Shown here: one piece after another, positions 1-45,810 of the stretch | Numbering within the stretch: the first letter of the stretch is position 1 | How the letters are laid out: every line of letters begins with the position of its first letter | IMG/VR virus record: IMGVR_UViG_3300021425_001636 | Coordinates: 1 to 45,810 of that record | Source: a virus | Strand: one strand, 5' to 3' | Length of the DNA stretch: 45,810 bases | Notes under the pieces: generated by a model | Told to the model about the DNA's origin: nothing | Databases searched by the model: none | What the model saw: only the letters and a program-made list of their open reading frames with translations | Translations under genes and position numbers: made by a program

Positions 1-210
1 ACCAAGAGATATCTGAACGAGGCAATGACCTATGTCAAGAATCAGAACAAGTGGAAAGCCGCAGAAGAGTTTGCAAAAGACCGAGGATGGCACTTTGTTA
101 TCTGGACAGAGAAGAACGAACCACTGAAAAGTCTTATTCCCAAATCAACAAAACCGTTGAAACCATTGAAGAAAACTTTGAAACCTTTTCGCAAGAAACC
201 TAAAAAATAA
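1..210 (+). CDS. 4: gp4-like head completion protein, C-terminal part
   Basis: The reading frame is open to the left edge, so only the last 69 residues are seen. The segment with YLNEAMTYV, KWKAAEEFAKDRGW and FVIWTEKNE resembles the C-terminal half of T4 gp4-type head completion proteins, which have a TnsA/endonuclease-like fold and act when the DNA-filled head is prepared for tail joining. The tail is strongly basic, with repeated KPLK units. The gene ends two bases before a late promoter that serves the next gene. The identification is by pattern recognition on a fragment and is moderately sure. Confidence 0.6.
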   Translation, partial: TKRYLNEAMTYVKNQNKWKAAEEFAKDRGWHFVIWTEKNEPLKSLIPKSTKPLKPLKKTLKPFRKKPKK

Positions 211-211
211 G

Positions 212-219
212 TATAAATA
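212..219 (+). promoter_or_regulatory. T4-type late promoter, abutting start codon
   Basis: TATAAATA followed by ACAGT and then the ATG at 225. The box and the T-A-T after it match the T4 late consensus. With the usual distance from this box, transcription should begin at or within a base or two of the A of the ATG, giving a leaderless message for the next gene. No Shine-Dalgarno sequence lies at a usable distance. Confidence 0.75.
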
Positions 220-224
220 ACAGT

Positions 225-818
225 ATGTCAAACATATTCAACAGACTGGAACTACAAGCATTCCGTGCGGGTGTAACACCTCGTACCAAGGAATCCCGTG
301 AATGGTTTAGAAAGAAGGCATCCAATCTTCGTTCTATCAATCGTGAAGCATTGATGAAAGAAGAACCTTTGAAACAAAGGTCAAAGAGTGGTGTGGTAGG
401 AACAATGCAGATGTTCTTCTACGATCCCAAACACAAGGATACACTTCCATACTACGATTTGTTTCCTTTGGTTATTGTGGTTGGGCCAGCAGAAGGTGGG
501 TTCTATGGATTGAATCTACATTATCTTCCACCTCTTCTTCGTGCAAAGATGTTGGATTCATTGATGGAAGTTGCGACTAGTAAGACATCGGATGATGCCA
601 AGTTCGCAATTACATATAAAAGATTACAGAGTATTGCAAAGTTGCGATACTATAAACCGTGTTTTAAACACTACTTGAACAAACACATAAAGAGTAGATT
701 TGCAGAAGTTCCCGCACCAGAATGGGAGATTGCAACCTTTCTACCAACCGCACAGTTCCGTAAGGCGAACTCGCAGAAAGTGTTCTACGATTCAAGACAG
801 ATGATAGGTAAAGACTAA
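225..818 (+). CDS. conserved T4-like virion/packaging protein, possibly DNA end protector (gp2)-like
   Basis: 197 residues. The central block with FFYDPKHKDTLPYYD, VVGPAEGGFYGLN and HYLPPLLRAKMLD is, from memory, highly conserved in marine T4-like phages, where relatives are often annotated as DNA end protector (T4 gp2). That name could not be verified here and the protein is shorter than T4 gp2. The N-terminus is basic (RTKESREWFRKKA). It lies between a gp4-like gene and a tail-tube-like gene, so a virion assembly role is likely. Expression is from the late promoter immediately upstream. The ATG is preferred because the promoter fits it exactly. The next gene starts on the last base of its stop codon (TAATG). 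Confidence 0.55.
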   Translation: MSNIFNRLELQAFRAGVTPRTKESREWFRKKASNLRSINREALMKEEPLKQRSKSGVVGTMQMFFYDPKHKDTLPYYDLFPLVIVVGPAEGGFYGLNLHYLPPLLRAKMLDSLMEVATSKTSDDAKFAITYKRLQSIAKLRYYKPCFKHYLNKHIKSRFAEVPAPEWEIATFLPTAQFRKANSQKVFYDSRQMIGKD

Positions 819-1519
819 TGGCATTTCAGATTGACGATTTCAAGTCAGAGATTGGTAAAGGCGGTGGTATCGCCATGGGGAATCTGTATAAGATTTTCCT
901 ACCACCGATCAAAGGTGATGCAAGATCACTAAATATGTTGTGCAAAGCGACATCACTGCCTGGCAGACAAATCCTATCAAACGAAAAACAGATGGGTCTG
1001 GATAACATGAAAGTTGCATATGGTTATGCAGTTACAGATGTTACACTGACCTTCCATTGTCTGAATGACATGGGTGTGAGAGAATACTTTGAACTGTGGC
1101 AAAATCAAGCAGTCAATCAAGAGACCAAAGAAGTTGGATACTTCAATGATTACACCCATCCAGTGATTATCCAACATATTAAGAAAGGCACATCCTTTCC
1201 CATTAAAAAGGAAAAGATATATGATTCTGGTAAAATTCCCTCAACGATTCGAGGAAGATTACCAAGACTAGGGCCGTTAGACCTTGCACAAGGTGAGGTT
1301 GATGTAAGTGCGGTATTCGGTGACGATATCACCTATACTTGTGTCCTAGATAAAGCATACCCAACAACATTACAAGCGATTGAGTTGAGTGATGACGGAC
1401 AGTTACTTGAAGTGACAGTAGAATTATCATACAAGAACTGGAAGTCAAAGAGTGGTGACCGTGTAGGCAGTGACTTCATTGAAGGACTTGCAGGGGAACT
1501 AATTAGAAAATTTTTATAA
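818..1519 (+). CDS. tail-tube family protein (gp19/gp54-like)
   Basis: 233 residues. The N-terminus (MAFQIDDFKSEIGKGGG, then a segment LYKIFLPP) followed by LPGRQILS, TDVTLTFHCLND and YFELWQNQAV resembles the T4 tail-tube fold shared by gp19, gp48 and gp54. It is longer than gp19 (about 163 residues) and shorter than gp54 (about 320), so it could be the tube protein or the baseplate tube initiator. The start overlaps the preceding stop as TAATG, with AGGTAAAG as ribosome binding site, which argues for translational coupling. The neighbouring gp26-like and tape-measure-like genes support a tail role. Confidence 0.6.
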   Translation: MAFQIDDFKSEIGKGGGIAMGNLYKIFLPPIKGDARSLNMLCKATSLPGRQILSNEKQMGLDNMKVAYGYAVTDVTLTFHCLNDMGVREYFELWQNQAVNQETKEVGYFNDYTHPVIIQHIKKGTSFPIKKEKIYDSGKIPSTIRGRLPRLGPLDLAQGEVDVSAVFGDDITYTCVLDKAYPTTLQAIELSDDGQLLEVTVELSYKNWKSKSGDRVGSDFIEGLAGELIRKFL

Positions 1520-1534
1520 TAGGTGGAGTAAATT

Positions 1535-2242
1535 ATGGCATTACCTAAGTTAAACGCAACACCCAGCCACGAGATGGTTCAACCATCAACTGGAGAGAGG
1601 GTGTCATATAGACCCTATCTGGTCAAGGAAGAGAAGATACTACTTCTCGCATTTGAATCAAATGACCAGAAACAGGCAATGAGAGCAATGATTGATACCG
1701 TTGTGACTTGTTGTGAAAATGTGAATAAAGACGAACTCACAGTATTTGATGTTGAGTATATGTTTACACAGATTCGTTCTCGTTCGGTGGGAGAGTCTTC
1801 ACAGGTTCAGATCAAATGTGAGAATGAAGAATGTGGTAAAATGAGTGCAGTCGATATCAATCTACAAGAGATTAATGTCGATGTTCCCGATATGGAAAAG
1901 GTTGTTGAATTGACACCTACTGTATCGATAGAATTGAAGTGGCCATCCTTTGATGACTTCTTGATAAATTTTGATAACGATATGTCAGAGACAGAGTTTG
2001 GATTCAAGATGGTCGCAAAATGTATTGGTGCAATCCTGACAGAAGATGAAAGGATTGATGCGAAAGAAATTAACCCCAAAGAGTTGTCAGAGTTTATTGA
2101 CTCAATGACTAATACTCAGTTTGAGAAGATTGGTGGTTATGTAAGTAATGCGCCCCAGATGAAACATGATGTTTCGTTTGCGTGTGAACACTGTAATACA
2201 TTACAAACTAGAGAATTGAGAGGTATCCAAGATTTTTTTTAG
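1535..2242 (+). CDS. 26: gp26-like baseplate hub / tail assembly protein
   Basis: 235 residues with a good ribosome binding site (AGGTGGAG). The ordering of an N-terminal alpha/beta region, a CxxxxC pair (C95, C100) and a second CxxC pair (C217, C220) indicates a zinc ribbon and matches the T4 gp26 family of baseplate hub proteins. The last codons are GAT TTT TTT TAG, so a U-UUU-UUU slippery heptamer abuts the stop. A -1 slip there would fuse the protein to the ORF that starts on the stop codon. Immediately downstream is a tape-measure-like gene, so the gene sits where other tailed phages keep their frameshifted tail assembly chaperone. Confidence 0.65.
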   Translation: MALPKLNATPSHEMVQPSTGERVSYRPYLVKEEKILLLAFESNDQKQAMRAMIDTVVTCCENVNKDELTVFDVEYMFTQIRSRSVGESSQVQIKCENEECGKMSAVDINLQEINVDVPDMEKVVELTPTVSIELKWPSFDDFLINFDNDMSETEFGFKMVAKCIGAILTEDERIDAKEINPKELSEFIDSMTNTQFEKIGGYVSNAPQMKHDVSFACEHCNTLQTRELRGIQDFF

Positions 2243-2256
2243 TGTGCCTCTCACAC
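2233..2256 (+). promoter_or_regulatory. candidate -1 programmed frameshift site
   Basis: Eight T residues at 2233-2240 place the heptamer T TTT TTT (2233-2239) in the reading frame directly before the TAG at 2240-2242. A short hairpin follows: GTGTG at 2242-2246 pairs with CACAC at 2252-2256 around a CCTCT loop. The hairpin starts only two bases after the heptamer, closer than the usual 5 to 8 bases, so the in-frame stop may itself act as the stimulator. A -1 slip reads TTA GTG TGC and continues through the ORF to 2433. Confidence 0.6.
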
Positions 2257-2433
2257 GATAATTTAGTTAATCATTATAAGACTAATTTTGGTATGATGCA
2301 ACATCATAATTATTCGTTAACCGAATTAGAAAATATGATGCCGTTTGAGAGGGAAGTATATGTTGCTCTTTTGGTACAGCATCTAGAAGAAGAGAAAGAG
2401 CGACACGAACAAGAACAAAGAAAAATGAGTTAG
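2242..2433 (+). CDS. gp51-position ORF; probable -1 frameshift extension of the gp26-like protein
   Basis: 63 codons from a GTG that shares its G with the TAG of the upstream gene, in the -1 frame. No Shine-Dalgarno sequence is within range of the GTG, nor before the in-frame ATG ATG at 2293-2298. Expression by frameshifting would give a fusion of about 299 residues. The product has PFEREVYVALLVQHLEEEKE followed by a charged helical end. It occupies the place of T4 gene 51 (hub assembly catalyst), but it is far shorter than T4 gp51 (about 249 residues) and no sequence identity is claimed. Position, length and the slippery site recall the T domain of lambda gpG-T. Confidence 0.6.
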   Translation: MCLSHDNLVNHYKTNFGMMQHHNYSLTELENMMPFEREVYVALLVQHLEEEKERHEQEQRKMS

Positions 2434-2437
2434 TAGA

Positions 2438-4081
2438 ATGGCAGAGAAATCGATATCACATCTAATTGAAGTTACCAAGGAAGAGAACAGGGAAACTCGT
2501 TCTGTTACTAAGGATATGGGTAATGATATATCCGCACTCACCAATATGTTTGGTAAGTACTTCAAAGATTTGAAAGGGAAGGAATTAGATAAGGAAGAGG
2601 AAAAACGTGAGAAGAAGAAGGCTGTCGCCCAATCTCCTCTTCCCGACCTTGGTAAGTTGATGGGTGATGCTGGTTCACTGGGTATCTTCGGTATCATTGC
2701 GGGTGTCACTGCCGCCATTTCTGGTCTCGCAGTGGGTATCGTTGAAGGTTTTGTTAGTGCCGCAAAATTAATATTGAGTCCATTTGGAAAGTTGACTTTA
2801 AATTTAGTCAAGAGTATAACAAAAGCATACACAGTTCTTTATAAGGGTATATTCAAAGCCGTAACATTCTTACCCAAACTATTTTTGAATAAATTCTTCC
2901 CCGAACAAATGAAGAAACTTCAGAATTTATTTACCTCTACAAGAAAATTATTTTCAAGTGGTATTGAAAAGACTGTGAAGAAATTGTCGAGTCTAAAGGA
3001 CTGGGCAAAAGGCATTGCTCCAAGACTAACCCTATTAGCAAAGAATATACGAACCGCATTTCTTGGTGGATTCGAAAACATTTCTGCCTCTGTCCGTAAT
3101 ATGGTGGGACGATTCAAGAAAATGAACTTTGTTGAAAAAGGAGCAAAGTTAGTTGGTGCTCTGTTCCGTCCATTCACTGGTTTCTTTGATGATGTTAAAA
3201 AACTTAGTGGAATGGTCGGTGGTCAAGGCAAACAAACTGCTGGATTTATGAGTAAGATTGGAGACTTCTTCAAATCAATCAAAGGTGTCTTTGGTGGATT
3301 CTTTACTGTATTCAGAACTCTTGGTCGTGTAATATTCTTCCCTATTACTGTCATAACAACAATGATTGATGCGTTCAAAGGATTCAAAGAAGGATTCGCA
3401 ACAGATGGAATCATTGGTGGTGTCCTTGGTGCAATTAGTGGTGTTTTGCAGGGACTCATCGGAATGCCTCTTGATCTACTCAAGAACATTGTGGGTTGGG
3501 TTGCGGGTAAGTTTGGAATGGAAGGTGTTCAAGAATTCCTTGCAGGTTTTTCATTCACCGAAATGATTGGTGGTCTATTTAATAGTATTACCGACAGTAT
3601 CATGGGACTGTTTGCTTCATTCAAAGACGAAACAGGTAAGTTCGATTTTGGTAATATGATCGGTAGTCTCGTTACAGTATTCTTTAATACTATTACTGCA
3701 CCATTCAGACTCATGTTAGAAGGTCTTGCAAAACTCGCTGAGAGTATTCCTGTTATTGGTGATAATATTGCTTCTGGTATTAGAGGTTTCAAGAATTTTA
3801 TCCGAATGGATAATGATAATCTTGACAGTTCAATTACACAGAGAAAACAAAGGCGTATTGAGAGAGAACAGAACGAACAACAGGAGTTACAGAAAACTCC
3901 ACCGACTTCTGCCGAAACACTTAAAGAGAAGACTACAGATGTGGCTAATGCTCAGTCCGAGTCTTTAGCATTTGCTCCAACTGTTATTGCGCCAACAACC
4001 AATACCACAAACAATTCAAGTAGTACCGCAATGATTGGTGATGGTGCTCCCGCAACAGACGATTTAGATAGAGTGGCATAA
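2438..4081 (+). CDS. tape-measure-like tail protein (gp29-position)
   Basis: 547 residues. The first 65 are charged and helical (SISHLIEVTKEENRETR, then a KEEEKREKKK run); a strongly hydrophobic segment follows near residues 80-110 and several more hydrophobic, glycine-rich stretches lie in the middle and last third. The C-terminal 90 residues are polar and Q/T/N-rich. This alternation of hydrophobic and helical segments is usual for tail tape measures, and T4 gp29, the tail length determinant, has 590 residues. Its position right after the candidate frameshifted chaperone supports this. There is no lysozyme or peptidase motif. It is the last gene of the plus-strand block and runs into a convergent terminator. 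Confidence 0.6.
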   Translation: MAEKSISHLIEVTKEENRETRSVTKDMGNDISALTNMFGKYFKDLKGKELDKEEEKREKKKAVAQSPLPDLGKLMGDAGSLGIFGIIAGVTAAISGLAVGIVEGFVSAAKLILSPFGKLTLNLVKSITKAYTVLYKGIFKAVTFLPKLFLNKFFPEQMKKLQNLFTSTRKLFSSGIEKTVKKLSSLKDWAKGIAPRLTLLAKNIRTAFLGGFENISASVRNMVGRFKKMNFVEKGAKLVGALFRPFTGFFDDVKKLSGMVGGQGKQTAGFMSKIGDFFKSIKGVFGGFFTVFRTLGRVIFFPITVITTMIDAFKGFKEGFATDGIIGGVLGAISGVLQGLIGMPLDLLKNIVGWVAGKFGMEGVQEFLAGFSFTEMIGGLFNSITDSIMGLFASFKDETGKFDFGNMIGSLVTVFFNTITAPFRLMLEGLAKLAESIPVIGDNIASGIRGFKNFIRMDNDNLDSSITQRKQRRIEREQNEQQELQKTPPTSAETLKEKTTDVANAQSESLAFAPTVIAPTTNTTNNSSSTAMIGDGAPATDDLDRVA

Positions 4082-4104
4082 AAAAAGGGAGACCTTAGTC
4101 TCCC
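4080..4104 (-). terminator. intrinsic terminator for the gp32 transcript
   Basis: A perfect 7-base-pair stem, GGGAGAC (4087-4093) with GTCTCCC (4098-4104), closes a CTTA loop. On the minus strand the stem is followed by a run of seven T residues, the standard form of an intrinsic terminator, about 90 bases after the gp32 stop. On the plus strand the stem is followed by TATAAA, so termination of the tape-measure transcript would be weaker. The 4105-4193 stretch holds nothing else recognisable. Confidence 0.8.
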
Positions 4105-4193
4105 TATAAACCCTTCACGAGTACTCTTGTTAAATTTCACCGTTTCGTTTTATCCAGTGCGACCCCACCCCACAGGGAGGTAGACTTCCTGAA

Positions 4194-5117
4194 TTAGTCT
4201 TCCGCAGCCAACTTGGCGAAGTAAGACAATGTGTCATCCTCACTACCCGCAGCAGCAATTTCTGGTTCAGGTGCAGTCTGTGAAACCACAACAGGTTCAG
4301 CAGACTTGATTGGAGTAGACTCCGCAGTCTGAGTCAGAGATTCATTCTTTACTGTAGAACCCGCACCAGTCGATTGACCCAATACAACTTCTAATCGTTG
4401 TTTCAGTTCATCATAAGACTTGTACGAGGACTCCGCAGTAAACTCGGTTGAATCATGCAACTGATTGTATACCGCTTCCAGTTTAGTTTCGTCTGCATCC
4501 AATAGTGGTGCAGATGCCTTAAACCCTGATTTGTCGTAGTTACGATATCCCGCAACATTACGAATTTTCAGTTGGAAGTCAGCACCAGTCCAGAAATCAA
4601 AAGGATTGATTGGTTCTTCGCCTGGGAATTCTGGTTGCATCTTGTCCATAATCTTATCAAAGATTTTCTTACCAAAGTCGTAAAGGAATACTTTACCTTC
4701 ATTGGCAGGATTAGATTGGTCAGTCAAGACCATGATGTTCGCAACATAGTGAAGTCTACGTTTCTGTTTACGAGCGATTTCTTTGTCTTCCTCAATACCA
4801 GAGTTCCAAAGACGAGAGTTGTGTTCACTCACAGGATCATTCTGACCGAGAGTAGTCAGAGACTTCTCAACATACCATTGACCAGTTGGGCCTTTGAAGA
4901 AGTGGTCGAAGTATCGAACCCAAGGGAGTTCTGCACCTTCGGCGGCAGGAAGAAAACGAATCACCGCATAACCGTTACCATTGTCATCAACAGTTGGTTT
5001 CCAGAAACGAGTATCTTCGTATTTGTTGTTGGTTTGTTTTGTACCAGACATCTGTTGTGCGGCGGATGCCAATTTAGAAATGTCGGTACGGTTAGATTTT
5101 AAGTTTGCAAAAGACAT
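4194..5117 (-). CDS. 32: single-stranded DNA-binding protein, T4 gp32 family
   Basis: 307 residues, against 301 in T4. It coats single-stranded DNA in replication, recombination and repair. The N-terminal LKSNRTDISKLASAA contains the LAST-like motif used for cooperative self-binding. The OB-fold core includes RFWKPTVDDNGNGYAVIRFLP and FGKKIFDKIMDKM. The C-terminus is acidic (SEDDTLSYFAKLAAED), as needed for recruiting replication partners. The protein contains no cysteine, so the zinc site of T4 gp32 is absent, although the corresponding loop is present (DPVSEHNSRLWNSG). It has its own early promoter at 5176-5204 and a terminator downstream. Confidence 0.95.
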   Translation of the reverse strand: MSFANLKSNRTDISKLASAAQQMSGTKQTNNKYEDTRFWKPTVDDNGNGYAVIRFLPAAEGAELPWVRYFDHFFKGPTGQWYVEKSLTTLGQNDPVSEHNSRLWNSGIEEDKEIARKQKRRLHYVANIMVLTDQSNPANEGKVFLYDFGKKIFDKIMDKMQPEFPGEEPINPFDFWTGADFQLKIRNVAGYRNYDKSGFKASAPLLDADETKLEAVYNQLHDSTEFTAESSYKSYDELKQRLEVVLGQSTGAGSTVKNESLTQTAESTPIKSAEPVVVSQTAPEPEIAAAGSEDDTLSYFAKLAAED

Positions 5118-5175
5118 ATTTGTGTGCTCCGTATATTTGCGTATTTAAGTTTGTCCACATACTAGTGAAGACACC

Positions 5176-5204
5176 AGTATAACATAATATAATTTTTTTG
5201 TCAA
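5176..5204 (-). promoter_or_regulatory. early sigma70-type promoter for gp32
   Basis: On the minus strand TTGACA (5204-5199), a 17-base spacer and TATACT (5181-5176). The expected start gives a leader of about 50 bases before the gp32 ATG at 5117, which carries no strong Shine-Dalgarno sequence. Confidence 0.8.
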
Positions 5205-5207
5205 CCT

Positions 5208-5477
5208 TTATTTTAGAGTAAGGTCAGCACTCTTTTCGAGAAAGTTGAGATTCATTGCTTCTATCTCTATTTTCTCTTTTATTGAGATGGCAATATATTT
5301 CTTGACATCTTCAATCTCTAGGTTGTTCTGTTCACACAGATAAACAACCGTGTCCATGTATGACATAGACTTTGTTCTTACACAGTCCTCCACCATCTTG
5401 GTGAATTTCTTCTTGTTCATAAAGTTAGATTCTTCTTGCGAGGAATCCACTCCACCCATAATCATATCAACTTTCAC
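5208..5477 (-). CDS. 33: gp33-like late transcription co-activator
   Basis: 89 residues from a GTG start preceded by AGAGGTGA. The core KKKFTKMVEDCVRTKSMSYMDTV followed by CEQNNLEIEDVKKYIAIS and KEKIEIEAMNLNFLEK matches what I know of short gp33-like late regulators in marine T4-like phages. In T4, gp33 bridges host RNA polymerase to the sliding clamp and gp55 at late promoters. The place beside gp32 also agrees with T4 gene order (32-59-33). A late TATAAATA box lies just upstream, so the activator may be expressed from the kind of promoter it activates. Confidence 0.75.
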   Translation of the reverse strand: MKVDMIMGGVDSSQEESNFMNKKKFTKMVEDCVRTKSMSYMDTVVYLCEQNNLEIEDVKKYIAISIKEKIEIEAMNLNFLEKSADLTLK

Positions 5478-5487
5478 ATATCACCTC

Positions 5488-5970
5488 TTATTTATACATC
5501 TCAGAAAGACGCTCTTTATAGTCTTCCATAGTTTCTATAACCACAGGGCCATAGATGTAGGTGCGATATTCGACATCTTCAAAACCCTTTTCACGAAAGA
5601 AGTTCTCAGGGAAATCGTCCCATTCATAAAGTTCATTTTCCAGTTGTTCTTCGAGTTCATCGGTCATGCCGTTACCAGAGAATGAATAATCATTACTACA
5701 TCCATCATAAGACTCTTCGAACTCTAGTTCTTCAAATTCTTCGAACTCGAATGTATCGTCATCATCTAGATATTCACCACTAGACAGAATCTCAACTTCA
5801 TCCTCATTCATCGGTGTGATAAGATACGAACCATTTCTCAAGGTCTCTGATGCCGTGATACATTGGTATGTGCCATCGGAAAAGTCACCCTTCGCCCAAG
5901 CACATTCCTCAATAAAGGATTTCTTGTTTACAGCGCATACTCTATACTGTCTACCTATCTCAATCATCAT
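5488..5970 (-). CDS. acidic hypothetical protein
   Basis: 160 residues from the ATG ATG at 5970/5967, chosen because AGAGGAGGAGG sits immediately upstream; an in-frame start at 5991 would lack it. The middle of the protein is extremely acidic (DDDDTFEFEEFEELEFEE, then DELEEQLENELYEW), suggestive of DNA mimicry or a charge-based protein interaction, but no family is recognised. The C-terminal part has a YGPVVIETMEDYKERL segment. It starts 11 bases inside the end of the upstream gene and lies in the gp33-gp32 region. Confidence 0.7.
   Translation of the reverse strand: MMIEIGRQYRVCAVNKKSFIEECAWAKGDFSDGTYQCITASETLRNGSYLITPMNEDEVEILSSGEYLDDDDTFEFEEFEELEFEESYDGCSNDYSFSGNGMTDELEEQLENELYEWDDFPENFFREKGFEDVEYRTYIYGPVVIETMEDYKERLSEMYK
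5489..5496 (-). promoter_or_regulatory. late promoter before the gp33-like gene
   Basis: TATAAATA on the minus strand, 11 bases before the GTG start of the gp33-like gene and overlapping the end of the upstream gene. The ACTAT extension seen at other late promoters here is missing (AAGAGGTG follows), so it is the weakest match of the set. Confidence 0.5.
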
Positions 5971-6607
5971 CCTCCTCCTCTTCATAATCAATTACTACAG
6001 AAACCTTGGGTTTGATTTCTTGGTTATACAAACCTGCATATTCGGGATCATTGTCAAACTGTTCTTTGAGTTCTTGAGTCCAGACTCGCATGATGTCGGG
6101 ATACCAAGTTCCTATACTCCTCTTGGGTGTTCCATCATCATAGTATGCCATGGCGATACAGACTTTCTGAACTCTACTCTCACGCCTCTCACCATAACGA
6201 AAGTCAGACCAAACACCACCACTGAGGTACTTCTTCATATTACTGATGTAAGTCTCAAGGTCTTGATACTCTTGTCTTTCCTTCGAAACCTTAGAGGTCT
6301 TCCAAGACCTCATCGATTTCAGTTCTTCTTGGTTTGACTTCAACCACTCTTTGACTTTCTTCCAGTGAAGAAAATGGTCTTCGGGCAAATCCCTAATACT
6401 ATGATGCACAGACTTACTACCATCCGCACCTTTAGCTGCACGAGCCTTTGCGAGTCGTTCTACCGCTGCCTTCTTCTGTTCTTCAGACATAGGTTTGCGT
6501 TTACGCTTCACTTTCTTACGCTCGAAACCAAGTTCTTCTAGAGCACGCTTCTTATTCGCCTCTCTAGTTCGTTTTGCTTTCTCTGCTGCTGTTAGTTTTT
6601 TGACCAT
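5960..6607 (-). CDS. conserved T4-like hypothetical protein, basic N-terminus
   Basis: 215 residues. Residues 1-65 are very basic and helical (KRTREANKKRALEELGFERK, KVKRKRKPMSEEQKKAA), the middle contains SVHHSIRDLPEDHFLHWKKV and a DLETYISNMKKYLSGGVW segment, and the C-terminus ends in an acidic run (YEEEEDDD). It resembles uncharacterised proteins kept beside gp33 in marine T4-like phages; nothing identifies a catalytic role and it is not recognisably gp59. The ATG lies nine bases after a -10 box, so translation is probably of a near-leaderless message. Confidence 0.75.
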   Translation of the reverse strand: MVKKLTAAEKAKRTREANKKRALEELGFERKKVKRKRKPMSEEQKKAAVERLAKARAAKGADGSKSVHHSIRDLPEDHFLHWKKVKEWLKSNQEELKSMRSWKTSKVSKERQEYQDLETYISNMKKYLSGGVWSDFRYGERRESRVQKVCIAMAYYDDGTPKRSIGTWYPDIMRVWTQELKEQFDNDPEYAGLYNQEIKPKVSVVIDYEEEEDDD

Positions 6608-6616
6608 ATATTATAT

Positions 6617-6645
6617 AGTATAAGTTATACTGCATTAAATGTCAA
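6617..6645 (-). promoter_or_regulatory. early sigma70-type promoter, near-leaderless
   Basis: TTGACA (6645-6640), 17 bases, TATACT (6622-6617) on the minus strand, then nine bases (ATATAATAT) and the ATG at 6607. The predicted transcript start falls only two to four bases before the ATG and there is no Shine-Dalgarno sequence. The -35 box overlaps the 3' end of the upstream coding sequence. Confidence 0.75.
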
Positions 6646-6891
6646 GAGCGAATCCACACGAAACGAACGCCAATCTTCTAAATCCAAATCAAATACACGA
6701 ACCGCAAGTTGGTTCTTCTCAGTATTTGCATTTGCATCTGTCTTAGGCATCTTGTCCGATGGTATCATATCGGATACCAATGTGGCCTTCATCTCACGAA
6801 CCTGTCCATCTTTTACTTTCGTAAACGATAGGTTCACCACACCTTCACGTAAGGTGTCAACGATTTCTTGATAAGTCATTTCTTTCTCCAT
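6625..6891 (-). CDS. SH3/Sm-like beta-barrel phage protein (DUF2693-like)
   Basis: 88 residues starting at MEKEMTYQEIVDTL; an upstream in-frame start at 6993 would overlap the previous gene by about 100 bases and is rejected. The pattern YQEIVDTLREGVVNLSFTKV, MKATLVSDMIP and VRVFDLDLEDWRSFRVDS is that of small SH3-barrel proteins widespread in T4-like phages, sometimes grouped as WYL-like or DUF2693. Function is unknown; nucleic-acid or regulatory binding is plausible from the fold. The ATG comes one base after the preceding stop, indicating coupled translation. Confidence 0.75.
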   Translation of the reverse strand: MEKEMTYQEIVDTLREGVVNLSFTKVKDGQVREMKATLVSDMIPSDKMPKTDANANTEKNQLAVRVFDLDLEDWRSFRVDSLLTFNAV

Positions 6892-6892
6892 T

Positions 6893-7450
6893 TTAAAATT
6901 CACCGACTGCTTGTTGAAACCATTTGGGCACTGCACGATTAGTCCACTTTGCCATGTATGATTTCTCTTTGATATAGTAGACACGATATGCATCTACAGG
7001 GTCTTCACTTTTGCAATGCTCAGGCATTGCTTGTGCGAATTTCGTCATCTTACCGACTTGGTTAATGTTTCTTGGTGCGAACCACAACTGACCACTAAGT
7101 TTGGTTTCGGTCGCATGAACCTTCCCATAACGATGAGTGTACTCTACACATAATGCAATGAAGTGTTTGTACAACCATCGGTAGTTCTCATAGTTCTCAC
7201 GAACCCAGATGTTTGATGGATGATTGACATGAGACGCTTTGTACAAGAGTCGTTCTTGGGCAGCAGGCTTTAGTCTCCATCGTTTGATCTTACGACCATT
7301 CTTGGTCTTGTCGTAATACAACTCACCATCCAAAACTCTATGGGCAGTTGACATCAACTGAGCGTACTCAACAATCATCTTGACCACGTGTTTGTCGCAC
7401 ATCATTTTCGCTGCGACTACAGGGTCTTCATCTAAATGGAATATATTCAT
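6893..7450 (-). CDS. conserved phage protein, relatives sometimes called pyrimidine dimer glycosylase
   Basis: 185 residues. Conserved-looking blocks are MNIFHLDEDPVVAAKMMCDK, HVVKMIVEYAQLMSTAHRVL, HVNHPSNIWVRENYENYRWL and EYTHRYGKVHATE, rich in His, Asp and Trp. This family is common in phages infecting many bacteria and I recall homologues being annotated as pyrimidine dimer DNA glycosylase, but it does not look like T4 endonuclease V and the activity is unproven. It overlaps the upstream gene by four bases (ATGA). Confidence 0.7.
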   Translation of the reverse strand: MNIFHLDEDPVVAAKMMCDKHVVKMIVEYAQLMSTAHRVLDGELYYDKTKNGRKIKRWRLKPAAQERLLYKASHVNHPSNIWVRENYENYRWLYKHFIALCVEYTHRYGKVHATETKLSGQLWFAPRNINQVGKMTKFAQAMPEHCKSEDPVDAYRVYYIKEKSYMAKWTNRAVPKWFQQAVGEF

Positions 7451-7728
7451 AAGTGTGATATCTCCGCAAGTAAGTTCTCGACCTTTTCCATTGTCAGATG
7501 GCCGATAACATCATCAGTTATAGGTGTATCATAACACAGATCACCCTCTTTGTCAAGCACTGCAACCTCATAAAGACCATGTTTGTTTCCATACGATATA
7601 TCATGTTTGACTACAGATGCACCATAACCATTGTCAAATTTATAGACGAGTTGATAACCATTCAATTCTGGCATATCAAACTTCTCAATTGTGCAACCAC
7701 CTTGGATCGCTTTAACTTCCGATTGCAT
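7447..7728 (-). CDS. hypothetical protein
   Basis: 93 residues, predicted mostly beta (LNGYQLVYKFDNGYGASVV, LYEVAVLDKEGDLCYDTPI) with a short helical end (MEKVENLLAEISHL). It resembles small uncharacterised phage proteins that read like a beta-sheet domain of host-takeover genes. It lies in the early operon with 4- to 17-base overlaps on both sides. A TTGACA-17-TATGAT sequence lies within it at 7528-7556 and could start transcription of the following genes. Confidence 0.7.
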   Translation of the reverse strand: MQSEVKAIQGGCTIEKFDMPELNGYQLVYKFDNGYGASVVKHDISYGNKHGLYEVAVLDKEGDLCYDTPITDDVIGHLTMEKVENLLAEISHL

Positions 7729-7954
7729 TGTAATATCCTTCCGCCATTACACGGAACTTCAATTCATTGGGTATCTGTTCCTTCACATAGAGTTCAGAAC
7801 CAGTAAACCATTCACACGCATCACGCATATCATTCAACTCAGAAGTATGGATGACCGTGTCGATAGGCATCTTCCAGTTCTCCATACCTTCCGTGAGTTG
7901 ATCAAACTTCTCTTTGAGAACATCAATGCGTTCTTGGGTAGCAAAAGTAATCAT
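7712..7954 (-). CDS. hypothetical early protein
   Basis: 80 residues: an N-terminal helix (TQERIDVLKEKFDQLTEGME), then DACEWFTGSELYVKEQIPNE and KFRVMAEGYYNAI. No family is named. The start overlaps the previous gene's stop (ATGA) and its end overlaps the next gene by 17 bases, consistent with a real gene in a compact early operon. Confidence 0.65.
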   Translation of the reverse strand: MITFATQERIDVLKEKFDQLTEGMENWKMPIDTVIHTSELNDMRDACEWFTGSELYVKEQIPNELKFRVMAEGYYNAIGS

Positions 7955-8139
7955 AACAAATCTTCCTTTAGTTGGTACTCATCAATGGCAGTTCTTAGAA
8001 TCTTATTCACATAAATCTCAAATTCTTCGGATGACATATCGTTAAACTGTTTGTAACGAGGATCATTCCTATCCCACTCAACGATGAATGAACCATCAGA
8101 GTCTTCACTCACCTTGAGGGAATCATGATTAATCGACAT
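7951..8139 (-). CDS. hypothetical early protein
   Basis: 62 residues from the ATG at 8139 (MSINHDSLKVSEDSDGSF); a longer frame reaching 8220 would run deep into the preceding gene and its extra residues look non-coding. The protein is acidic with WDRNDPRYKQFNDMSSEEFE and a C-terminal helix (EIYVNKILRTAIDEYQLKED). The ATG lies inside the last codons of the previous gene, which suggests coupled translation. Confidence 0.65.
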   Translation of the reverse strand: MSINHDSLKVSEDSDGSFIVEWDRNDPRYKQFNDMSSEEFEIYVNKILRTAIDEYQLKEDLL

Positions 8140-8338
8140 TGTAAACCTCGGTATTAAAGACTTCGGTCTCAACACCAGTGGTGAGGTTACGGGCAACAAC
8201 ATAGGTACTATCGTAACCACGATTCTCTAGTTGTTTGGCGTATTCAAACGCAAGTTCTTTGTTCTCACAGGGAGTGAAGAAACCAGCAAGAGGTTTGTTA
8301 GTTTCAACACAGCGGACTACATAAGTTACTTCAGACAT
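8129..8338 (-). CDS. hypothetical early protein
   Basis: 69 residues with a good AAGGAG ribosome binding site. The sequence TYVVRCVETNKPLAGFFTP, ELAFEYAKQLENRGYDS and YVVARNLTTGVETEVF suggests a small alpha/beta domain; no family is recognised. It is the first gene after the early promoter at 8374-8403 and so should be strongly expressed early in infection. Confidence 0.7.
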   Translation of the reverse strand: MSEVTYVVRCVETNKPLAGFFTPCENKELAFEYAKQLENRGYDSTYVVARNLTTGVETEVFNTEVYNVD

Positions 8339-8373
8339 AAAATCTCCTTCGATCTCATTATTAATACAAGTGT

Positions 8374-8403
8374 ATTATACACTATCTTGGGGTAAGTTGT
8401 CAA
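8374..8403 (-). promoter_or_regulatory. early sigma70-type promoter
   Basis: TTGACA (8403-8398), an 18-base spacer and TATAAT (8379-8374) on the minus strand. It overlaps the last codons and the stop of the upstream gene and gives a leader of roughly 30 bases carrying AAGGAG for the gene at 8338. Confidence 0.85.
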
Positions 8404-8557
8404 GCAAAAATTGCATATTTTTTTCAACATATTCGTCATAAGACAGTATCGGGTCACCATATGCCTCTCGTTCTCGGCAGTTCTCCAGCCACATCTCGTG
8501 TGACAGAATCTCAAATGTTGAACGAGGGTCTTCATTCAATAAATTTTCCATAGTCAT
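8375..8557 (-). CDS. hypothetical early protein
   Basis: 60 residues from the ATG at 8557, which overlaps the previous stop as ATGA; an ATG two codons later (8551) has better spacing from AGGAAA and may be the true start. The sequence is acidic and helical (SHEMWLENCREREAYGD, SYDEYVEKNMQFLLDNL). No function can be given. Its last codons double as part of the promoter for the next gene. Confidence 0.65.
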   Translation of the reverse strand: MTMENLLNEDPRSTFEILSHEMWLENCREREAYGDPILSYDEYVEKNMQFLLDNLPQDSV

Positions 8558-8850
8558 TTTCCTATATGTTTAACATCAGATTGGGATATTACTTGATATG
8601 CACCTTTGTTATAGGCGGGTGCAACTGTGAACTTCTTAGACTCTTCCAGTTTGTATGAGGTATCTTTAGTTGGGACATAACCCATGTCACTTACAGAAGG
8701 ATACTTCTCACGATGGTCATCGGATCGACCAATAGAATAGTTCTCAAGGGGTTTGAATTCGGGTTGTCGTTTCTTGGGTTTAGACCACGCATTGGTCTTG
8801 CGTTTCCGACCATGTTGGTCATATTTCATAGAACCGTATAATGTTTGCAT
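8554..8850 (-). CDS. hypothetical early protein
   Basis: 98 residues, basic and polar, apparently low in regular structure: YDQHGRKRKTNAWSKPKKRQ near the start and SVSDMGYVPTKDTSYKLEES later. Similar short proteins occur early in marine T4-like genomes, but no function is known to me. The ribosome binding site is GGAGATAAGAG and the gene is the first behind the early promoter at 8877-8905. Confidence 0.7.
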   Translation of the reverse strand: MQTLYGSMKYDQHGRKRKTNAWSKPKKRQPEFKPLENYSIGRSDDHREKYPSVSDMGYVPTKDTSYKLEESKKFTVAPAYNKGAYQVISQSDVKHIGK

Positions 8851-8867
8851 CTCTTATCTCCACACTA

Positions 8868-8875
8868 TATAAATA
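8868..8875 (+). promoter_or_regulatory. T4-type late promoter (distal)
   Basis: TATAAATA followed by CACTATAC on the plus strand. The expected start near 8881 lies within the -10 box of the opposing early promoter. It stands exactly 60 bases before the second late promoter and would give a leader of about 60 bases for the gene at 8941. Confidence 0.65.
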
Positions 8876-8876
8876 C

Positions 8877-8905
8877 ACTATACACGAAGAAACATACTTT
8901 GTCAA
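8877..8905 (-). promoter_or_regulatory. early sigma70-type promoter in a divergent region
   Basis: TTGACA (8905-8900), 17 bases and TATAGT (8882-8877) on the minus strand, serving the gene that starts at 8850. It is interleaved with two plus-strand late promoters at 8868-8875 and 8928-8935. Confidence 0.8.
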
Positions 8906-8927
8906 GCGTTTTTTAAATTATAAAAGG

Positions 8928-8935
8928 TATAAATA
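8928..8935 (+). promoter_or_regulatory. T4-type late promoter, abutting start codon
   Basis: TATAAATA, then ACACT, then ATG at 8941. The geometry is identical to that at 212-227 and, on the other strand, at 40854-40839. The predicted transcript starts at the ATG itself. Confidence 0.8.
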
Positions 8936-8940
8936 ACACT

Positions 8941-9207
8941 ATGAGTAATGATCTATTCGATTTTGGGTTTACCCTTGTAGACGAGAACGAACTGGATGCT
9001 GTGCAGAAGGCACAGGAAACAGTATCGTCTGTATCTACATCTGTATCCGAAACACAAGATAAACTAGATAAACTGTTCAATGCGATTCAACCGTTATTGA
9101 ACAATCTGAAACAGAATCCCGAAAAGGAATATATTCTGTGGCCTAATCGACTTGAGAAGATCGAACAGTTCGAAGACCACATACAAAAGTTATACAAAGG
9201 CGAATAA
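8941..9207 (+). CDS. conserved late hypothetical protein
   Basis: 88 residues: an acidic start (DLFDFGFTLVDENELDA), a coiled-coil-like middle (VQKAQETVSSVSTSVSETQD) and KLDKLFNAIQPLLNNLKQNP with YILWPNRLEKIEQFEDHI. The second half resembles a small protein conserved in marine T4-like phages; function unknown. It is first in a late plus-strand operon of four genes, and the next start overlaps its stop as TAATG. Confidence 0.75.
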   Translation: MSNDLFDFGFTLVDENELDAVQKAQETVSSVSTSVSETQDKLDKLFNAIQPLLNNLKQNPEKEYILWPNRLEKIEQFEDHIQKLYKGE

Positions 9208-10013
9208 TGTTACTCTATAGGACTCAACCTAGAGACGATGTTCATAACAACATAATCAACCTCAACAAGAAAGAGGACTTGATTAATAATGTTGGTGTGA
9301 AGTTCAAACGGAGAAAGATAACATCCAATGATGCAACTGCATTGTTGACCGATGCCTCTGTGATTGATGGTTTGATAACAAGTGGTGGATATGAGAATAT
9401 TCTTGTAGTAACTTCTTTTGAAGACAGACACTATGATGAGTTAAGAGATAGAATATATCGTCCAGTCAATAGTGCGGGTGACCACTATCTACCAATCGTT
9501 CACAAAGTAAACGAGTCTGCCGGCAACATGGTTGTGACCATGACAAAGAATGCAGATAACTATATGAAACCCCTGTACGAACAGTATGAAGTTCCTACAG
9601 TAGAAGCGGAATCATATTTTCGTCTTGACGAAGATTTCAGAATCAAGACTAGTACAAAGTTTGACTGTGTAGTTCTATTGGGATGCGAAGCGTCAAGAAA
9701 AGGAACACACAAGGTTAGTGATATCAAGAAGAAGTTCTCCAAGTATTGTACTTCAGACTTTGACTTGATTGATGTGTATCGAAATGATGCACGAAAAATT
9801 AGTGGTGGTACTCAAGATATAAGTAGTCATGTCGAGAGAATGGTTGAGTGTGTAAACACTCCAAAAAGAATGTACGATAAAAAGAATCGTATTATCCGCA
9901 GTGCGGAATCTAAGGTGTTTGCTTTCTACAGATTGTTTCCAACACGACAACTTCTCTACTATAGACTTGTATTGAATCTGGAAAATGCAAACGAATATTA
10001 TAAGGTGTATTAA
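9207..10013 (+). CDS. late protein of unknown function, tandem paralogue A
   Basis: 268 residues. Not recognised. It shares the order of motifs with the next gene: YENILVVTSF near residue 65, a PIVHKVNESAGNMVVTM strand region, then FDCVVLLGCEASRKGTH with DIKKKFSKYCTSDFDLIDVY. Alternating hydrophobic strands and helices suggest a Rossmann-like alpha/beta fold. A C-terminal region of about 60 residues (RNRIIRSA... type, basic) ends in YYKVY, echoed by IKVY in the next gene. It is expressed with late genes, so a virion-associated or late host-interaction role is possible. Confidence 0.7.
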   Translation: MLLYRTQPRDDVHNNIINLNKKEDLINNVGVKFKRRKITSNDATALLTDASVIDGLITSGGYENILVVTSFEDRHYDELRDRIYRPVNSAGDHYLPIVHKVNESAGNMVVTMTKNADNYMKPLYEQYEVPTVEAESYFRLDEDFRIKTSTKFDCVVLLGCEASRKGTHKVSDIKKKFSKYCTSDFDLIDVYRNDARKISGGTQDISSHVERMVECVNTPKRMYDKKNRIIRSAESKVFAFYRLFPTRQLLYYRLVLNLENANEYYKVY

Positions 10014-10852
10014 TGGAAAATAGAAACATTACCCTAAACACAATTGTGCGAGATGTTGATGGTGATAACAAAAACTCTATTCTAGTTTCTCCGACACAGT
10101 TACAACTTTTTCAAGAGAAATTGCGTAATAGAGTTAAGAGTTATACCACAGACAAACAGACTGACAAAATTCTTGCAGTAACGAGACAACACCTTATGGA
10201 TGGTCTGGTAGTAAGCAACTTCTTTACTTGTATGGAATACCAGAATATATTGTTTGTCCCTTCCTACAAAAACAGCAAGTATGCGAATGGGTTGTTGGAT
10301 GCCAACTACAGGATGCAAAAACCTAATGCTGGTCAACACATGGCCCCAATCATCAACAAAAGGTTTGATTGTGCCCCCAATATTTGTGTCGCATATCCTG
10401 AAGGTCATACTAGTCTATATCATGACCTAATGTTAGATTTTGGGGTAAAGATGATTCAATCCAGTGCTATGTACGGATTGGGTATGGAAGATTATACAAT
10501 CACACCACCAGATGGTGTAAAATTCGATTGTGTATATTTTGTGGGACATGGTGTTGAACAAGGAACAAGTTTCAATGCAAATGACATAAAAGCAGACTTT
10601 GCACCTTATTGTACAGAAGACTTCGATTTGGTTGACCACTATGCGAGCGAAGCTACCGCACTTGCGGTACAGAGAGATACCGAATTACCAGAAAAACAAC
10701 CCCGATTAGTGGGAGAGACAAAAGACCTCAGTGAACTGATGGAGTTTCTTACAACCAATACACTGAGACAAGACAATTTTCAAAATCAATTACCATCAAG
10801 ACATAGAGAGAGAATGGTTGAAATTCTTTCCCATGTTATTAAAGTTTACTAA
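10013..10852 (+). CDS. late protein of unknown function, tandem paralogue B
   Basis: 279 residues, clearly related to the preceding gene: YQNILFVPSY aligns with YENILVVTSF, FDCVYFVGHGVEQGTSF with FDCVVLLGCEASRKGTH, and DIKADFAPYCTEDFDLVDHY with DIKKKFSKYCTSDFDLIDVY. Start and preceding stop overlap as TAATG with AAGGTG as ribosome binding site. The duplication is old, since overall identity is low outside the motifs. No enzyme family is recognised. Confidence 0.7.
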   Translation: MENRNITLNTIVRDVDGDNKNSILVSPTQLQLFQEKLRNRVKSYTTDKQTDKILAVTRQHLMDGLVVSNFFTCMEYQNILFVPSYKNSKYANGLLDANYRMQKPNAGQHMAPIINKRFDCAPNICVAYPEGHTSLYHDLMLDFGVKMIQSSAMYGLGMEDYTITPPDGVKFDCVYFVGHGVEQGTSFNANDIKADFAPYCTEDFDLVDHYASEATALAVQRDTELPEKQPRLVGETKDLSELMEFLTTNTLRQDNFQNQLPSRHRERMVEILSHVIKVY

Positions 10853-10861
10853 GGAAAACTA

Positions 10862-11542
10862 ATGATTAAGTTTAAAAAATTCATGACAGAAGGTGTCGAT
10901 GACCCCGCAATCTTTAAGGCAGTATTCCTCGCTGGTGGGCCTGGGTCTGGTAAATCTTTTATTGTAGGAAAGACTGGTCTCCCCGCTCTTGGTTTGAAAG
11001 TCATCAACTCGGATGATGCATATGAAGCGGCAATGAAGAAGGCAGGGATGGAAATGTCTCCCGAAAATATCTTCTCCGTTCAGGGTCAAGATATACGAGG
11101 TCGTGCAAAGGCACTTACTGGTAAGAAACAAGCACGATATCTTATGGGTAGACTCGGTGTTGTGGTTGATGGTACTGGTAAAGAATTTGACAAGGTCAAG
11201 AAACAAGCACAGGCGATGAAGGCACTAGGTTACGATGTCGCAATGATCTTTGTTAATACTGATCTTGAAACTGCAATCTCACGAGACAAAGCTCGTCAGC
11301 GTACAATCGGTGAAAAGGAAGTAACTAAGTACTGGAAAGAAGTGCAACGAAACATCGGTGCATTCCAGACTTTCTTTGGTAAACCTAATATGTTAATCGT
11401 TGATAACTCAGACGGTAAGGACTACCAGAAAGAGACTCTCCGTGCATACAAAGATGTTCGGAAGTTCTTGGACAAACCACCAGAGAACGCAAAAGCGAAA
11501 TCGTGGATCAAGAAAGAACGAGAGAAGAAAAAGAGAAAATAA
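10862..11542 (+). CDS. P-loop kinase-like protein with capsid-targeting-like N-terminus
   Basis: 226 residues. A Walker A motif GGPGSGKS lies at residues 25-32, followed by VINSDDAYE and RYLMGRLGVVVDGTG, as in zeta-toxin or polynucleotide-kinase-type P-loop kinases. The first ten residues, MIKFKKFMTE, followed by G, resemble the T4 capsid targeting sequence of internal proteins (MKTYQEFIAE, from memory), which the prohead protease removes after the glutamate. The protein may therefore be packed in the head and delivered with the DNA. The C-terminus is strongly basic (KSWIKKEREKKKRK). It is the last gene of the late plus-strand operon and converges on the gene at 11545. Confidence 0.75.
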   Translation: MIKFKKFMTEGVDDPAIFKAVFLAGGPGSGKSFIVGKTGLPALGLKVINSDDAYEAAMKKAGMEMSPENIFSVQGQDIRGRAKALTGKKQARYLMGRLGVVVDGTGKEFDKVKKQAQAMKALGYDVAMIFVNTDLETAISRDKARQRTIGEKEVTKYWKEVQRNIGAFQTFFGKPNMLIVDNSDGKDYQKETLRAYKDVRKFLDKPPENAKAKSWIKKEREKKKRK

Positions 11543-11544
11543 GT

Positions 11545-12180
11545 CTACACTTTCTTATGTGACTTGGTGTGTACCTTTACATTGTCGGTAATCGGAATCT
11601 TGATGTGAGGATGACAATGATATAGGTTGAACTCAACATGGGAGAACTCTTTGAACATATTAGTCCAGATGGGTCTCCAGTTGTTTGCCAATCTTACGGT
11701 ATTACCAGTACTGCGATCTGATTCCAACAACAAGTCAGTGAAACTCTCTAGGTTCATATCAAAGATACTATCGAATCCATAGATGTGAACTTCAGTCGCT
11801 TTCATCTTGTTACACGCATAGTGAACTGCCATGTGACCACAGTTGAAGTTGGTCGCAGCCATTCTCTCATCACCACCAACTGCGGCATACTTAGGAACGT
11901 GTTGATAGAATCCTTTTATCAGGTGAGAGTATTTCATGTAGAATGTTCCAGACTGTTCCATCCAGACTCTTGGTCTTGTACCAAGAATCCAGTCATACAT
12001 ATCCAATTGAATACGACCTTCCTGTAGTGCCTTCATCATCTTGAAGTCAACCATACAGGTTGCATGGACTTCTTTTCTAGGAATCTCAAAGGGAGGCATA
12101 TTACAAATCAGTAACTTGCCAGGCGTTCCTCTTTGAAAGATACCCGCATTGTCACCGTTACCCAGAACATTAACTCTCAT
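11545..12180 (-). CDS. conserved phage protein, DUF115/Rossmann-like
   Basis: 211 residues. MRVNVLGNGDNAGIF at the start is a Rossmann-like strand-loop-helix, followed by GKLLICNMPPFEIP, CMVDFKMMKALQEG and NCGHMAVHYACNKMKA with EVHIYGFDSIFD. This pattern recurs in uncharacterised marine phage proteins and resembles DUF115/MptE-like or sialyltransferase-like proteins acting on sugar or pterin substrates, but no activity is established. It begins on the base where the nuclease gene ends and is the last gene of the long minus-strand island. Confidence 0.7.
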   Translation of the reverse strand: MRVNVLGNGDNAGIFQRGTPGKLLICNMPPFEIPRKEVHATCMVDFKMMKALQEGRIQLDMYDWILGTRPRVWMEQSGTFYMKYSHLIKGFYQHVPKYAAVGGDERMAATNFNCGHMAVHYACNKMKATEVHIYGFDSIFDMNLESFTDLLLESDRSTGNTVRLANNWRPIWTNMFKEFSHVEFNLYHCHPHIKIPITDNVKVHTKSHKKV

Positions 12181-12572
12181 TACAATTTTACCAATTCCCT
12201 ATTCTTCAGATGTTGTTCTGCAATGTCATCTTTGGATTGACCCATGTAACGCACTGCATGATGTTCGGTAATTAACAACTCGTTGATGTTTTCCCCATCA
12301 ACAAGAAACTCACCGAGGATACGACCAAACTTACCCTTACCATCTTTTGTTGTTTTCAGAATGGGAGTCTTACCTAACTGAGTCTTGAGAAACTCTTTTG
12401 CGGCAAGTCCAAACTTCTTTTCGACTTTATCACGAGTTCGTGATTCGGGGGTGTCCACGCCAAGTAAACGGACTCTCTCCTTTCGAAGCCATACACCAAA
12501 TCCCAAATCGATATCGACATCAACGGTATCACCATCAACGACACGAACCACTTTTGTTCTGTATTCATACAT
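12180..12572 (-). CDS. staphylococcal-nuclease-like (thermonuclease) protein
   Basis: 130 residues covering one SNase domain with no signal peptide. VVRVVDGDTVDVD gives the first calcium-binding strand, VRLLGVDTPES supplies R35, D40, T41 and E43, and GKFGRILGEF supplies R84; these correspond closely to the catalytic and calcium residues of Staphylococcus nuclease (D21, R35, D40, T41, E43, R87). It should cut DNA or RNA with calcium. Without a signal sequence it would act in the cytoplasm, for example on host nucleic acid. It sits oddly among sugar enzymes. Confidence 0.88.
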   Translation of the reverse strand: MYEYRTKVVRVVDGDTVDVDIDLGFGVWLRKERVRLLGVDTPESRTRDKVEKKFGLAAKEFLKTQLGKTPILKTTKDGKGKFGRILGEFLVDGENINELLITEHHAVRYMGQSKDDIAEQHLKNRELVKL

Positions 12573-13221
12573 TCATCTGACCCTTTATAGTTTCGTTTCC
12601 TTTTTTACCCGTATGATGAATTATCTTCGGGTTTCTTACATTTATACCATCTATGTAGTCTAATCGTAAAGTGTTGTATGTGTGTGACATTGGTTCTATG
12701 CAAGTCATCTTATATATCTCATCACCATTCATCATGAGATACAATACCTCTTGGTCACCTTGTACGGGATTACGAATACACTCATCTGCCCATGCTTTTA
12801 GAATATTGGGTGTACCTTCAACTGCCACAACACCAGAGTTATACCATCTACCCATGTCGGGTCTACGTTGTGTCCACGGTCTGTCCTCTACCATTGCGAG
12901 TTTACCCATGACAGTCTTGGTGAAGATGTCCTCGATATTGTCAGTGATCTCACAGTCGGTATCAACCCAACATACCTTGTCAACACCGTCCAGTCTGGTT
13001 GCATCTAGAATTGCACGAGGTTTCTTGAACCATCCTTGTGCCTCACTCTTGACATCAATAACCAAGTCAAAGACAGACTCCATCTTGGTTCGTGTCTTGG
13101 ACTCCATACCAAAGTCTGCAAGGACAATAGGTTTGGTATTGTATTTGCGATAGTTCTCAATAAACCACGGGAGTTGCCACTCGGTGTGTTTATCACAACC
13201 TGTCAGGAATACTTCATGCAT
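12565..13221 (-). CDS. glycosyltransferase-like protein, GT-A type
   Basis: 218 residues from MHEVFLTGCDKH at 13221; this ATG overlaps the upstream stop and has AGAAGGAT about a dozen bases ahead, while longer in-frame starts run into the neighbour. VCWVDTDCEI contains a DxD motif for metal and nucleotide-sugar binding, followed by RWYNSGVVAVEG and GDQEVLYLMM, an order typical of GT8-like retaining glycosyltransferases. The end, RNPKIIHHTGKKG, supplies a late histidine. The acceptor is unknown. Confidence 0.75.
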   Translation of the reverse strand: MHEVFLTGCDKHTEWQLPWFIENYRKYNTKPIVLADFGMESKTRTKMESVFDLVIDVKSEAQGWFKKPRAILDATRLDGVDKVCWVDTDCEITDNIEDIFTKTVMGKLAMVEDRPWTQRRPDMGRWYNSGVVAVEGTPNILKAWADECIRNPVQGDQEVLYLMMNGDEIYKMTCIEPMSHTYNTLRLDYIDGINVRNPKIIHHTGKKGNETIKGQMNV

Positions 13222-13861
13222 CGATGATTTCATATCCTTCTTTCCAATTATGTTTTGCGAGACATCCTGTTTCTGTTTGAATTGTTGTAAATGTGTCTCG
13301 TGCTTCTGCAATGAATGGATACCATTCTTGTAACCAAGGGAAAGTGTCTAGGTTCAGATACACATCAGTTGGTTTTGCATACATGGGTGCATTCTCTACC
13401 AATAGTTTTGCACCAGCGGGAGTCACCATGTACGCATGAGCGCCAGGAAAATATCTCTTACTTGTTAATTTATTGATTCCCAATAAGGGCGGTGTTTCGT
13501 ATCTACCATAGGATGGAGAACCCAGATTCATTACAAAGTTGGGAAATGCTGGCGGGATACTGTCGTATATGAACGCATCATGTTCAAAGATTACAAAGTT
13601 TTCATTCTCTTTCGCACACATCTGCCACAGTGTATAATGAGATAGAAATGCAGACATACAGTTCAAATTTCTTGAATACTTCTCATCAAACTTCTTGGGA
13701 TCAATACCTTCTTTCTTTAACAACCAGACAGGATCGTCATCGGGAGTGACTGCCTGAAACTTCTGAATGTTTACTCCATGACGCTTACCAGATGCAATAC
13801 ATCGGTTCGCAGACTCAACTGATTGTTTGTTTTCTAATAATGTAATTACGAATGCTTTCAT
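13214..13861 (-). CDS. glycosyltransferase family 25-like protein
   Basis: 215 residues from MKAFVITLLENKQS. The order FVITL, then CIASGKRHGVN, NCMSAFLSHYTLWQMCA and NFVIFEHDAFI is the GT25 pattern of LPS galactosyl/glucosyltransferases, with EHDA in place of the acidic donor-binding motif. AYMVTPAGAKLLVENA is the following conserved helix. The start overlaps the upstream stop as ATGA. It is a paralogue of the gene just upstream and probably transfers a sugar in surface glycan synthesis. Confidence 0.75.
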   Translation of the reverse strand: MKAFVITLLENKQSVESANRCIASGKRHGVNIQKFQAVTPDDDPVWLLKKEGIDPKKFDEKYSRNLNCMSAFLSHYTLWQMCAKENENFVIFEHDAFIYDSIPPAFPNFVMNLGSPSYGRYETPPLLGINKLTSKRYFPGAHAYMVTPAGAKLLVENAPMYAKPTDVYLNLDTFPWLQEWYPFIAEARDTFTTIQTETGCLAKHNWKEGYEIIDA

Positions 13862-14571
13862 TTTGTTGTGGTTGATTTCAACCCCTTCTGTATTGTTGTG
13901 TAATAAGGATATACGACCTGTAACCAAGGGAACATTTGTTTACACATTAGTGCATCGTTAGGCCACATTCCCACTTCTCTTACCTTATCTAGTAGTTTCT
14001 TTGCACCCTTCGGAGAGATCATATATGCAGAGTTTCCTGCCAGTCCTTGAGGTACATCCCAGTCATCTATCGTAGGAACTGATTGTAAACCCTCTTGAGA
14101 CACTACTTGTCTATGGAACTCTTGAGACCTTCTAGTTGCACCTCTTGGATCGTTTAAGCCTATTATACCACCCTTCCATTCTTCTGTCAAGTCTTTCGGT
14201 TTAAGTTTTCTTGTGAACAATGCATCATGTTCCAGTACAACAATGGTCTCATCAAGGTCGATTGCTTTCTGCCATGCCCTCATATGACTTACCATACACG
14301 CAACACGATTGTTATGATTCGCAGTCGGATAGTGGGTAAGACGGAGTCCTGTTTTCATATCAAGACCGTCTTGATGTTTGTCTATGGGATATGTCCATGC
14401 AATTCCTCCCAGTCCCAGACCTCTAATATCAACTCCAATGGTATCTGGTATCGTAGCAGGCATAATGATAGGTTCGAGTTTAGAACCAGTCTCTTTGATA
14501 GATTGGATAACCATACGAGTCGCAACTGTGGACTCGTGATTGTTTATCATACTAATTATGAAGGCCTTCAT
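13858..14571 (-). CDS. glycosyltransferase family 25-like protein, paralogue
   Basis: 237 residues from MKAFIISMINNHES; an ATG two codons upstream is less likely. CMVSHMRAWQKAIDLDETIVV, LEHDALF and AYMISPKGAKKLLD parallel the downstream gene, so the two arose by duplication. An insertion around residues 150-180 (TRRSQEFHRQVVSQEG) is absent from the partner. A perfect TTGACA-17-TATAAT promoter lies inside the coding sequence at 14162-14190. Confidence 0.75.
   Translation of the reverse strand: MKAFIISMINNHESTVATRMVIQSIKETGSKLEPIIMPATIPDTIGVDIRGLGLGGIAWTYPIDKHQDGLDMKTGLRLTHYPTANHNNRVACMVSHMRAWQKAIDLDETIVVLEHDALFTRKLKPKDLTEEWKGGIIGLNDPRGATRRSQEFHRQVVSQEGLQSVPTIDDWDVPQGLAGNSAYMISPKGAKKLLDKVREVGMWPNDALMCKQMFPWLQVVYPYYTTIQKGLKSTTTK
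14162..14190 (-). promoter_or_regulatory. sigma70-type promoter inside a glycosyltransferase gene
   Basis: TTGACA (14190-14185), 17 bases and TATAAT (14167-14162) on the minus strand, both hexamers perfect. It would transcribe the 3' part of this gene and the four genes below it. Confidence 0.65.
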
Positions 14572-15289
14572 CAACATCTTTTACATATTTCCATTTGTCC
14601 GATGGATAACATCCACCATGATAACTCTTGTGAAACATTCCCAATGGTTCGGATAGTATCTGATACCATCCCTCTTCTGCAGCTCTCAATCCTTTATCCT
14701 TATATAGAGAATCTACTAAGTCGGTATCCCAAATCTCTCTAGGGTGCATTATCAAACCATCATTGATATATTGTTTTTGCTCTTTACGCATATCAACGAG
14801 TTCGTTGTATCCATATATAGTTCTATAGTCCACACAGTTGAATCCTATCGGGAACACACCCTCGTATGACTCATCAAGAAAATCTTCCCAAGGGATAACC
14901 TCAGACACGACCACATCAAAACGAGTTCGAATAATCATGTCATATTCTTCGGGAATGGATTTCATCATCTCGTTGTGTATGAGAATCTGTTTGTGCCAGT
15001 TGGCAGAAGCGTAAGCTGATTTTGTGAGTTGATGTTCCAAACCCCTTTCAATAATACTACCAAACATTCTACGATACAGTTTACTCACGCCATTGGGGTA
15101 TGGTGAGATATCAAATATTGGGTGATATTCGTTCTCAGGTTCATCAAAGTAGTAGTCAACATCAAAGTCTTGACCCTTCCATGTACCAGTGAACATTCTA
15201 TCATGGGGTATTATTCGTTGTGTTCGGTCAATCCACTTCTGATTACAGTGTTCGTTCCATCTACCAGATAAACATAACGCAGTCTTCAT
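14552..15289 (-). CDS. sugar-transferase-like protein of the RxRxD family, copy 1
   Basis: 245 residues from MKTALCLSGRWNEH, with the ATG overlapping the upstream stop as TAATG. Features are ALCLSGR at the start, SANWHKQILIHNEMM, YDMIIRTRFDVVV with an RxRxD motif, and a C-terminal AEEGWYQILSEP then YHGGCYP. This is the pattern of small phage proteins thought to be glycosyltransferase-like; the chemistry is unproven. The genes at 32162-32899 (close) and 23028-23957 (distant) share it. Confidence 0.7.
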   Translation of the reverse strand: MKTALCLSGRWNEHCNQKWIDRTQRIIPHDRMFTGTWKGQDFDVDYYFDEPENEYHPIFDISPYPNGVSKLYRRMFGSIIERGLEHQLTKSAYASANWHKQILIHNEMMKSIPEEYDMIIRTRFDVVVSEVIPWEDFLDESYEGVFPIGFNCVDYRTIYGYNELVDMRKEQKQYINDGLIMHPREIWDTDLVDSLYKDKGLRAAEEGWYQILSEPLGMFHKSYHGGCYPSDKWKYVKDVDEGLHN

Positions 15290-16635
15290 TACCACTCACG
15301 CAGAAACTTCTCAAGGTCTTCGGGCGTACCAAGTCCCCACATCTCTTCTACATTGTGTGCGAATATCTTCTTACCCATCAGGATTGCCTGATTGAATACA
15401 GGACACACATAGAACTCACCGTTCACTCGTTTCTGCATTGCGATCATATCTTTTGCAGACTCAACATAGTCTTCACCATGTTTCCAGTAGTAGAAACCCA
15501 CAGTCGCATTGTCACTGATTGGGTCTTTCTCTGCAACCTTAGTGACCATACCATCATTATCAACCGCAGCGTAACTCCACTTGGGATGTGTCGCTTTGAA
15601 AGTAACAATACCACCATCTGCGTTTAACTCGTTCATCTTGTACAGGAAGTCAAGAGAATTCCATCCCACCCACTGATCAGAGTTTGCAATAAACAGTGGT
15701 TGGTCATTGTCGATATATTCTTCGGCAAGTAATGTAGTACAAGCTGCACCCTCAGTGATACCATCAACCTCAACAATCTTACAGTCAGGGGCAATCAAGT
15801 TCAACATATTGTCTAGGTTATACTTCTCACGATGTTCCTTCTGTACAATAAAGATGTAGTTCGCATCGATATTGATATTATCGACCACGGTCTGAATCAT
15901 CGGTTTACCATTGACATCAATCAAAGGTTTGGGGAAACTGTATCCTGCCTTCGCAAAACGACTACCCGCACCCGCCATAGGAATTAGTACATTCATTTTC
16001 TTATCCACCCACTTAGGTTTCGTTTGTTTCTCACCATCAATTAACTCAAGTAAATCTCTATTCACATATTCGGGAGAGTCCACCCTAATGATTTGATGTG
16101 CAGGCACACCAGAGTGATATGCAGATGCAAGACCCTTCGGTGAATCCTCAATGATAACACATTCTTCAGGATAGACACCAAACTCTGTCATTGCATTCCA
16201 CCACATTTCAGGGTGTGGTTTGGGATTGGTCACATCGAAAGTAGTCTGCACGATATCGATATACTCTTCCAAGTCCAACATCTTGATACACTTATGTACC
16301 GTCCTGTCGATGGCATTAGAACAGACACCAATCTTATAACCCCGTTGTTTTAGAATTCCAAAGAGTTCGGTAATATCGGCATCAGGTTTGATTGTGTTCA
16401 ACTTGTAATAAGTGACAGATTGTTTGTGTATAGAAATCTTATCCTTCAAGTCTTCTTCTACACCCAACATATCCAACTTCTCTTCGGTTGGTAGTCCATC
16501 AAATTTAGATAGATGTTCTTCCATAGAGATTTCTGGATATCCATATTTCACCAGTGCATCATTCAATGCATCAAAGTGAATCATCTTAGTGTCAACAAGG
16601 ACACCATCTAAATCGAACAGTACAAGTTTAATCAT
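15289..16635 (-). CDS. HAD phosphatase - sugar nucleotidyltransferase fusion
   Basis: 448 residues with two enzymes. Residues 1-205 form a HAD domain: FDLDGVLVDT (D8, D10), CSNA near 105, K139 in NPKPHPE and EDSPKG at 163-168. Residues 213-448 form a nucleotidyltransferase: VLIPMAGAGSRF with SFPKPLIDVNGKPM, then NSDQW for metal binding. Such a pair could remove a phosphate from a sugar bisphosphate and activate the product as NDP-sugar, as in heptose pathways where separate HAD and nucleotidyltransferase enzymes act in turn. It would supply donor sugar to the neighbouring transferases. Start overlaps the previous stop as ATGA. Confidence 0.85.
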   Translation of the reverse strand: MIKLVLFDLDGVLVDTKMIHFDALNDALVKYGYPEISMEEHLSKFDGLPTEEKLDMLGVEEDLKDKISIHKQSVTYYKLNTIKPDADITELFGILKQRGYKIGVCSNAIDRTVHKCIKMLDLEEYIDIVQTTFDVTNPKPHPEMWWNAMTEFGVYPEECVIIEDSPKGLASAYHSGVPAHQIIRVDSPEYVNRDLLELIDGEKQTKPKWVDKKMNVLIPMAGAGSRFAKAGYSFPKPLIDVNGKPMIQTVVDNINIDANYIFIVQKEHREKYNLDNMLNLIAPDCKIVEVDGITEGAACTTLLAEEYIDNDQPLFIANSDQWVGWNSLDFLYKMNELNADGGIVTFKATHPKWSYAAVDNDGMVTKVAEKDPISDNATVGFYYWKHGEDYVESAKDMIAMQKRVNGEFYVCPVFNQAILMGKKIFAHNVEEMWGLGTPEDLEKFLREW

Positions 16636-17249
16636 TTCTTTATCGCAATTATGTAAGTGTCGCCAACATTAGTTTCTTTTCTTCGGTCATGATGTGTAAC
16701 TTCATATGGGTCTAGTGCCGACATGAATCGGTTGTGTTTCAGTATATCATATCTATCGGGATGTCTCTTTAACCAATTATTCTGTAATTCTGCATGGTTC
16801 ATTCTATCCATTGGCCATACATCTTCAATAAAGTATGTTCCGTCATCCTTTAGAAATGGTATAAGATTCTCGAATGTCAATCTGTTTGCCTCAGGCCAAT
16901 GCGCTCCGTCATCGATGATGAAATCAAACTTAATATCACCCCACTCGTTTCTTATTTTCGTACCAAGAGATGCATCCATAGAATCTGCCTTCAACCAGTT
17001 TACACGGTCTTTGTGTAAAATGTCCAAGTCTTTTGGGTCTGTCCTCACAAAGATATCGATGGTGTAGATATTGGCATTAGGAAAGTAATCATAGAATGCA
17101 CGAGTCGATGCCGCCTTGAATGTACCAATCTCCAGAAAGTTAAGAGGTTCGGTTCTCACTTCCTTAAAATGTGGTTCATAGTCCTTGTAATAGTGGTGTT
17201 TACTTGTACCCTTATCACAATCGTATTTGTCAAATAGTTCTTTAAGCAT
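16632..17249 (-). CDS. class I SAM-dependent methyltransferase-like protein
   Basis: 205 residues. FLEIGTFKAAS near residue 38 is the SAM-binding glycine loop, NIYTIDIF supplies the acidic residue of strand 2, and FDFIIDDGAHWPEA resembles the DDxxH region of CmcI/MycE-type O-methyltransferases that modify antibiotics and sugars. It then has GTYFIEDVWP and ends GDTYIIAIKK. The substrate is most likely a sugar hydroxyl given the island. It overlaps both neighbours by four to eight bases. Confidence 0.8.
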   Translation of the reverse strand: MLKELFDKYDCDKGTSKHHYYKDYEPHFKEVRTEPLNFLEIGTFKAASTRAFYDYFPNANIYTIDIFVRTDPKDLDILHKDRVNWLKADSMDASLGTKIRNEWGDIKFDFIIDDGAHWPEANRLTFENLIPFLKDDGTYFIEDVWPMDRMNHAELQNNWLKRHPDRYDILKHNRFMSALDPYEVTHHDRRKETNVGDTYIIAIKK

Positions 17250-17940
17250 TCCAATAGTTCCTCGTTGCGCCTGTATCGAAATCGAAACCCCAGTAGTCTA
17301 TGTCTTTTTGATACCAGTCTGCGACAATCTGTATAGTCTCTTTGGTGTATATATCTTTATAAGAAATACCGTATCCAGTCTTACCCTTGTCATTAGGCAC
17401 ACGAGTAACATTACGAGGTTCAATATCGGACAATAAACCAAAGTAAAGTTTTACATCATAATTGTAGTTCTCGAATCGTAGGATGTCGCATCGGTTGTTT
17501 CCTTCCTCGTCAGAGACATGGTCGAATGCGGGATACCATCCACGAATTGCACGATGCCACATATATTCAACACCACCCCACTTATGTCGTTCTTCAAGGA
17601 ATGCCTCAAAGGAAGAAGTGTCTGCATAATTTTCGGGTTGAGTCCCTTCGTATTCCATCACCTTCTTTGCAAACATATAACGAGAACAAACCCTGTCCCA
17701 AGGATTACGAACGATTGCGACCCCTGTATGAGTATCTCTTAGGTCTTTCCTCCAGTCTCTCCACCGTGCGTGTTCATAACCTTGATGGTCTTTGGTATGT
17801 GCCATCTTCTCCTCAAGACCACGAGTGTATTCTCTATTCTTGTGATTATCAGGGCCTGCAAGCAATACCTGTCTGCGTATCTGTTGATTCTTTCGTATTG
17901 ACATCCCACCGTTCTTGGGGATGTGTATAAACAGTTTCAT
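17242..17940 (-). CDS. sulfotransferase
   Basis: 232 residues from MKLFIHIPKNGG, chosen over an upstream in-frame start because the ATG overlaps the previous stop as ATGA. HIPKNGGMSI is the 5'-phosphosulfate loop and VAIVRNPWDRVCSRYMF the 3'-phosphate-binding region of PAPS-dependent sulfotransferases. It should transfer sulfate from PAPS to a carbohydrate. An APS-kinase-like gene that could make PAPS lies at 40857-41270. This is the clearest sulfotransferase of the window. Confidence 0.85.
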   Translation of the reverse strand: MKLFIHIPKNGGMSIRKNQQIRRQVLLAGPDNHKNREYTRGLEEKMAHTKDHQGYEHARWRDWRKDLRDTHTGVAIVRNPWDRVCSRYMFAKKVMEYEGTQPENYADTSSFEAFLEERHKWGGVEYMWHRAIRGWYPAFDHVSDEEGNNRCDILRFENYNYDVKLYFGLLSDIEPRNVTRVPNDKGKTGYGISYKDIYTKETIQIVADWYQKDIDYWGFDFDTGATRNYWNA

Positions 17941-18479
17941 CCTCTTTCCCACTTTACATAATACCTGTTACGGTCAGGCATAAACTCGGTTAGTTTGAAT
18001 CCAAATGCAGTGGATAGTAACAGGTGGTCTTCTAGTTTCCAGTGCCAGAAAGGCACTTCGTTTACCTTATCATTACCATGATCACGATGTGATGGATTAC
18101 ATCTCCAGTAGATGCGTGACTTCGGTTTCAATGCCTTACACATCTGTTCGGTTTGTTTTGTGATTAGATTCCAATCACCAAAGTTGATACTACCCAGTGC
18201 AAACGCAACATCATACTTCTCTTCCGTCTCGTAGTTTTCGATTGCAACCTGTTCATCAGAACCTATGTCTGTAATATCAATTCCATGCAGACCGGCAATG
18301 TGACGCTTAAAAGGATTGATACCACAACCAACATCCAGAACTCGTTCCCCTTCTCCGATTTCATCTATTAACCTAAACCCTGTCCAGTAATACCTATCAA
18401 GTCCCGCAGTGCGTGAACTTGGCCAATCGTGCGTAAAGTAATCTTTTAAAAAACCCATATGTGGATTAATGGTAGACAT
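17937..18479 (-). CDS. class I SAM-dependent methyltransferase-like protein
   Basis: 180 residues from MSTINPHMGF, preceded by AAGGA; a later ATG at 18458 is possible. RVLDVGCGINPFKRH is a clear SAM-binding motif, HGIDITDIG gives strand 2, and YDVAFALGSINFGDWN the central strand. It ends with PDRNRYYVKWE. It is unlike the other methyltransferase in the island and is flanked by sulfotransferase-like genes, so it probably methylates an island-made molecule, or a sugar precursor. Confidence 0.8.
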   Translation of the reverse strand: MSTINPHMGFLKDYFTHDWPSSRTAGLDRYYWTGFRLIDEIGEGERVLDVGCGINPFKRHIAGLHGIDITDIGSDEQVAIENYETEEKYDVAFALGSINFGDWNLITKQTEQMCKALKPKSRIYWRCNPSHRDHGNDKVNEVPFWHWKLEDHLLLSTAFGFKLTEFMPDRNRYYVKWERG

Positions 18480-19041
18480 ATACACTTACATCCTTCTTTT
18501 CATAAACATCTCTCACCATAGCAGATGTATCCAGTTCCAGAACTCCAAGTACATCCAAGTTATCATCACACTTGACAATTCTATCCTTGTTCTTATATAT
18601 GAATGTGGTTATTGCTTGATTCTGCAACTGTATCTGGTGAAACATATTGTTTTGATTCTTATACCACTTGTAACTAGGATAGGGGATATCAAAACCTCCA
18701 CACTCGTTCCACCAGTTCCAACACTCATAATCATTTCTTATTACCATAACAATAGGACATCTGTATTGAGTCAGGTAATCCAGTTGATAGGCAAAGGTAT
18801 GGGATTTGATTAATCTAACACCCTTACCATAAAATGGTTTGTCCCATTGAAGTGCATCATTCTCAAACTCCATCATAGGGTCAAAGTATGCACCACCATG
18901 CACCAGACCGTTGTGGTGCTTATACCTTCGTTGTGTGGCATCATCTGTCTGGTCAAAGGACTTAGACTTCCAGATATGATTTGCAACTCCAGACCAACGA
19001 GAGCCTGGAGCACCCGTCATCAATAGATATTTACCTTTCAT
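18466..19041 (-). CDS. sulfotransferase-like P-loop protein
   Basis: 191 residues. LLMTGAPGSRWSGVANHIW is a P-loop-type start in the place of the phosphosulfate loop, and CPIVMVIRNDYECWNWW corresponds to the 3'-phosphate region (RNxxxxxxxW). The region between includes VRLIKSHTFAYQLDYL, where KSH matches the KSHT motif of many sulfotransferases. A second sulfotransferase-like gene precedes it. No membrane anchor is visible, so it would act in the cytoplasm. Confidence 0.65.
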   Translation of the reverse strand: MKGKYLLMTGAPGSRWSGVANHIWKSKSFDQTDDATQRRYKHHNGLVHGGAYFDPMMEFENDALQWDKPFYGKGVRLIKSHTFAYQLDYLTQYRCPIVMVIRNDYECWNWWNECGGFDIPYPSYKWYKNQNNMFHQIQLQNQAITTFIYKNKDRIVKCDDNLDVLGVLELDTSAMVRDVYEKKDVSVYVYH

Positions 19042-19669
19042 TTTTCGGTCTTATCCCATTCCATACTTGTTCATCCAACCAGTGAGAATTAACGTGTTTT
19101 ACATACTTCGCATTCTGGTCATCCTCTAGAGTTGTTGCTACTCTTTTATCCCAACAAGCGATAGGAAAGTCCAGTACCTTGGACAACCACTTCAAGTAAA
19201 CACTTCCATAAAGATAGAGTGATTCGTGTGACAGAAACTCCAAATCCGCATCTAGGTTGTAGTAGTACTGTAATGCAATGGGGAGAGTCACTTCCCTACG
19301 AACTCTGAGTTGTTGTTCTACATTGATATTTTTGTCCCTTACTACGACACAAACCTTTACATCATACCCCGCCTCTTGAGCTTCGTAAACAACTTCTTGT
19401 ATACAAGGGATTCGTTTTGTGCCATCATAGACAAAAGGTACACTGACATTCGCAACCATGTAGTCTTGGGTCAGCATACTCTTTGTCTTGGATGGATCGA
19501 CCCAACACTCCGCAAAGGGTTCTTCGTCAGATGGTATCCAGTACTTGTCTCCAAAGTCCCATCCATTTACATCGGGATGGTAACTGAATATCTTACTGAA
19601 TAGATGATTCCCAGACCCCTGTGGGCCTGTGATAATGATTAGTTTTTTAGACTCTTTGTTGTCCGACAT
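19031..19669 (-). CDS. sulfotransferase-like P-loop protein
   Basis: 212 residues. LIIITGPQGSGNHLFSKIF is a phosphate-binding loop of sulfotransferase/kinase type, with VKVCVVVRDKNINVEQQ in the place of the 3'-phosphate site. It shares layout with the gene downstream, suggesting paralogy, but similarity is weak outside the two motifs. It overlaps its neighbours by 11 and 23 bases. A small kinase is an alternative reading. Confidence 0.6.
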   Translation of the reverse strand: MSDNKESKKLIIITGPQGSGNHLFSKIFSYHPDVNGWDFGDKYWIPSDEEPFAECWVDPSKTKSMLTQDYMVANVSVPFVYDGTKRIPCIQEVVYEAQEAGYDVKVCVVVRDKNINVEQQLRVRREVTLPIALQYYYNLDADLEFLSHESLYLYGSVYLKWLSKVLDFPIACWDKRVATTLEDDQNAKYVKHVNSHWLDEQVWNGIRPKNER

Positions 19670-20348
19670 AGGTACGCACTTTCAATGGGTTAACTTCATC
19701 TGTCGGCCCTGTACCAGAGTCAGGACTGAACACAAATAGAGTTACGTCTTCTCCTTGATTACACATGAAGTTGTGTAGAACATTTCTTTCCATTACCCAA
19801 CAATCACCTTCCGAGATAGGGAATATCTGACCGTGGTCAAGTTCAATCTCACCCTTTCCTTTCAGAATAAGACCGATGCGTTGACTTGGATGGGTGTGTA
19901 AGGTTTGTTGCATCCCCGCTGGGAAATGAACATAGTTGACTACAGGTAGTCCTAGTCGGCCTGGATTTGATGCAGTGGTATTTGTACCACCATCCATATA
20001 CGACAAATTACCACAAGGATTGCCATGAGGTATGAATAGTCGGTCATCGTTCATAGACAAACCATAGAATCTTATATGAGCGAACACAGAGTTCTCTTTA
20101 TGGTAATCTACCTTTGCGGTAAAGTCTTTGTTGGTCTGTCCTGTAAAGGTATTATGTTCAACCGAGTATCCGCCGTTCACTTTAACACTACAGTCTTTGC
20201 CCATAAAGTAACTTGTTCCAATAGTATCTTCAAAGTTATACACATCGAACTTGTTTCTAAAGACGGTGATATCATAGTTCCAGATATCTCGAACCTTGTA
20301 GGTTTCTCCGTCACCTATACATTTAATCTGTTCACACTTCAGTTTCAT
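19647..20348 (-). CDS. cupin-domain protein
   Basis: 233 residues. The C-terminal half is a cupin: HTHPSQRIGLILKGKGEIE (the histidine pair and glutamate region) and FPISEGDCWVMERNVLHNF (second motif with a final histidine). The N-terminal half, about 120 residues, has DIWNYDITVFRNKFDVYNF and is mostly beta, perhaps a second, degenerate barrel. Cupins of this size act as sugar epimerases/isomerases or metal oxygenases; the histidines would bind a metal. The start overlaps the upstream gene as ATGA. Confidence 0.75.
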   Translation of the reverse strand: MKLKCEQIKCIGDGETYKVRDIWNYDITVFRNKFDVYNFEDTIGTSYFMGKDCSVKVNGGYSVEHNTFTGQTNKDFTAKVDYHKENSVFAHIRFYGLSMNDDRLFIPHGNPCGNLSYMDGGTNTTASNPGRLGLPVVNYVHFPAGMQQTLHTHPSQRIGLILKGKGEIELDHGQIFPISEGDCWVMERNVLHNFMCNQGEDVTLFVFSPDSGTGPTDEVNPLKVRTYVGQQRV

Positions 20349-20899
20349 AATCCTGTTACTTCCATAATCTCCTTGGGTATATAGGGTATCAACATCCTCT
20401 CAGGATGCCAAACAATCGCACAGATGTTTCCTTTGTACCAAGACTCAATGTCACCATCTGTATCAGTATCTAATAATACACTATTTGGGGGCTGTTTGTC
20501 AATAGCAATATTGTGAAAACTATTCACATTATTAGGATTACCGAATCGGTCATACACCAGATGTTCAACATCATAGTGATTCTCTTTACCTTGTCTGGTC
20601 TCACCACCCATGATTTCTGTAAGCAAAAATGCACCGTGACAGACACCAAGAATGGGTTTACCCAACTTGACCATTTCTGTCGCAAGAGATACTTCTGTGG
20701 TGATACGAATCTGCTCGTTTCCTCCACCCGTAATAATGAGGAGGTCTAGAGATTCTGCGAGGGATTCATAATCTAAGTCATCACGATTGGGTACAGGGAC
20801 GAGTTCATGACCCCTTAACAACCGATACCAGTTGTGATCTAAGGAGTCATGTTTCTCTCTGTTGTGCGTGAGGACTCGTTGAGTGAGTCCTATCTTCAT
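20345..20899 (-). CDS. class I glutamine amidotransferase-like protein
   Basis: 184 residues, a stand-alone GATase-1/C26 domain. GKPILGVCHGAFLLTEIMGG holds the nucleophile elbow with cysteine, IITGGGNEQIR the oxyanion region, and WHPERMLIP supplies the histidine (and glutamate) of the triad. It would release ammonia from glutamine for a partner amidation, or hydrolyse a gamma-glutamyl compound. A synthase partner is not evident beside it. The ATG follows the upstream stop directly (TAGATG). An internal TTGACA-18-TATTAT lies at 20473-20502. Confidence 0.85.
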   Translation of the reverse strand: MKIGLTQRVLTHNREKHDSLDHNWYRLLRGHELVPVPNRDDLDYESLAESLDLLIITGGGNEQIRITTEVSLATEMVKLGKPILGVCHGAFLLTEIMGGETRQGKENHYDVEHLVYDRFGNPNNVNSFHNIAIDKQPPNSVLLDTDTDGDIESWYKGNICAIVWHPERMLIPYIPKEIMEVTGL

Positions 20900-21598
20900 C
20901 TACCAACCGTAAGCGGCGTTTACGAGTTCTCGTGAACCTTGTGCTTCTACAGTGTTTTTGCATGAGATTTCAAACAGGTCTTTACGCATTGCTTCGATGA
21001 CTCGTTGGACACGACTTTGTGTCTCAGAGTCAGTTGCAACTTTGCGTAACTTCCATCCACCGATTGCACTGTGGAAACCTTCGTCTTTTGCGATCTCACG
21101 ATAACGGGTTGAGATGAAACTATCTTGAATAGTGTCTGCCATCTGATTCCAGACTGCTTCTGCACGACCTTCCGCAACAAGTTGATATGCGGCAAGGACT
21201 GCCTCATCATCTTCTGCACCATACTTCTCCAGAAGTGTAGCACCCTTTGCGGTGTCTGCTTTTCGCTCGTCTTCAAGCGCCTGAACAACATCAATCTCTT
21301 CACCTTTGATGTGTTCGATTACTTCTTTAACCATACGGTAGTGTTTCGCTTCATCAGCGGCCTGTTTGGTTAGAAGTTCTAATTCTTTGGGGTCTGCATT
21401 GTCAGGTACACTGGCAATCTGTGCAGAGATTTCGGTCATGTTCATGCGTTCATTGACCATACGACCAATGAAGTGATCGACCATCTCTTCTTGGGGTAAG
21501 TCACCTTCAAAGTACTCTTTGACATTCATCTTGGATGCTTCGAACAGTGCTTGGTTTTCGTTGCGAATTTTCTTCACAAACTCGTTGGGGTTTAACAT
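20900..21598 (-). CDS. ferritin-like diiron protein
   Basis: 232 residues, nearly all helix. Metal-ligand pattern: E50 or E56 in NERMNMTEIS, E83xxH86 in DEAKH, E143 in VAEGRAEAVW and E173xxH176 in DEGFH. This is the E, ExxH, E, ExxH arrangement of ferritin-like oxygenases and oxidases such as PaaA- or AurF-type enzymes. It is unrelated to the phage NrdB at 35671. It follows its own late promoter at 21651-21658 and has AGGAGA before the ATG, so it and the genes below are probably expressed late. Substrate unknown. Confidence 0.75.
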   Translation of the reverse strand: MLNPNEFVKKIRNENQALFEASKMNVKEYFEGDLPQEEMVDHFIGRMVNERMNMTEISAQIASVPDNADPKELELLTKQAADEAKHYRMVKEVIEHIKGEEIDVVQALEDERKADTAKGATLLEKYGAEDDEAVLAAYQLVAEGRAEAVWNQMADTIQDSFISTRYREIAKDEGFHSAIGGWKLRKVATDSETQSRVQRVIEAMRKDLFEISCKNTVEAQGSRELVNAAYGW

Positions 21599-21650
21599 TA
21601 GGATTCTCCTATCACTCTATTAATATAATTGTTGACGGTATTGTCAGTAT

Positions 21651-21658
21651 TATTTATA
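21651..21658 (-). promoter_or_regulatory. late promoter before the ferritin-like gene
   Basis: TATAAATA on the minus strand, followed by ATACT, overlapping the stop codon of the upstream gene and giving a leader of about 45 bases with AGGAGA before the ATG at 21598. The leader contains a short TGAC/GTCA inverted repeat. It could drive the island genes down to 11545. Confidence 0.65.
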
Positions 21659-22442
21659 AGATTTGTTTCATCAACTCGTCAACATTTTCGCCATTATTTG
21701 GAAGTTTATCCTTGAGAAAGAAGTGTACAAAGTGACAATCCTTTACATTGTTTACCGCACCGAACAGTCCATTCCATTTGCCATCCATGTGTTTAGTCGG
21801 TATCTTATATCGTTTGAGGAAATAGTTTAGTAGAGTCTGGTCAGTACTCCACTTATATGCACCAACTCCATCTACAAAGTCTTTGAACTCCATACGGTTC
21901 AGGAAACTGTGGGGGTCTTGTCCTTTGAGATATGGTTTGAATAGTTGACTGTTTAACAGAATCATTCCCATGTTGAAGAACTCATAACCATGTTCATTGG
22001 GTTTGAAGTCTAATCCACTTGCGTGTAACTTTCGATACTGCATGGCAGAGTAGTTTTGAATCTTACCACTATACCAAGGTTGGATGTCCATCTCTCTTTC
22101 TGCTACAACACCGAATGCATGATCACTGCCAAAGTGGTCGAATATATTGGGAGCATCGGGTCGGATGTATATGTCGGCATCAATAATTGCAATCTGGTCA
22201 TAATGGTCGAGGTATTCAAATGCGTTTTCCTTTTCATAGATAGGTAGATACCCTCCATACTTCATATAGGATTCTTCGCTTCGTCCACTACAGAAGATGT
22301 CAGGTTTAATGCGGAGTTTGGGTTGGGTTAATACGATGTGTTTTATATCATGTCGTTCACAATATTGTGCAACACTATCAATACAGTGTTCATAGAGTTT
22401 CGATGGTTTGCCCACCGACACTTGGTAAATCATTCTATTCAT
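21654..22442 (-). CDS. glycosyltransferase, GT8-like
   Basis: 262 residues; an in-frame ATG three codons later is also possible. IYQVSVGKPSKLYEHCIDSV begins the nucleotide-binding half, QIAIIDADIYIRPDAP contains the DxD motif (DAD), EFFNMGMILLN and WSTDQTLLNYFL follow as in GT8 enzymes, and KWNGLFG with CHFVHFF closes the active site. It should transfer a hexose from a nucleotide sugar. The start overlaps the upstream stop by eight bases. Confidence 0.78.
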   Translation of the reverse strand: MNRMIYQVSVGKPSKLYEHCIDSVAQYCERHDIKHIVLTQPKLRIKPDIFCSGRSEESYMKYGGYLPIYEKENAFEYLDHYDQIAIIDADIYIRPDAPNIFDHFGSDHAFGVVAEREMDIQPWYSGKIQNYSAMQYRKLHASGLDFKPNEHGYEFFNMGMILLNSQLFKPYLKGQDPHSFLNRMEFKDFVDGVGAYKWSTDQTLLNYFLKRYKIPTKHMDGKWNGLFGAVNNVKDCHFVHFFLKDKLPNNGENVDELMKQIL

Positions 22443-23031
22443 GTTTCATTGTGTTCCCGATATCATCGTAGTATATAGGACTGGCGTAATTGACAATCTT
22501 GTCTTTATTTTGTCCCATAAACTCCCACATATAATCATCCACAAACTTAGTGAGAGTACTCTCCGACAAAGTATAATACAAAGTCTCTGCAACATCAGGT
22601 GTCATATAGTATGCATGGGTGACAGGACACAAAGGTTCATTTGTTCCCCAGTAAGGATGTCCTCGAAAACGAGTCGAGTAGTTCTTCCAGTCATCCTCAT
22701 CGACAAAGTCTGCAAACGCAAAGAAGTCACCGATGATGGGCATATCACTCTTTCGTTGTATCACATCATGTTCTATAATAGAGATGGGTTTATCTTCTTC
22801 GAAACACTTCTTCCACAACTCTAGATGACTATAGAACCCAGCCTTTTCGGTAGGACTAAAATCACGCACACCCCAGAACACACCAAAGTCCAGATAGTCT
22901 GGCATAGTGTCAGGAGTGTATGCATCAAAGAGGTTGACTTCACAATCCCATGTGGGTATTGTCTGTCTTGCATAATGTTGTGATACCTTGTGTGCGGGTA
23001 TCTGTATCATCCATAGGTTATCGACAATCAT
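22435..23031 (-). CDS. glycosyltransferase family 25-like protein
   Basis: 198 residues. FSPTEKAGFYSHLELWKKCFE then KPISIIEHDVI follows the GT25 order seen in the two genes at 13214 and 13858, and AYYMTPDVAETLYYTL matches their AYM-P-A-L block. It is more diverged than those two are from each other. The first 30 residues (MIVDNLWMIQIPAHKVS) form the start of the fold. Confidence 0.65.
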   Translation of the reverse strand: MIVDNLWMIQIPAHKVSQHYARQTIPTWDCEVNLFDAYTPDTMPDYLDFGVFWGVRDFSPTEKAGFYSHLELWKKCFEEDKPISIIEHDVIQRKSDMPIIGDFFAFADFVDEDDWKNYSTRFRGHPYWGTNEPLCPVTHAYYMTPDVAETLYYTLSESTLTKFVDDYMWEFMGQNKDKIVNYASPIYYDDIGNTMKHE

Positions 23032-23957
23032 ATTAATCTATGTTCTTTCAATTTCAAATAAGTTTCCCAACTATGGTCGGTGTTTCTCAGTATACCGACC
23101 AATCCTTCCACATTGTAGTGTGATCTTTTACTGCAAAAAATTTGATGCCAACCAAATTCATTACACATTAGTTGTTCATTCTCATATAACTTAAAAATAT
23201 CTATGTCTTTTATATCACTCTCTTTGAAACATATCATAAAGTCTTGGAGAAAGTTATCCCAATTGCAGTCGTTGACTTGGTGTTCAGAACTAGTGTCTTC
23301 TGAATTTAAACAATAGAAACCACGGTCTATGTGTCTTCTAATATTTCTTCTTTTTACTCTAACAAACAGATATTGTCTGACTTGTGGTTGACTAGATAAG
23401 TCGTAACCCTGCTTTTCAGCTAGACGAAGTCTTGCACCTATGCCATTTTTATAATGATCGTGAGTAGGCATAGTTGAAATACCCACTATTCTTTCATCAC
23501 ACAATCTCAATACTTCGTCCAAAGGGAATATTGGACAGATGTGTAAGTCCCATCTACATCTAATATAATAGTCATATTTCTTAGGAACTTTTGACCACTG
23601 AATCGCAAAGGATAGTTGTTGAAAACAACCTGTTACGACTCCCCTCTTCACCGTTGGATGTTTTACATCCGTAAACCTATGGAGTTTTATCCACGACTTC
23701 TCATTTACATTTTTTCTGACTACTTCGTAAGGATCGTAAGATGCGAGTGGTGGATATGGAACATAGTCAATGTCTATTAGATTATCGACATCTTTAAATT
23801 TATCTTTATCATCTTCCCAAGTCTGATAATATATGTCACAATCCTTGAAAGTTTTTTGTATCCTATTTACGGATGCAATGAGGTCTTTCGGCCGTAAGTA
23901 ATCGTGATAACCACCACTAACTAAGACAGCAACTTTAGGTTTAGTCTCTGTAGTCAT
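23028..23957 (-). CDS. sugar-transferase-like protein of the RxRxD family, distant copy
   Basis: 309 residues. VAVLVSGGYHDYL at the start and YDYYIRCRWDLHICP in the middle mirror ALCLSGR and YDMIIRTRFDVVV in the gene at 14552, and EFGWHQIFCSKR near the end mirrors its WYQILSE region. This copy is about 60 residues longer, with a Lys/Arg-rich insertion (VRVKRRNIRRHIDRG). Enzymatic activity is inferred only from the company it keeps. It shares 17 bases with the radical SAM gene upstream. Confidence 0.6.
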   Translation of the reverse strand: MTTETKPKVAVLVSGGYHDYLRPKDLIASVNRIQKTFKDCDIYYQTWEDDKDKFKDVDNLIDIDYVPYPPLASYDPYEVVRKNVNEKSWIKLHRFTDVKHPTVKRGVVTGCFQQLSFAIQWSKVPKKYDYYIRCRWDLHICPIFPLDEVLRLCDERIVGISTMPTHDHYKNGIGARLRLAEKQGYDLSSQPQVRQYLFVRVKRRNIRRHIDRGFYCLNSEDTSSEHQVNDCNWDNFLQDFMICFKESDIKDIDIFKLYENEQLMCNEFGWHQIFCSKRSHYNVEGLVGILRNTDHSWETYLKLKEHRLI

Positions 23958-24906
23958 TTAGATCAAACTCAGTTCCGTGCATCTTCATCAGATCACGTTC
24001 ATGATTGGTATAGACTAAGACTTCGGGGTCATCAAGAAGAAAGTCGCAACTACGACAGTAGTCAGGATAATTTCCAGTAGTATGATCTTCACGGAGTTTA
24101 GTATACTCTTCACCATACCAGATTTCTTCGATGGTGTTCTCAGAGGTGTACCCCAGAACGGCCTTTTCGTCTTGTCCGAGTACTTGGCAACATGGTGCAA
24201 CAGCACCTCTCTTACCGTCAAGACCGCCAGCACGGATAACAACATCAGGACTAAAGGGTCTTCCACAAGTCTTTACCTTCCCCGTTCTCTCATTCTCACC
24301 GATCTCATATACACCAGACCAGTTATGCATCTTCCAGATTTCTGTTTTGACACCGAGATCGTTTACTAACTTCTTGTATGCCTCCAATTCATTATTTATA
24401 TTTTCATTGTCAGTAATCAAGTGGTAGGTTGCGACCACGCAGTCAGAGTTTGTTTCAGTCACATACTCTTGCATTGCTCGAATGTTATTTACTACTGTAT
24501 TGAAGTTACCACCAATGATGTTGTGCATCCACTCGTCATATTTCTCAGGACTATATCCAATGAAAGAGAATCGATAGAAGTCCAATCCCGCATCAACACA
24601 GTCTCTCATAAACTGTCCAGACATACGGAATCCATTGGAGAACATGAAGCACTTCGCTCCATACTTCTTTACGATCTTGATATACTCTGGTAGGTTTCTA
24701 TTGAGAGTAGGTTCACCACTACCCTCTAGGTTGACAACTCGTAGTCCGTGTTTGGCACAGTCTGCAACATTCTTCTCAAACTCTTCCAATCCCATCTTCT
24801 TGAGAAAGTCTTTGTTTCTTCCACCAGTACGCATATCCTGTGGACACATAGTACACGAATAGTTACACCCACCATTAATTTCAATTACTGCTCTATCAAT
24901 TTCCAT
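23941..24906 (-). CDS. radical SAM / SPASM-domain enzyme
   Basis: 321 residues. GGCNYSCTMCP gives the CxxxCxxC iron-sulfur site (C14, C18, C21), and NLEGSGEPTLN the SAM-binding GEP-like motif. The C-terminal part has TCGRPF, APCCQVLG and PDYCRSCDF, the cysteine set of a SPASM or twitch domain binding an auxiliary cluster. Such enzymes modify peptides, sugars or small molecules by radical chemistry; phage-island versions are often of unknown substrate. The neighbouring genes point to a carbohydrate or small-molecule target. Confidence 0.88.
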   Translation of the reverse strand: MEIDRAVIEINGGCNYSCTMCPQDMRTGGRNKDFLKKMGLEEFEKNVADCAKHGLRVVNLEGSGEPTLNRNLPEYIKIVKKYGAKCFMFSNGFRMSGQFMRDCVDAGLDFYRFSFIGYSPEKYDEWMHNIIGGNFNTVVNNIRAMQEYVTETNSDCVVATYHLITDNENINNELEAYKKLVNDLGVKTEIWKMHNWSGVYEIGENERTGKVKTCGRPFSPDVVIRAGGLDGKRGAVAPCCQVLGQDEKAVLGYTSENTIEEIWYGEEYTKLREDHTTGNYPDYCRSCDFLLDDPEVLVYTNHERDLMKMHGTEFDLNDYRD

Positions 24907-25699
24907 GATATTTCTCTTTTAACATATCTATATAGTTCCGTGACTTATCTTTCATTTCAGTCAGGCCTGATTCAAATCCTTCTCCACCATCTGATATGAA
25001 GTCAAGTACTGCGTGTCTACTGGGTCTTCTTATTGCTTGAGGTGTATTATATCCTGTAATACCTTCCCATGATGGAATGAACATTGGCTTACCAAAGTTT
25101 CTCGCAATGTAATGCCACATACCATCATAACAAACAATGAAGTCAGCTTCTTGTATCTGTTTAAATGCATCTCTAACAGGTGTTCGATAGGTCAACTCAA
25201 CTAGTATCCAACCCTCCCAAGACAGCAAGCTAATTATATCAGACCAATCATCGTTTGTCAAGAACCTTTTCCAACTTCTTGGTGGTTCACTATTGTAGGT
25301 TGGTGTCCAGATAACTATCTTCTTTTTCTTGGGTGCAAATGCTTCTGGTTTGAATATCCAATCATTCGGTGGAGCACCAGTTGGTTCGAATGCCTCTGAA
25401 TCAAAATAGAATCGTGCCTTCTTTTTATTCGGATTCATGTTACCGTGTTCAAATAGGTCAGAGTTATAGACATGAGTAAGAACAACATCATCCCGTTGAT
25501 GATACTGTGAATGAATCCATTCCATGCGTTCTATGATTGTTTCGGGGTCTTCGGGATGATGAAGGTAATCCTCATCATGTTCCCAATGCATCTCTAGGTT
25601 AACTTTAATGTTATTATCGAAACAATAGTTATGACAAACATTGAGTGCTTGCATGAAGTCACCTACACCCCATGTTCCTCTCCACCTAACTTTTTCCAT
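24896..25699 (-). CDS. glycosyltransferase family 9-like protein
   Basis: 267 residues from the ATG at 25699 (a TTG one codon before is less likely). RGTWGVGDFMQALNVCHNY resembles the GxGDxxxA start of heptosyltransferases, KKKIVIWTPTYNSEPPRSW is the central start of the second Rossmann domain, and ADFIVCYDGMWHYIARNFGK is the GT9 nucleotide-sugar-binding block with the position of the D-G-H motif. It may add heptose or a related sugar. A perfect sigma70-type promoter lies inside the gene. Confidence 0.7.
   Translation of the reverse strand: MEKVRWRGTWGVGDFMQALNVCHNYCFDNNIKVNLEMHWEHDEDYLHHPEDPETIIERMEWIHSQYHQRDDVVLTHVYNSDLFEHGNMNPNKKKARFYFDSEAFEPTGAPPNDWIFKPEAFAPKKKKIVIWTPTYNSEPPRSWKRFLTNDDWSDIISLLSWEGWILVELTYRTPVRDAFKQIQEADFIVCYDGMWHYIARNFGKPMFIPSWEGITGYNTPQAIRRPSRHAVLDFISDGGEGFESGLTEMKDKSRNYIDMLKEKYHGN
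25233..25261 (-). promoter_or_regulatory. sigma70-type promoter inside the GT9-like gene
   Basis: TTGACA (25261-25256), 17 bases, TATAAT (25238-25233) on the minus strand, both hexamers perfect. It would transcribe the radical SAM gene and those below it. Confidence 0.65.
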
Positions 25700-25702
25700 C
25701 AA

Positions 25703-26029
25703 CTACTTCTTATTAGCGAATGCTTGACCACCAAAGAATGCCGCTACGATTGCAGCAACAGATACGAAGTATGTCGCAGCCATGTCACCCAGAATCTTGG
25801 ATGCACTGTCTAGACCAACCCAAACCGCAAGGACAACCGCAAACGGATATAACAACATACCCCATAGGGCAAACCATGCCATACTGCGTTGTGCATCTCG
25901 CATTGCATCTTGGTCATCGAGTTCTTTTCTCTTAAATTCAAGATACATCTCTTCTTCTGCTTTGGATACTTTACCATCACCGTTTGAATCGGCAGGATGG
26001 AATAGAGTTGTTTGTGTTTTTTCTTCCAT
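25703..26029 (-). CDS. small membrane protein with EF-hand loop
   Basis: 108 residues. Residues 14-25 (DSNGDGKVSKAE) form a canonical EF-hand calcium loop with ligands at positions 1, 3, 5, 7, 9 and 12. A charged helix follows (KRKELDDQDAMRDAQRS), then two membrane segments, about residues 50-72 (MAWFALWGMLLYPFAVVLAV) and 83-104. The size and two-helix layout would suit a holin or other inner-membrane protein, but the position among sugar enzymes suggests otherwise. Start lies two bases before the preceding stop ends. Confidence 0.7.
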   Translation of the reverse strand: MEEKTQTTLFHPADSNGDGKVSKAEEEMYLEFKRKELDDQDAMRDAQRSMAWFALWGMLLYPFAVVLAVWVGLDSASKILGDMAATYFVSVAAIVAAFFGGQAFANKK

Positions 26030-26030
26030 A

Positions 26031-27548
26031 TTAGAATACCTTTACTTTATATTTTCGTTCCCACTCTTGGGCATCTTCTATTGTATTGACCATAGGTTTA
26101 TTCCGTATGTTCAATGATGTATTTAGTAACATCGGAACACCCGTTAATTTGTAGTATTCTTCTAGTATCTGACGGAGTACGGATTTGCAGTCTGGTTTTA
26201 CAAGTTGAACCCTTGCAGTGCCATCAACATGAGTAACAGACTTATAGTCATGTTTTGCGACTGCGGTGAACTGCATATATTCGTTCATTGGCCCTTCAAA
26301 GTAATCATCTGCGTGTTCTGATAGGATAGCAGGTGCAAAGGGTCTGAATCGATGTCTGCGTTTGATATCATTTACTGTATCCTTTACATCATATCTGACA
26401 TCTGCGAGTAGAGAACGATTACCTAACGCACGAGGGCCATACTCTGCACGACCATTTGCGACACCACAAACCTTGTTTTCAGAAAGATATTTTGCAACCT
26501 CTTTGGGGTCTATATCTCGTTCTATATTGTGTCCCAGATACGGACTAAAGTCCTTTAGGTGTGTTCCACCAGTCTCTTTATGCCATGTATATGTGGCACA
26601 ACCCAATGCACTACCCGCATCAGTAGGATTGATTGAGATGTGCATTTCATCAAACAGTTCTCGTATCATTGAGTTCGCAACAACATTCTGAGCGCATCCA
26701 CCAGAGTAGACTAGTTTAGAACCGTACTTGCGTGCCTCTTTCATAAGTTCCATGATTTCAACTTCAAAGAATTTCTGAACAGTAGCAGAAGCATCTTCAT
26801 CATTAATTTCTCCTATACGATCATCCATTCTTTGGTTATACTTAAAAAACTTATCGGAAAGAACACTTTCTGCACGAGCTGTTCCTTCAAACTCTACGAT
26901 TTGAGTGAGATTTCTCCCTTCTTCACTTTCGAACCAATGATAACAGTTGTGACATATATTATAGAGTTTTTCATCAACTTCACCATAGGCAGAGAGACCC
27001 ATGACAATATACTCATCTCTAAGTTTTTTCATTCCTAACAAACTGGTCACATGACCATAGATAGCGCCCAAGGATTGGGGCCAAAGAACTGACTTGATAG
27101 TATTAAAATTATGATCTTTGATTGAGATGGATTCCAATTCACCAGAACCGTCTACCGATACTAGTACGGTATCTTCTTTGGATTCCCAAGGACGAGTAAA
27201 GAATGCTAGAGCACTGTGACTTTCGTGATGTTGATTGAAATCATCGAACATCAACGAATTACGCATTGGGGTTGATTGTTCTCTTTTTTCGTTGTTAAAT
27301 CCCTTTTGTGACCAATCACCAAATGTTCGGTAACCACCCATCATTTCTCTACGCATATCTGCATCTTCGTAGAAGGTGACATGATCATCCTTGTTGGTCA
27401 AGTCCCACATTTCAGGGGGGATTAGATCATCATATTTTTTTCCACTATAACGCTCTGCCTGTGATGCAAACTCGACAGTACCGTCTTTATTGACGATAGC
27501 CAAGCCTGCATCGTGGAAATACTCGGAGTAACCTACATATCTTTTCAT
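26031..27548 (-). CDS. carbamoyltransferase, NodU/CmcH/TobZ family
   Basis: 505 residues, slightly shorter than typical members (about 550-600). The N-terminal domain has GYSEYFHDAGLAIV, FNQHHESHSALAFF (the paired histidines of the metal site) and VSVDGSGELES, and the C-terminal YrdC-like region has NGRAEYGPRALGNRSLLADV with FRPFAPAIL. Such enzymes make carbamoyl adenylate from carbamoyl phosphate and ATP and carbamoylate hydroxyl groups of sugars or antibiotics. Here a sugar in the island-made glycan is a natural substrate. Confidence 0.9.
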   Translation of the reverse strand: MKRYVGYSEYFHDAGLAIVNKDGTVEFASQAERYSGKKYDDLIPPEMWDLTNKDDHVTFYEDADMRREMMGGYRTFGDWSQKGFNNEKREQSTPMRNSLMFDDFNQHHESHSALAFFTRPWESKEDTVLVSVDGSGELESISIKDHNFNTIKSVLWPQSLGAIYGHVTSLLGMKKLRDEYIVMGLSAYGEVDEKLYNICHNCYHWFESEEGRNLTQIVEFEGTARAESVLSDKFFKYNQRMDDRIGEINDEDASATVQKFFEVEIMELMKEARKYGSKLVYSGGCAQNVVANSMIRELFDEMHISINPTDAGSALGCATYTWHKETGGTHLKDFSPYLGHNIERDIDPKEVAKYLSENKVCGVANGRAEYGPRALGNRSLLADVRYDVKDTVNDIKRRHRFRPFAPAILSEHADDYFEGPMNEYMQFTAVAKHDYKSVTHVDGTARVQLVKPDCKSVLRQILEEYYKLTGVPMLLNTSLNIRNKPMVNTIEDAQEWERKYKVKVF

Positions 27549-27566
27549 GTAAGTATATAGGGGGGG

Positions 27567-28181
27567 TTATCCCTCTAGGTATTCGTAGATATCTTTCCAA
27601 TCTTTCATAAGGGGAAACTCTTGATTGTCCATGTTGTATCCGTGTTCCATCACAAGACTTTCTAGACCAAACCTCTTACCAGCTTCGGCATTCTCCACTT
27701 TGTCTTCAACCCAGATGTATTCTGTTCCTTCATACTGTGCAAGGACTTCATCCTTATCCGCACCTGTATCAAGGTAGATGAACTTGACAAACGAAGTCTC
27801 ACCGAACAACTTCTTGATGTTCATTGTGCGTAACTTCTGTGCGTTCTCGTCTTTACTCATAGAGGTGATTAGGTGGAATACATAACCGTGTTCTTCGTGC
27901 AACTTACGAACATAATGCATTGCATCACGGAGTGGAGGAACGAAACCCATGTGGGCAGACTCGTTGAAGAATCTGACTAGTTTTTTAGATTCTGTGCGGG
28001 GGATATCATAGATTTTTGCGATATCATATTCAAGTGGATTTACTGCTTTGTAACCTTTCTCTTGCATCCAGACATTAAACGCATAACCCCAGTTTAGTAG
28101 GACTCCGTCTGCATCAGTCAGGATAACTTTTTGGTGATCTGTAATCAATTCATATTCCTTAGTACTCTGTTGTTTCTTCAT
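27567..28181 (-). CDS. HAD-family phosphatase / 5'-nucleotidase-like
   Basis: 204 residues. KVILTDADGVLLNWG is HAD motif I (DADG), LITSM motif II and WVEDKVENAEAG motif IV, with a helical cap that starts FNVWMQEKGYK. It may dephosphorylate nucleotides or sugar phosphates. It is first behind the early promoter at 28191-28219 and its ATG lies nine bases after the -10 box with no Shine-Dalgarno sequence, as for the gene at 6607. Confidence 0.8.
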   Translation of the reverse strand: MKKQQSTKEYELITDHQKVILTDADGVLLNWGYAFNVWMQEKGYKAVNPLEYDIAKIYDIPRTESKKLVRFFNESAHMGFVPPLRDAMHYVRKLHEEHGYVFHLITSMSKDENAQKLRTMNIKKLFGETSFVKFIYLDTGADKDEVLAQYEGTEYIWVEDKVENAEAGKRFGLESLVMEHGYNMDNQEFPLMKDWKDIYEYLEG

Positions 28182-28190
28182 TATGTTGGT

Positions 28191-28219
28191 ATTATAACAG
28201 GCGGTACACCTTTTGTCAA
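28191..28219 (-). promoter_or_regulatory. early sigma70-type promoter, near-leaderless
   Basis: TTGACA (28219-28214), 17 bases and TATAAT (28196-28191) on the minus strand, then ACCAACATA and the ATG at 28181. The -35 box overlaps the stop of the upstream gene. Confidence 0.85.
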
Positions 28220-29046
28220 GGTTTTAAATATTTAAATTTGCCCCTTTTATAATCATCTAACATAACAACCTTATTCCCGCCACCAGTATAGTGAAGGAAG
28301 TTCATATCATATCCACGATCATCTGGCCAGTGTGTGGGGGTGTCATTCCACTTCTGGTCAATACTCTGTATCTTGAATCCGTGTTTGGTCAACTGACCAG
28401 ATAACCACGGTTGGTCATTGTTCAACCAGAAATGATCTCCATGTATGTCTCCATCTTCCATCCAAGAGTACCAGTCATCGAACTTCTCTCGTGCCTTGAG
28501 TCGTGCTTCCTTAGTCCACACCAATACACCAGTATTGAATGTAAGTACGCAAGAAGGACGATATGGGGGTTCTGTGGGGACAACTGGGACATTGTTGCGT
28601 TTTAACTTGGAGATCAGTTGTTGTTTTTGACCATCGTCATAATCCCAACTGTTGTATCCACCATCTTTGCCAGTTCGTATCTCCGACTCGAACACACCTG
28701 TAACTTCGTAATCACCACACTCATCAAAGATATTCTCCTCAGTATTGCAGATGATGTCTGAGTCAATGAATGCGATCTTGTCATATCTTTCGTAAATGGG
28801 ATCGTATATAATTCTTAAACACTCAAAGAGTAAGACCGTAGAACCAGTCTTACCCTTGGTGAATACTTGTTTGGTAGAATATTGGTGGTCACAACCAATC
28901 TTATCTGCATAGATTTGAAAGGACTTTGCAGACAGATCACCCGTAACTCTGTACAGTTCTGAACGAGTGCCTTGGGGGTACTGAGGAACTGGCCCCCGTT
29001 TATCGGTCTCCTCATTGGTGATCATGTACTGATAGATCAGGTTCAC
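28216..29046 (-). CDS. glycosyltransferase, GT8-like
   Basis: 276 residues from a GTG that overlaps the upstream stop (GTGA). DKIAFIDSDIICN contains the DxD motif (DSD), LTFNTGVLVWTKEARLKA and HFWLNNDQPWLS are the conserved downstream blocks (NxGxxV and DQ), and MNFLHYTGGG supplies the final histidine. It resembles phage and LPS galactosyltransferases. It is the island's outermost enzyme, lying between the endolysin gene and the promoter for the HAD gene. Confidence 0.78.
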   Translation of the reverse strand: MNLIYQYMITNEETDKRGPVPQYPQGTRSELYRVTGDLSAKSFQIYADKIGCDHQYSTKQVFTKGKTGSTVLLFECLRIIYDPIYERYDKIAFIDSDIICNTEENIFDECGDYEVTGVFESEIRTGKDGGYNSWDYDDGQKQQLISKLKRNNVPVVPTEPPYRPSCVLTFNTGVLVWTKEARLKAREKFDDWYSWMEDGDIHGDHFWLNNDQPWLSGQLTKHGFKIQSIDQKWNDTPTHWPDDRGYDMNFLHYTGGGNKVVMLDDYKRGKFKYLKP

Positions 29047-29507
29047 TCAGGCAATCCAACACTATACTGTGTCTTACCGTCTACTCGTTGTGCAGTGAGA
29101 CACTGTTTACGATTCTCTTCGGGACTTACATAGGATACATGAACCCAACCAGAAGATGGGTCACCTTCCGTGTAGAACTCAGAGATCAATTGATCAAACT
29201 CTAGGTTATCCCGAATCCATTGTGCAACAACAAGGTTGTCGGCTTTGTCGCATTCGATGTCAACCGCTTGACCTTTACTATGTTGTGATCGTGAAGAACC
29301 ACCAATCGCTTCATTAAGTGCGGGTGAACGATAACCAGAATTGATACGAGTTACACCAAAGTGATCACGAATGTGTTGAACCACTTGAGTGAATAACTCC
29401 TTTGCTGCGATTAGATGTTCACCTTCAGGTGTGTTATCGATACCCAAACGAGTCGCAGTCTGTGACTTGGTGAACTCTTTGAGTGAAAAGTTTTTACTTA
29501 GTTTCAT
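29043..29507 (-). CDS. peptidase M15-family endolysin-like protein
   Basis: 154 residues, one domain. SGYRSPALNEAIGG, then SQHSKGQAVDIE with H76 and D83, and GWVHVSY with H123 form the zinc site of M15 D,D-peptidases. The N-terminal FSLKEFTKSQTATRLGIDN is typical of M15-type phage lysins. It should cut peptidoglycan cross-links at lysis. There is no signal peptide, so a holin would be required for release. The start overlaps phoH as ATGA. Confidence 0.88.
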   Translation of the reverse strand: MKLSKNFSLKEFTKSQTATRLGIDNTPEGEHLIAAKELFTQVVQHIRDHFGVTRINSGYRSPALNEAIGGSSRSQHSKGQAVDIECDKADNLVVAQWIRDNLEFDQLISEFYTEGDPSSGWVHVSYVSPEENRKQCLTAQRVDGKTQYSVGLPE

Positions 29508-30190
29508 TTTATGTTTCCTCTTTCAACCATTTCTTTTGTCATTATATAGTCTCTAACAAAGTCAGACCTTACGATGTCTGCCCATCCGTATTCTATGGTT
29601 GTAAAATTGTTCATGACTTCCATGATGTTCATGAAGTCAAGGATACCCTTTTTATCTGAACCAGACTTGAGATCAGACTGATAGTAATCACCACTGAATA
29701 TGATTCGACTGTTGCGACCCACCCTTGTGATGATAGAATCTAATTCGTGAAATGTAAGGTTCTGCATCTCGTCCACAAGTATAACACAGTCATCCAGAGT
29801 CGTACCACGAATAAACGATGTGGACACAAACTCAATGATTCCTTGTGACTCTAGATTCTCGTATGCCATCTTCTCGTTGAATAGTTCGGTACAGATAGAC
29901 CGATAGGGTGCAGTGTAGGCATCAACCTTCTCTTCTACAGAGCCAGGCAGATATCCCATCTCCCTTGTAGGAACAACACTTCTTACGATAACAAGTCTGT
30001 TCTGTTCATATGACTTGTCCATGACATCCCACAATGCAAGGTACATACCCACAAAGGTTTTACCAGTACCCGCAGAACCACAGAGAACCAAATGGTCTCC
30101 GTCATTCCATGCATCGTGTGCGATTTGTTGATTGGTTGTGATTGCAGGATAGGTGAGTAGATCGTCTACTCTCAATCGTTTCATTGTCAT
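29504..30190 (-). CDS. phoH: PhoH-like ATPase
   Basis: 228 residues. Walker A GSAGTGKT at residues 38-45, Walker B CVILVDEMQNL, and the intervening RSVVPTREMGYLPGS and EFVSTSFIRGTTLDD are signatures of PhoH proteins, common in marine phages. The ATPase function is inferred; the biological role in phages, despite the phosphate-stress name, is not known. The start overlaps the preceding gene as ATGA, with a second in-frame ATG two codons later. Confidence 0.92.
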   Translation of the reverse strand: MTMKRLRVDDLLTYPAITTNQQIAHDAWNDGDHLVLCGSAGTGKTFVGMYLALWDVMDKSYEQNRLVIVRSVVPTREMGYLPGSVEEKVDAYTAPYRSICTELFNEKMAYENLESQGIIEFVSTSFIRGTTLDDCVILVDEMQNLTFHELDSIITRVGRNSRIIFSGDYYQSDLKSGSDKKGILDFMNIMEVMNNFTTIEYGWADIVRSDFVRDYIMTKEMVERGNIK

Positions 30191-30423
30191 GTTTTTATGT
30201 TAGTCCCCGAACCCGATCCTCTCTCGATTTTTTTCAAGTGATCTTTCCAATCACTACTCGTTTTGTTAACAATGTTACCAGTTGCACTGATCAATGCAGG
30301 CGCACTGATCTCTTGTGACCAGTCAGGCCCCAACTTTTCCAAATGTTCTTGCAGTTTATCCCAAGAGCAAAATAGATTTTGTCTTTCTTGGGTGTTCTTC
30401 TTTATAATTGTATATGATGGCAT
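30187..30423 (-). CDS. FmdB-like conserved phage protein
   Basis: 78 residues. PSYTIIKKNTQERQNLFCSW, KLQEHLEKLGPDWSQEISAP and a C-terminal HLKKIERGSGSGTNIKT are typical of the FmdB-like small proteins beside phoH in marine T4-like phages, but the zinc-ribbon cysteines of FmdB are missing (one cysteine only). AGGAG lies upstream with the message opened by a perfect hairpin at 30446-30466. Confidence 0.7.
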   Translation of the reverse strand: MPSYTIIKKNTQERQNLFCSWDKLQEHLEKLGPDWSQEISAPALISATGNIVNKTSSDWKDHLKKIERGSGSGTNIKT

Positions 30424-30445
30424 TTATATAACTCCTATATGACGA

Positions 30446-30466
30446 ATGGGGTGACTAGCACCCCAT
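30446..30466 (-). promoter_or_regulatory. intercistronic hairpin
   Basis: ATGGGGTG (30446-30453) and CACCCCAT (30459-30466) form a perfect 8-base-pair stem with a 5-base loop. No T-run follows on either strand, so it is more likely a processing or stability element than an intrinsic terminator. The rest of the 64-base gap holds only the ribosome binding site of the next gene. Confidence 0.6.
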
Positions 30467-30487
30467 ACGAGATACTGACCACCTACC

Positions 30488-30661
30488 TTATGCTAGAATT
30501 TGAGTTGAATTTTCGTACTCTGCAATAGTTTGATTTAAATATGATTGTTTTATCGATAACTTGTGAGCGAGGTTGTCTCTTCCCTTTTTCTTGAGACGGT
30601 GGATGTAATTATCAAGTTCTCGACTATCATTCTTTAATCTCTCTATTTGGTTTCTTGGCAT
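30488..30661 (-). CDS. small hypothetical helical protein
   Basis: 57 residues from MPRNQIERLKND, with AGGAGAG as ribosome binding site; a frame open to 30694 lacks one. It is basic and helical (DNYIHRLKKKGRDNLAHKLS). Function unknown. It is followed by the perfect hairpin at 30446-30466, then phoH-side genes. Confidence 0.65.
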   Translation of the reverse strand: MPRNQIERLKNDSRELDNYIHRLKKKGRDNLAHKLSIKQSYLNQTIAEYENSTQILA

Positions 30662-30702
30662 TAAACGCTCTCCTGCTGTTAGTGAAAGAAACATAACGAA
30701 AA

Positions 30703-31125
30703 TTAAGATAGTAGGGTAGGAAACGCCTCCTCTACTAGTTTCTTAGTCAAACCTTTGACTGGAGATTTCTTGTCTTTCATTGCAAGGACAATCAATGCAT
30801 CCTCGGCATGAATACTCTCCAGTAATTGAATAAATTTCATTTCAACCCGCAGTTGACCTAACTGTGAACTTCGTGCGCCTTCAACAAAGTCACCAAAGTC
30901 TCGGTGGAGTTTCCTCAGAGTTGAGGGGACACTTTCTGGTCGATTGGGATTATAGGGAGGTTTCCCTTCGGGTAAACAAAACTTGAGACGGTCATCGAAT
31001 GTACCTCGAATGACATCTTTGACGGCAGGGACTTGTTTCCCCTGTTCCTGTAGGAAAGCAATCTTATCTTTCCTCGTTTTTAGTTTAGTGAAATCCTCGA
31101 AGATTTCAAACACTTCTTTTTCCAT
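30703..31125 (-). CDS. DUF6433-like conserved phage protein
   Basis: 140 residues. The pattern KLKTRKDKIAFLQEQGKQVP, DRLKFCLPEGKPPYNPNRPE and FIQLLESIHAEDALIVLAMK resembles, from memory, the DUF6433 family of marine T4-like phages, of unknown function. The PPY-x-P segment is characteristic. It is in the operon behind the early promoters at 31807 and 32124. Confidence 0.7.
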   Translation of the reverse strand: MEKEVFEIFEDFTKLKTRKDKIAFLQEQGKQVPAVKDVIRGTFDDRLKFCLPEGKPPYNPNRPESVPSTLRKLHRDFGDFVEGARSSQLGQLRVEMKFIQLLESIHAEDALIVLAMKDKKSPVKGLTKKLVEEAFPTLLS

Positions 31126-31153
31126 AATTTCCTCTTACTTTTATATATACGAA

Positions 31154-31345
31154 CTAAGACTTTGAAATGTTGTGATGAACATCAAATTCTTCAAGCATTT
31201 GTTCATATTCAGCAACCAAATAAGTCAGTGATGCAACTTCTTCCCTGTCGCCACGGAGAAGTGCATCACATATTTCATTTTCAGATTTGTCGATCAAGTC
31301 TTTTATCTTTTGGCGACTTTTCAACACATCTTTATCTATACTCAC
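31154..31345 (-). CDS. small hypothetical helical protein
   Basis: 63 residues from a GTG preceded by AAGGAGATATT. It reads as two helices (DKDVLKSRQKIKDLIDKSE and EVASLTYLVAEYEQMLEEF) and could dimerise. No family known. Confidence 0.65.
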   Translation of the reverse strand: MSIDKDVLKSRQKIKDLIDKSENEICDALLRGDREEVASLTYLVAEYEQMLEEFDVHHNISKS

Positions 31346-31354
31346 AATATCTCC

Positions 31355-31774
31355 TTAGGCAACCAATTTGATGTCAATGTAGTGTGAACGGTGGAAGTAG
31401 TCAGTCATCGAATCATCTTCGTTGAAGAAGTCAGGCCCTTCCATTGCAGACTTCAACTCAGTCAAGAAAGCAGTTCCTTTCTCTCCGTAGTTCTCACTGA
31501 TCCAGTACTCGTTGACATTGTGATCCCACTTGCGGTATTCTTCCATCACCGACTTGGGTTCAAAGGTATAGTTGTTGAACTCTCGTTTCGCAACCTTCTC
31601 TGGTTGCATCTGAACATCAATGTACTCTTCCATGATGTCATCAGCATTCTTTACTTTCGCAACCAAAGTACTGTAGTGATTAACACTCAAGGATACCTTG
31701 TATCCGTACTTCTTACAAACTGCTTTGATCGCAGGGGCAAGTTTCTTTTTATCTTCTTGACTAACATACGCCAT
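31355..31774 (-). CDS. LPD29-like conserved protein
   Basis: 139 residues. MAYVSQEDKKKLAPAIKAVC, KKYGYKVSLSVNHYSTLVAK, NVNEYWISENY and SDYFHRSHYIDI-type ending match the LPD29 (large polyvalent protein-associated) domain found widely as a single protein in phages. Role unknown. It has its own perfect early promoter at 31807-31835 and GAGAGGAAA as ribosome binding site. Confidence 0.75.
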   Translation of the reverse strand: MAYVSQEDKKKLAPAIKAVCKKYGYKVSLSVNHYSTLVAKVKNADDIMEEYIDVQMQPEKVAKREFNNYTFEPKSVMEEYRKWDHNVNEYWISENYGEKGTAFLTELKSAMEGPDFFNEDDSMTDYFHRSHYIDIKLVA

Positions 31775-31806
31775 AACTAATTTCCTCTCTCATTCTCAAT
31801 ACAAGT

Positions 31807-31835
31807 ATTATAACAAACTTTACAGGGTTTGTCAA
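31807..31835 (-). promoter_or_regulatory. early sigma70-type promoter
   Basis: TTGACA (31835-31830), 17 bases, TATAAT (31812-31807) on the minus strand; perfect hexamers. It serves the LPD29-like gene and those below it. Confidence 0.9.
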
Positions 31836-31838
31836 CAA

Positions 31839-32090
31839 TTATTTTGCAAGTTTCACATTTAATTCGTTTTCAAGGATAAATCGGACTCGTTCACGGTCTA
31901 GTGAATCACCGTCACCCCAAGTGATCTCATCGTTCAGAGACATCATGTATCGTTTGATTGCTTCTTTCTGTTGACTCACAGTCGCAAAGTTCTGTTTGTC
32001 AGCATAGAGACCATTCTGACCATAGAAACTGTCAACATACTGGAGGAACTGAATCATCACTGGTTTGTTCATAAACTCTTCATTCATCAT
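31839..32090 (-). CDS. small hypothetical early protein
   Basis: 83 residues from the ATG ATG at 32090, chosen because the promoter at 32124-32152 lies within the longer frame open to 32165 and because AGAGAGAAG precedes it. The sequence MNKPVMIQFLQYVDSFYGQN and SQQKEAIKRYMMSLNDEITW is helical; no family known. Confidence 0.7.
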   Translation of the reverse strand: MMNEEFMNKPVMIQFLQYVDSFYGQNGLYADKQNFATVSQQKEAIKRYMMSLNDEITWGDGDSLDRERVRFILENELNVKLAK

Positions 32091-32123
32091 AATCTTCTCT
32101 CTCTTTTTTGACTTTACCTTGTT

Positions 32124-32152
32124 ATTATAACGAGAGTGGCAACCTTTGTCAA
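32124..32152 (-). promoter_or_regulatory. early sigma70-type promoter
   Basis: TTGACA (32152-32147), 17 bases, TATAAT (32129-32124) on the minus strand; perfect hexamers, with a leader of about 28 bases to the ATG at 32090. Confidence 0.9.
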
Positions 32153-32161
32153 GTGTTTTTT

Positions 32162-32899
32162 TCAATTATTTTTCGTATGTAAGCTCCTTTCAGCATCTAT
32201 AGTATTTTTCCAATAACAATCCAAATAAACACCACCGACATACGAACGATGATAATGGTTACTTGGTTCTGATAAGACTTGATACCATCCCTCCTCAGCA
32301 CCCTTTAGTTTCTTATTCTCGTACAATTCATCAACCAAATCACAATCCCATAGATCATAAGGATGGATTATAAGTGCATCATTTATGTAATACACAGAGG
32401 ATTTTGGCATTCTATTCAACTCATTATACAGATTCCCTTGTTTTTTACTAATGTTGATGGTATTGAAACCGATAGGAATTTGTTCTTCATATGACTGTTG
32501 AATATGAAAATTCCAGTCAATCTCCTCAGATACGATAGCGTCAAAACGACTTCGGATAACTATATCACATTTAGGAATATTCTTCATCATATGATTGTGC
32601 AGAAGTATTTGTTTGTTCCAATGAATACTTTTTGTGGCATAACTTCCTAACAAGGTATCATGATCAGCCGAAACAAATAATTCTCTTCTCTTACAACTCT
32701 CCAAATCTGCATATGGTTCTGTGTCAAGAACGCAATGATAGTCGGGATTTGGTTCGTCCATCTTGAAGTCAGAGGTCAAATCACAGTCTGTATATGTTCC
32801 AGTATAGTAATTGTTATGAGGAACAGTTCTACGCAATCTTTCTGTGAAATCAATATCACTCCACTTACTTGATATACACAATGCAATATCTATTGACAC
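32162..32899 (-). CDS. sugar-transferase-like protein of the RxRxD family, copy 2
   Basis: 245 residues from a GTG overlapping the upstream stop. It follows the gene at 14552 along its whole length: ALCISSKWSD for ALCLSGR, IHWNKQILLHNHMMKNIP for ANWHKQILIHNEMMKSIP, CDIVIRSRFDAIV for YDMIIRTRFDVVV, and AEEGWYQVLSEP near the end. It lies 17 kb away in a different accessory insert, so the family was duplicated or acquired twice. Confidence 0.72.
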   Translation of the reverse strand: MSIDIALCISSKWSDIDFTERLRRTVPHNNYYTGTYTDCDLTSDFKMDEPNPDYHCVLDTEPYADLESCKRRELFVSADHDTLLGSYATKSIHWNKQILLHNHMMKNIPKCDIVIRSRFDAIVSEEIDWNFHIQQSYEEQIPIGFNTINISKKQGNLYNELNRMPKSSVYYINDALIIHPYDLWDCDLVDELYENKKLKGAEEGWYQVLSEPSNHYHRSYVGGVYLDCYWKNTIDAERSLHTKNN

Positions 32900-34047
32900 G
32901 ACTGCAAATGCCCTCGTAACTGTTCCATGTTGATTTTGGTATCATTCATAAATGGTGTGAGGTCTATGTTGGTTGGTAAATCCAATTCTCTTTTGTTAGT
33001 AATTATATATTGTCCGTTATCAAATACCATCTCATCTTCCATCCGTCTAGGTTCGTCCCACCATTCGTGATTGACTTCAAGGTAACCATTCTTAAACTCC
33101 ACATCGTAGAAATCATCGGGTATTATACCAAGACCATTTTCGACAACAACACTATCCCCGTCTACACGGTTTACTAATAGTGGAATAGCGGTATCGATAC
33201 TACCGTAATGTGAGTAGAAACAAACATTGTATTCCTTCGCAATTTTGACAAACATTCGGTTTAGTGTGAACCCACACATATTGATATTCAGCGTTCTCTT
33301 GAAGGGTTCGTTTAAAGTCTCCAGAAAATCAATCAATGTAACTTTATTGGGTATCATGATGTGAGTTGTATTCATATTTTGAATCGTTTTGTAACCCCGC
33401 AAGAGAAGATGGTCTTCTCCTGATAGGTCATGCCCGATAGGAATACTGAGGTGTCTTTCACATTTCATCAGAGCTGGTAATAGAGATGTGAGTAATGCCG
33501 ATGCATGATGCAAATTACGAGAGTGACAAACTACAGAGTCCTCTTCAAAACCAAAGACATCTATATTCCTCTTTGATATTTCATAGACTTCTTTGTGTGA
33601 AAACAAGACGGGTCGGGATGGTTTTGTTGTCCCAGATGTAGAACTTAACAGGAATGGATCATCTGGCGAAATATCAACATGGAAGTATTCTTCCGAACCA
33701 TCTTGTCTTACATCAACTGCTTTACCGCCATATCGGTCAATCATTTCATCATGTAGACCACCATAGGTGCCAGTGGTATCTTCTAAAGAGTCATGAATAT
33801 AGAATTGAGATGGCCCATGCAGTGCGAGTTTTGTATAAGGTAAGGACTCACGAGTGGCAGGACTGTCTAAAATAATAACTTTCAAACCCATCTCTGCACA
33901 GGCAAAGATGGATGCGATATGTAATTCGTTTACTATGAGAATTGAAATGGTAACAAGGTCACCTTTCTTTGCGCCTGCATCTCTAAGATGATTTTTAACT
34001 CTATCTATTGGATAGATGTTTCTCTTTAATATATTACGATTTAACAC
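32890..34047 (-). CDS. ANL-type adenylate-forming enzyme (acyl/amino acid activating)
   Basis: 385 residues from a GTG. LLSSTSGTTKPSRPVLFSHK is the phosphate-binding loop of AMP-binding enzymes, and RNLHHASALLTSLLPALMKC the following helix. GDLVTISILIVNELHIASIF at residue 30-50 is the Rossmann-like N-terminal part, and NGYLEVNHEWWDEPRRMEDE the region before the hinge. The usual C-terminal subdomain with the catalytic lysine appears short or missing, as the protein is about 100 residues shorter than a standard acyl-CoA synthetase. The substrate is unknown. Such an enzyme is unusual in a T4-like phage. Confidence 0.75.
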   Translation of the reverse strand: MLNRNILKRNIYPIDRVKNHLRDAGAKKGDLVTISILIVNELHIASIFACAEMGLKVIILDSPATRESLPYTKLALHGPSQFYIHDSLEDTTGTYGGLHDEMIDRYGGKAVDVRQDGSEEYFHVDISPDDPFLLSSTSGTTKPSRPVLFSHKEVYEISKRNIDVFGFEEDSVVCHSRNLHHASALLTSLLPALMKCERHLSIPIGHDLSGEDHLLLRGYKTIQNMNTTHIMIPNKVTLIDFLETLNEPFKRTLNINMCGFTLNRMFVKIAKEYNVCFYSHYGSIDTAIPLLVNRVDGDSVVVENGLGIIPDDFYDVEFKNGYLEVNHEWWDEPRRMEDEMVFDNGQYIITNKRELDLPTNIDLTPFMNDTKINMEQLRGHLQSCQ

Positions 34048-35152
34048 TTGTCATTCCGTACTGGAAGTCATCTCCATCATATACAAATTTTATGTTCATC
34101 TTACTTTCCCAATAAAGATGATCTTGTGTAGGTTCATTTTGAATCACACATTCAATAGGTTTATCGAAATCTCCAATTGTTGTGTTGTAAAAATCAAGGA
34201 AGAGAAACAGAGTCTTGTCCGATGGCGCCATAAAATTATCAACTCGATCTCTACGCATAAGTTTAGCTGACCTTCTAACCGTAAAATTCCAAACCATTTC
34301 TTTTGTGACTTTTTTGTCATTTGGTAACATGACAAAATCAAAGAATCCATCAACTTCGGGAATAGACATATCGACAAGACGCCCCGATTGTATGATTGCA
34401 GGTAGAATATGACGGAGAAGTGCATTGTGATGAAAGTGACTTTTTGATACACCAACAACTTTATCCTTCAAGTTGAGTGGTGTTGATCTAACTTTATCCA
34501 ACACCTCTTCATGACTTACTTCGAAAATAACATTATCTCGTTTAAGATTTGTCACTATATTATCGGTTTCATGAACACAGTCTCCAAAACCACTACCACT
34601 TTTGTATCCAGAAAAGACAACAGATTGGGGTGATGGTTGCCAAGGTTGTGGATTATCCCTTTCTTGTTGATTGTCCACCTCACCAATATAATGTCTATCT
34701 ACCATCAATTCAAGACCACTACCCTTGTACGGCCCTGTAGGGAATAAATCTCTCTTAGTGATTTGTCCCTGAAATATTTTGTCATCATGATCGTGAATAA
34801 TTTTTTTAAAGGGAGTATCATTATTTTGTCTCATATATTCACGATAATAATTATCCGTTCTTTCAAGACATTTGATGTGTTCGTCATTAGCGACTATCAG
34901 GTGAAATTGTTTTTCACTCGGAATGTGTATTGGAATATCGAGTTCAAACATAGCAAAGTAAAATGCAAGGGTTTTGGCACTACAAGACAAAGCAGATAAA
35001 ACACACTCATCACCTCCAGAAAACCCCCACTGAATAAGTTGATGTTTCACTTGATTGATCTGTGTCATCAACTCAGAATAATTCACATTGGAATCTATAT
35101 CAGTTATAGAAAGGTTTCTATTAATAATTTCACGATTTAATATGTTTTGCAT
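34034..35152 (-). CDS. degenerate ANL-like paralogue
   Basis: 372 residues. It parallels the next gene: NREIINRNLSITDI for NRNILKRNI, a helix around SCSAKTLAFYFAMFELDIPI for HIASIFACAEMGLKVI, and VVGVSKSHFHHNALLRHILP for VVCHSRNLHHASALLTSLLP. The serine/threonine-rich ATP-binding loop is not recognisable: the matching region reads SVVFSGYKSGSGFGD. It is therefore probably inactive in adenylation and may serve as a partner or scaffold. It starts 23 bases inside the upstream gene. Confidence 0.65.
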   Translation of the reverse strand: MQNILNREIINRNLSITDIDSNVNYSELMTQINQVKHQLIQWGFSGGDECVLSALSCSAKTLAFYFAMFELDIPIHIPSEKQFHLIVANDEHIKCLERTDNYYREYMRQNNDTPFKKIIHDHDDKIFQGQITKRDLFPTGPYKGSGLELMVDRHYIGEVDNQQERDNPQPWQPSPQSVVFSGYKSGSGFGDCVHETDNIVTNLKRDNVIFEVSHEEVLDKVRSTPLNLKDKVVGVSKSHFHHNALLRHILPAIIQSGRLVDMSIPEVDGFFDFVMLPNDKKVTKEMVWNFTVRRSAKLMRRDRVDNFMAPSDKTLFLFLDFYNTTIGDFDKPIECVIQNEPTQDHLYWESKMNIKFVYDGDDFQYGMTSVKS

Positions 35153-35534
35153 GAATCTTACATCCTATGAATTCGTTATAATATTGATCACTCAGTAGAA
35201 CATCGTACTCGAATTGTAGTTTCGCTTCGTAATACGAACACTCACCTTTAGTGCGACACATCCTGAGAATCTCTCTGTGGAACGCCTGGCCCCCTTCTAC
35301 GAGGGTTTTTACTGATTCGGACGAACCATAGTAATCACGCCAGTCCGATTGGACTCGTGTTCTTTTTCTTCTTTTTCTTGTTTTTGTAACAGGAAGGATT
35401 TTGGGTTTCCAGAAGAACTTCTTACCGATATACTTCTTACCAGTACTTAACTCGGTCAAACAATATACAAATCCCTGATAATCTTCTAAAAAGGATTCGT
35501 CTGGTTCAAACTCTTTATCTTCATATATCCACAT
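35130..35534 (-). CDS. GIY-YIG-like putative endonuclease
   Basis: 134 residues. GFVYCLTELSTGKKYIGKKF is the GIY-YIG-like strand pair, followed by a basic linker (KTRKRRKRTRVQSDW), DYYGSSESVKTLV and EILRMCRTKGECSYYEAKLQF, where the last glutamate would be catalytic. Similar proteins, labelled putative endonuclease, are common near nrd genes in marine T4-like phages. No ribosome binding site is evident; the ATG lies 14 bases after the zinc-ribbon gene's stop. Confidence 0.75.
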   Translation of the reverse strand: MWIYEDKEFEPDESFLEDYQGFVYCLTELSTGKKYIGKKFFWKPKILPVTKTRKRRKRTRVQSDWRDYYGSSESVKTLVEGGQAFHREILRMCRTKGECSYYEAKLQFEYDVLLSDQYYNEFIGCKIHAKHIKS

Positions 35535-35548
35535 GAAGGTATATATAA

Positions 35549-35671
35549 CTAAACTATCTCAATCCCACACATGGGACAGTACTGAGGTTCTTCCTCGCAA
35601 TCCTTTACGAGAACCTCAGTTTCAGTTTCACAAAGATGACATTCTAAGTAGTATGTTTCATCTTCTTCCAC
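35549..35671 (-). CDS. 40-residue zinc-ribbon protein
   Basis: A tiny gene that begins at a GTG sharing its G with the NrdB stop (TAGTG). The product has CHLC (C11, C14) and CPMC (C32, C35), a zinc-ribbon knuckle pair, plus an extra C25, and is acidic (EEDETYYLE, CEEEPQY). Zinc ribbons of this size often bind nucleic acid or act as redox partners. Its sequence includes an 11-base inverted repeat at 35581-35620. Expression is most likely coupled to nrdB. Confidence 0.75.
   Translation of the reverse strand: MEEDETYYLECHLCETETEVLVKDCEEEPQYCPMCGIEIV
35581..35620 (-). repeat. perfect 11-base-pair inverted repeat inside the zinc-ribbon gene
   Basis: ACTGAGGTTCT (35581-35591) and AGAACCTCAGT (35610-35620) are exact reverse complements, separated by 18 bases that can extend the stem through CTCG/CGAG. 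In the minus-strand message this makes a strong hairpin inside coding sequence downstream of nrdB. No T-run follows it on the transcribed strand. Confidence 0.75.
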
Positions 35672-36666
35672 TATGCGGCACAACCTTGTCCATCAAGTCC
35701 ACACACTTCGGGTTCTTCGTCCCAACCCCAGTCACCTTCCATACCATTAACAGAGTATTCCGTTACTCGTTTCTCAAAGAAGTTATCGTGTGATGCACCA
35801 TTCAGTACCCAGTCCAACCACGGTAGAGGATTATCCTTTACACCGAACTTGGGTTTCATACCCAGTTGCAGTAGTCTACGGTCTGCAATGTGACGAATGT
35901 ATTGTTTCACATCTGCCTCTGACAGACCTTCGATATCACCAGACTTGTATGCGAGTTTGATAAATCGATCTTCTAACTTAACTGCATTCTTGGCCATCTG
36001 GTAAATCTTTGATTTCAACTCATCATTGACGATGCGAGGATGTTCCTCACAGAACTCACGGAACAACTTAGCGTTACCCTGTACATGGAGAGTCTCGTCT
36101 CGAATAGACCACTCAACGATTGTTCCCATACCCTTCATCTTACCGAACCGTTGGAAGTTCAACAACATTACAAACGATGCGAACAGGGACATACCCTCGT
36201 TGAATACAGATTGTGCAAGTACAAGTGCCAGACCAGTATGAGAGTTGATGTCACCCTCTTTCATGAAATCAATCTTGTCTGCCATCTCCTTGTACTCAAG
36301 GAATGCATGGTGTTCCTCATCTGGTAGACCCAGTGTATCGTTTAGTAGTGCATATGCTCGTTGGTGTACTCCTTCACGGTTTGCAAAGGATGATAACATA
36401 TTACGAATCTCGTTGTTCTTAAATTTAGGAATCAACAGTTCGTGATAGTTCTCACCTACCTGTACATCTGATTGGGTAAACAGTCTCAGTACTTGGGTGA
36501 TGAACTCTTTCTCTTCTTCGGTGAGTTTAGTTCTCCAGTCTTGGATATCTTCGGACAGTTCCGCTTCGTCTTCGACCCAGTGAACCTCTTCGTGTTTCTT
36601 GGTTAACTCTACCGCCCAAGGAAATTTGAACGGTTTATATGTTTTACTAAATTCTAATAGTGCCAT
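35671..36666 (-). CDS. nrdB: ribonucleotide reductase class Ia, beta subunit
   Basis: 331 residues. The diiron and radical residues can be placed: D67 (or E72) in FTQSDVQVGENY, E98 and H101 in NREGVHQRAY with the radical tyrosine Y105, E157 in FNEGMS, and E191 and H194 in RDETLH. The C-terminal end (VCGLDGQGCAA) is the tail that docks on NrdA. It provides the tyrosyl radical for reduction of ribonucleotides to supply phage DNA synthesis. It follows nrdA after nine bases and is followed by an overlapping zinc-ribbon gene. Confidence 0.95.
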   Translation of the reverse strand: MALLEFSKTYKPFKFPWAVELTKKHEEVHWVEDEAELSEDIQDWRTKLTEEEKEFITQVLRLFTQSDVQVGENYHELLIPKFKNNEIRNMLSSFANREGVHQRAYALLNDTLGLPDEEHHAFLEYKEMADKIDFMKEGDINSHTGLALVLAQSVFNEGMSLFASFVMLLNFQRFGKMKGMGTIVEWSIRDETLHVQGNAKLFREFCEEHPRIVNDELKSKIYQMAKNAVKLEDRFIKLAYKSGDIEGLSEADVKQYIRHIADRRLLQLGMKPKFGVKDNPLPWLDWVLNGASHDNFFEKRVTEYSVNGMEGDWGWDEEPEVCGLDGQGCAA

Positions 36667-36675
36667 TGTTTCTCC

Positions 36676-38661
36676 TTAGCCTTCACAAGCACGACATTCA
36701 TCGTCTTCGGTTGTTTCCATTGGTTTGTTTAAATATTCCATCAAATCTTCATAACCACCAACATACTCACCTTCGATGTAAATCTGTGGTACGGTCTTAA
36801 CATCTCGACCTGTTACTTCTTTTGCAGTCTTACCAATCTCTTGTAGGTCAATCTTATCAAACGGTATTCCTCTCAACTTCAACTCTTCCATTGCCATTGA
36901 ACAGAATGGACAGTTTGATTTACTATAAACGATTGACCTAGTATCACCCGCAAGTGCTACTCGTTCTACCTTTTCGGATACATTCTCTGCTCGTTGTTTC
37001 GCTTCGGTGCGTAGATAGTATAGACCCTTGAGTCCTTCTCTCCACGCCTTGAGATGCACCTTATTCACATAGGACTTCTCTGCACCAGCAGGGAAGAATA
37101 GGTTTACACTCTGACCTTGACAGATAAACTCTTGTCGTTCAGCCGCATGGGTTACTACCCAGTTTTGGTCTAACTCATCCGCAGTTCTGAAGATTGCCTT
37201 CTCACCTTCTGTCAGGAATGGTAGATGTTGTACCGAACCTTTGTTGGTAATAATAGATGTCCAGTTGGACTCGTTGTTCTCGTCCTTCTCGTCCAAGAGT
37301 CGAGTAAGGTACTTATTCTTCACAAGGAAACTACCCGCACGAGTTCTATGAGTATATGCATTCGCCTTCAATGGTTCTATTGACGGTGAAGTTGATAGTA
37401 TAACACCACTTGAGGCGTTAGGAGCAATCGCAAGAAGATGGGAATTTCTTCTTCCAGTTCCAACTCCATCTGGATATTCTCCTCTTTCCTCGGCAAGCAG
37501 TTCTGTTTCTGCGACTGCCTCGGAATTAATGTGGTTAAATACTGTTCGGTTGATTTCTCGTGCCGCTTCTGATTCCCATGCAACTCCGTGTTTCTGTAAC
37601 AAGGAATGGAATCCCATTGCTCCGAGTCCGATTGAGCGTTCTCGTTCTGCACTATATTTCGCTCTTGAGATTGTGTCGGGTGCTTCATCAACGAAATACT
37701 GCAAGACATTGTCAAGCATCCTAACAAGGTCACGAACAATAGTTGTATCTTTCCATTCATCGTAGTATTCTAGATTCAGAGATGATAAACAACACACCGC
37801 AGTTCGTTCTGCACTGGTTGGTAGGTGAATCTCATTACAGAGATTCGATCCGTGAATCTTTAGTCCTTTGTCTTTTAATGATTCGGGTAACGCTTTGTTT
37901 GCAGTATCAATAAAGTTGAGATATGGTTCACCTGTTCGGAAACGAGTCTCAAGGATTCGTTCCCATAGTTTACGAGCATTGATGGTTTCTTTTACTTGTC
38001 CATCCTTGGGGTCACGCAGATCAAAAGAACTTCCCTGTTGAACCGCTTCCATAAACTCATCGGTAATGTTAATCGCATTGTGTAGGTTGAGTGCCTTTCT
38101 TTGTACATCTCCAGTAGGAATACGCAGATTCAGAAACTCAATAACATCTGGATGACTTACATCCATATAGGCTGCATATGAACCCTTACGAGTCTTACCT
38201 TGTCGGTATGCAATCATATCCGCATCTACGGTATGTAGAAACGGAATCGGGCCAGGCGCAATGTCGGATACTGTGCGAACATCACTCCAGTGTCCACCGA
38301 CACCACCACCCATAACCGATAACCATCGTAGTTCGGATGAGTGTCCGATTAGTCCTTCTAGTGTGTCAGGCACATAGGTAAGGAAACAACTGATAGGCAT
38401 TCCTTTACCCTTACCATGACCGTTGGGTGCATTCGATAGAACTGGTGATGCAAACATGAACCACTTGTTGGACACATAGTCATACAACCGTTGTGCCAAC
38501 TCGTCATCCATCTCATCACGATACTTACTCCATGCTTTACTTGCTCTTGCGAAACCCTCTTGTGGACTTTTTTCATAATCATTTAAATAGAAATCTTTTA
38601 ACATCCCTACTGCATATTCGGCTAGTAGGTCATCTTTCTTCTTATCAATTTTGAGGGTCAT
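36676..38661 (-). CDS. nrdA: ribonucleotide reductase class Ia, alpha subunit with embedded glutaredoxin
   Basis: 661 residues. The catalytic barrel shows C92 in PISCFLTYVP, N273-C275-E277 in GSNLCNEIHLP, C290 in AVCCLSSLNL and Y548/Y549 in LKGLYYLR, equivalent to C225, N437/C439/E441, C462 and Y730/Y731 of the E. coli enzyme. Residues 575-650 are a glutaredoxin: CPFC at 584-587, TVP with P625 and GGYEDL. The C-terminal redox pair C656/C659 (CRAC) follows it, so the reductant is inserted between barrel and tail. The N-terminal ATP cone is absent, so allosteric shut-off by dATP is probably lost. Confidence 0.95.
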   Translation of the reverse strand: MTLKIDKKKDDLLAEYAVGMLKDFYLNDYEKSPQEGFARASKAWSKYRDEMDDELAQRLYDYVSNKWFMFASPVLSNAPNGHGKGKGMPISCFLTYVPDTLEGLIGHSSELRWLSVMGGGVGGHWSDVRTVSDIAPGPIPFLHTVDADMIAYRQGKTRKGSYAAYMDVSHPDVIEFLNLRIPTGDVQRKALNLHNAINITDEFMEAVQQGSSFDLRDPKDGQVKETINARKLWERILETRFRTGEPYLNFIDTANKALPESLKDKGLKIHGSNLCNEIHLPTSAERTAVCCLSSLNLEYYDEWKDTTIVRDLVRMLDNVLQYFVDEAPDTISRAKYSAERERSIGLGAMGFHSLLQKHGVAWESEAAREINRTVFNHINSEAVAETELLAEERGEYPDGVGTGRRNSHLLAIAPNASSGVILSTSPSIEPLKANAYTHRTRAGSFLVKNKYLTRLLDEKDENNESNWTSIITNKGSVQHLPFLTEGEKAIFRTADELDQNWVVTHAAERQEFICQGQSVNLFFPAGAEKSYVNKVHLKAWREGLKGLYYLRTEAKQRAENVSEKVERVALAGDTRSIVYSKSNCPFCSMAMEELKLRGIPFDKIDLQEIGKTAKEVTGRDVKTVPQIYIEGEYVGGYEDLMEYLNKPMETTEDDECRACEG

Positions 38662-38736
38662 ATTTGCTTTTCCATAGAGTGTAGTTTTTCTTGAGGGGTA
38701 ATATTATATATCCCTCTAGATTTTTTCAGTTTGGTT

Positions 38737-38765
38737 ATTTTACCCTAAAAGGGTAGAAATGTCAA
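38737..38765 (-). promoter_or_regulatory. early sigma70-type promoter of the nrd operon with embedded palindrome
   Basis: TTGACA (38765-38760), 17 bases, TAAAAT (38742-38737) on the minus strand. The spacer contains TACCC TTTTA GGGTA (38755-38741), a perfect 5-base-pair inverted repeat covering the spacer and the first base of the -10 box, as an operator would. The leader of about 70 bases has a GAGGG/CCCTC pairing (38693-38697 with 38712-38716). On the plus strand the same hairpin is followed by TTTTTT but no plus-strand gene ends here. Confidence 0.7.
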
Positions 38766-39163
38766 TCTTTTTCTGAATTATTTTCACTGTTTATTTCACC
38801 AGTGATTGCATTCTCATAGTAGATGATGATTGACTTTTGTTGTTCGAGGTATCTGCGTGTCTCGGCAACATTAAGTGCAAGAGTCTCGTAGGAACGAACA
38901 CTCATTGCATAGAAGACCCAAGGCTGACCATTGTCTTTGATATACTCCGCAAGAAATCCTTCAAAGTTTTCTTCGGTCACAACATAAAACTTAGGTTCAC
39001 CCAGAGTTACAGGTTTGGGACTGCGTTGGAGGGGAATCTTTTTCTCGACCAACTTTGTCTGTACGACTACCTGTTGTTCAGGTGTTCGTAAAAGAGCGCA
39101 CCCACTACTCAGAGTCAAGAGTAGTGAGAGACTCAATATCGTCAAAAACTTTCTTTGTCGCAT
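38762..39163 (-). CDS. outer-membrane spanin subunit (o-spanin, lipoprotein)
   Basis: 133 residues. The N-terminus MRQRKFLTILSLSLLLTLSS followed by GC is a lipoprotein signal with lipobox LSSGC (C22). After a linker rich in Q, V and P comes EPKFYVVTEENFEGFLAEYI and a helical part (YETLALNVAETRRYLEQQ). It starts 59 bases inside the i-spanin gene, as Rz1 genes do. With the inner spanin it would fuse the membranes at the end of lysis. Its stop overlaps the nrd promoter. Confidence 0.75.
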   Translation of the reverse strand: MRQRKFLTILSLSLLLTLSSGCALLRTPEQQVVVQTKLVEKKIPLQRSPKPVTLGEPKFYVVTEENFEGFLAEYIKDNGQPWVFYAMSVRSYETLALNVAETRRYLEQQKSIIIYYENAITGEINSENNSEKD

Positions 39164-39491
39164 TATTAATCCTTAGTTGTATCATGCCCGGCCGTTTCAA
39201 AGAGAGTCGGGTCAGGTCGTGATCTCTAAACTTTTCGATTAGACTATCTTTGTATTTTTCTGCCTGTTGGAGGTTTGCTTGTAGTTCTAAGTTCTGTTCT
39301 TCCATCTCAGTTGCGAACTGTGTTGCTTCTTCAAGTGCCTTTGCATTTGTTTCTGCCACCAGTTCTAACTTAGCATTGTTTTCTCGTAGAACCGCAATAC
39401 GATTCTTCATGTCTCGGTACTCTGACACCGCACCGAACACTAACATTCCGATAATACCAGCGACTGCTAGTTTTGCATACAGTCCAAACAT
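39105..39491 (-). CDS. inner-membrane spanin subunit (i-spanin, Rz-like)
   Basis: 128 residues: an N-terminal membrane anchor (LYAKLAVAGIIGMLVFGAV), then a long coiled coil (residues 28-95, with NAKALEEATQFATEMEEQNL), and a globular end. This is the topology of Rz-type spanins. It shares its start with the end of the upstream gene (TAATG) and overlaps the o-spanin gene in another frame. Both are late lysis genes, presumably transcribed from the promoter at 40847-40854. Confidence 0.75.
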   Translation of the reverse strand: MFGLYAKLAVAGIIGMLVFGAVSEYRDMKNRIAVLRENNAKLELVAETNAKALEEATQFATEMEEQNLELQANLQQAEKYKDSLIEKFRDHDLTRLSLKRPGMIQLRINNATKKVFDDIESLTTLDSE

Positions 39492-40078
39492 TAGTCTTCT
39501 ACTTTACAGTTTGCTTTACGATGACCGTTCCATGCAACAAATCCAGCAATAACTAACGCCCAGTATGCGAGGTTGTTCAATAGATGAAAACCGTTTTGTT
39601 CTATATTGATATCACGGAACAGTTGATCAGCTTCGTTCTGTGTCATTGGTTCAGATGTAGACTTCTTACTTTTCTTCAGAAGGACAGTATATTTGTATGC
39701 ATAGTCGTGAACCAGACCACCAACCAACAATACACCTGTGGGTGATAAGAATGATGCGAGGAACTTGGGTACAGATGCACCATCAAATACGAATCCTTTG
39801 GGGATTACATACTTCTCACCATTCACTTCGAAGTTCCAGTCTTTACAGATTTCCCAAGTACGCACTCCAGTCAACCACATCCAGACCGCACCCCAGAAAC
39901 CCTTACCCGCAGTTGGGATTGTAATTGGTTTCATATGAGGCATCTCGCCATACTTAAAACCAACAATCGGTTCGTCTTGGTCAACACCACACATATTGAT
40001 AATGAATCCAATGATAATCAGAATACCGACTACGGTGAATTGCCAAAAAGTTAATAGTTGATCTACAATAAATTCCAT
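39491..40078 (-). CDS. DUF1353-family membrane protein
   Basis: 195 residues. A membrane segment at about residues 12-30 (FTVVGILIIIGFIINMCG) and another near 165-183 flank a soluble part with PKGFVFDGASVPKFLASFL and GGLVHDYAYKY, the DUF1353 signature (with H and D that could form an active site). DUF1353 proteins occur near phage lysis genes and may act on the cell envelope. It lies upstream of the spanin pair and so may be the third member of a lysis module. Confidence 0.75.
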   Translation of the reverse strand: MEFIVDQLLTFWQFTVVGILIIIGFIINMCGVDQDEPIVGFKYGEMPHMKPITIPTAGKGFWGAVWMWLTGVRTWEICKDWNFEVNGEKYVIPKGFVFDGASVPKFLASFLSPTGVLLVGGLVHDYAYKYTVLLKKSKKSTSEPMTQNEADQLFRDINIEQNGFHLLNNLAYWALVIAGFVAWNGHRKANCKVED

Positions 40079-40245
40079 TATTTACTCCGTTTTCTGTTTT
40101 CAATATACCGTTTAACTATATCAGGTTTCTTCTTCTTCTTTTTCTTCTTACCAAGGAAGACAGGAACAATCTTGTCATCTCCCGCACCAGCGACAGATGT
40201 TGTCGATGTCATCTCTTCGTAGAACTTACCGAATGACCTTCTCAT
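40078..40245 (-). CDS. small basic protein with capsid-targeting-like N-terminus
   Basis: 55 residues from MRRSFGKFYEEMTS, whose ATG overlaps the upstream stop as ATGA. FGKFYEE fits the pattern [YF]xxF[IMY]xE of the T4 internal protein targeting sequence. The rest is highly basic, with a run of eight lysines after VPVFLG and a RYIENRKRSK end. It could be a head-packaged DNA-binding protein. It is transcribed with the genes from the late promoter at 40847-40854. No homologue is named. Confidence 0.7.
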   Translation of the reverse strand: MRRSFGKFYEEMTSTTSVAGAGDDKIVPVFLGKKKKKKKKPDIVKRYIENRKRSK

Positions 40246-40841
40246 CGGGTAATCTCCCCTGTTGTAAAATACACCCACTGTTTTGAATTCATGTGAATGC
40301 CTTTGTAGATATCCAAACCTAGTATCTCATCAATAGGTTTTGCATCGGTCTCTACAACTCTGATTTGGTCACCCTTCTTTACAATGTCTTCACACTGGAC
40401 AGTCATGGTATCATGTTTGATACGATAGACACCAGCACCCAACTCCTTGTCTTCTAGGACAAACCATTGTGATTCTTCTGCAAGAACATCTAGAATATCA
40501 ACACCAGTCTCTTCATGAATTTGCATGACCCTTGCATCTGTTAACTCACCATGTTCTTTGATCAATGCAAGTGCAGCCCCATATCGTGCGACCACTGACT
40601 GACCGCCAGGCACCTTCGACATGAGTCGTTTCAGATTGAATACGAGTCGATGGAATGGTGTGTAGTGACTACGATACGCTTCACGATCATCAGTACTATT
40701 TGTATTGAAGTCCTTGTTGCGTTTACCATCTGCATCTATAATACCCGCCTTGAATGCATCAGTCTTCTCAAATGGAGTGACTAACAGTTTCAAGAAACGA
40801 ATCGTATAGACTAGGTCTGCTGCTGTTTTTAATATTCCCAT
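40242..40841 (-). CDS. conserved T4-like late protein
   Basis: 199 residues. MGILKTAADLVYTIRFLKLL, VTPFEKTDAFKAGIIDADGK, FHRLVFNLKRLMSKVPGG and VVARYGAALALIKEHG recur in marine T4-like phages as a conserved protein, perhaps virion-associated. Most of it is alpha/beta with a final WVYFTTGEITR. Function is unknown. The start follows a late promoter with no leader. Confidence 0.7.
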   Translation of the reverse strand: MGILKTAADLVYTIRFLKLLVTPFEKTDAFKAGIIDADGKRNKDFNTNSTDDREAYRSHYTPFHRLVFNLKRLMSKVPGGQSVVARYGAALALIKEHGELTDARVMQIHEETGVDILDVLAEESQWFVLEDKELGAGVYRIKHDTMTVQCEDIVKKGDQIRVVETDAKPIDEILGLDIYKGIHMNSKQWVYFTTGEITR

Positions 40842-40846
40842 AGTTC

Positions 40847-40854
40847 TATTTATA
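40847..40854 (-). promoter_or_regulatory. T4-type late promoter, abutting start codon
   Basis: TATAAATA on the minus strand, then GAACT and ATG at 40841; same geometry as at 212 and 8928. It serves the gene at 40242 and probably the lysis genes below it. Confidence 0.8.
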
Positions 40855-40856
40855 CA

Positions 40857-41270
40857 TCAAGGAACTTGCATCATGTGTAATCGTAAACTTTTTAGTGTCT
40901 CATCGGTATCCCATTCTGCGACACGGAAGTTACATTTGGCAGGTTTTTGAAATACCTTGTTGGTATCCTCGAATCGACCTTCTTCGATAGTATCCATCCA
41001 TATAGAATAGTCGGGGTCAAATGCGAGTCGTGCTTCTTCGGTGGGACAAACAAAATCAACTACCGCAGTCTTACCTGTCTTCACAACACCATCTGCAAGG
41101 TGTCTCATTCGTTGTGCCTGTCTCATCCGTCCTTCCATACTGAAGTCCCAGTCATCATACTCTTTACGAACTTCGTCTGCATTGATATGAACACCACCGA
41201 CCATTTCAGATAGGGGTTTCGCCAAGGTTGTTTTGCCACTGCCAGGCAGACCAAAAATTAAAATCTTCAT
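40857..41270 (-). CDS. adenylylsulfate kinase-like protein
   Basis: 137 residues. Walker A GLPGSGKTT lies at residues 7-15; INADEVRKEYDDWDFSMEGR, VVDFVCPTEEARLAF and IWMDTIEEGRFEDTN follow the APS kinase (CysC) pattern that converts APS to PAPS, the sulfate donor of sulfotransferases. It is shorter than bacterial CysC (about 200 residues). Since the window encodes at least one clear sulfotransferase, PAPS supply is a sensible role. It overlaps the upstream gene by four bases. Confidence 0.78.
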   Translation of the reverse strand: MKILIFGLPGSGKTTLAKPLSEMVGGVHINADEVRKEYDDWDFSMEGRMRQAQRMRHLADGVVKTGKTAVVDFVCPTEEARLAFDPDYSIWMDTIEEGRFEDTNKVFQKPAKCNFRVAEWDTDETLKSLRLHMMQVP

Positions 41271-41626
41271 ATCTCTCTTAATGCCTCTACTACTGTTTTA
41301 TCCATTTCGATATTGGTGTATTCAGTGTTCTTGACTGCCTTGAGGAATATTAGAAAGGGTTTTAAGACACCCCAGTGTTCAAGTTCAATCTTGAGTTCGA
41401 GGATATTTAATCCTGCCTCATAACCGAATACATTAAATATTACTATTAGGTGATTTAGAATAAGACGCTCTGACAATACGCCAGTGTCTCTATAACGATT
41501 GAGTAATCGTTTGATATATTTTATTTTCTTGAGGTCTTCAAAGAACTCTTCACTATCGATACACCGAGGGTTGTGATAGTGTTGAGCCGCATACAATACG
41601 AGATTGTCTTTAGTAAGTTTCATCAT
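41267..41626 (-). CDS. conserved phage protein, DUF7207-like
   Basis: 119 residues; a second ATG one codon later is possible. MKLTKDNLVLYAAQHYHNP, CIDSEEFFEDLKKIKYIKRL and LNHLIVIFNVFGYEAGLNIL are typical of a helical protein common in T4-like phages (I recall DUF7207). Function unknown. It lies beside the APS-kinase-like gene and follows a hairpin at 41640-41660. Confidence 0.7.
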   Translation of the reverse strand: MMKLTKDNLVLYAAQHYHNPRCIDSEEFFEDLKKIKYIKRLLNRYRDTGVLSERLILNHLIVIFNVFGYEAGLNILELKIELEHWGVLKPFLIFLKAVKNTEYTNIEMDKTVVEALREI

Positions 41627-41639
41627 ATAGTTATGTATA

Positions 41640-41660
41640 AGGGGTAGATAAACTACCCCT
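41640..41660 (-). promoter_or_regulatory. intercistronic hairpin
   Basis: AGGGGTAG (41640-41647) and CTACCCCT (41653-41660) form a perfect 8-base-pair stem around ATAAA. It is followed by TTATACAT on the minus strand rather than a T-run, so strong intrinsic termination is not expected. The 38-base gap holds nothing else. Confidence 0.55.
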
Positions 41661-41664
41661 CAAA

Positions 41665-41994
41665 TTAATCAATCAGAGTTTTAACTTTTTCTACCAAAGT
41701 TTGTTTGTTTTTTCTGCGATCTAATTCAACACCATGAGTGCGACCAAGTGCTTCTAATTCAAGTTTGGTCATCTCATCAAGAGATTTATTACCAACAGGT
41801 GCTTCAGTAAGAGTTTGAACAACAGGTTCGGGCACTTCTACCAATACTTCGGGTTCTGATGTTTCACCCCAAAATTCTGCTATCTGTTCTTCGGTGAATC
41901 CACCAGACTTGAACACTTCACCAGTGTCAGGGTCTTCCCATCCTCTTGCGGTAGGGACTGCGTGTTCGCACCATGCGGGAGCTTTTATTTTCAT
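41665..41994 (-). CDS. conserved phage protein with HeH/SAP-like C-terminus
   Basis: 109 residues. MKIKAPAWCEHAVPTARGWE and DPDTGEVFKSGGFTEEQIAE form the first half; a proline/valine-rich linker follows (EVLVEVPEPVVQTL); the last 40 residues (MTKLELEALGRTHGVELDRR) look like an HeH/LEM/SAP-type helix-extended-loop-helix motif that binds DNA. Similar proteins lie with virion genes in marine T4-like phages. Confidence 0.65.
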   Translation of the reverse strand: MKIKAPAWCEHAVPTARGWEDPDTGEVFKSGGFTEEQIAEFWGETSEPEVLVEVPEPVVQTLTEAPVGNKSLDEMTKLELEALGRTHGVELDRRKNKQTLVEKVKTLID

Positions 41995-42012
41995 AATGTT
42001 TACCTTCTTCTA

Positions 42013-42279
42013 TTAATGTGAGAATCCGACTGCGACACCCAACACAGCAATGTTTGCAGCGAATATTTTGTCGGTAGGTGATTTCTTCAACACAACTGAT
42101 TCACCTACACCAATTGTAATAGTACCAATATCAGTACCATTCGATTGTTCTAAGGTTACCTTGTGTGCAATTATACCAGCATTGAATAGTCGTACAGCAG
42201 ATGCGTTACCGAAAGTACTAGCTGCACCAGTGGTTATACCACACGCAACTTCAGTTCCTTGTAAAACTACCAAGTTCAT
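42013..42279 (-). CDS. small beta-rich virion-type protein
   Basis: 88 residues from MNLVVLQGTEVACG, whose ATG overlaps the stop of the upstream gene (TAATG). It alternates short beta strands with G/T/N-rich turns (ITTGAASTFGNASAVRLFNA, GTITIGVGESVVLKKSP), as capsid decoration or tail proteins do. No identity is established. Confidence 0.65.
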   Translation of the reverse strand: MNLVVLQGTEVACGITTGAASTFGNASAVRLFNAGIIAHKVTLEQSNGTDIGTITIGVGESVVLKKSPTDKIFAANIAVLGVAVGFSH

Positions 42280-43478
42280 TAGCAATCACCCTTTTCTGAT
42301 TTGATGTATCCACGCCTCTTCGCCATTCTCTCAAGGAACTTCCTCGCTTCTGTTGTGCGAGCGTCATGTGGGTTCTTTTCTTTCTGACCCAGTTCTGCGA
42401 TCTCAGATACAGTCTTACCATTGATGATGTCCTGTGCCTGTGCAACAATATCTTCCGCAGACTCTTCTTTAAGAGTAGTACCAGTCAAGTCTTTGTTAGT
42501 TGGTTTCTTCAACTTAACGATTTTCAAAGTCTTTTTGTCTTTGATGTTCATTGGAGGTTTCTCAGCAGATGCAATAGAACTTCTTAAATTCTTCTCTGCA
42601 TTTGAACCAGCGGCAGTTGATACAATCTTATTACCTTGTGCAGTATCAACAACTACATGAGTAGTTTTTAGACCTTCTTCGAGTTCAACTTCTTCTTTGA
42701 CTTCGGTAGACTTTACAATCTTGGTGTCGCCAGCGGCATTGTCTTGTGGTCGTTTACCAGACTTCGCTGAAGTTCCACCCTGTGCCTTGAAAGTCTTATC
42801 GTGACCATCTTCTTCGTTGTCTTCGATTTTCTTATCAGACTTCTTGTGTTTGGCAATAAACTCTTTGGACTTGGGAGACTCTTTGGAATCAATCTCTTCT
42901 GGTTTGGTTGCGTTAGAGGTCTGTTGTTTAGCGGCAGATTCCCACATCTTGAGTAGGTCAGTAGTCGCATCGGTCAAGTCGATGTCTTCACCAATCTTAG
43001 AGATTTCAGCAGTCTTGGCATTAGATGCAACTTTCTTCTTGTCATCCTTCTTGCCAGCAACTTTGGGTACTTCCTTCTCTTCTTCCTCATCACCCTCTTC
43101 TTCGTCATCTTCTTTCTTTGCGGGTTTCTTACCACCATCAATCGCATCGTCAGTTGCGGCACGCTTCTTGTGTAGATACTCATCAGACGAATCAACATCA
43201 CCATCGTTGTCGATGTCTTTGTCTTTACGGTCTTTGAATTTCTTATCGTTCTCTGCATCGTCAACAGGGTCGAGTTTCTTCTTCTCTGCAAGAGACCAAC
43301 CTTTCTTGAGGTATTCTTTCTCTTTTGACTTATCGATTACGATTGTCTTACCACCCTTAGAGACCATAGAGTCTTTCTTAGGGTCTTTCATTTGACGGGC
43401 TTCGTCTATAACAAGTTCTTCACCAAGGATGACTTGGTTGTAGGCATCCATTAATGACTTCATATCTTTAGTTTGCAT
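42279..43478 (-). CDS. charged late protein with EF-hand-like calcium loop
   Basis: 399 residues, with AGGAGAAACACC as ribosome binding site. It is very rich in K, D, E and S. D88-D99 (DIDNDGDVDSSD) is a full EF-hand/dockerin-type calcium loop, followed by EYLHKKRAATDDAIDGGK. The central 120 residues are low-complexity (EDDEEEGDEEEEKE), and there is a VELEEG site resembling the prohead protease pattern [LI]xE-G/A. The C-terminal half includes AQGNKIVSTAAG and a helical RKFLERMAKRRGY end. Similar proteins are reported in marine T4-like virions; a scaffold or internal head role is possible. Confidence 0.65.
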   Translation of the reverse strand: MQTKDMKSLMDAYNQVILGEELVIDEARQMKDPKKDSMVSKGGKTIVIDKSKEKEYLKKGWSLAEKKKLDPVDDAENDKKFKDRKDKDIDNDGDVDSSDEYLHKKRAATDDAIDGGKKPAKKEDDEEEGDEEEEKEVPKVAGKKDDKKKVASNAKTAEISKIGEDIDLTDATTDLLKMWESAAKQQTSNATKPEEIDSKESPKSKEFIAKHKKSDKKIEDNEEDGHDKTFKAQGGTSAKSGKRPQDNAAGDTKIVKSTEVKEEVELEEGLKTTHVVVDTAQGNKIVSTAAGSNAEKNLRSSIASAEKPPMNIKDKKTLKIVKLKKPTNKDLTGTTLKEESAEDIVAQAQDIINGKTVSEIAELGQKEKNPHDARTTEARKFLERMAKRRGYIKSEKGDC

Positions 43479-43488
43479 GGTGTTTCTC

Positions 43489-43806
43489 CTACATCCACAA
43501 ATAGTTTACGAGTCCAGCGACAATCGCTGCACCGATTAAATATACAACTTTATTGATAATTGCAACAGTATGTGCGTTATCATCTACTTTCTTTTCTATT
43601 TCATCTAACTTCTGAGAGAATCTGTTCATTCTTTCATAGTTATTTTGATTATTCCTATCCAATGCTATCATCTTCTCTTCAACACGGGCCAAGGCAACAA
43701 GTGCTTCAGCAAGTTTGTCAAGCTTGTCTTCCAATCGGTCAAATCTTGCGGCAGAATCTATTTCGATTCTCGCAAGTTTCTCTGATTGTGTTTCCTTCGT
43801 TGCCAT
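43489..43806 (-). CDS. coiled-coil protein with C-terminal membrane helix
   Basis: 105 residues: a coiled coil (residues 8-78, with DKLDKLAEALVALARVEEKM and NRFSQKLDEIEKKVDDNA) and one membrane segment at the end (VVYLIGAAIVAGLVNYLWM). The topology is that of XhlA-like haemolysin/holin-associated proteins. It follows a late promoter at 43838-43845 with a 25-base leader. A role in lysis or in membrane anchoring of late functions is inferred. Confidence 0.65.
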   Translation of the reverse strand: MATKETQSEKLARIEIDSAARFDRLEDKLDKLAEALVALARVEEKMIALDRNNQNNYERMNRFSQKLDEIEKKVDDNAHTVAIINKVVYLIGAAIVAGLVNYLWM

Positions 43807-43823
43807 TACAGGTTTCCCATTAA

Positions 43824-44510
43824 TTAAGTTATAGTGTTATTTATAAGACTTTTATTCTTAACCCTATAACCTTCTATCTTATTTTGCCAGTTACTTGGAC
43901 ACACAACATCCAGATAATCGACAACCCTTTTTAACTCCTGTTTAGTCTCTTCCTTGTTATTGAACAATAACTCGCAAGGGTCTACCAACAATACCGAATG
44001 ATCCGAGGGAATGGTGTCCATCCACAATGCAAATAAATCTGCCTGTGATTCCCAAGGTCTATTCCAAAATTGGTCGTGATTAAGAATACCGTCCTTAATC
44101 ATATTCATACCAGCTTCACGATCCGAATCTTGAACTAACTTACACTTTGCAAGTCTCTGAGTGTATTCCAAACTTTCCTTCGTCTTTGATAGGAACACAA
44201 TCGTCTTTGTTTCGTCCCAGTCGTTCCAACAATAATCTGTCCAGAACTCTTGGTTGATCGGAAAACCATATCCGTGGTCTAATCTAACATTCCACAAGTC
44301 TTTATGCCATTCTGGTTTCTGCACTTCTCTAGGGTCATTCCTAGTAACTTCGGGTTCATGTGACTGGTAGTCTCCCCTTTGCAAAAACCATCTCTCTGTG
44401 TTGGAATTGTATTGCAATTGTTTATTTGCAACTTCTGGTAGTTCGGTTAATAGTCCACCGAAAAATTCACCACCAGCACCACCACGATAAATTATATTAA
44501 TTAACTTCAT
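43824..44510 (-). CDS. P-loop-like protein, tandem paralogue 2
   Basis: 228 residues. MKLINIIYRGGAGGEFFGGL near the start resembles a phosphate-binding loop, then TERWFLQRGDYQSHEP, DLWNVRLDHGYGF and DWDETKTIVFLSKT match the gene upstream, which makes these tandem paralogues. The order of blocks recalls sulfotransferase-like proteins, but the assignment is weak. The ATG overlaps the upstream stop by 14 bases. Confidence 0.6.
   Translation of the reverse strand: MKLINIIYRGGAGGEFFGGLLTELPEVANKQLQYNSNTERWFLQRGDYQSHEPEVTRNDPREVQKPEWHKDLWNVRLDHGYGFPINQEFWTDYCWNDWDETKTIVFLSKTKESLEYTQRLAKCKLVQDSDREAGMNMIKDGILNHDQFWNRPWESQADLFALWMDTIPSDHSVLLVDPCELLFNNKEETKQELKRVVDYLDVVCPSNWQNKIEGYRVKNKSLINNTIT
43838..43845 (-). 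promoter_or_regulatory. T4-type late promoter
   Basis: TATAAATA on the minus strand followed by ACACTATAACTT, the best match here to the extended T4 late sequence. It lies within the end of the upstream coding sequence and precedes the coiled-coil membrane gene by about 30 bases. Confidence 0.75.
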
Positions 44511-45177
44511 CTAATAATTTTCTATTCGTTGATCGGTAACTTTCTATCTTAACCAACCAATTGTCCAACAAATAATCATCCAATTCCAAATAATCCAGAA
44601 TGGTTCTGAAGGTATCTTCTGATACTTCATCACTTTTATGGAACAAATCACATGGGTCAACAACACAGTAATCATGTCCCATTGGAATCATATCCTTATA
44701 CAATTCCGTAAATTCTTGACAGGTTTTCCACGGAACATCATACATTCTACCCATATCAATGCCGTTTTTTTCCCAAGTATCCACGATAGTAGAATCGGGT
44801 GTTCCGGCCTTCATACCCATTAGTCTATCTATGTATCTAACACTATCTTCAGACTGCGGTTGTAACAAAATTGTTTTTGTTTCGTTCCAGTCATTCCATA
44901 GATAGTTCTGCCAATACTCTCTGTGAACATGAAAACCATAACCGTGATCTAATCTTATGTTCCAAAGTTTCTCATCGGGTTTCCAGTCCGAGACTGGTTT
45001 AGTACCATCTACAAATTCTTGGGATTGTTTATCAACTGGATCAATAAACCATCTCTCAGTAGATTTTCTATGGGCAGTCTTCCTTGTAACTACATCATCG
45101 TGTTTTGTGAGAAGAGTTCCAAAAAATTCACCACCACCACCACATCGATAGATTATATTAATTAACTTATTATTCAT
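44497..45177 (-). CDS. P-loop-like protein, tandem paralogue 1
   Basis: 226 residues. NKLINIIYRCGGGGEFFGTL, STERWFIDPVDKQSQEF, KLWNIRLDHGYGFHVHREYW and DWNETKTILLQPQSEDSVRY parallel the downstream gene block by block, with a shared VVDPCDLF near the end. About 40 percent identity in the motif blocks is a rough estimate by eye. Function unknown, possibly sulfotransferase-like. Confidence 0.6.
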   Translation of the reverse strand: MNNKLINIIYRCGGGGEFFGTLLTKHDDVVTRKTAHRKSTERWFIDPVDKQSQEFVDGTKPVSDWKPDEKLWNIRLDHGYGFHVHREYWQNYLWNDWNETKTILLQPQSEDSVRYIDRLMGMKAGTPDSTIVDTWEKNGIDMGRMYDVPWKTCQEFTELYKDMIPMGHDYCVVDPCDLFHKSDEVSEDTFRTILDYLELDDYLLDNWLVKIESYRSTNRKLLDEVN

Positions 45178-45418
45178 ATATCCTAATTACTAAATCACCT
45201 TCACCTTTGATTATACGGTGAAACTCCATCTTATCAATACTGTAACTATGTCCTTCCAATAAGTCCATAGGTTGTTCGTTATCTATCTGTAACTGCCAAC
45301 CGAATCCCTCTAGTACTACAAGTGTACGATCTTTTAGGTCTCTGTGCCAGATTAAATCTTCTTCCCTAACATCCTCTCTAAAAACCCTTATCTTACCATT
45401 ACGAACCTTTAACTCCAT
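45170..45418 (-). CDS. small cupin-like protein
   Basis: 82 residues from MELKVRNGKIRV; longer in-frame starts overlap the upstream gene. LIWHRDLKDRTLVVLEGFGW, then MDLLEGHSYSIDKMEFHRII and GEGDLVIRIYE have the spacing of a single small cupin barrel, with H residues in WHRD and EFHR as possible metal ligands. Similar small proteins occur in marine T4-like phages. Confidence 0.65.
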   Translation of the reverse strand: MELKVRNGKIRVFREDVREEDLIWHRDLKDRTLVVLEGFGWQLQIDNEQPMDLLEGHSYSIDKMEFHRIIKGEGDLVIRIYE

Positions 45419-45426
45419 ATAGGGTT

Positions 45427-45810
45427 TTACCAAAAGAACGACCCTCCACCAGATAGTCCAAGTTGTTTTGCATAACGGGGTAAACGACACGCCCAGTATG
45501 CAGCCTTCGTCTTGTCATTCTGTTGAGCGCACTTGTGACGAGCAGCGAATGACTTACGTGCCTTCGGGTCATTCAACTTGACTTTAAGTCCAGTAGTATC
45601 ACCCCAAGATACTTTTTTAATATTACCAGTCGATGGGTCTTTGACATACACATAGTACTTCTTCGGCCCACCTGCCTTTGGTTTGTTTAGTTCTGGTTGT
45701 TTCTCTTCAAAGATACAATCTAATGCTACATTCTCACCCTTAAAGACTCCGAAATTACCGAGGTCAGATTCCATAATATCCACTTCACTAGGGTCAATCT
45801 CAATCTCACC
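45427..45810 (-). CDS. DUF5872-like protein, cut by the window edge
   Basis: At least 127 residues are seen; the frame stays open to the right edge, so the true start lies outside and the GTG at 45783 need not be used. The C-terminal domain has KKYYVYVKDPSTGNIKKVSW, DPKARKSFAARHKCAQQNDK and AAYWACRLPRYAKQLG, which I recall as DUF5872, a basic C-terminal domain on many marine T4-like phage proteins. Function unknown. Confidence 0.65.
   Translation of the reverse strand, partial: GEIEIDPSEVDIMESDLGNFGVFKGENVALDCIFEEKQPELNKPKAGGPKKYYVYVKDPSTGNIKKVSWGDTTGLKVKLNDPKARKSFAARHKCAQQNDKTKAAYWACRLPRYAKQLGLSGGGSFFW

Follow-up and report, generated by a model that had tools for sequence, protein, structure and literature searches.

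The −1 frameshift of the lambda-type tail assembly chaperone, which gives rise to gpG and gpGT, was reportedly described by Xu, Hendrix and Duda in 2004. Lambda shares with the locus analyzed here a −1 slip near the 3′ end of the tail chaperone gene, a long form with a small C-terminal domain and the placement of the gene between the tail tube and tape-measure genes (PMC5009743). The same 2016 review describes tail chaperone frameshifting as a conserved feature of long-tailed phages 'except T4' (PMC5009743). Later sources bring T4-like phages into this scheme. Vladimirov, Gautam and Davidson (2022; Virology 566:9-15), as cited in PMC10885494, assigned the T4-like chaperone genes, and PMC10885494 also describes some T4-like phages in which a short gene is accompanied by a long fused one. 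PMC12846349, citing the same authors, mentions poly-T slip sites for the TAC-N genes of T4-like phages. A similar case described outside the T4-like phages is the myovirus Adele, in which a poly-T slip with a GTTTTT motif is found where TAC-N ends, ahead of the tape-measure gene, and the −1 frame is open in all alleles (PMC12846349); Adele belongs to Vandenendeviridae/Andersonviridae, which are other phage families than that of the phage studied here.

Tail chaperone frameshifting is thus classical, and the T4-like case has probably already been noted in outline. The initial annotation of the present locus stated that no description was known for the T4 gp26-gp51 pair, a statement that is outdated in light of Vladimirov et al. 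2022 as cited in PMC10885494 and PMC12846349. A literature search of incomplete coverage found no description of the frameshift in cyanophages or pelagiphages. The present study adds the breadth of the arrangement, a T4 control, the exact position of the frame switch, the lack of a served start for the second frame and the unjoined state of current annotations.

Results

The gp26-gp51 junction

The window, i.e. the whole stretch of DNA analyzed in this study, is a 45,810-base metagenomic virus record. It represents a T4-like phage whose nearest named records are marine Kyanoviridae phages, and the gene order around its DNA end protector equals that of C48C1, OLIVR6, RHph_I9 and PG216. The features of the locus are listed in Table 1. 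The chaperone candidate is placed between a tail tube-like gene and a tape-measure-like gene on the basis of PHROG matches, of which the latter are weak. The gene downstream of the candidate had been called tape-measure-like initially, and weak profile matches together with its position point, if weakly, to the same assignment. The PHROGs profiles matched by the two frames of the candidate are labelled baseplate hub/gp26 (PHROG 150) and baseplate hub assembly catalyst/gp51 (PHROG 634).

Table 1. Coordinates of the chaperone locus and its neighbours in the window.
Feature	Coordinates	Strand	Basis
DNA end protector (gp2-like)	225..818	+	PHROG 429, 2.9e-51
Tail tube protein-like gene, before the chaperone	818..1519	+	PHROG 45 tail tube, 3.3e-30
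gp26-like gene, short form (TAC-N), 235 aa, 26.8 kDa	1535..2242	+	Pfam T4_baseplate, 2.8e-53; PHROG 150, 9.7e-54
SD-like GAGAGG, 9 nt 5′ of the slip site; possible stimulator	2218..2223	+	Sequence
Slippery heptamer T_TTT_TTT in the gp26 frame	2233..2239	+	Sequence; in-phase T_TTT_TTN at 204/205 distinct junctions
−1 frame extension (putative gp51 domain), 64 codons after the slip	2239..2433	+	PHROG 634, 6.5e-28
gp26 stop TAG, codon directly after the slip site	2240..2242	+	Sequence
GTGTG-CCTCT-CACAC hairpin, −4.8 kcal/mol; role uncertain	2242..2256	+	Folding; not conserved
Tape-measure-like gene after the chaperone, 547 aa	2438..4081	+	PHROG 4200 tape measure, 1.4e-6; PHROG 167 tape measure, 4e-5

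Three genes elsewhere in the window, all on the minus strand, were noticed in passing. The ribonucleotide reductase large subunit (36676-38661) matches a thioredoxin-domain family in its C-terminal part, at residues 577-646 (4.6e-13), apparently as a fusion. A Nol-like carbamoyltransferase (26031-27548; PHROG 1601, 3.5e-87) is an unusual accessory gene. The 448-aa product of 15289-16635 is HAD-hydrolase-like in its N-terminal part and matches a family of unknown function, PHROG 3980, in its C-terminal part (3.4e-74).

The junction reads ...CAA GAT TTT TTT TAG TGT GCC..., with eight T residues at 2233-2240, and the heptamer T_TTT_TTT stands in X_XXY_YYZ phase relative to the gp26 frame. The initial annotation was accurate in placing a slippery site directly against the gp26 stop. 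It also correctly described a 63-codon ORF that starts on this stop in the −1 frame and lacks a Shine-Dalgarno sequence. The mechanical ORF call for the gp51 domain spans 2242-2433, its GTG start overlaps the gp26 stop, and aSD hybridization 5′ of the GTG amounts to −0.7 kcal/mol, as compared with a median of −5.9 kcal/mol at the gp26 starts of the relatives. Re-pairing in the −1 frame at the slip site gives ...DFFLVCLSHD..., and the predicted peptide across the site is GIQDFFLVCLSHDNLVNHYK. The predicted fusion protein, gp26-51 (TAC-NC), consists of 299 residues with a mass of 34.6 kDa.

Conservation of the slip site and the frame switch

The gp26 junctions were gathered from IMG/VR and from phage isolates. 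Removal of identical junctions left 205 distinct junctions outside T4's own group, and 70 junctions with <60% amino-acid identity to one another serve as representatives; protein scans that used the KVP40-like and Rhizobium gp26 proteins as single queries yielded few loci. An in-phase T_TTT_TTN near the gp26 stop is present at 204 of the 205 distinct junctions and in 69 of the 70 representatives. The heptamer takes the form TTTTTTC at 119 distinct junctions, TTTTTTT at 73, TTTTTTA at 8 and TTTTTTG at 4. Elsewhere in the gp26 genes of the relatives, the in-phase hexamer T_TTT_TT occupies 16 of 47,553 codon positions. The slip site is far from chance, and the contrast is very large, although the counts are not independent because the sequences share ancestry.

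The distribution of stop codons in the representatives locates the change of frame. The 0 frame contains no stop in 1,587 codons upstream of the site and 202 stops in the 1,449 codons that make up the first 21 positions downstream. The −1 frame contains 237 stops upstream and none downstream, either in the same 1,449 codons or in the 2,056 codons of the next 30 positions, and it is open over 50 codons after the slip site in the 69 representatives. Judged from these stops, the reading frame switches exactly at the slip site. The −1-frame peptide is kept from the slip site onward, before any methionine, as L-x-x-L-S-H-D-x-L, and the homology of the gp51-like ORF extends up to the slip site. Nearest-neighbour differences in the first 16 −1-frame codons number 105, 58 and 288 at codon positions 1, 2 and 3, respectively; this substitution pattern is the one expected of a translated sequence and places the extension right after the slip site under coding constraint.

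The same arrangement is found in the sequenced isolates S-PM2, P-SSM2, P-RSM6, Mosig, Melnitz, PG216 and RHph_I9, many of which have only six T residues. The KVP40-like Vibrio phage PG216 retains the slip site as a member of T4's own family. The −1 frameshift joining gp26 to gp51 that was suggested initially from the window is strongly supported by these comparisons. The aligned relatives conserve both the slippery run and the −1 frame, and rather than lacking the run and supplying the second ORF with its own ribosome binding site, they keep the heptamer and have starts without a Shine-Dalgarno sequence.

The sole non-T4-type junction without the slippery heptamer belongs to Vibrio phage K447 (L093, 1357-2097) and reads CTT TTC AAG TAA TGG. 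The gp51-like −1 frame is present in this phage, and an ATG sits on the gp26 stop. Given CTTTTC in place of the heptamer and this ATG, K447 may use reinitiation or another site. In Pelagibacter phage Mosig (L083, around 1495-1525), the slip site does not abut the gp26 stop but precedes it by 31 bases, which leaves gp26 with a tail of 8 residues in overlap with the −1 frame; as annotated, gp51 of Mosig begins too late and omits conserved residues. None of the 13 annotated non-T4 records examined joins the two frames, as two genes are listed, gp51 is truncated or it is omitted. In S-WAM1 (L082) and S-SSM4 (L096), the gp51 extension is unannotated between gp26 and the next gene though it is fully conserved.

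Possible stimulatory elements

The initial annotation pointed to a GTGTG/CACAC hairpin at once after the slip site. The hairpin is indeed present in the window, but it is not conserved in close relatives. It begins 2 nt after the slip site, which is unusually close, and its comparison with synonymous recoding gives a p value of 0.004 over a 20-nt span and of 0.12-0.20 over spans of 30-50 nt. RNAalifold, applied to all sequences, found no common 3′ stem-loop across the relatives, and structure was therefore tested as a lineage-specific property against synonymous recoding. The 48 nt 3′ of the site are more stable than their synonymous recodings (mean z −1.55; 44 representatives), an excess that decays to zero further downstream, and long perfect stems occur in some lineages, such as that of S-PM2. 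On the strength of these folding comparisons, any stimulatory structure is probably lineage-specific.

A second candidate element is an SD-like sequence. The codon before a conserved Gly is GAG in 54 of 71 Glu cases (76%), as against 31% in the gene body (mean z −1.06), and this preference yields an SD-like GGAGG near the slip site in the relatives. The SD-like GAGAGG of the window itself has an unremarkable value (z −0.4). Averaged across the relatives, the candidate stimulators are significant; no common fold was found among them, and those of the window itself do not clearly stand out.

T4 as a natural control

T4 and its close relatives encode gp26 and gp51 in separate genes that are transcribed divergently. 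The slip heptamer is absent from all 11 T4-type gp26 genes checked, most of which still encode FF, mostly as TTC TTT. In hhalign comparisons with the predicted fusion, the match of the T4 gp51 profile runs through the junction and takes in nearly the whole length of gp51 (residues 14-245 with 22-279, E 1.6e-21), whereas that of the T4 gp26 profile stops at the FF before the slip site (E 4.4e-29) and leaves out the extension. T4 gp26 is accordingly the homologue of the short form, and T4 gp51 is that of the predicted fusion. The paralogous T4 proteins are a natural counterpart of the predicted 235/299-aa pair, in which a short and a long form share the N domain. Unlike the window, T4 uses the divergent gene pair for its two forms and has no slip site. 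Such a pattern would be expected if the fusion arose through frameshifting in one lineage and through gene duplication in the other. The disappearance of the slip site coincides exactly with the presence of a separate gene for the long form, which makes the T4 group a clean natural control.

Structural models

The gp26 protein of the window was modelled with AF2 (pLDDT 94.3), and T4 gp51 was folded as a natural stand-in for the fusion protein. Foldseek ranked the HK97 tail assembly chaperone 2ob9 as the most probable PDB match of the gp26 model (probability 0.77; 92 columns; TM normalized by target 0.48), but its E value of 0.64 is not significant; all other PDB matches have probabilities below 0.1 among the matches listed. 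The HK97 match is suggestive of a chaperone fold and is not proof of it. The PDB fold search with the T4 gp51 model gave no match, and a PDB sequence search with gp26 and T4 gp51 found nothing.

Discussion

We propose that the gp26-gp51 locus of the window is a single gene that very probably uses −1 programmed frameshifting to give a short (gp26, 235 aa) and a long (gp26-51, 299 aa) tail assembly chaperone before the tape-measure gene. Most ribosomes would read gp26 to its stop and produce the short chaperone, TAC-N. A minority would slip back by one base on U_UUU_UUU, where tRNA-Phe would re-pair with UUU, bypass the UAG directly behind it and continue into the gp51 domain to produce the long form, TAC-NC. 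Comparison of the relatives argues for this mechanism through an in-phase slip site, an exact frame switch, an extension without a conserved or Shine-Dalgarno-served start and a natural single-ORF homologue of the fusion, T4 gp51. We infer the slippage in the window phage itself, its efficiency and the action of the products as chaperones on the tape-measure protein.

The position in the order tube, chaperone and tape measure and the short/long logic suggest products that belong with lambda gpG/gpGT among the tail assembly chaperones. In analogy to gpG and gpGT, we would expect the short form to coat the tape-measure product of the next gene downstream and the long form to recruit tail tube subunits through its C-terminal domain. 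The locus differs from that of lambda in belonging to a contractile-tailed, T4-like phage and in having an unrelated slip heptamer, a larger N domain and a stop codon directly against, or a little after, the slip site.

The gp51 domain could also arise without a ribosomal slip. Ribosomes that end gp26 at TAG might restart at the overlapping GTG (2242) and make a free 63-aa gp51 by translational coupling. The overlap of GTG and stop in the window would suit such coupling, as would the ATG that lies over the stop in the KVP40-like PG216, Yut3 and RHph_I9, for which a separate gp51 is annotated. However, the GTG is replaced by GTA, ATA or GCG even in close relatives, and in 32 of the 69 representatives the first 17 codons of the −1 frame include neither ATG nor GTG nor TTG, though the peptide is conserved there. 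At the first available −1-frame starts of the relatives, aSD hybridization detects no Shine-Dalgarno sequence, with a median of +0.4 kcal/mol that is weaker than at random positions and contrasts with the value at gp26 starts. Moreover, reinitiation would not maintain an in-phase heptamer at nearly every junction. These start-codon data make separate initiation of the gp51 domain unlikely and coupling very improbable; in those relatives that have an ATG overlapping the gp26 stop, reinitiation could add free gp51. The window's run of eight T residues is near the length at which RNA polymerase slippage can begin, and such slippage would place gp26 and gp51 in one frame in part of the mRNA. The run of only six T residues in most relatives argues against transcriptional slippage: the commonest form, T_TTT_TTC (119/205), is always in X_XXY_YYZ phase, and what is conserved is the ribosomal slip motif and not the run length. 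We regard transcriptional slippage as extremely unlikely. Homopolymers are error-prone and the window stems from a metagenomic record, so a sequencing or assembly error might have split one continuous ORF, but the same arrangement recurs in 204 distinct junctions and in sequenced isolates, many with six T residues. The chance of such an error is negligible, and the agreeing isolates named above refute it.

A different question is what the two products do if the frameshift is real. They might be baseplate-hub assembly factors, as T4 gp26 and gp51 are classically named, rather than tape-measure chaperones. T4 gp51 is needed for assembly and absent from the final particle (PMC3004832), T4 genetics calls both proteins hub assembly chaperones, and the structural data give a chaperone fold little direct support. 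Against this stand the position of the gene directly between the tail-tube-like and tape-measure-like genes, the short/long isoform logic as in lambda and the HK97 chaperone as the most probable fold match of the model. The title of Vladimirov et al. 2022 also assigns T4-like tail assembly chaperone genes. A pure hub function is rather unlikely in our assessment. The T4 tape-measure protein, gp29, is itself a hub component, and the hub and chaperone readings may therefore coincide.

The proposed frameshift also bears on the history of the T4 superfamily. We consider it likely that in the ancestor of the superfamily a single gene with a −1 frameshift at U_UUU_UUN supplied the chaperone pair, a state that cyanophages, pelagiphages and the rhizobial and Vibrio relatives retain, and that only T4's own group duplicated this gene into genes 26 and 51; the 'hub assembly catalyst' gp51 of T4 would then be the fixed, unshifted long isoform. 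We infer the ancestral state from the distribution of the arrangement. The T4 contrast shows that recoding is replaceable by gene duplication. The present analysis identifies gp26 and gp51 of an abundant marine phage group as, very probably, one frameshifted gene, and correct annotation of this gene would supply full-length chaperone sequences for structural and assembly work.

Follow-up and report, generated by a model that had tools for sequence, protein, structure and literature searches.

A T4-type leader on an accessory P-loop kinase points to likely packaging of the enzyme in the phage head

The window analysed here is a 45.8-kb IMG/VR virus record (45,810 nt) with 74 ORFs. It contains a plus-strand operon of four genes (8941-11542) that has minus-strand genes on both sides and ends with a gene for a P-loop kinase (Table 1), whose N-terminus in the ORF translation is MIKFKKFMTEGVDDPAIFKAVFLAGGPGSGKS. 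The protein exceeds the curated Pfam cut-offs for AAA_33 (41.6 bits versus 27) and Zeta_toxin (40.5 bits versus 22.3) and contains a Walker A motif that is all but invariant among its homologues; thus, it meets the criteria for the P-loop kinase superfamily (Zeta toxin/AAA_33). Searches of Pfam and PHROGs gave no useful family match for the first three genes (88, 268, and 279 aa). The part of the operon comprising these genes (8941-10852) is common to the window and a 149-kb relative, G001, whose kinase is 85% identical, and is partly shared with the Kyanoviridae phage C48C1. Because C48C1 lacks the kinase but has the core of the operon (genes of 88 and 280 aa), we regard the kinase gene as accessory, i.e., as an optional cargo gene. 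Elsewhere in the window, a run of minus-strand genes (12565-17249) resembles, by eye, glycosyltransferases, a phosphatase-nucleotidyltransferase fusion, and a methyltransferase.

Table 1. Features of the kinase operon and related elements in the window
Feature	Coordinates	Strand	Evidence or remark
P-loop kinase gene, AAA_33/Zeta_toxin type, PNK/PSTK/AK-like fold	10862..11542	+	ORF, ATG start, 226 aa
Leader MIKFKKFMTE	10862..10891	+	F4 and F7, targeting; M8 and E10, processing; very probably a T4-type capsid-targeting signal
Predicted prohead-protease site E10/G11 (M-T-E/G)	10889..10894	+	Cleavage itself inferred
Walker A GGPGSGKS, residues 25-32	10934..10957	+	Sequence
AAGGAA, Shine-Dalgarno-like, of the kinase gene	10851..10856	+	Sequence
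Operon gene 1, 88 aa, function unknown	8941..9207	+	Homologue in C48C1
Operon gene 2, 268 aa, function unknown	9207..10013	+	ORF list, family searches
Operon gene 3, 279 aa, function unknown	10013..10852	+	Homologue at 27% identity in C48C1
TATAAATA, T4-late-promoter-type box upstream of the operon	8868..8875	+	Conserved in G001
Second TATAAATA box upstream of the operon	8928..8935	+	Conserved in G001
Contig-edge fragment, N-terminus cut off	45427..45810	-	By homology, C-terminal domain of cluster proteins that bear the leader in relatives

An AlphaFold2 model of the kinase, built on an alignment of the window protein and its IMG/VR relatives only, had a mean pLDDT of 82.5. The sole stretch below 50 comprised residues 1-9, and residues 4-11 were modelled as a helix. 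By fold, the model matched polynucleotide kinase (PNK), PSTK, and adenylate and guanylate kinases in the PDB, with most matches aligning from residue 11 or later and zeta toxin as the exception. Because most of these matches leave out the first ten residues, a cut after E10 would leave the kinase domain whole. This boundary is shown as a prediction of the model; the cut is inferred. By sequence, the PDB yielded only weak adenylate-kinase matches (best E 0.0097), and the fold is equally like those of PNK, PSTK, and adenylate kinase (AK). The substrate is likely either the end of a nucleic acid or a small molecule, with both activity and substrate being inferred.

At its N-terminus, the kinase has ten residues that resemble the capsid-targeting leader of the T4 internal proteins. 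T4 IPII and IPIII both begin with MKTYQEFIAE/A (the slash precedes the residue after the leader), as verified in their sequences. These ten residues are enough for targeting, and in amber-suppressor genetics targeting rested for the most part on residues 4 and 7, and residues 8 and 10 were needed for processing (PMC9026906, a review of Black's work). The Met-initiated leader of the kinase has aromatic residues at both targeting positions (F4 in place of Tyr, F7 identical) as well as a hydrophobic residue at position 8 (M8 in place of Ile) and an identical E10. The strict pattern defined below is found at no second start codon of the window. The original prediction had noted the likeness of MIKFKKFMTE, before G at 10862, to the T4 internal-protein targeting peptide. 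The likeness is confirmed by sequence, the T4 peptide as quoted there is correct for IPII and IPIII, and the four-position match (aromatic at 4, F7, aliphatic at 8, E10) holds with Met as the residue at position 8. T4 IPI has a longer leader, MKTFKEF-TSTTTPVST-ITE/A.

Several lines of evidence show that this resemblance is very unlikely to be a chance match. First, we scored a strict motif, i.e., a fixed pattern over the four T4 positions, at the start codons of 1884 ORFs from ten T4-type genomes or fragments, with shuffled N-terminal residues as the null (300 shuffles). The motif was observed at 16 ORFs versus a mean of 0.75 expected and a maximum of 4 in the shuffles. These 16 matches are not fully independent, as some are mutual orthologues and three are the kinase itself. 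In T4, the sole strict matches are IPII and IPIII, and in the 74 ORFs of the window about 0.03 matches are expected by chance. A relaxed motif gave 28 matches versus 4.3 expected, including evident false ones; because it is less clean, our claims rest on the strict motif. A scan of the HTVC008M genome gave zero strict matches; the kinase of this phage has a degenerate leader without a second aromatic residue.

Second, the pattern is conserved among homologues of the kinase. We recovered 80 environmental loci, many near-identical, of which 79 had readable leaders. The original prediction proposed a comparison of homologue N-termini, and all 79 keep the leader pattern: [FL]xx[FY] followed by I/L/M, long leaders included, with the aromatic residue at position 4 replaced by Leu in a few. 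The leaders of canonical length comprise 15 distinct 10-mers in which position 4 is always F, position 7 is F or Y, position 8 is I, L, or M, and position 10 is E, while positions 2, 3, 5, 6, and 9 vary. This set was chosen by pattern and, therefore, the fair claim is limited to [FL]xx[FY] plus I/L/M over all leaders. The longer leaders (MQTFKDYMEFAE/G, MLKFSNYIQQLDE/G, and MLSFENYLKEELRQIEE/G) carry an insert between the aromatic head and E/G, such that the head stays beside the Met and E/G beside the domain, an arrangement as in T4 IPI. Among cultured phages, homologues are found in the Kyanoviridae phages Melnitz (QZI95068.1) and HTVC008M (AGE60463.1) as well as in a jumbo phage, Atu_ph07. 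The leaders in HTVC008M (MIPFILKE/G) and Melnitz (MKTFAELQE/G) are degenerate and retain E-G, and E-G is also retained in Atu_ph07, in which the kinase forms an internal domain (VTEGVNDKHIFKA). We rejected the idea that the conserved E10-G11 proves cleavage, because E-G persists at this internal domain and behind degenerate leaders.

Third, the same leader is common to otherwise unrelated proteins of related phages. Its bearers include DUF6267 proteins, a cytidylyltransferase, DUF5824 proteins, small basic proteins, and a RimK-like ATP-grasp protein. One relative, G003, has MLSFINFISE/A on a basic protein of 123 aa, MIKNFSQYLVE/E on a cytidylyltransferase-like protein, MISFKNYLEE/K on a DUF5824 protein, and MKKFKQYVEE/G; the locus L081 has MENFSNFITE/Q on a DUF6267-type protein; and C48C1 has MMLDFKNFITE/Q, MLSFKQFVSE/V, MITFKKYLEE/K, and MKKFKQYIDE/G. 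Melnitz has MQGFKTFLSE/A, MINFSKYITE/D, and MTQKFSQFITE/E, the last on the RimK-like ATP-grasp protein. In G001 the leaders are MKFNDFITE/Q and MIKDFKSYLVE/E; the cluster proteins of this phage other than the kinase were found by homology, as the motif misses their aromatic head, which lies one residue away from the usual place or has been substituted. In Melnitz and the cyanophages, the cluster of leader-protein genes comes after the gene for a gp41-type helicase, and in HTVC008M the kinase gene itself is located inside this cluster. The RimK-like protein of Melnitz (MZ577098, 82-1131) is a candidate head-packed protein-modifying enzyme.

Fourth, proteins with the leader have been detected in virions of cyanophages. 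In S-CREM2 (OR473000), an ORF scan found the strict motif in exactly 3 of 206 ORFs: ORF14, an APH/ChoK-like kinase (MKRFDAFLTE); ORF6, an SAM hydrolase (MKDFDSFLEE); and ORF154, a cytidylyltransferase (MKNFSSFLTE). These three are the entries listed as "Regulatory protein" in the mass spectrometry of S-CREM2 virions (PMC10665884). With 52 proteins detected among about 219 genes, we calculate the chance of three of three being detected as about 0.013. Near matches detected in the same virions are ORF13 (MKDLHSFLTE) and ORF15 (MNFSEFNES), and ORF12, a Cas9-like nuclease also detected, has RFASFMAE/A behind an N-terminal extension. Together, ORFs 12-15 and 6 comprise a nuclease, an SAM hydrolase, and an APH-like kinase in which the leader is present in normal or displaced form, which suggests that they form a counter-defence set for injection. 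In other cyanophages, the NMNAT ORF91 of S-SCSM1 (MKSFLQFLKE/A) is annotated as a virion protein (PMC9602691), the cytidylyltransferase S-SZBM1_140 (MRFRQFIIE/A) was detected in virions (PMC9146016), and T4-GC190, the P-SSM2 member of which starts with MKSFSQFLTE, was detected in S-SM1 virions (PMC3037559). The S-CRM01 kinase, reported in virions, starts with MISFDQFLSE; kinase homologues of S-N03, S-H34, and S-B68 have degenerate leaders, and we saw no virion data for them. As counter-examples, two small proteins encoded near the terminase gene have a perfect leader and are absent from the proteins detected in the respective virion proteomes, i.e., S-SCSM1 ORF30 (L154:44215-44535, MKTFKQFMSE/S) and S-SZBM1_191 (122311-122628, MKSFKSFLSE/S, 105 aa). 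Both the S-CREM2 and the S-SCSM1 study note that CsCl-purified virions may hold contaminants, and the authors leave open whether the enzymes are cargo or contaminants. The passages on virion enzymes in these cyanophage papers do not mention a targeting sequence, and beyond T4 reviews we found no link between capsid-targeting sequences and marine phages or cyanophages in the literature searched.

The genomic context agrees with expression during head assembly. TATAAATA is the late-promoter box of T4. The window contains eight such boxes (at 212, 5489, 8868, 8928, 21651, 24393, 40847, and 43838) versus 2.3 expected, and none of 100 shuffles reached eight; two of them lie upstream of the operon. 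Kinase genes that stand alone (L034, L081, and L049) have a single box 34-40 nt upstream, while several other homologues have none within 150 nt upstream. The late expression that the original prediction had assumed agrees with these boxes, from which alone it is inferred. G001 encodes an S77 prohead protease and gp23; in the 45.8-kb window, which is a fragment, a search found neither gp21 nor gp23. In G001 gp23, GFMTE/N occupies the position at which cyanophage capsid proteins have LTE/A or LAE/A. The P3 residue of the kinase site is Met, in contrast to Ile or Leu in the T4 proteins, and this counts against the packed-kinase reading. Because G001 gp23 has GFMTE/N, this protease could plausibly accept Met at P3, although sequence is also the only basis for the capsid maturation sites. 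Directly upstream of the prohead protease gene, at the place of the T4 gp67/gp68 core proteins, G001 has a 73-aa gene, MKSYKEILQELSEA (141302-141523, L095).

We suggest a model in which the kinase would be made during head assembly from the last gene of the late operon. F4 and F7 of the leader would bind the prohead core, such that the kinase is enclosed while the shell forms. The S77 prohead protease would then cut after E10, leaving a mature kinase that starts at G11 inside the head and that would enter the next host cell together with the DNA. In that cell, the enzyme, as an ATP-dependent member of the polynucleotide-kinase/zeta-toxin superfamily, could act ahead of any phage gene expression. 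We consider this reading as a whole, i.e., a T4-type leader on an accessory P-loop kinase that is packed in the head, cut after E10, and injected, to be likely, and that the leader is a capsid-targeting signal to be very likely. Packaging of the kinase is probable and is an inference, there being no proteomics for this phage or this kinase family. Cleavage at E10 is likewise probable and inferred; the glutamate that the original prediction had named as the protease site is present, but its conservation is confounded by Atu_ph07. Injection and activity in the host, also inferred, are more likely than not. Thus, the late-expressed, head-packed, and injected kinase of the original prediction has gained computational support, with packaging, cleavage, and injection remaining inferences.

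Three alternatives merit consideration. In the one that survives best, the leader targets the kinase to the prohead core, where the enzyme serves head assembly or DNA packaging, e.g., by phosphorylating DNA ends, rather than being a delivered effector. In its favor, T4 IPIII influences head assembly (PMC9026906) and PNK-like folds are among the best matches of the kinase. Against it, the kinase is accessory, as C48C1 has the operon without it, and the T4 internal proteins are ejected (PMC9026906). We consider this alternative unlikely. Still less likely is that the leader is merely an N-terminal helix of the kinase fold kept for core packing or translation and that the enzyme works inside the infected cell without being packaged. 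The AlphaFold helix at residues 4-11 and the retention of E10-G11 at the internal domain of Atu_ph07 and behind degenerate leaders are in line with this idea; however, the same leader occurs on unrelated folds, residues 1-9 have pLDDT values below 50 and most fold matches begin at residue 11 or later, and inserts of variable length separate the aromatic head from E-G. Finally, the motif is short, with the above chance expectation for a window of this size, but a single N-terminus that resembles T4 by chance is all but excluded by the 79 of 79 homologues that keep the pattern and by the unrelated and virion-detected proteins that share the leader.

With the packed-kinase reading preferred, a bolder one can be formulated, in which the T4 leader is a superfamily-wide address label. 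Marine T4-type phages (Kyanoviridae and relatives) would use it to fill their heads with a modular enzyme set for delivery at injection. The evidence tips slightly toward this view, in which the set is composed of the P-loop kinase, APH-like kinase, SAM hydrolase, NMNAT/cytidylyltransferase, RimK-like ligase, and Cas9-like nuclease. Several cyanophage virion proteomes list metabolic or regulatory enzymes for which their authors could not decide between cargo and contaminant, and a short N-terminal label singled out exactly the three virion-detected regulatory enzymes of S-CREM2. If the bolder reading is true, the injected effectors of marine T4-type phages would be predictable from the N-termini of their genes, the window kinase family would count among the candidates for early effectors, and the packaging code of T4 would reach far past small basic proteins and T-even phages. 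In Atu_ph07, 29 proteins of the cluster CDS 31-76 were found in virions (PMC6102473); its kinase-domain protein, AUZ94865.1 (39484-41820), is the 53rd CDS from the start of the record and lies within this cluster, which favors packaging; whether it was itself detected is unknown. The same phage has a tandem array (L159:41844-49507, AUZ94866-AUZ94874) of at least nine otherwise divergent proteins that start with M[RK]W[x]QL[TNI]E and have YRGM or YRGI, and the adjoining gene fuses an array-type unit to the kinase domain. It is possible that this array is a further family of head-packed effectors; that its members are ADP-ribosyltransferases, as the YRGM motif hints, is no more than a possible lead without Pfam support.

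Zeta toxins, polynucleotide kinases, and PSTK share the P-loop kinase fold and the Walker A motif with the window kinase, which has no close solved relative by sequence. T4 Alt, a virion ADP-ribosyltransferase, is a head-carried enzyme, as the window kinase is inferred to be, and is cut by gp21 and injected; it differs in being another enzyme with another N-terminal propeptide (cut at ITE-6). With T4 IPI, IPII, and IPIII (Mullaney and Black 1996; PMC9026906), the window kinase shares the plan of a ten-residue leader with aromatic residues at 4 and 7, a hydrophobic residue at 8, and E10, and is also alike in the T4-type protease (encoded in a relative), the late-promoter boxes, and the accessory nature of the gene. 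However, the T4 internal proteins are small basic cargoes whereas the window cargo is a P-loop kinase of 226 aa with Met at P3 and Gly at P1', the presence of which in virions is inferred. The APH/ChoK-like kinases of S-CREM2 and S-CRM01 and the NMNAT/cytidylyltransferases of S-CREM2, S-SCSM1, and S-SZBM1 belong to protein families other than that of the window kinase and resemble it as putative enzyme cargo with the same leader.

Follow-up and report, generated by a model that had tools for sequence, protein, structure and literature searches.

A pair of homologous genes, termed here A and B, represents a phage-specific, N-domain-only branch of the well-studied ANL superfamily of adenylate-forming enzymes, and in many marine T4-like phages the putative enzyme (B) is kept together with a pseudoenzyme copy (A) that is itself under selection. 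The pair was analysed in IMG/VR virus record IMGVR_UViG_3300021425_001636; the whole stretch of 45,810 nt is referred to as the window. Gene A (34034–35152, minus strand) encodes 372 amino acids, a degenerate ANL N-domain paralog that ends near motif A5. Gene B (32890–34047, minus strand) has a GTG start and encodes a truncated ANL adenylate-forming enzyme of 385 amino acids. Gene C (32162–32899, minus strand) follows; its 245 amino acid product carries an RxRxD motif (32540–32554) and is presumed to be glycosyltransferase-like.

Homology of genes A and B

A preliminary description, made from the nucleotide sequence of the window, had noted that A and B share blocks over their lengths. Direct BLASTP comparison displays one short match of marginal significance (E 5e-4). 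Profile comparison, which had been named beforehand as a test that could refute the proposed pair, gave a strong result: hhalign of the two families has a probability of 99.6 and an E value of 5.2e-25 over 264 columns. As a negative control, the A family or the B family compared with the gene C family yields 0.2. In addition, structural models of the two proteins match ANL N-domains independently. Chance similarity is ruled out by the hhalign result, the negative control and the independent fold matches taken together, and A and B are homologous. Both proteins have the N-terminal signature LxR..I...DI, and among the families observed each is the nearest relative of the other. This common signature and mutual closeness suggest that A and B arose by duplication within the phage lineage.

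Gene B

At the level of protein families, B matches PF00501 with 37.7 bits (gathering score 29.9; E 1.4e-9), and the same family is matched by all six B relatives that were scanned. The AlphaFold2 model of B (pLDDT 73, pTM 0.77) displays the ANL N-domain fold (Foldseek E 2.8e-16) and aligns with the N-domain of FACL13, 5zrn_A, with a VIA Z of 28.0, an rmsd of 3.0 and 330 aligned positions. ANL domains matched by the models include ones bound to acyl-AMP analogues. The protein consists of the N-domain and the first helix of the C-subdomain.

Motif A3, the ATP P-loop, is present in B as SSTSGTT (residues 135–141; 33625–33645, minus strand). The form SSTSG[TS]T is found in 20 of 20 B proteins and is invariant in relatives down to 40% identity, as are the Asp of motif A7 and many other residues of the active-site region. 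An A5-like motif, HYGSIDT (residues 280–286; 33190–33210, minus strand), is invariant in the alignment of relatives; YGSID is found in all of these, so that the position of motif A5 is kept while its residues differ from the canonical YGxTE. The invariant P-loop, HYGSIDT motif and A7 Asp are as expected for a working nucleotide site. Pairwise Nei–Gojobori dN/dS values for B are 0.14–0.20.

The C-terminal end of B is the motif DTKINMEQLRG (residues 369–379; 32911–32943, minus strand), where the protein stops, and motifs A9 and A10 are absent. DTK and QLRG are invariant in 12 of 12 aligned relatives, which end at most about 15 residues past DTKxNxEQLRG. The one exception, at locus L023, continues for about 47 residues with a sequence that is unrelated. 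A comparison of the C-terminal ends finds the C-terminal subdomain with the A10 lysine absent from B and its relatives, in agreement with the earlier observation that B lacks most of this subdomain. The truncation of B is a fixed trait of the family and not an accident of the window.

Canonical ANL enzymes have about 100 more residues of C-terminal subdomain after the point where B stops, and they make use of the lysine-bearing part of this subdomain. B resembles the superfamily (PF00501; FACL13, MenE, MatB, EntE) in its N-domain fold, its A3 P-loop and its A7 Asp. It differs in that B proteins are about 385–445 amino acids long and end after the A8 helix, with no A9/A10 or catalytic lysine domain, and in having HYGSIDT as motif A5; no ANL subfamily fits B beyond the superfamily level. 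B is an N-domain-only relative and not a canonical two-domain ANL enzyme. It corresponds roughly to the A-core of enzymes that are divided into A-core and A-sub, such as nonribosomal peptide synthetase A domains and PchD (PMC9470617). In PchD, Acore comprises residues 1–439 and Asub residues 441–542, and Lys529 of Asub is near the sulfamate and sugar oxygens of the inhibitor (PMC9470617). Unlike these enzymes, B has no A-sub counterpart in cis, and none was recognised in trans. The neighbouring gene D108 was considered as a source of the missing C-domain and rejected, as nothing observed supports it.

Gene A

No curated family match was found for A. Its AlphaFold2 model (pLDDT 67, pTM 0.73) nevertheless has the ANL N-domain fold (Foldseek E 2.4e-10) and aligns with 1v26_A with a VIA Z of 21.2, an rmsd of 3.6 and 287 aligned positions; a search of the PDB with the A profile by itself likewise finds ANL chains (E 2e-4). 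A scripted check for the P-loop finds it in none of 20 A proteins, and the observation that only one gene of the pair retains the SSTSGTT loop thus holds across the family (B 20/20, A 0/20). A likewise lacks most of the C-terminal subdomain, as had been described, and stops near motif A5.

A is the faster-changing member of the pair. Its identity is about 23% between lineages, and the mean distance is 0.70 among A proteins vs 0.37 among B proteins. Reading frames of A are intact in 20 of 20 sequences compared. Pairwise Nei–Gojobori dN/dS values for A in relatives are 0.10–0.23, with pairs for both genes restricted to dS between 0.2 and 2. Both A and B are therefore under purifying selection, and A is not a decaying gene.

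Distribution and co-inheritance

IMG/VR contains at least 109 confirmed B loci, and 80 of these were kept. No B was confirmed among 84,980 cellular genomes in two pattern scans. A tblastn search of 50,697 phage records gave no convincing B; there is one weak match to an unannotated gut-phage record (26% identity over 36% of B, E 0.01). No A was found in cultured phages by tblastn. The marine T4-like viruses with the pair form a widespread group.

In a census, 94 loci, some of them overlapping fetches of one contig, were grouped into 30 B clusters at 95% identity, here termed lineages. A is present on the same contig as B in 26 of the 30. It is adjacent to B in 23 lineages, upstream in 11 and downstream in 12. 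One lineage (the L002–L007 group) shows both kinds of placement, adjacent and remote, and two (L115–L121 and L130–L132) have a remote A only, about 8.5 kb upstream. In the L022–L026 lineage a different degenerate ANL paralog, P0004, takes the place of A. P0004 (L023:14254–15672, minus strand; 472 amino acids) is encoded on the opposite strand; its P-loop is degenerate (THTSGYSG) and its C-terminus is longer. The L127 and L148 contigs are too short for the presence of A to be judged, and at L149 there is no A within 32 kb. A scan seeded with A itself gave no match, owing to the fast divergence of this gene. When subgroups of A were used as seeds, every contig retrieved was one in which B had already been found. 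Frequent occurrence of each gene alone, which had been named beforehand as an observation against a functional pair, is thus not what is found. A and B are inherited together, and adjacency is not required.

Genomic location and exchange

The pair is bordered upstream by a conserved gene for a segE-like GIY-YIG endonuclease (35130–35534, minus strand; PF19835, E 1e-34) and downstream by D108 (31839–32165, minus strand; phrog_7799, E 1.2e-16), which is found downstream of the pair in most loci. The true start of D108 is probably the ATG near 32090. The gene order is nrdB/nrdA and segE, then A, B and C, followed by D108, E139, a DUF6433 gene and phoH. The insert thus lies between core genes, with segE, nrdB and nrdA on one side and D108 and phoH on the other, as the preliminary description had proposed. 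That description also spoke of an overlapping set of three genes; the overlaps are present (segE/A 23 nt, A/B 14 nt, B/C 10 nt), but the set has four genes when segE is counted.

The presence in the window of gp32, PhoH, NrdA/NrdB and SegE homologs, together with the membership in Kyanoviridae of the closest annotated phage DNA, that of C48C1 and Melnitz, shows that the designation T4-like is correct. The phage is thus related to Kyanoviridae, and it is rich in genes for glycan modification. C48C1 and Melnitz have the same nrdA-nrdB-segE-D108 order as the window and differ in having no A or B. Neither gene was found in the segE-to-D108 stretch of C48C1 and Melnitz-2, and the pair is therefore an accessory insert, as first suggested. 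The segE-like protein matches phrog_447, labelled 'NAD synthetase', and has the same product name in the C48C1 record; on a GIY-YIG protein this looks like a propagated misannotation. NrdA of the window (36676–38661) has a C-terminal glutaredoxin/thioredoxin-like domain, with a phrog_22 match at residues 577–646.

Whichever gene follows segE, A or B, its start usually overlaps the end of segE by the same 23 nt (ATGCAAAACATATTAAATCGT or ATTCCAAACATCTTAAATCGT), which indicates that the two genes have been exchanged in one slot. Loci that are distant in A tend to be distant in B as well (Mantel r 0.51, p 1e-4). Individual pairs of loci are discordant: A is 98% identical and B 80% between L028 and L044, and A is 85% identical and B 99% between L049 and L052. 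Judged by these identities, A and B recombine partly independently. Such swapped pairs fit a functional association better than an interface in which A and B are tightly co-adapted. Reading frames overlap in nearly every adjacent arrangement, which suggests coupled translation.

Possible functions of the pair

Our tentative preference, held with somewhat less than even confidence, is that B is an activating enzyme and A its non-catalytic partner, and that the two jointly supply an activated group for decoration of a glycan or surface molecule. B would be an ATP-dependent carboxylate-activating enzyme in which the ANL fold is cut down to the N-terminal domain, and would adenylate its substrate without the C-terminal lysine. 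A, a non-catalytic paralog of B duplicated in the phage lineage, would bind B and serve as a subunit, a regulator or an acceptor-docking protein. Together they would form an activated acyl or aminoacyl group, as acyl-AMP and then as an ester, amide or thioester; tailoring neighbours (the RxRxD, SGNH-like, methyltransferase and dioxygenase proteins) would use this group for the decoration. That the product is destined for a glycan is suggested by the gene neighbourhood only. In favour of the proposal are the conserved putative nucleotide site of B, the loss of the P-loop from an A that is still under purifying selection, the co-inheritance, overlapping frames and correlated distances of the two genes, and the glycan-modification context. 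Against an activating enzyme stand the altered motif A5 and the missing lysine-bearing part of the C-subdomain in B, for which no adjacent gene obviously supplies a substitute. From the sequences, a heteromeric enzyme is plausible; the discordant A and B histories, the A genes 8.5 kb away, the flipped order and the L149 locus without A speak against a tight heteromer. A stricter form of the proposal, which we think unlikely, is that A and B make up a minimal ANL enzyme that requires both proteins: the pseudo-ANL protein A would replace the C-subdomain in trans, either to close the active site or to present the acceptor. To our knowledge, such a heteromeric architecture is not known elsewhere in the ANL superfamily. 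A precedent of a more general kind is given by enzyme/pseudoenzyme paralog pairs (reviewed in PMC10211241), where likewise a fold is duplicated, one copy is without the catalytic motif and the two are co-inherited. Searches of the open-licence literature found no account of a pair of this kind, either from phages or from the ANL superfamily, and none of phage ANL genes or of ANL enzymes that consist of the N-domain only.

Perhaps B needs no partner and is by itself a minimal adenylating enzyme, while A has the ANL fold but has taken on an independent new function, for example a binding or scaffold role; the two would then share a cassette and form no complex. The partly independent recombination, the flexible order with A sometimes remote, and the far greater divergence of A (mean distances above) are in keeping with this, but near-universal co-occurrence over 30 lineages and the failure of independent scans to reveal an A subgroup without B weigh against it, and we regard it as possible but somewhat doubtful. 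Neither protein need be an enzyme of the usual type: B may bind ATP, AMP or an acyl-adenylate and, for want of the C-terminal subdomain, act jointly with A as a sensor or regulator. The absence of A9/A10 from every B, the altered motif A5 and the lack of any active cellular ANL subfamily related beyond the superfamily level would all fit. This reading is made improbable by B, in which the P-loop and the putative active-site region are very strongly conserved, set beside the loss of the P-loop in A, where it is unconstrained.

Two further explanations carry much less weight. Reuse of the ANL fold in structural or virion-associated proteins has a fold precedent only, the ANL-like chain 8iuf_E1 of a respiratory supercomplex, among the matches listed; such a role is very improbable, as an ATP loop is conserved in B and both genes are in a metabolic/accessory region beside nrdA-nrdB, not among virion genes. 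That A is a functionless duplicate, a pseudogene in progress, might be thought from its lost catalytic loop, its truncation and its fast divergence. Yet the dN/dS values and intact frames described above, and the retention of A in 26 of 30 lineages, some sharing only about 40% B identity, refute it, and we give it practically no credence.

With B as the activating enzyme and A as its partner, the pair points to acyl or aminoacyl chemistry in phage-borne glycan modification. It also makes testable the questions of whether an ANL N-domain can activate carboxylates without the lysine-bearing C-domain, and whether a pseudoenzyme can act as a stand-in.

Neighbouring genes and the glycan-modification island

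Gene C has no family match. Homologs are found at L017–L019 and in the window at 14552–15295, where a second RxRxD protein is 44% identical to gene C and has a weak phrog_13607 match. Gene C was seen beside the pair only in this window, and a distant relative of it in L032; it is a variable companion of the pair. Other genes beside the pair also vary, and include a DUF6071/SGNH-like gene in many lineages and a PhyH-type dioxygenase. In L032 and L048, A is fused to a Methyltransf_24-like domain (L048 by sequence similarity to L032). A His-box membrane protein resembling fatty-acid desaturases is encoded directly upstream of the remote A (L158:759–1511 and L084:390–1142), and has no Pfam or PHROG match. 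A fatty-acid substrate, as this neighbour might imply, was set aside, as the protein is limited to one syntenic group and lacks a family match.

The window has a glycan-modification island at 11545–28181, with three GT25 proteins, GT8-like proteins, a sulfotransferase, two methyltransferases, a cupin, a radical SAM-SPASM protein, a NodU-type carbamoyltransferase and a nucleotidyltransferase. A glutamine amidotransferase and a HAD/nucleotidyltransferase fusion are encoded at 20345–20899 and 15289–16635. The best NCBIfam match of the amidotransferase is gamma-glutamyl-CDP-amidate hydrolase (E 5e-15, well under the family cut-off), and the two proteins may belong to a phage-borne pathway that modifies sugars with phosphoramidate (MeOPN-like).
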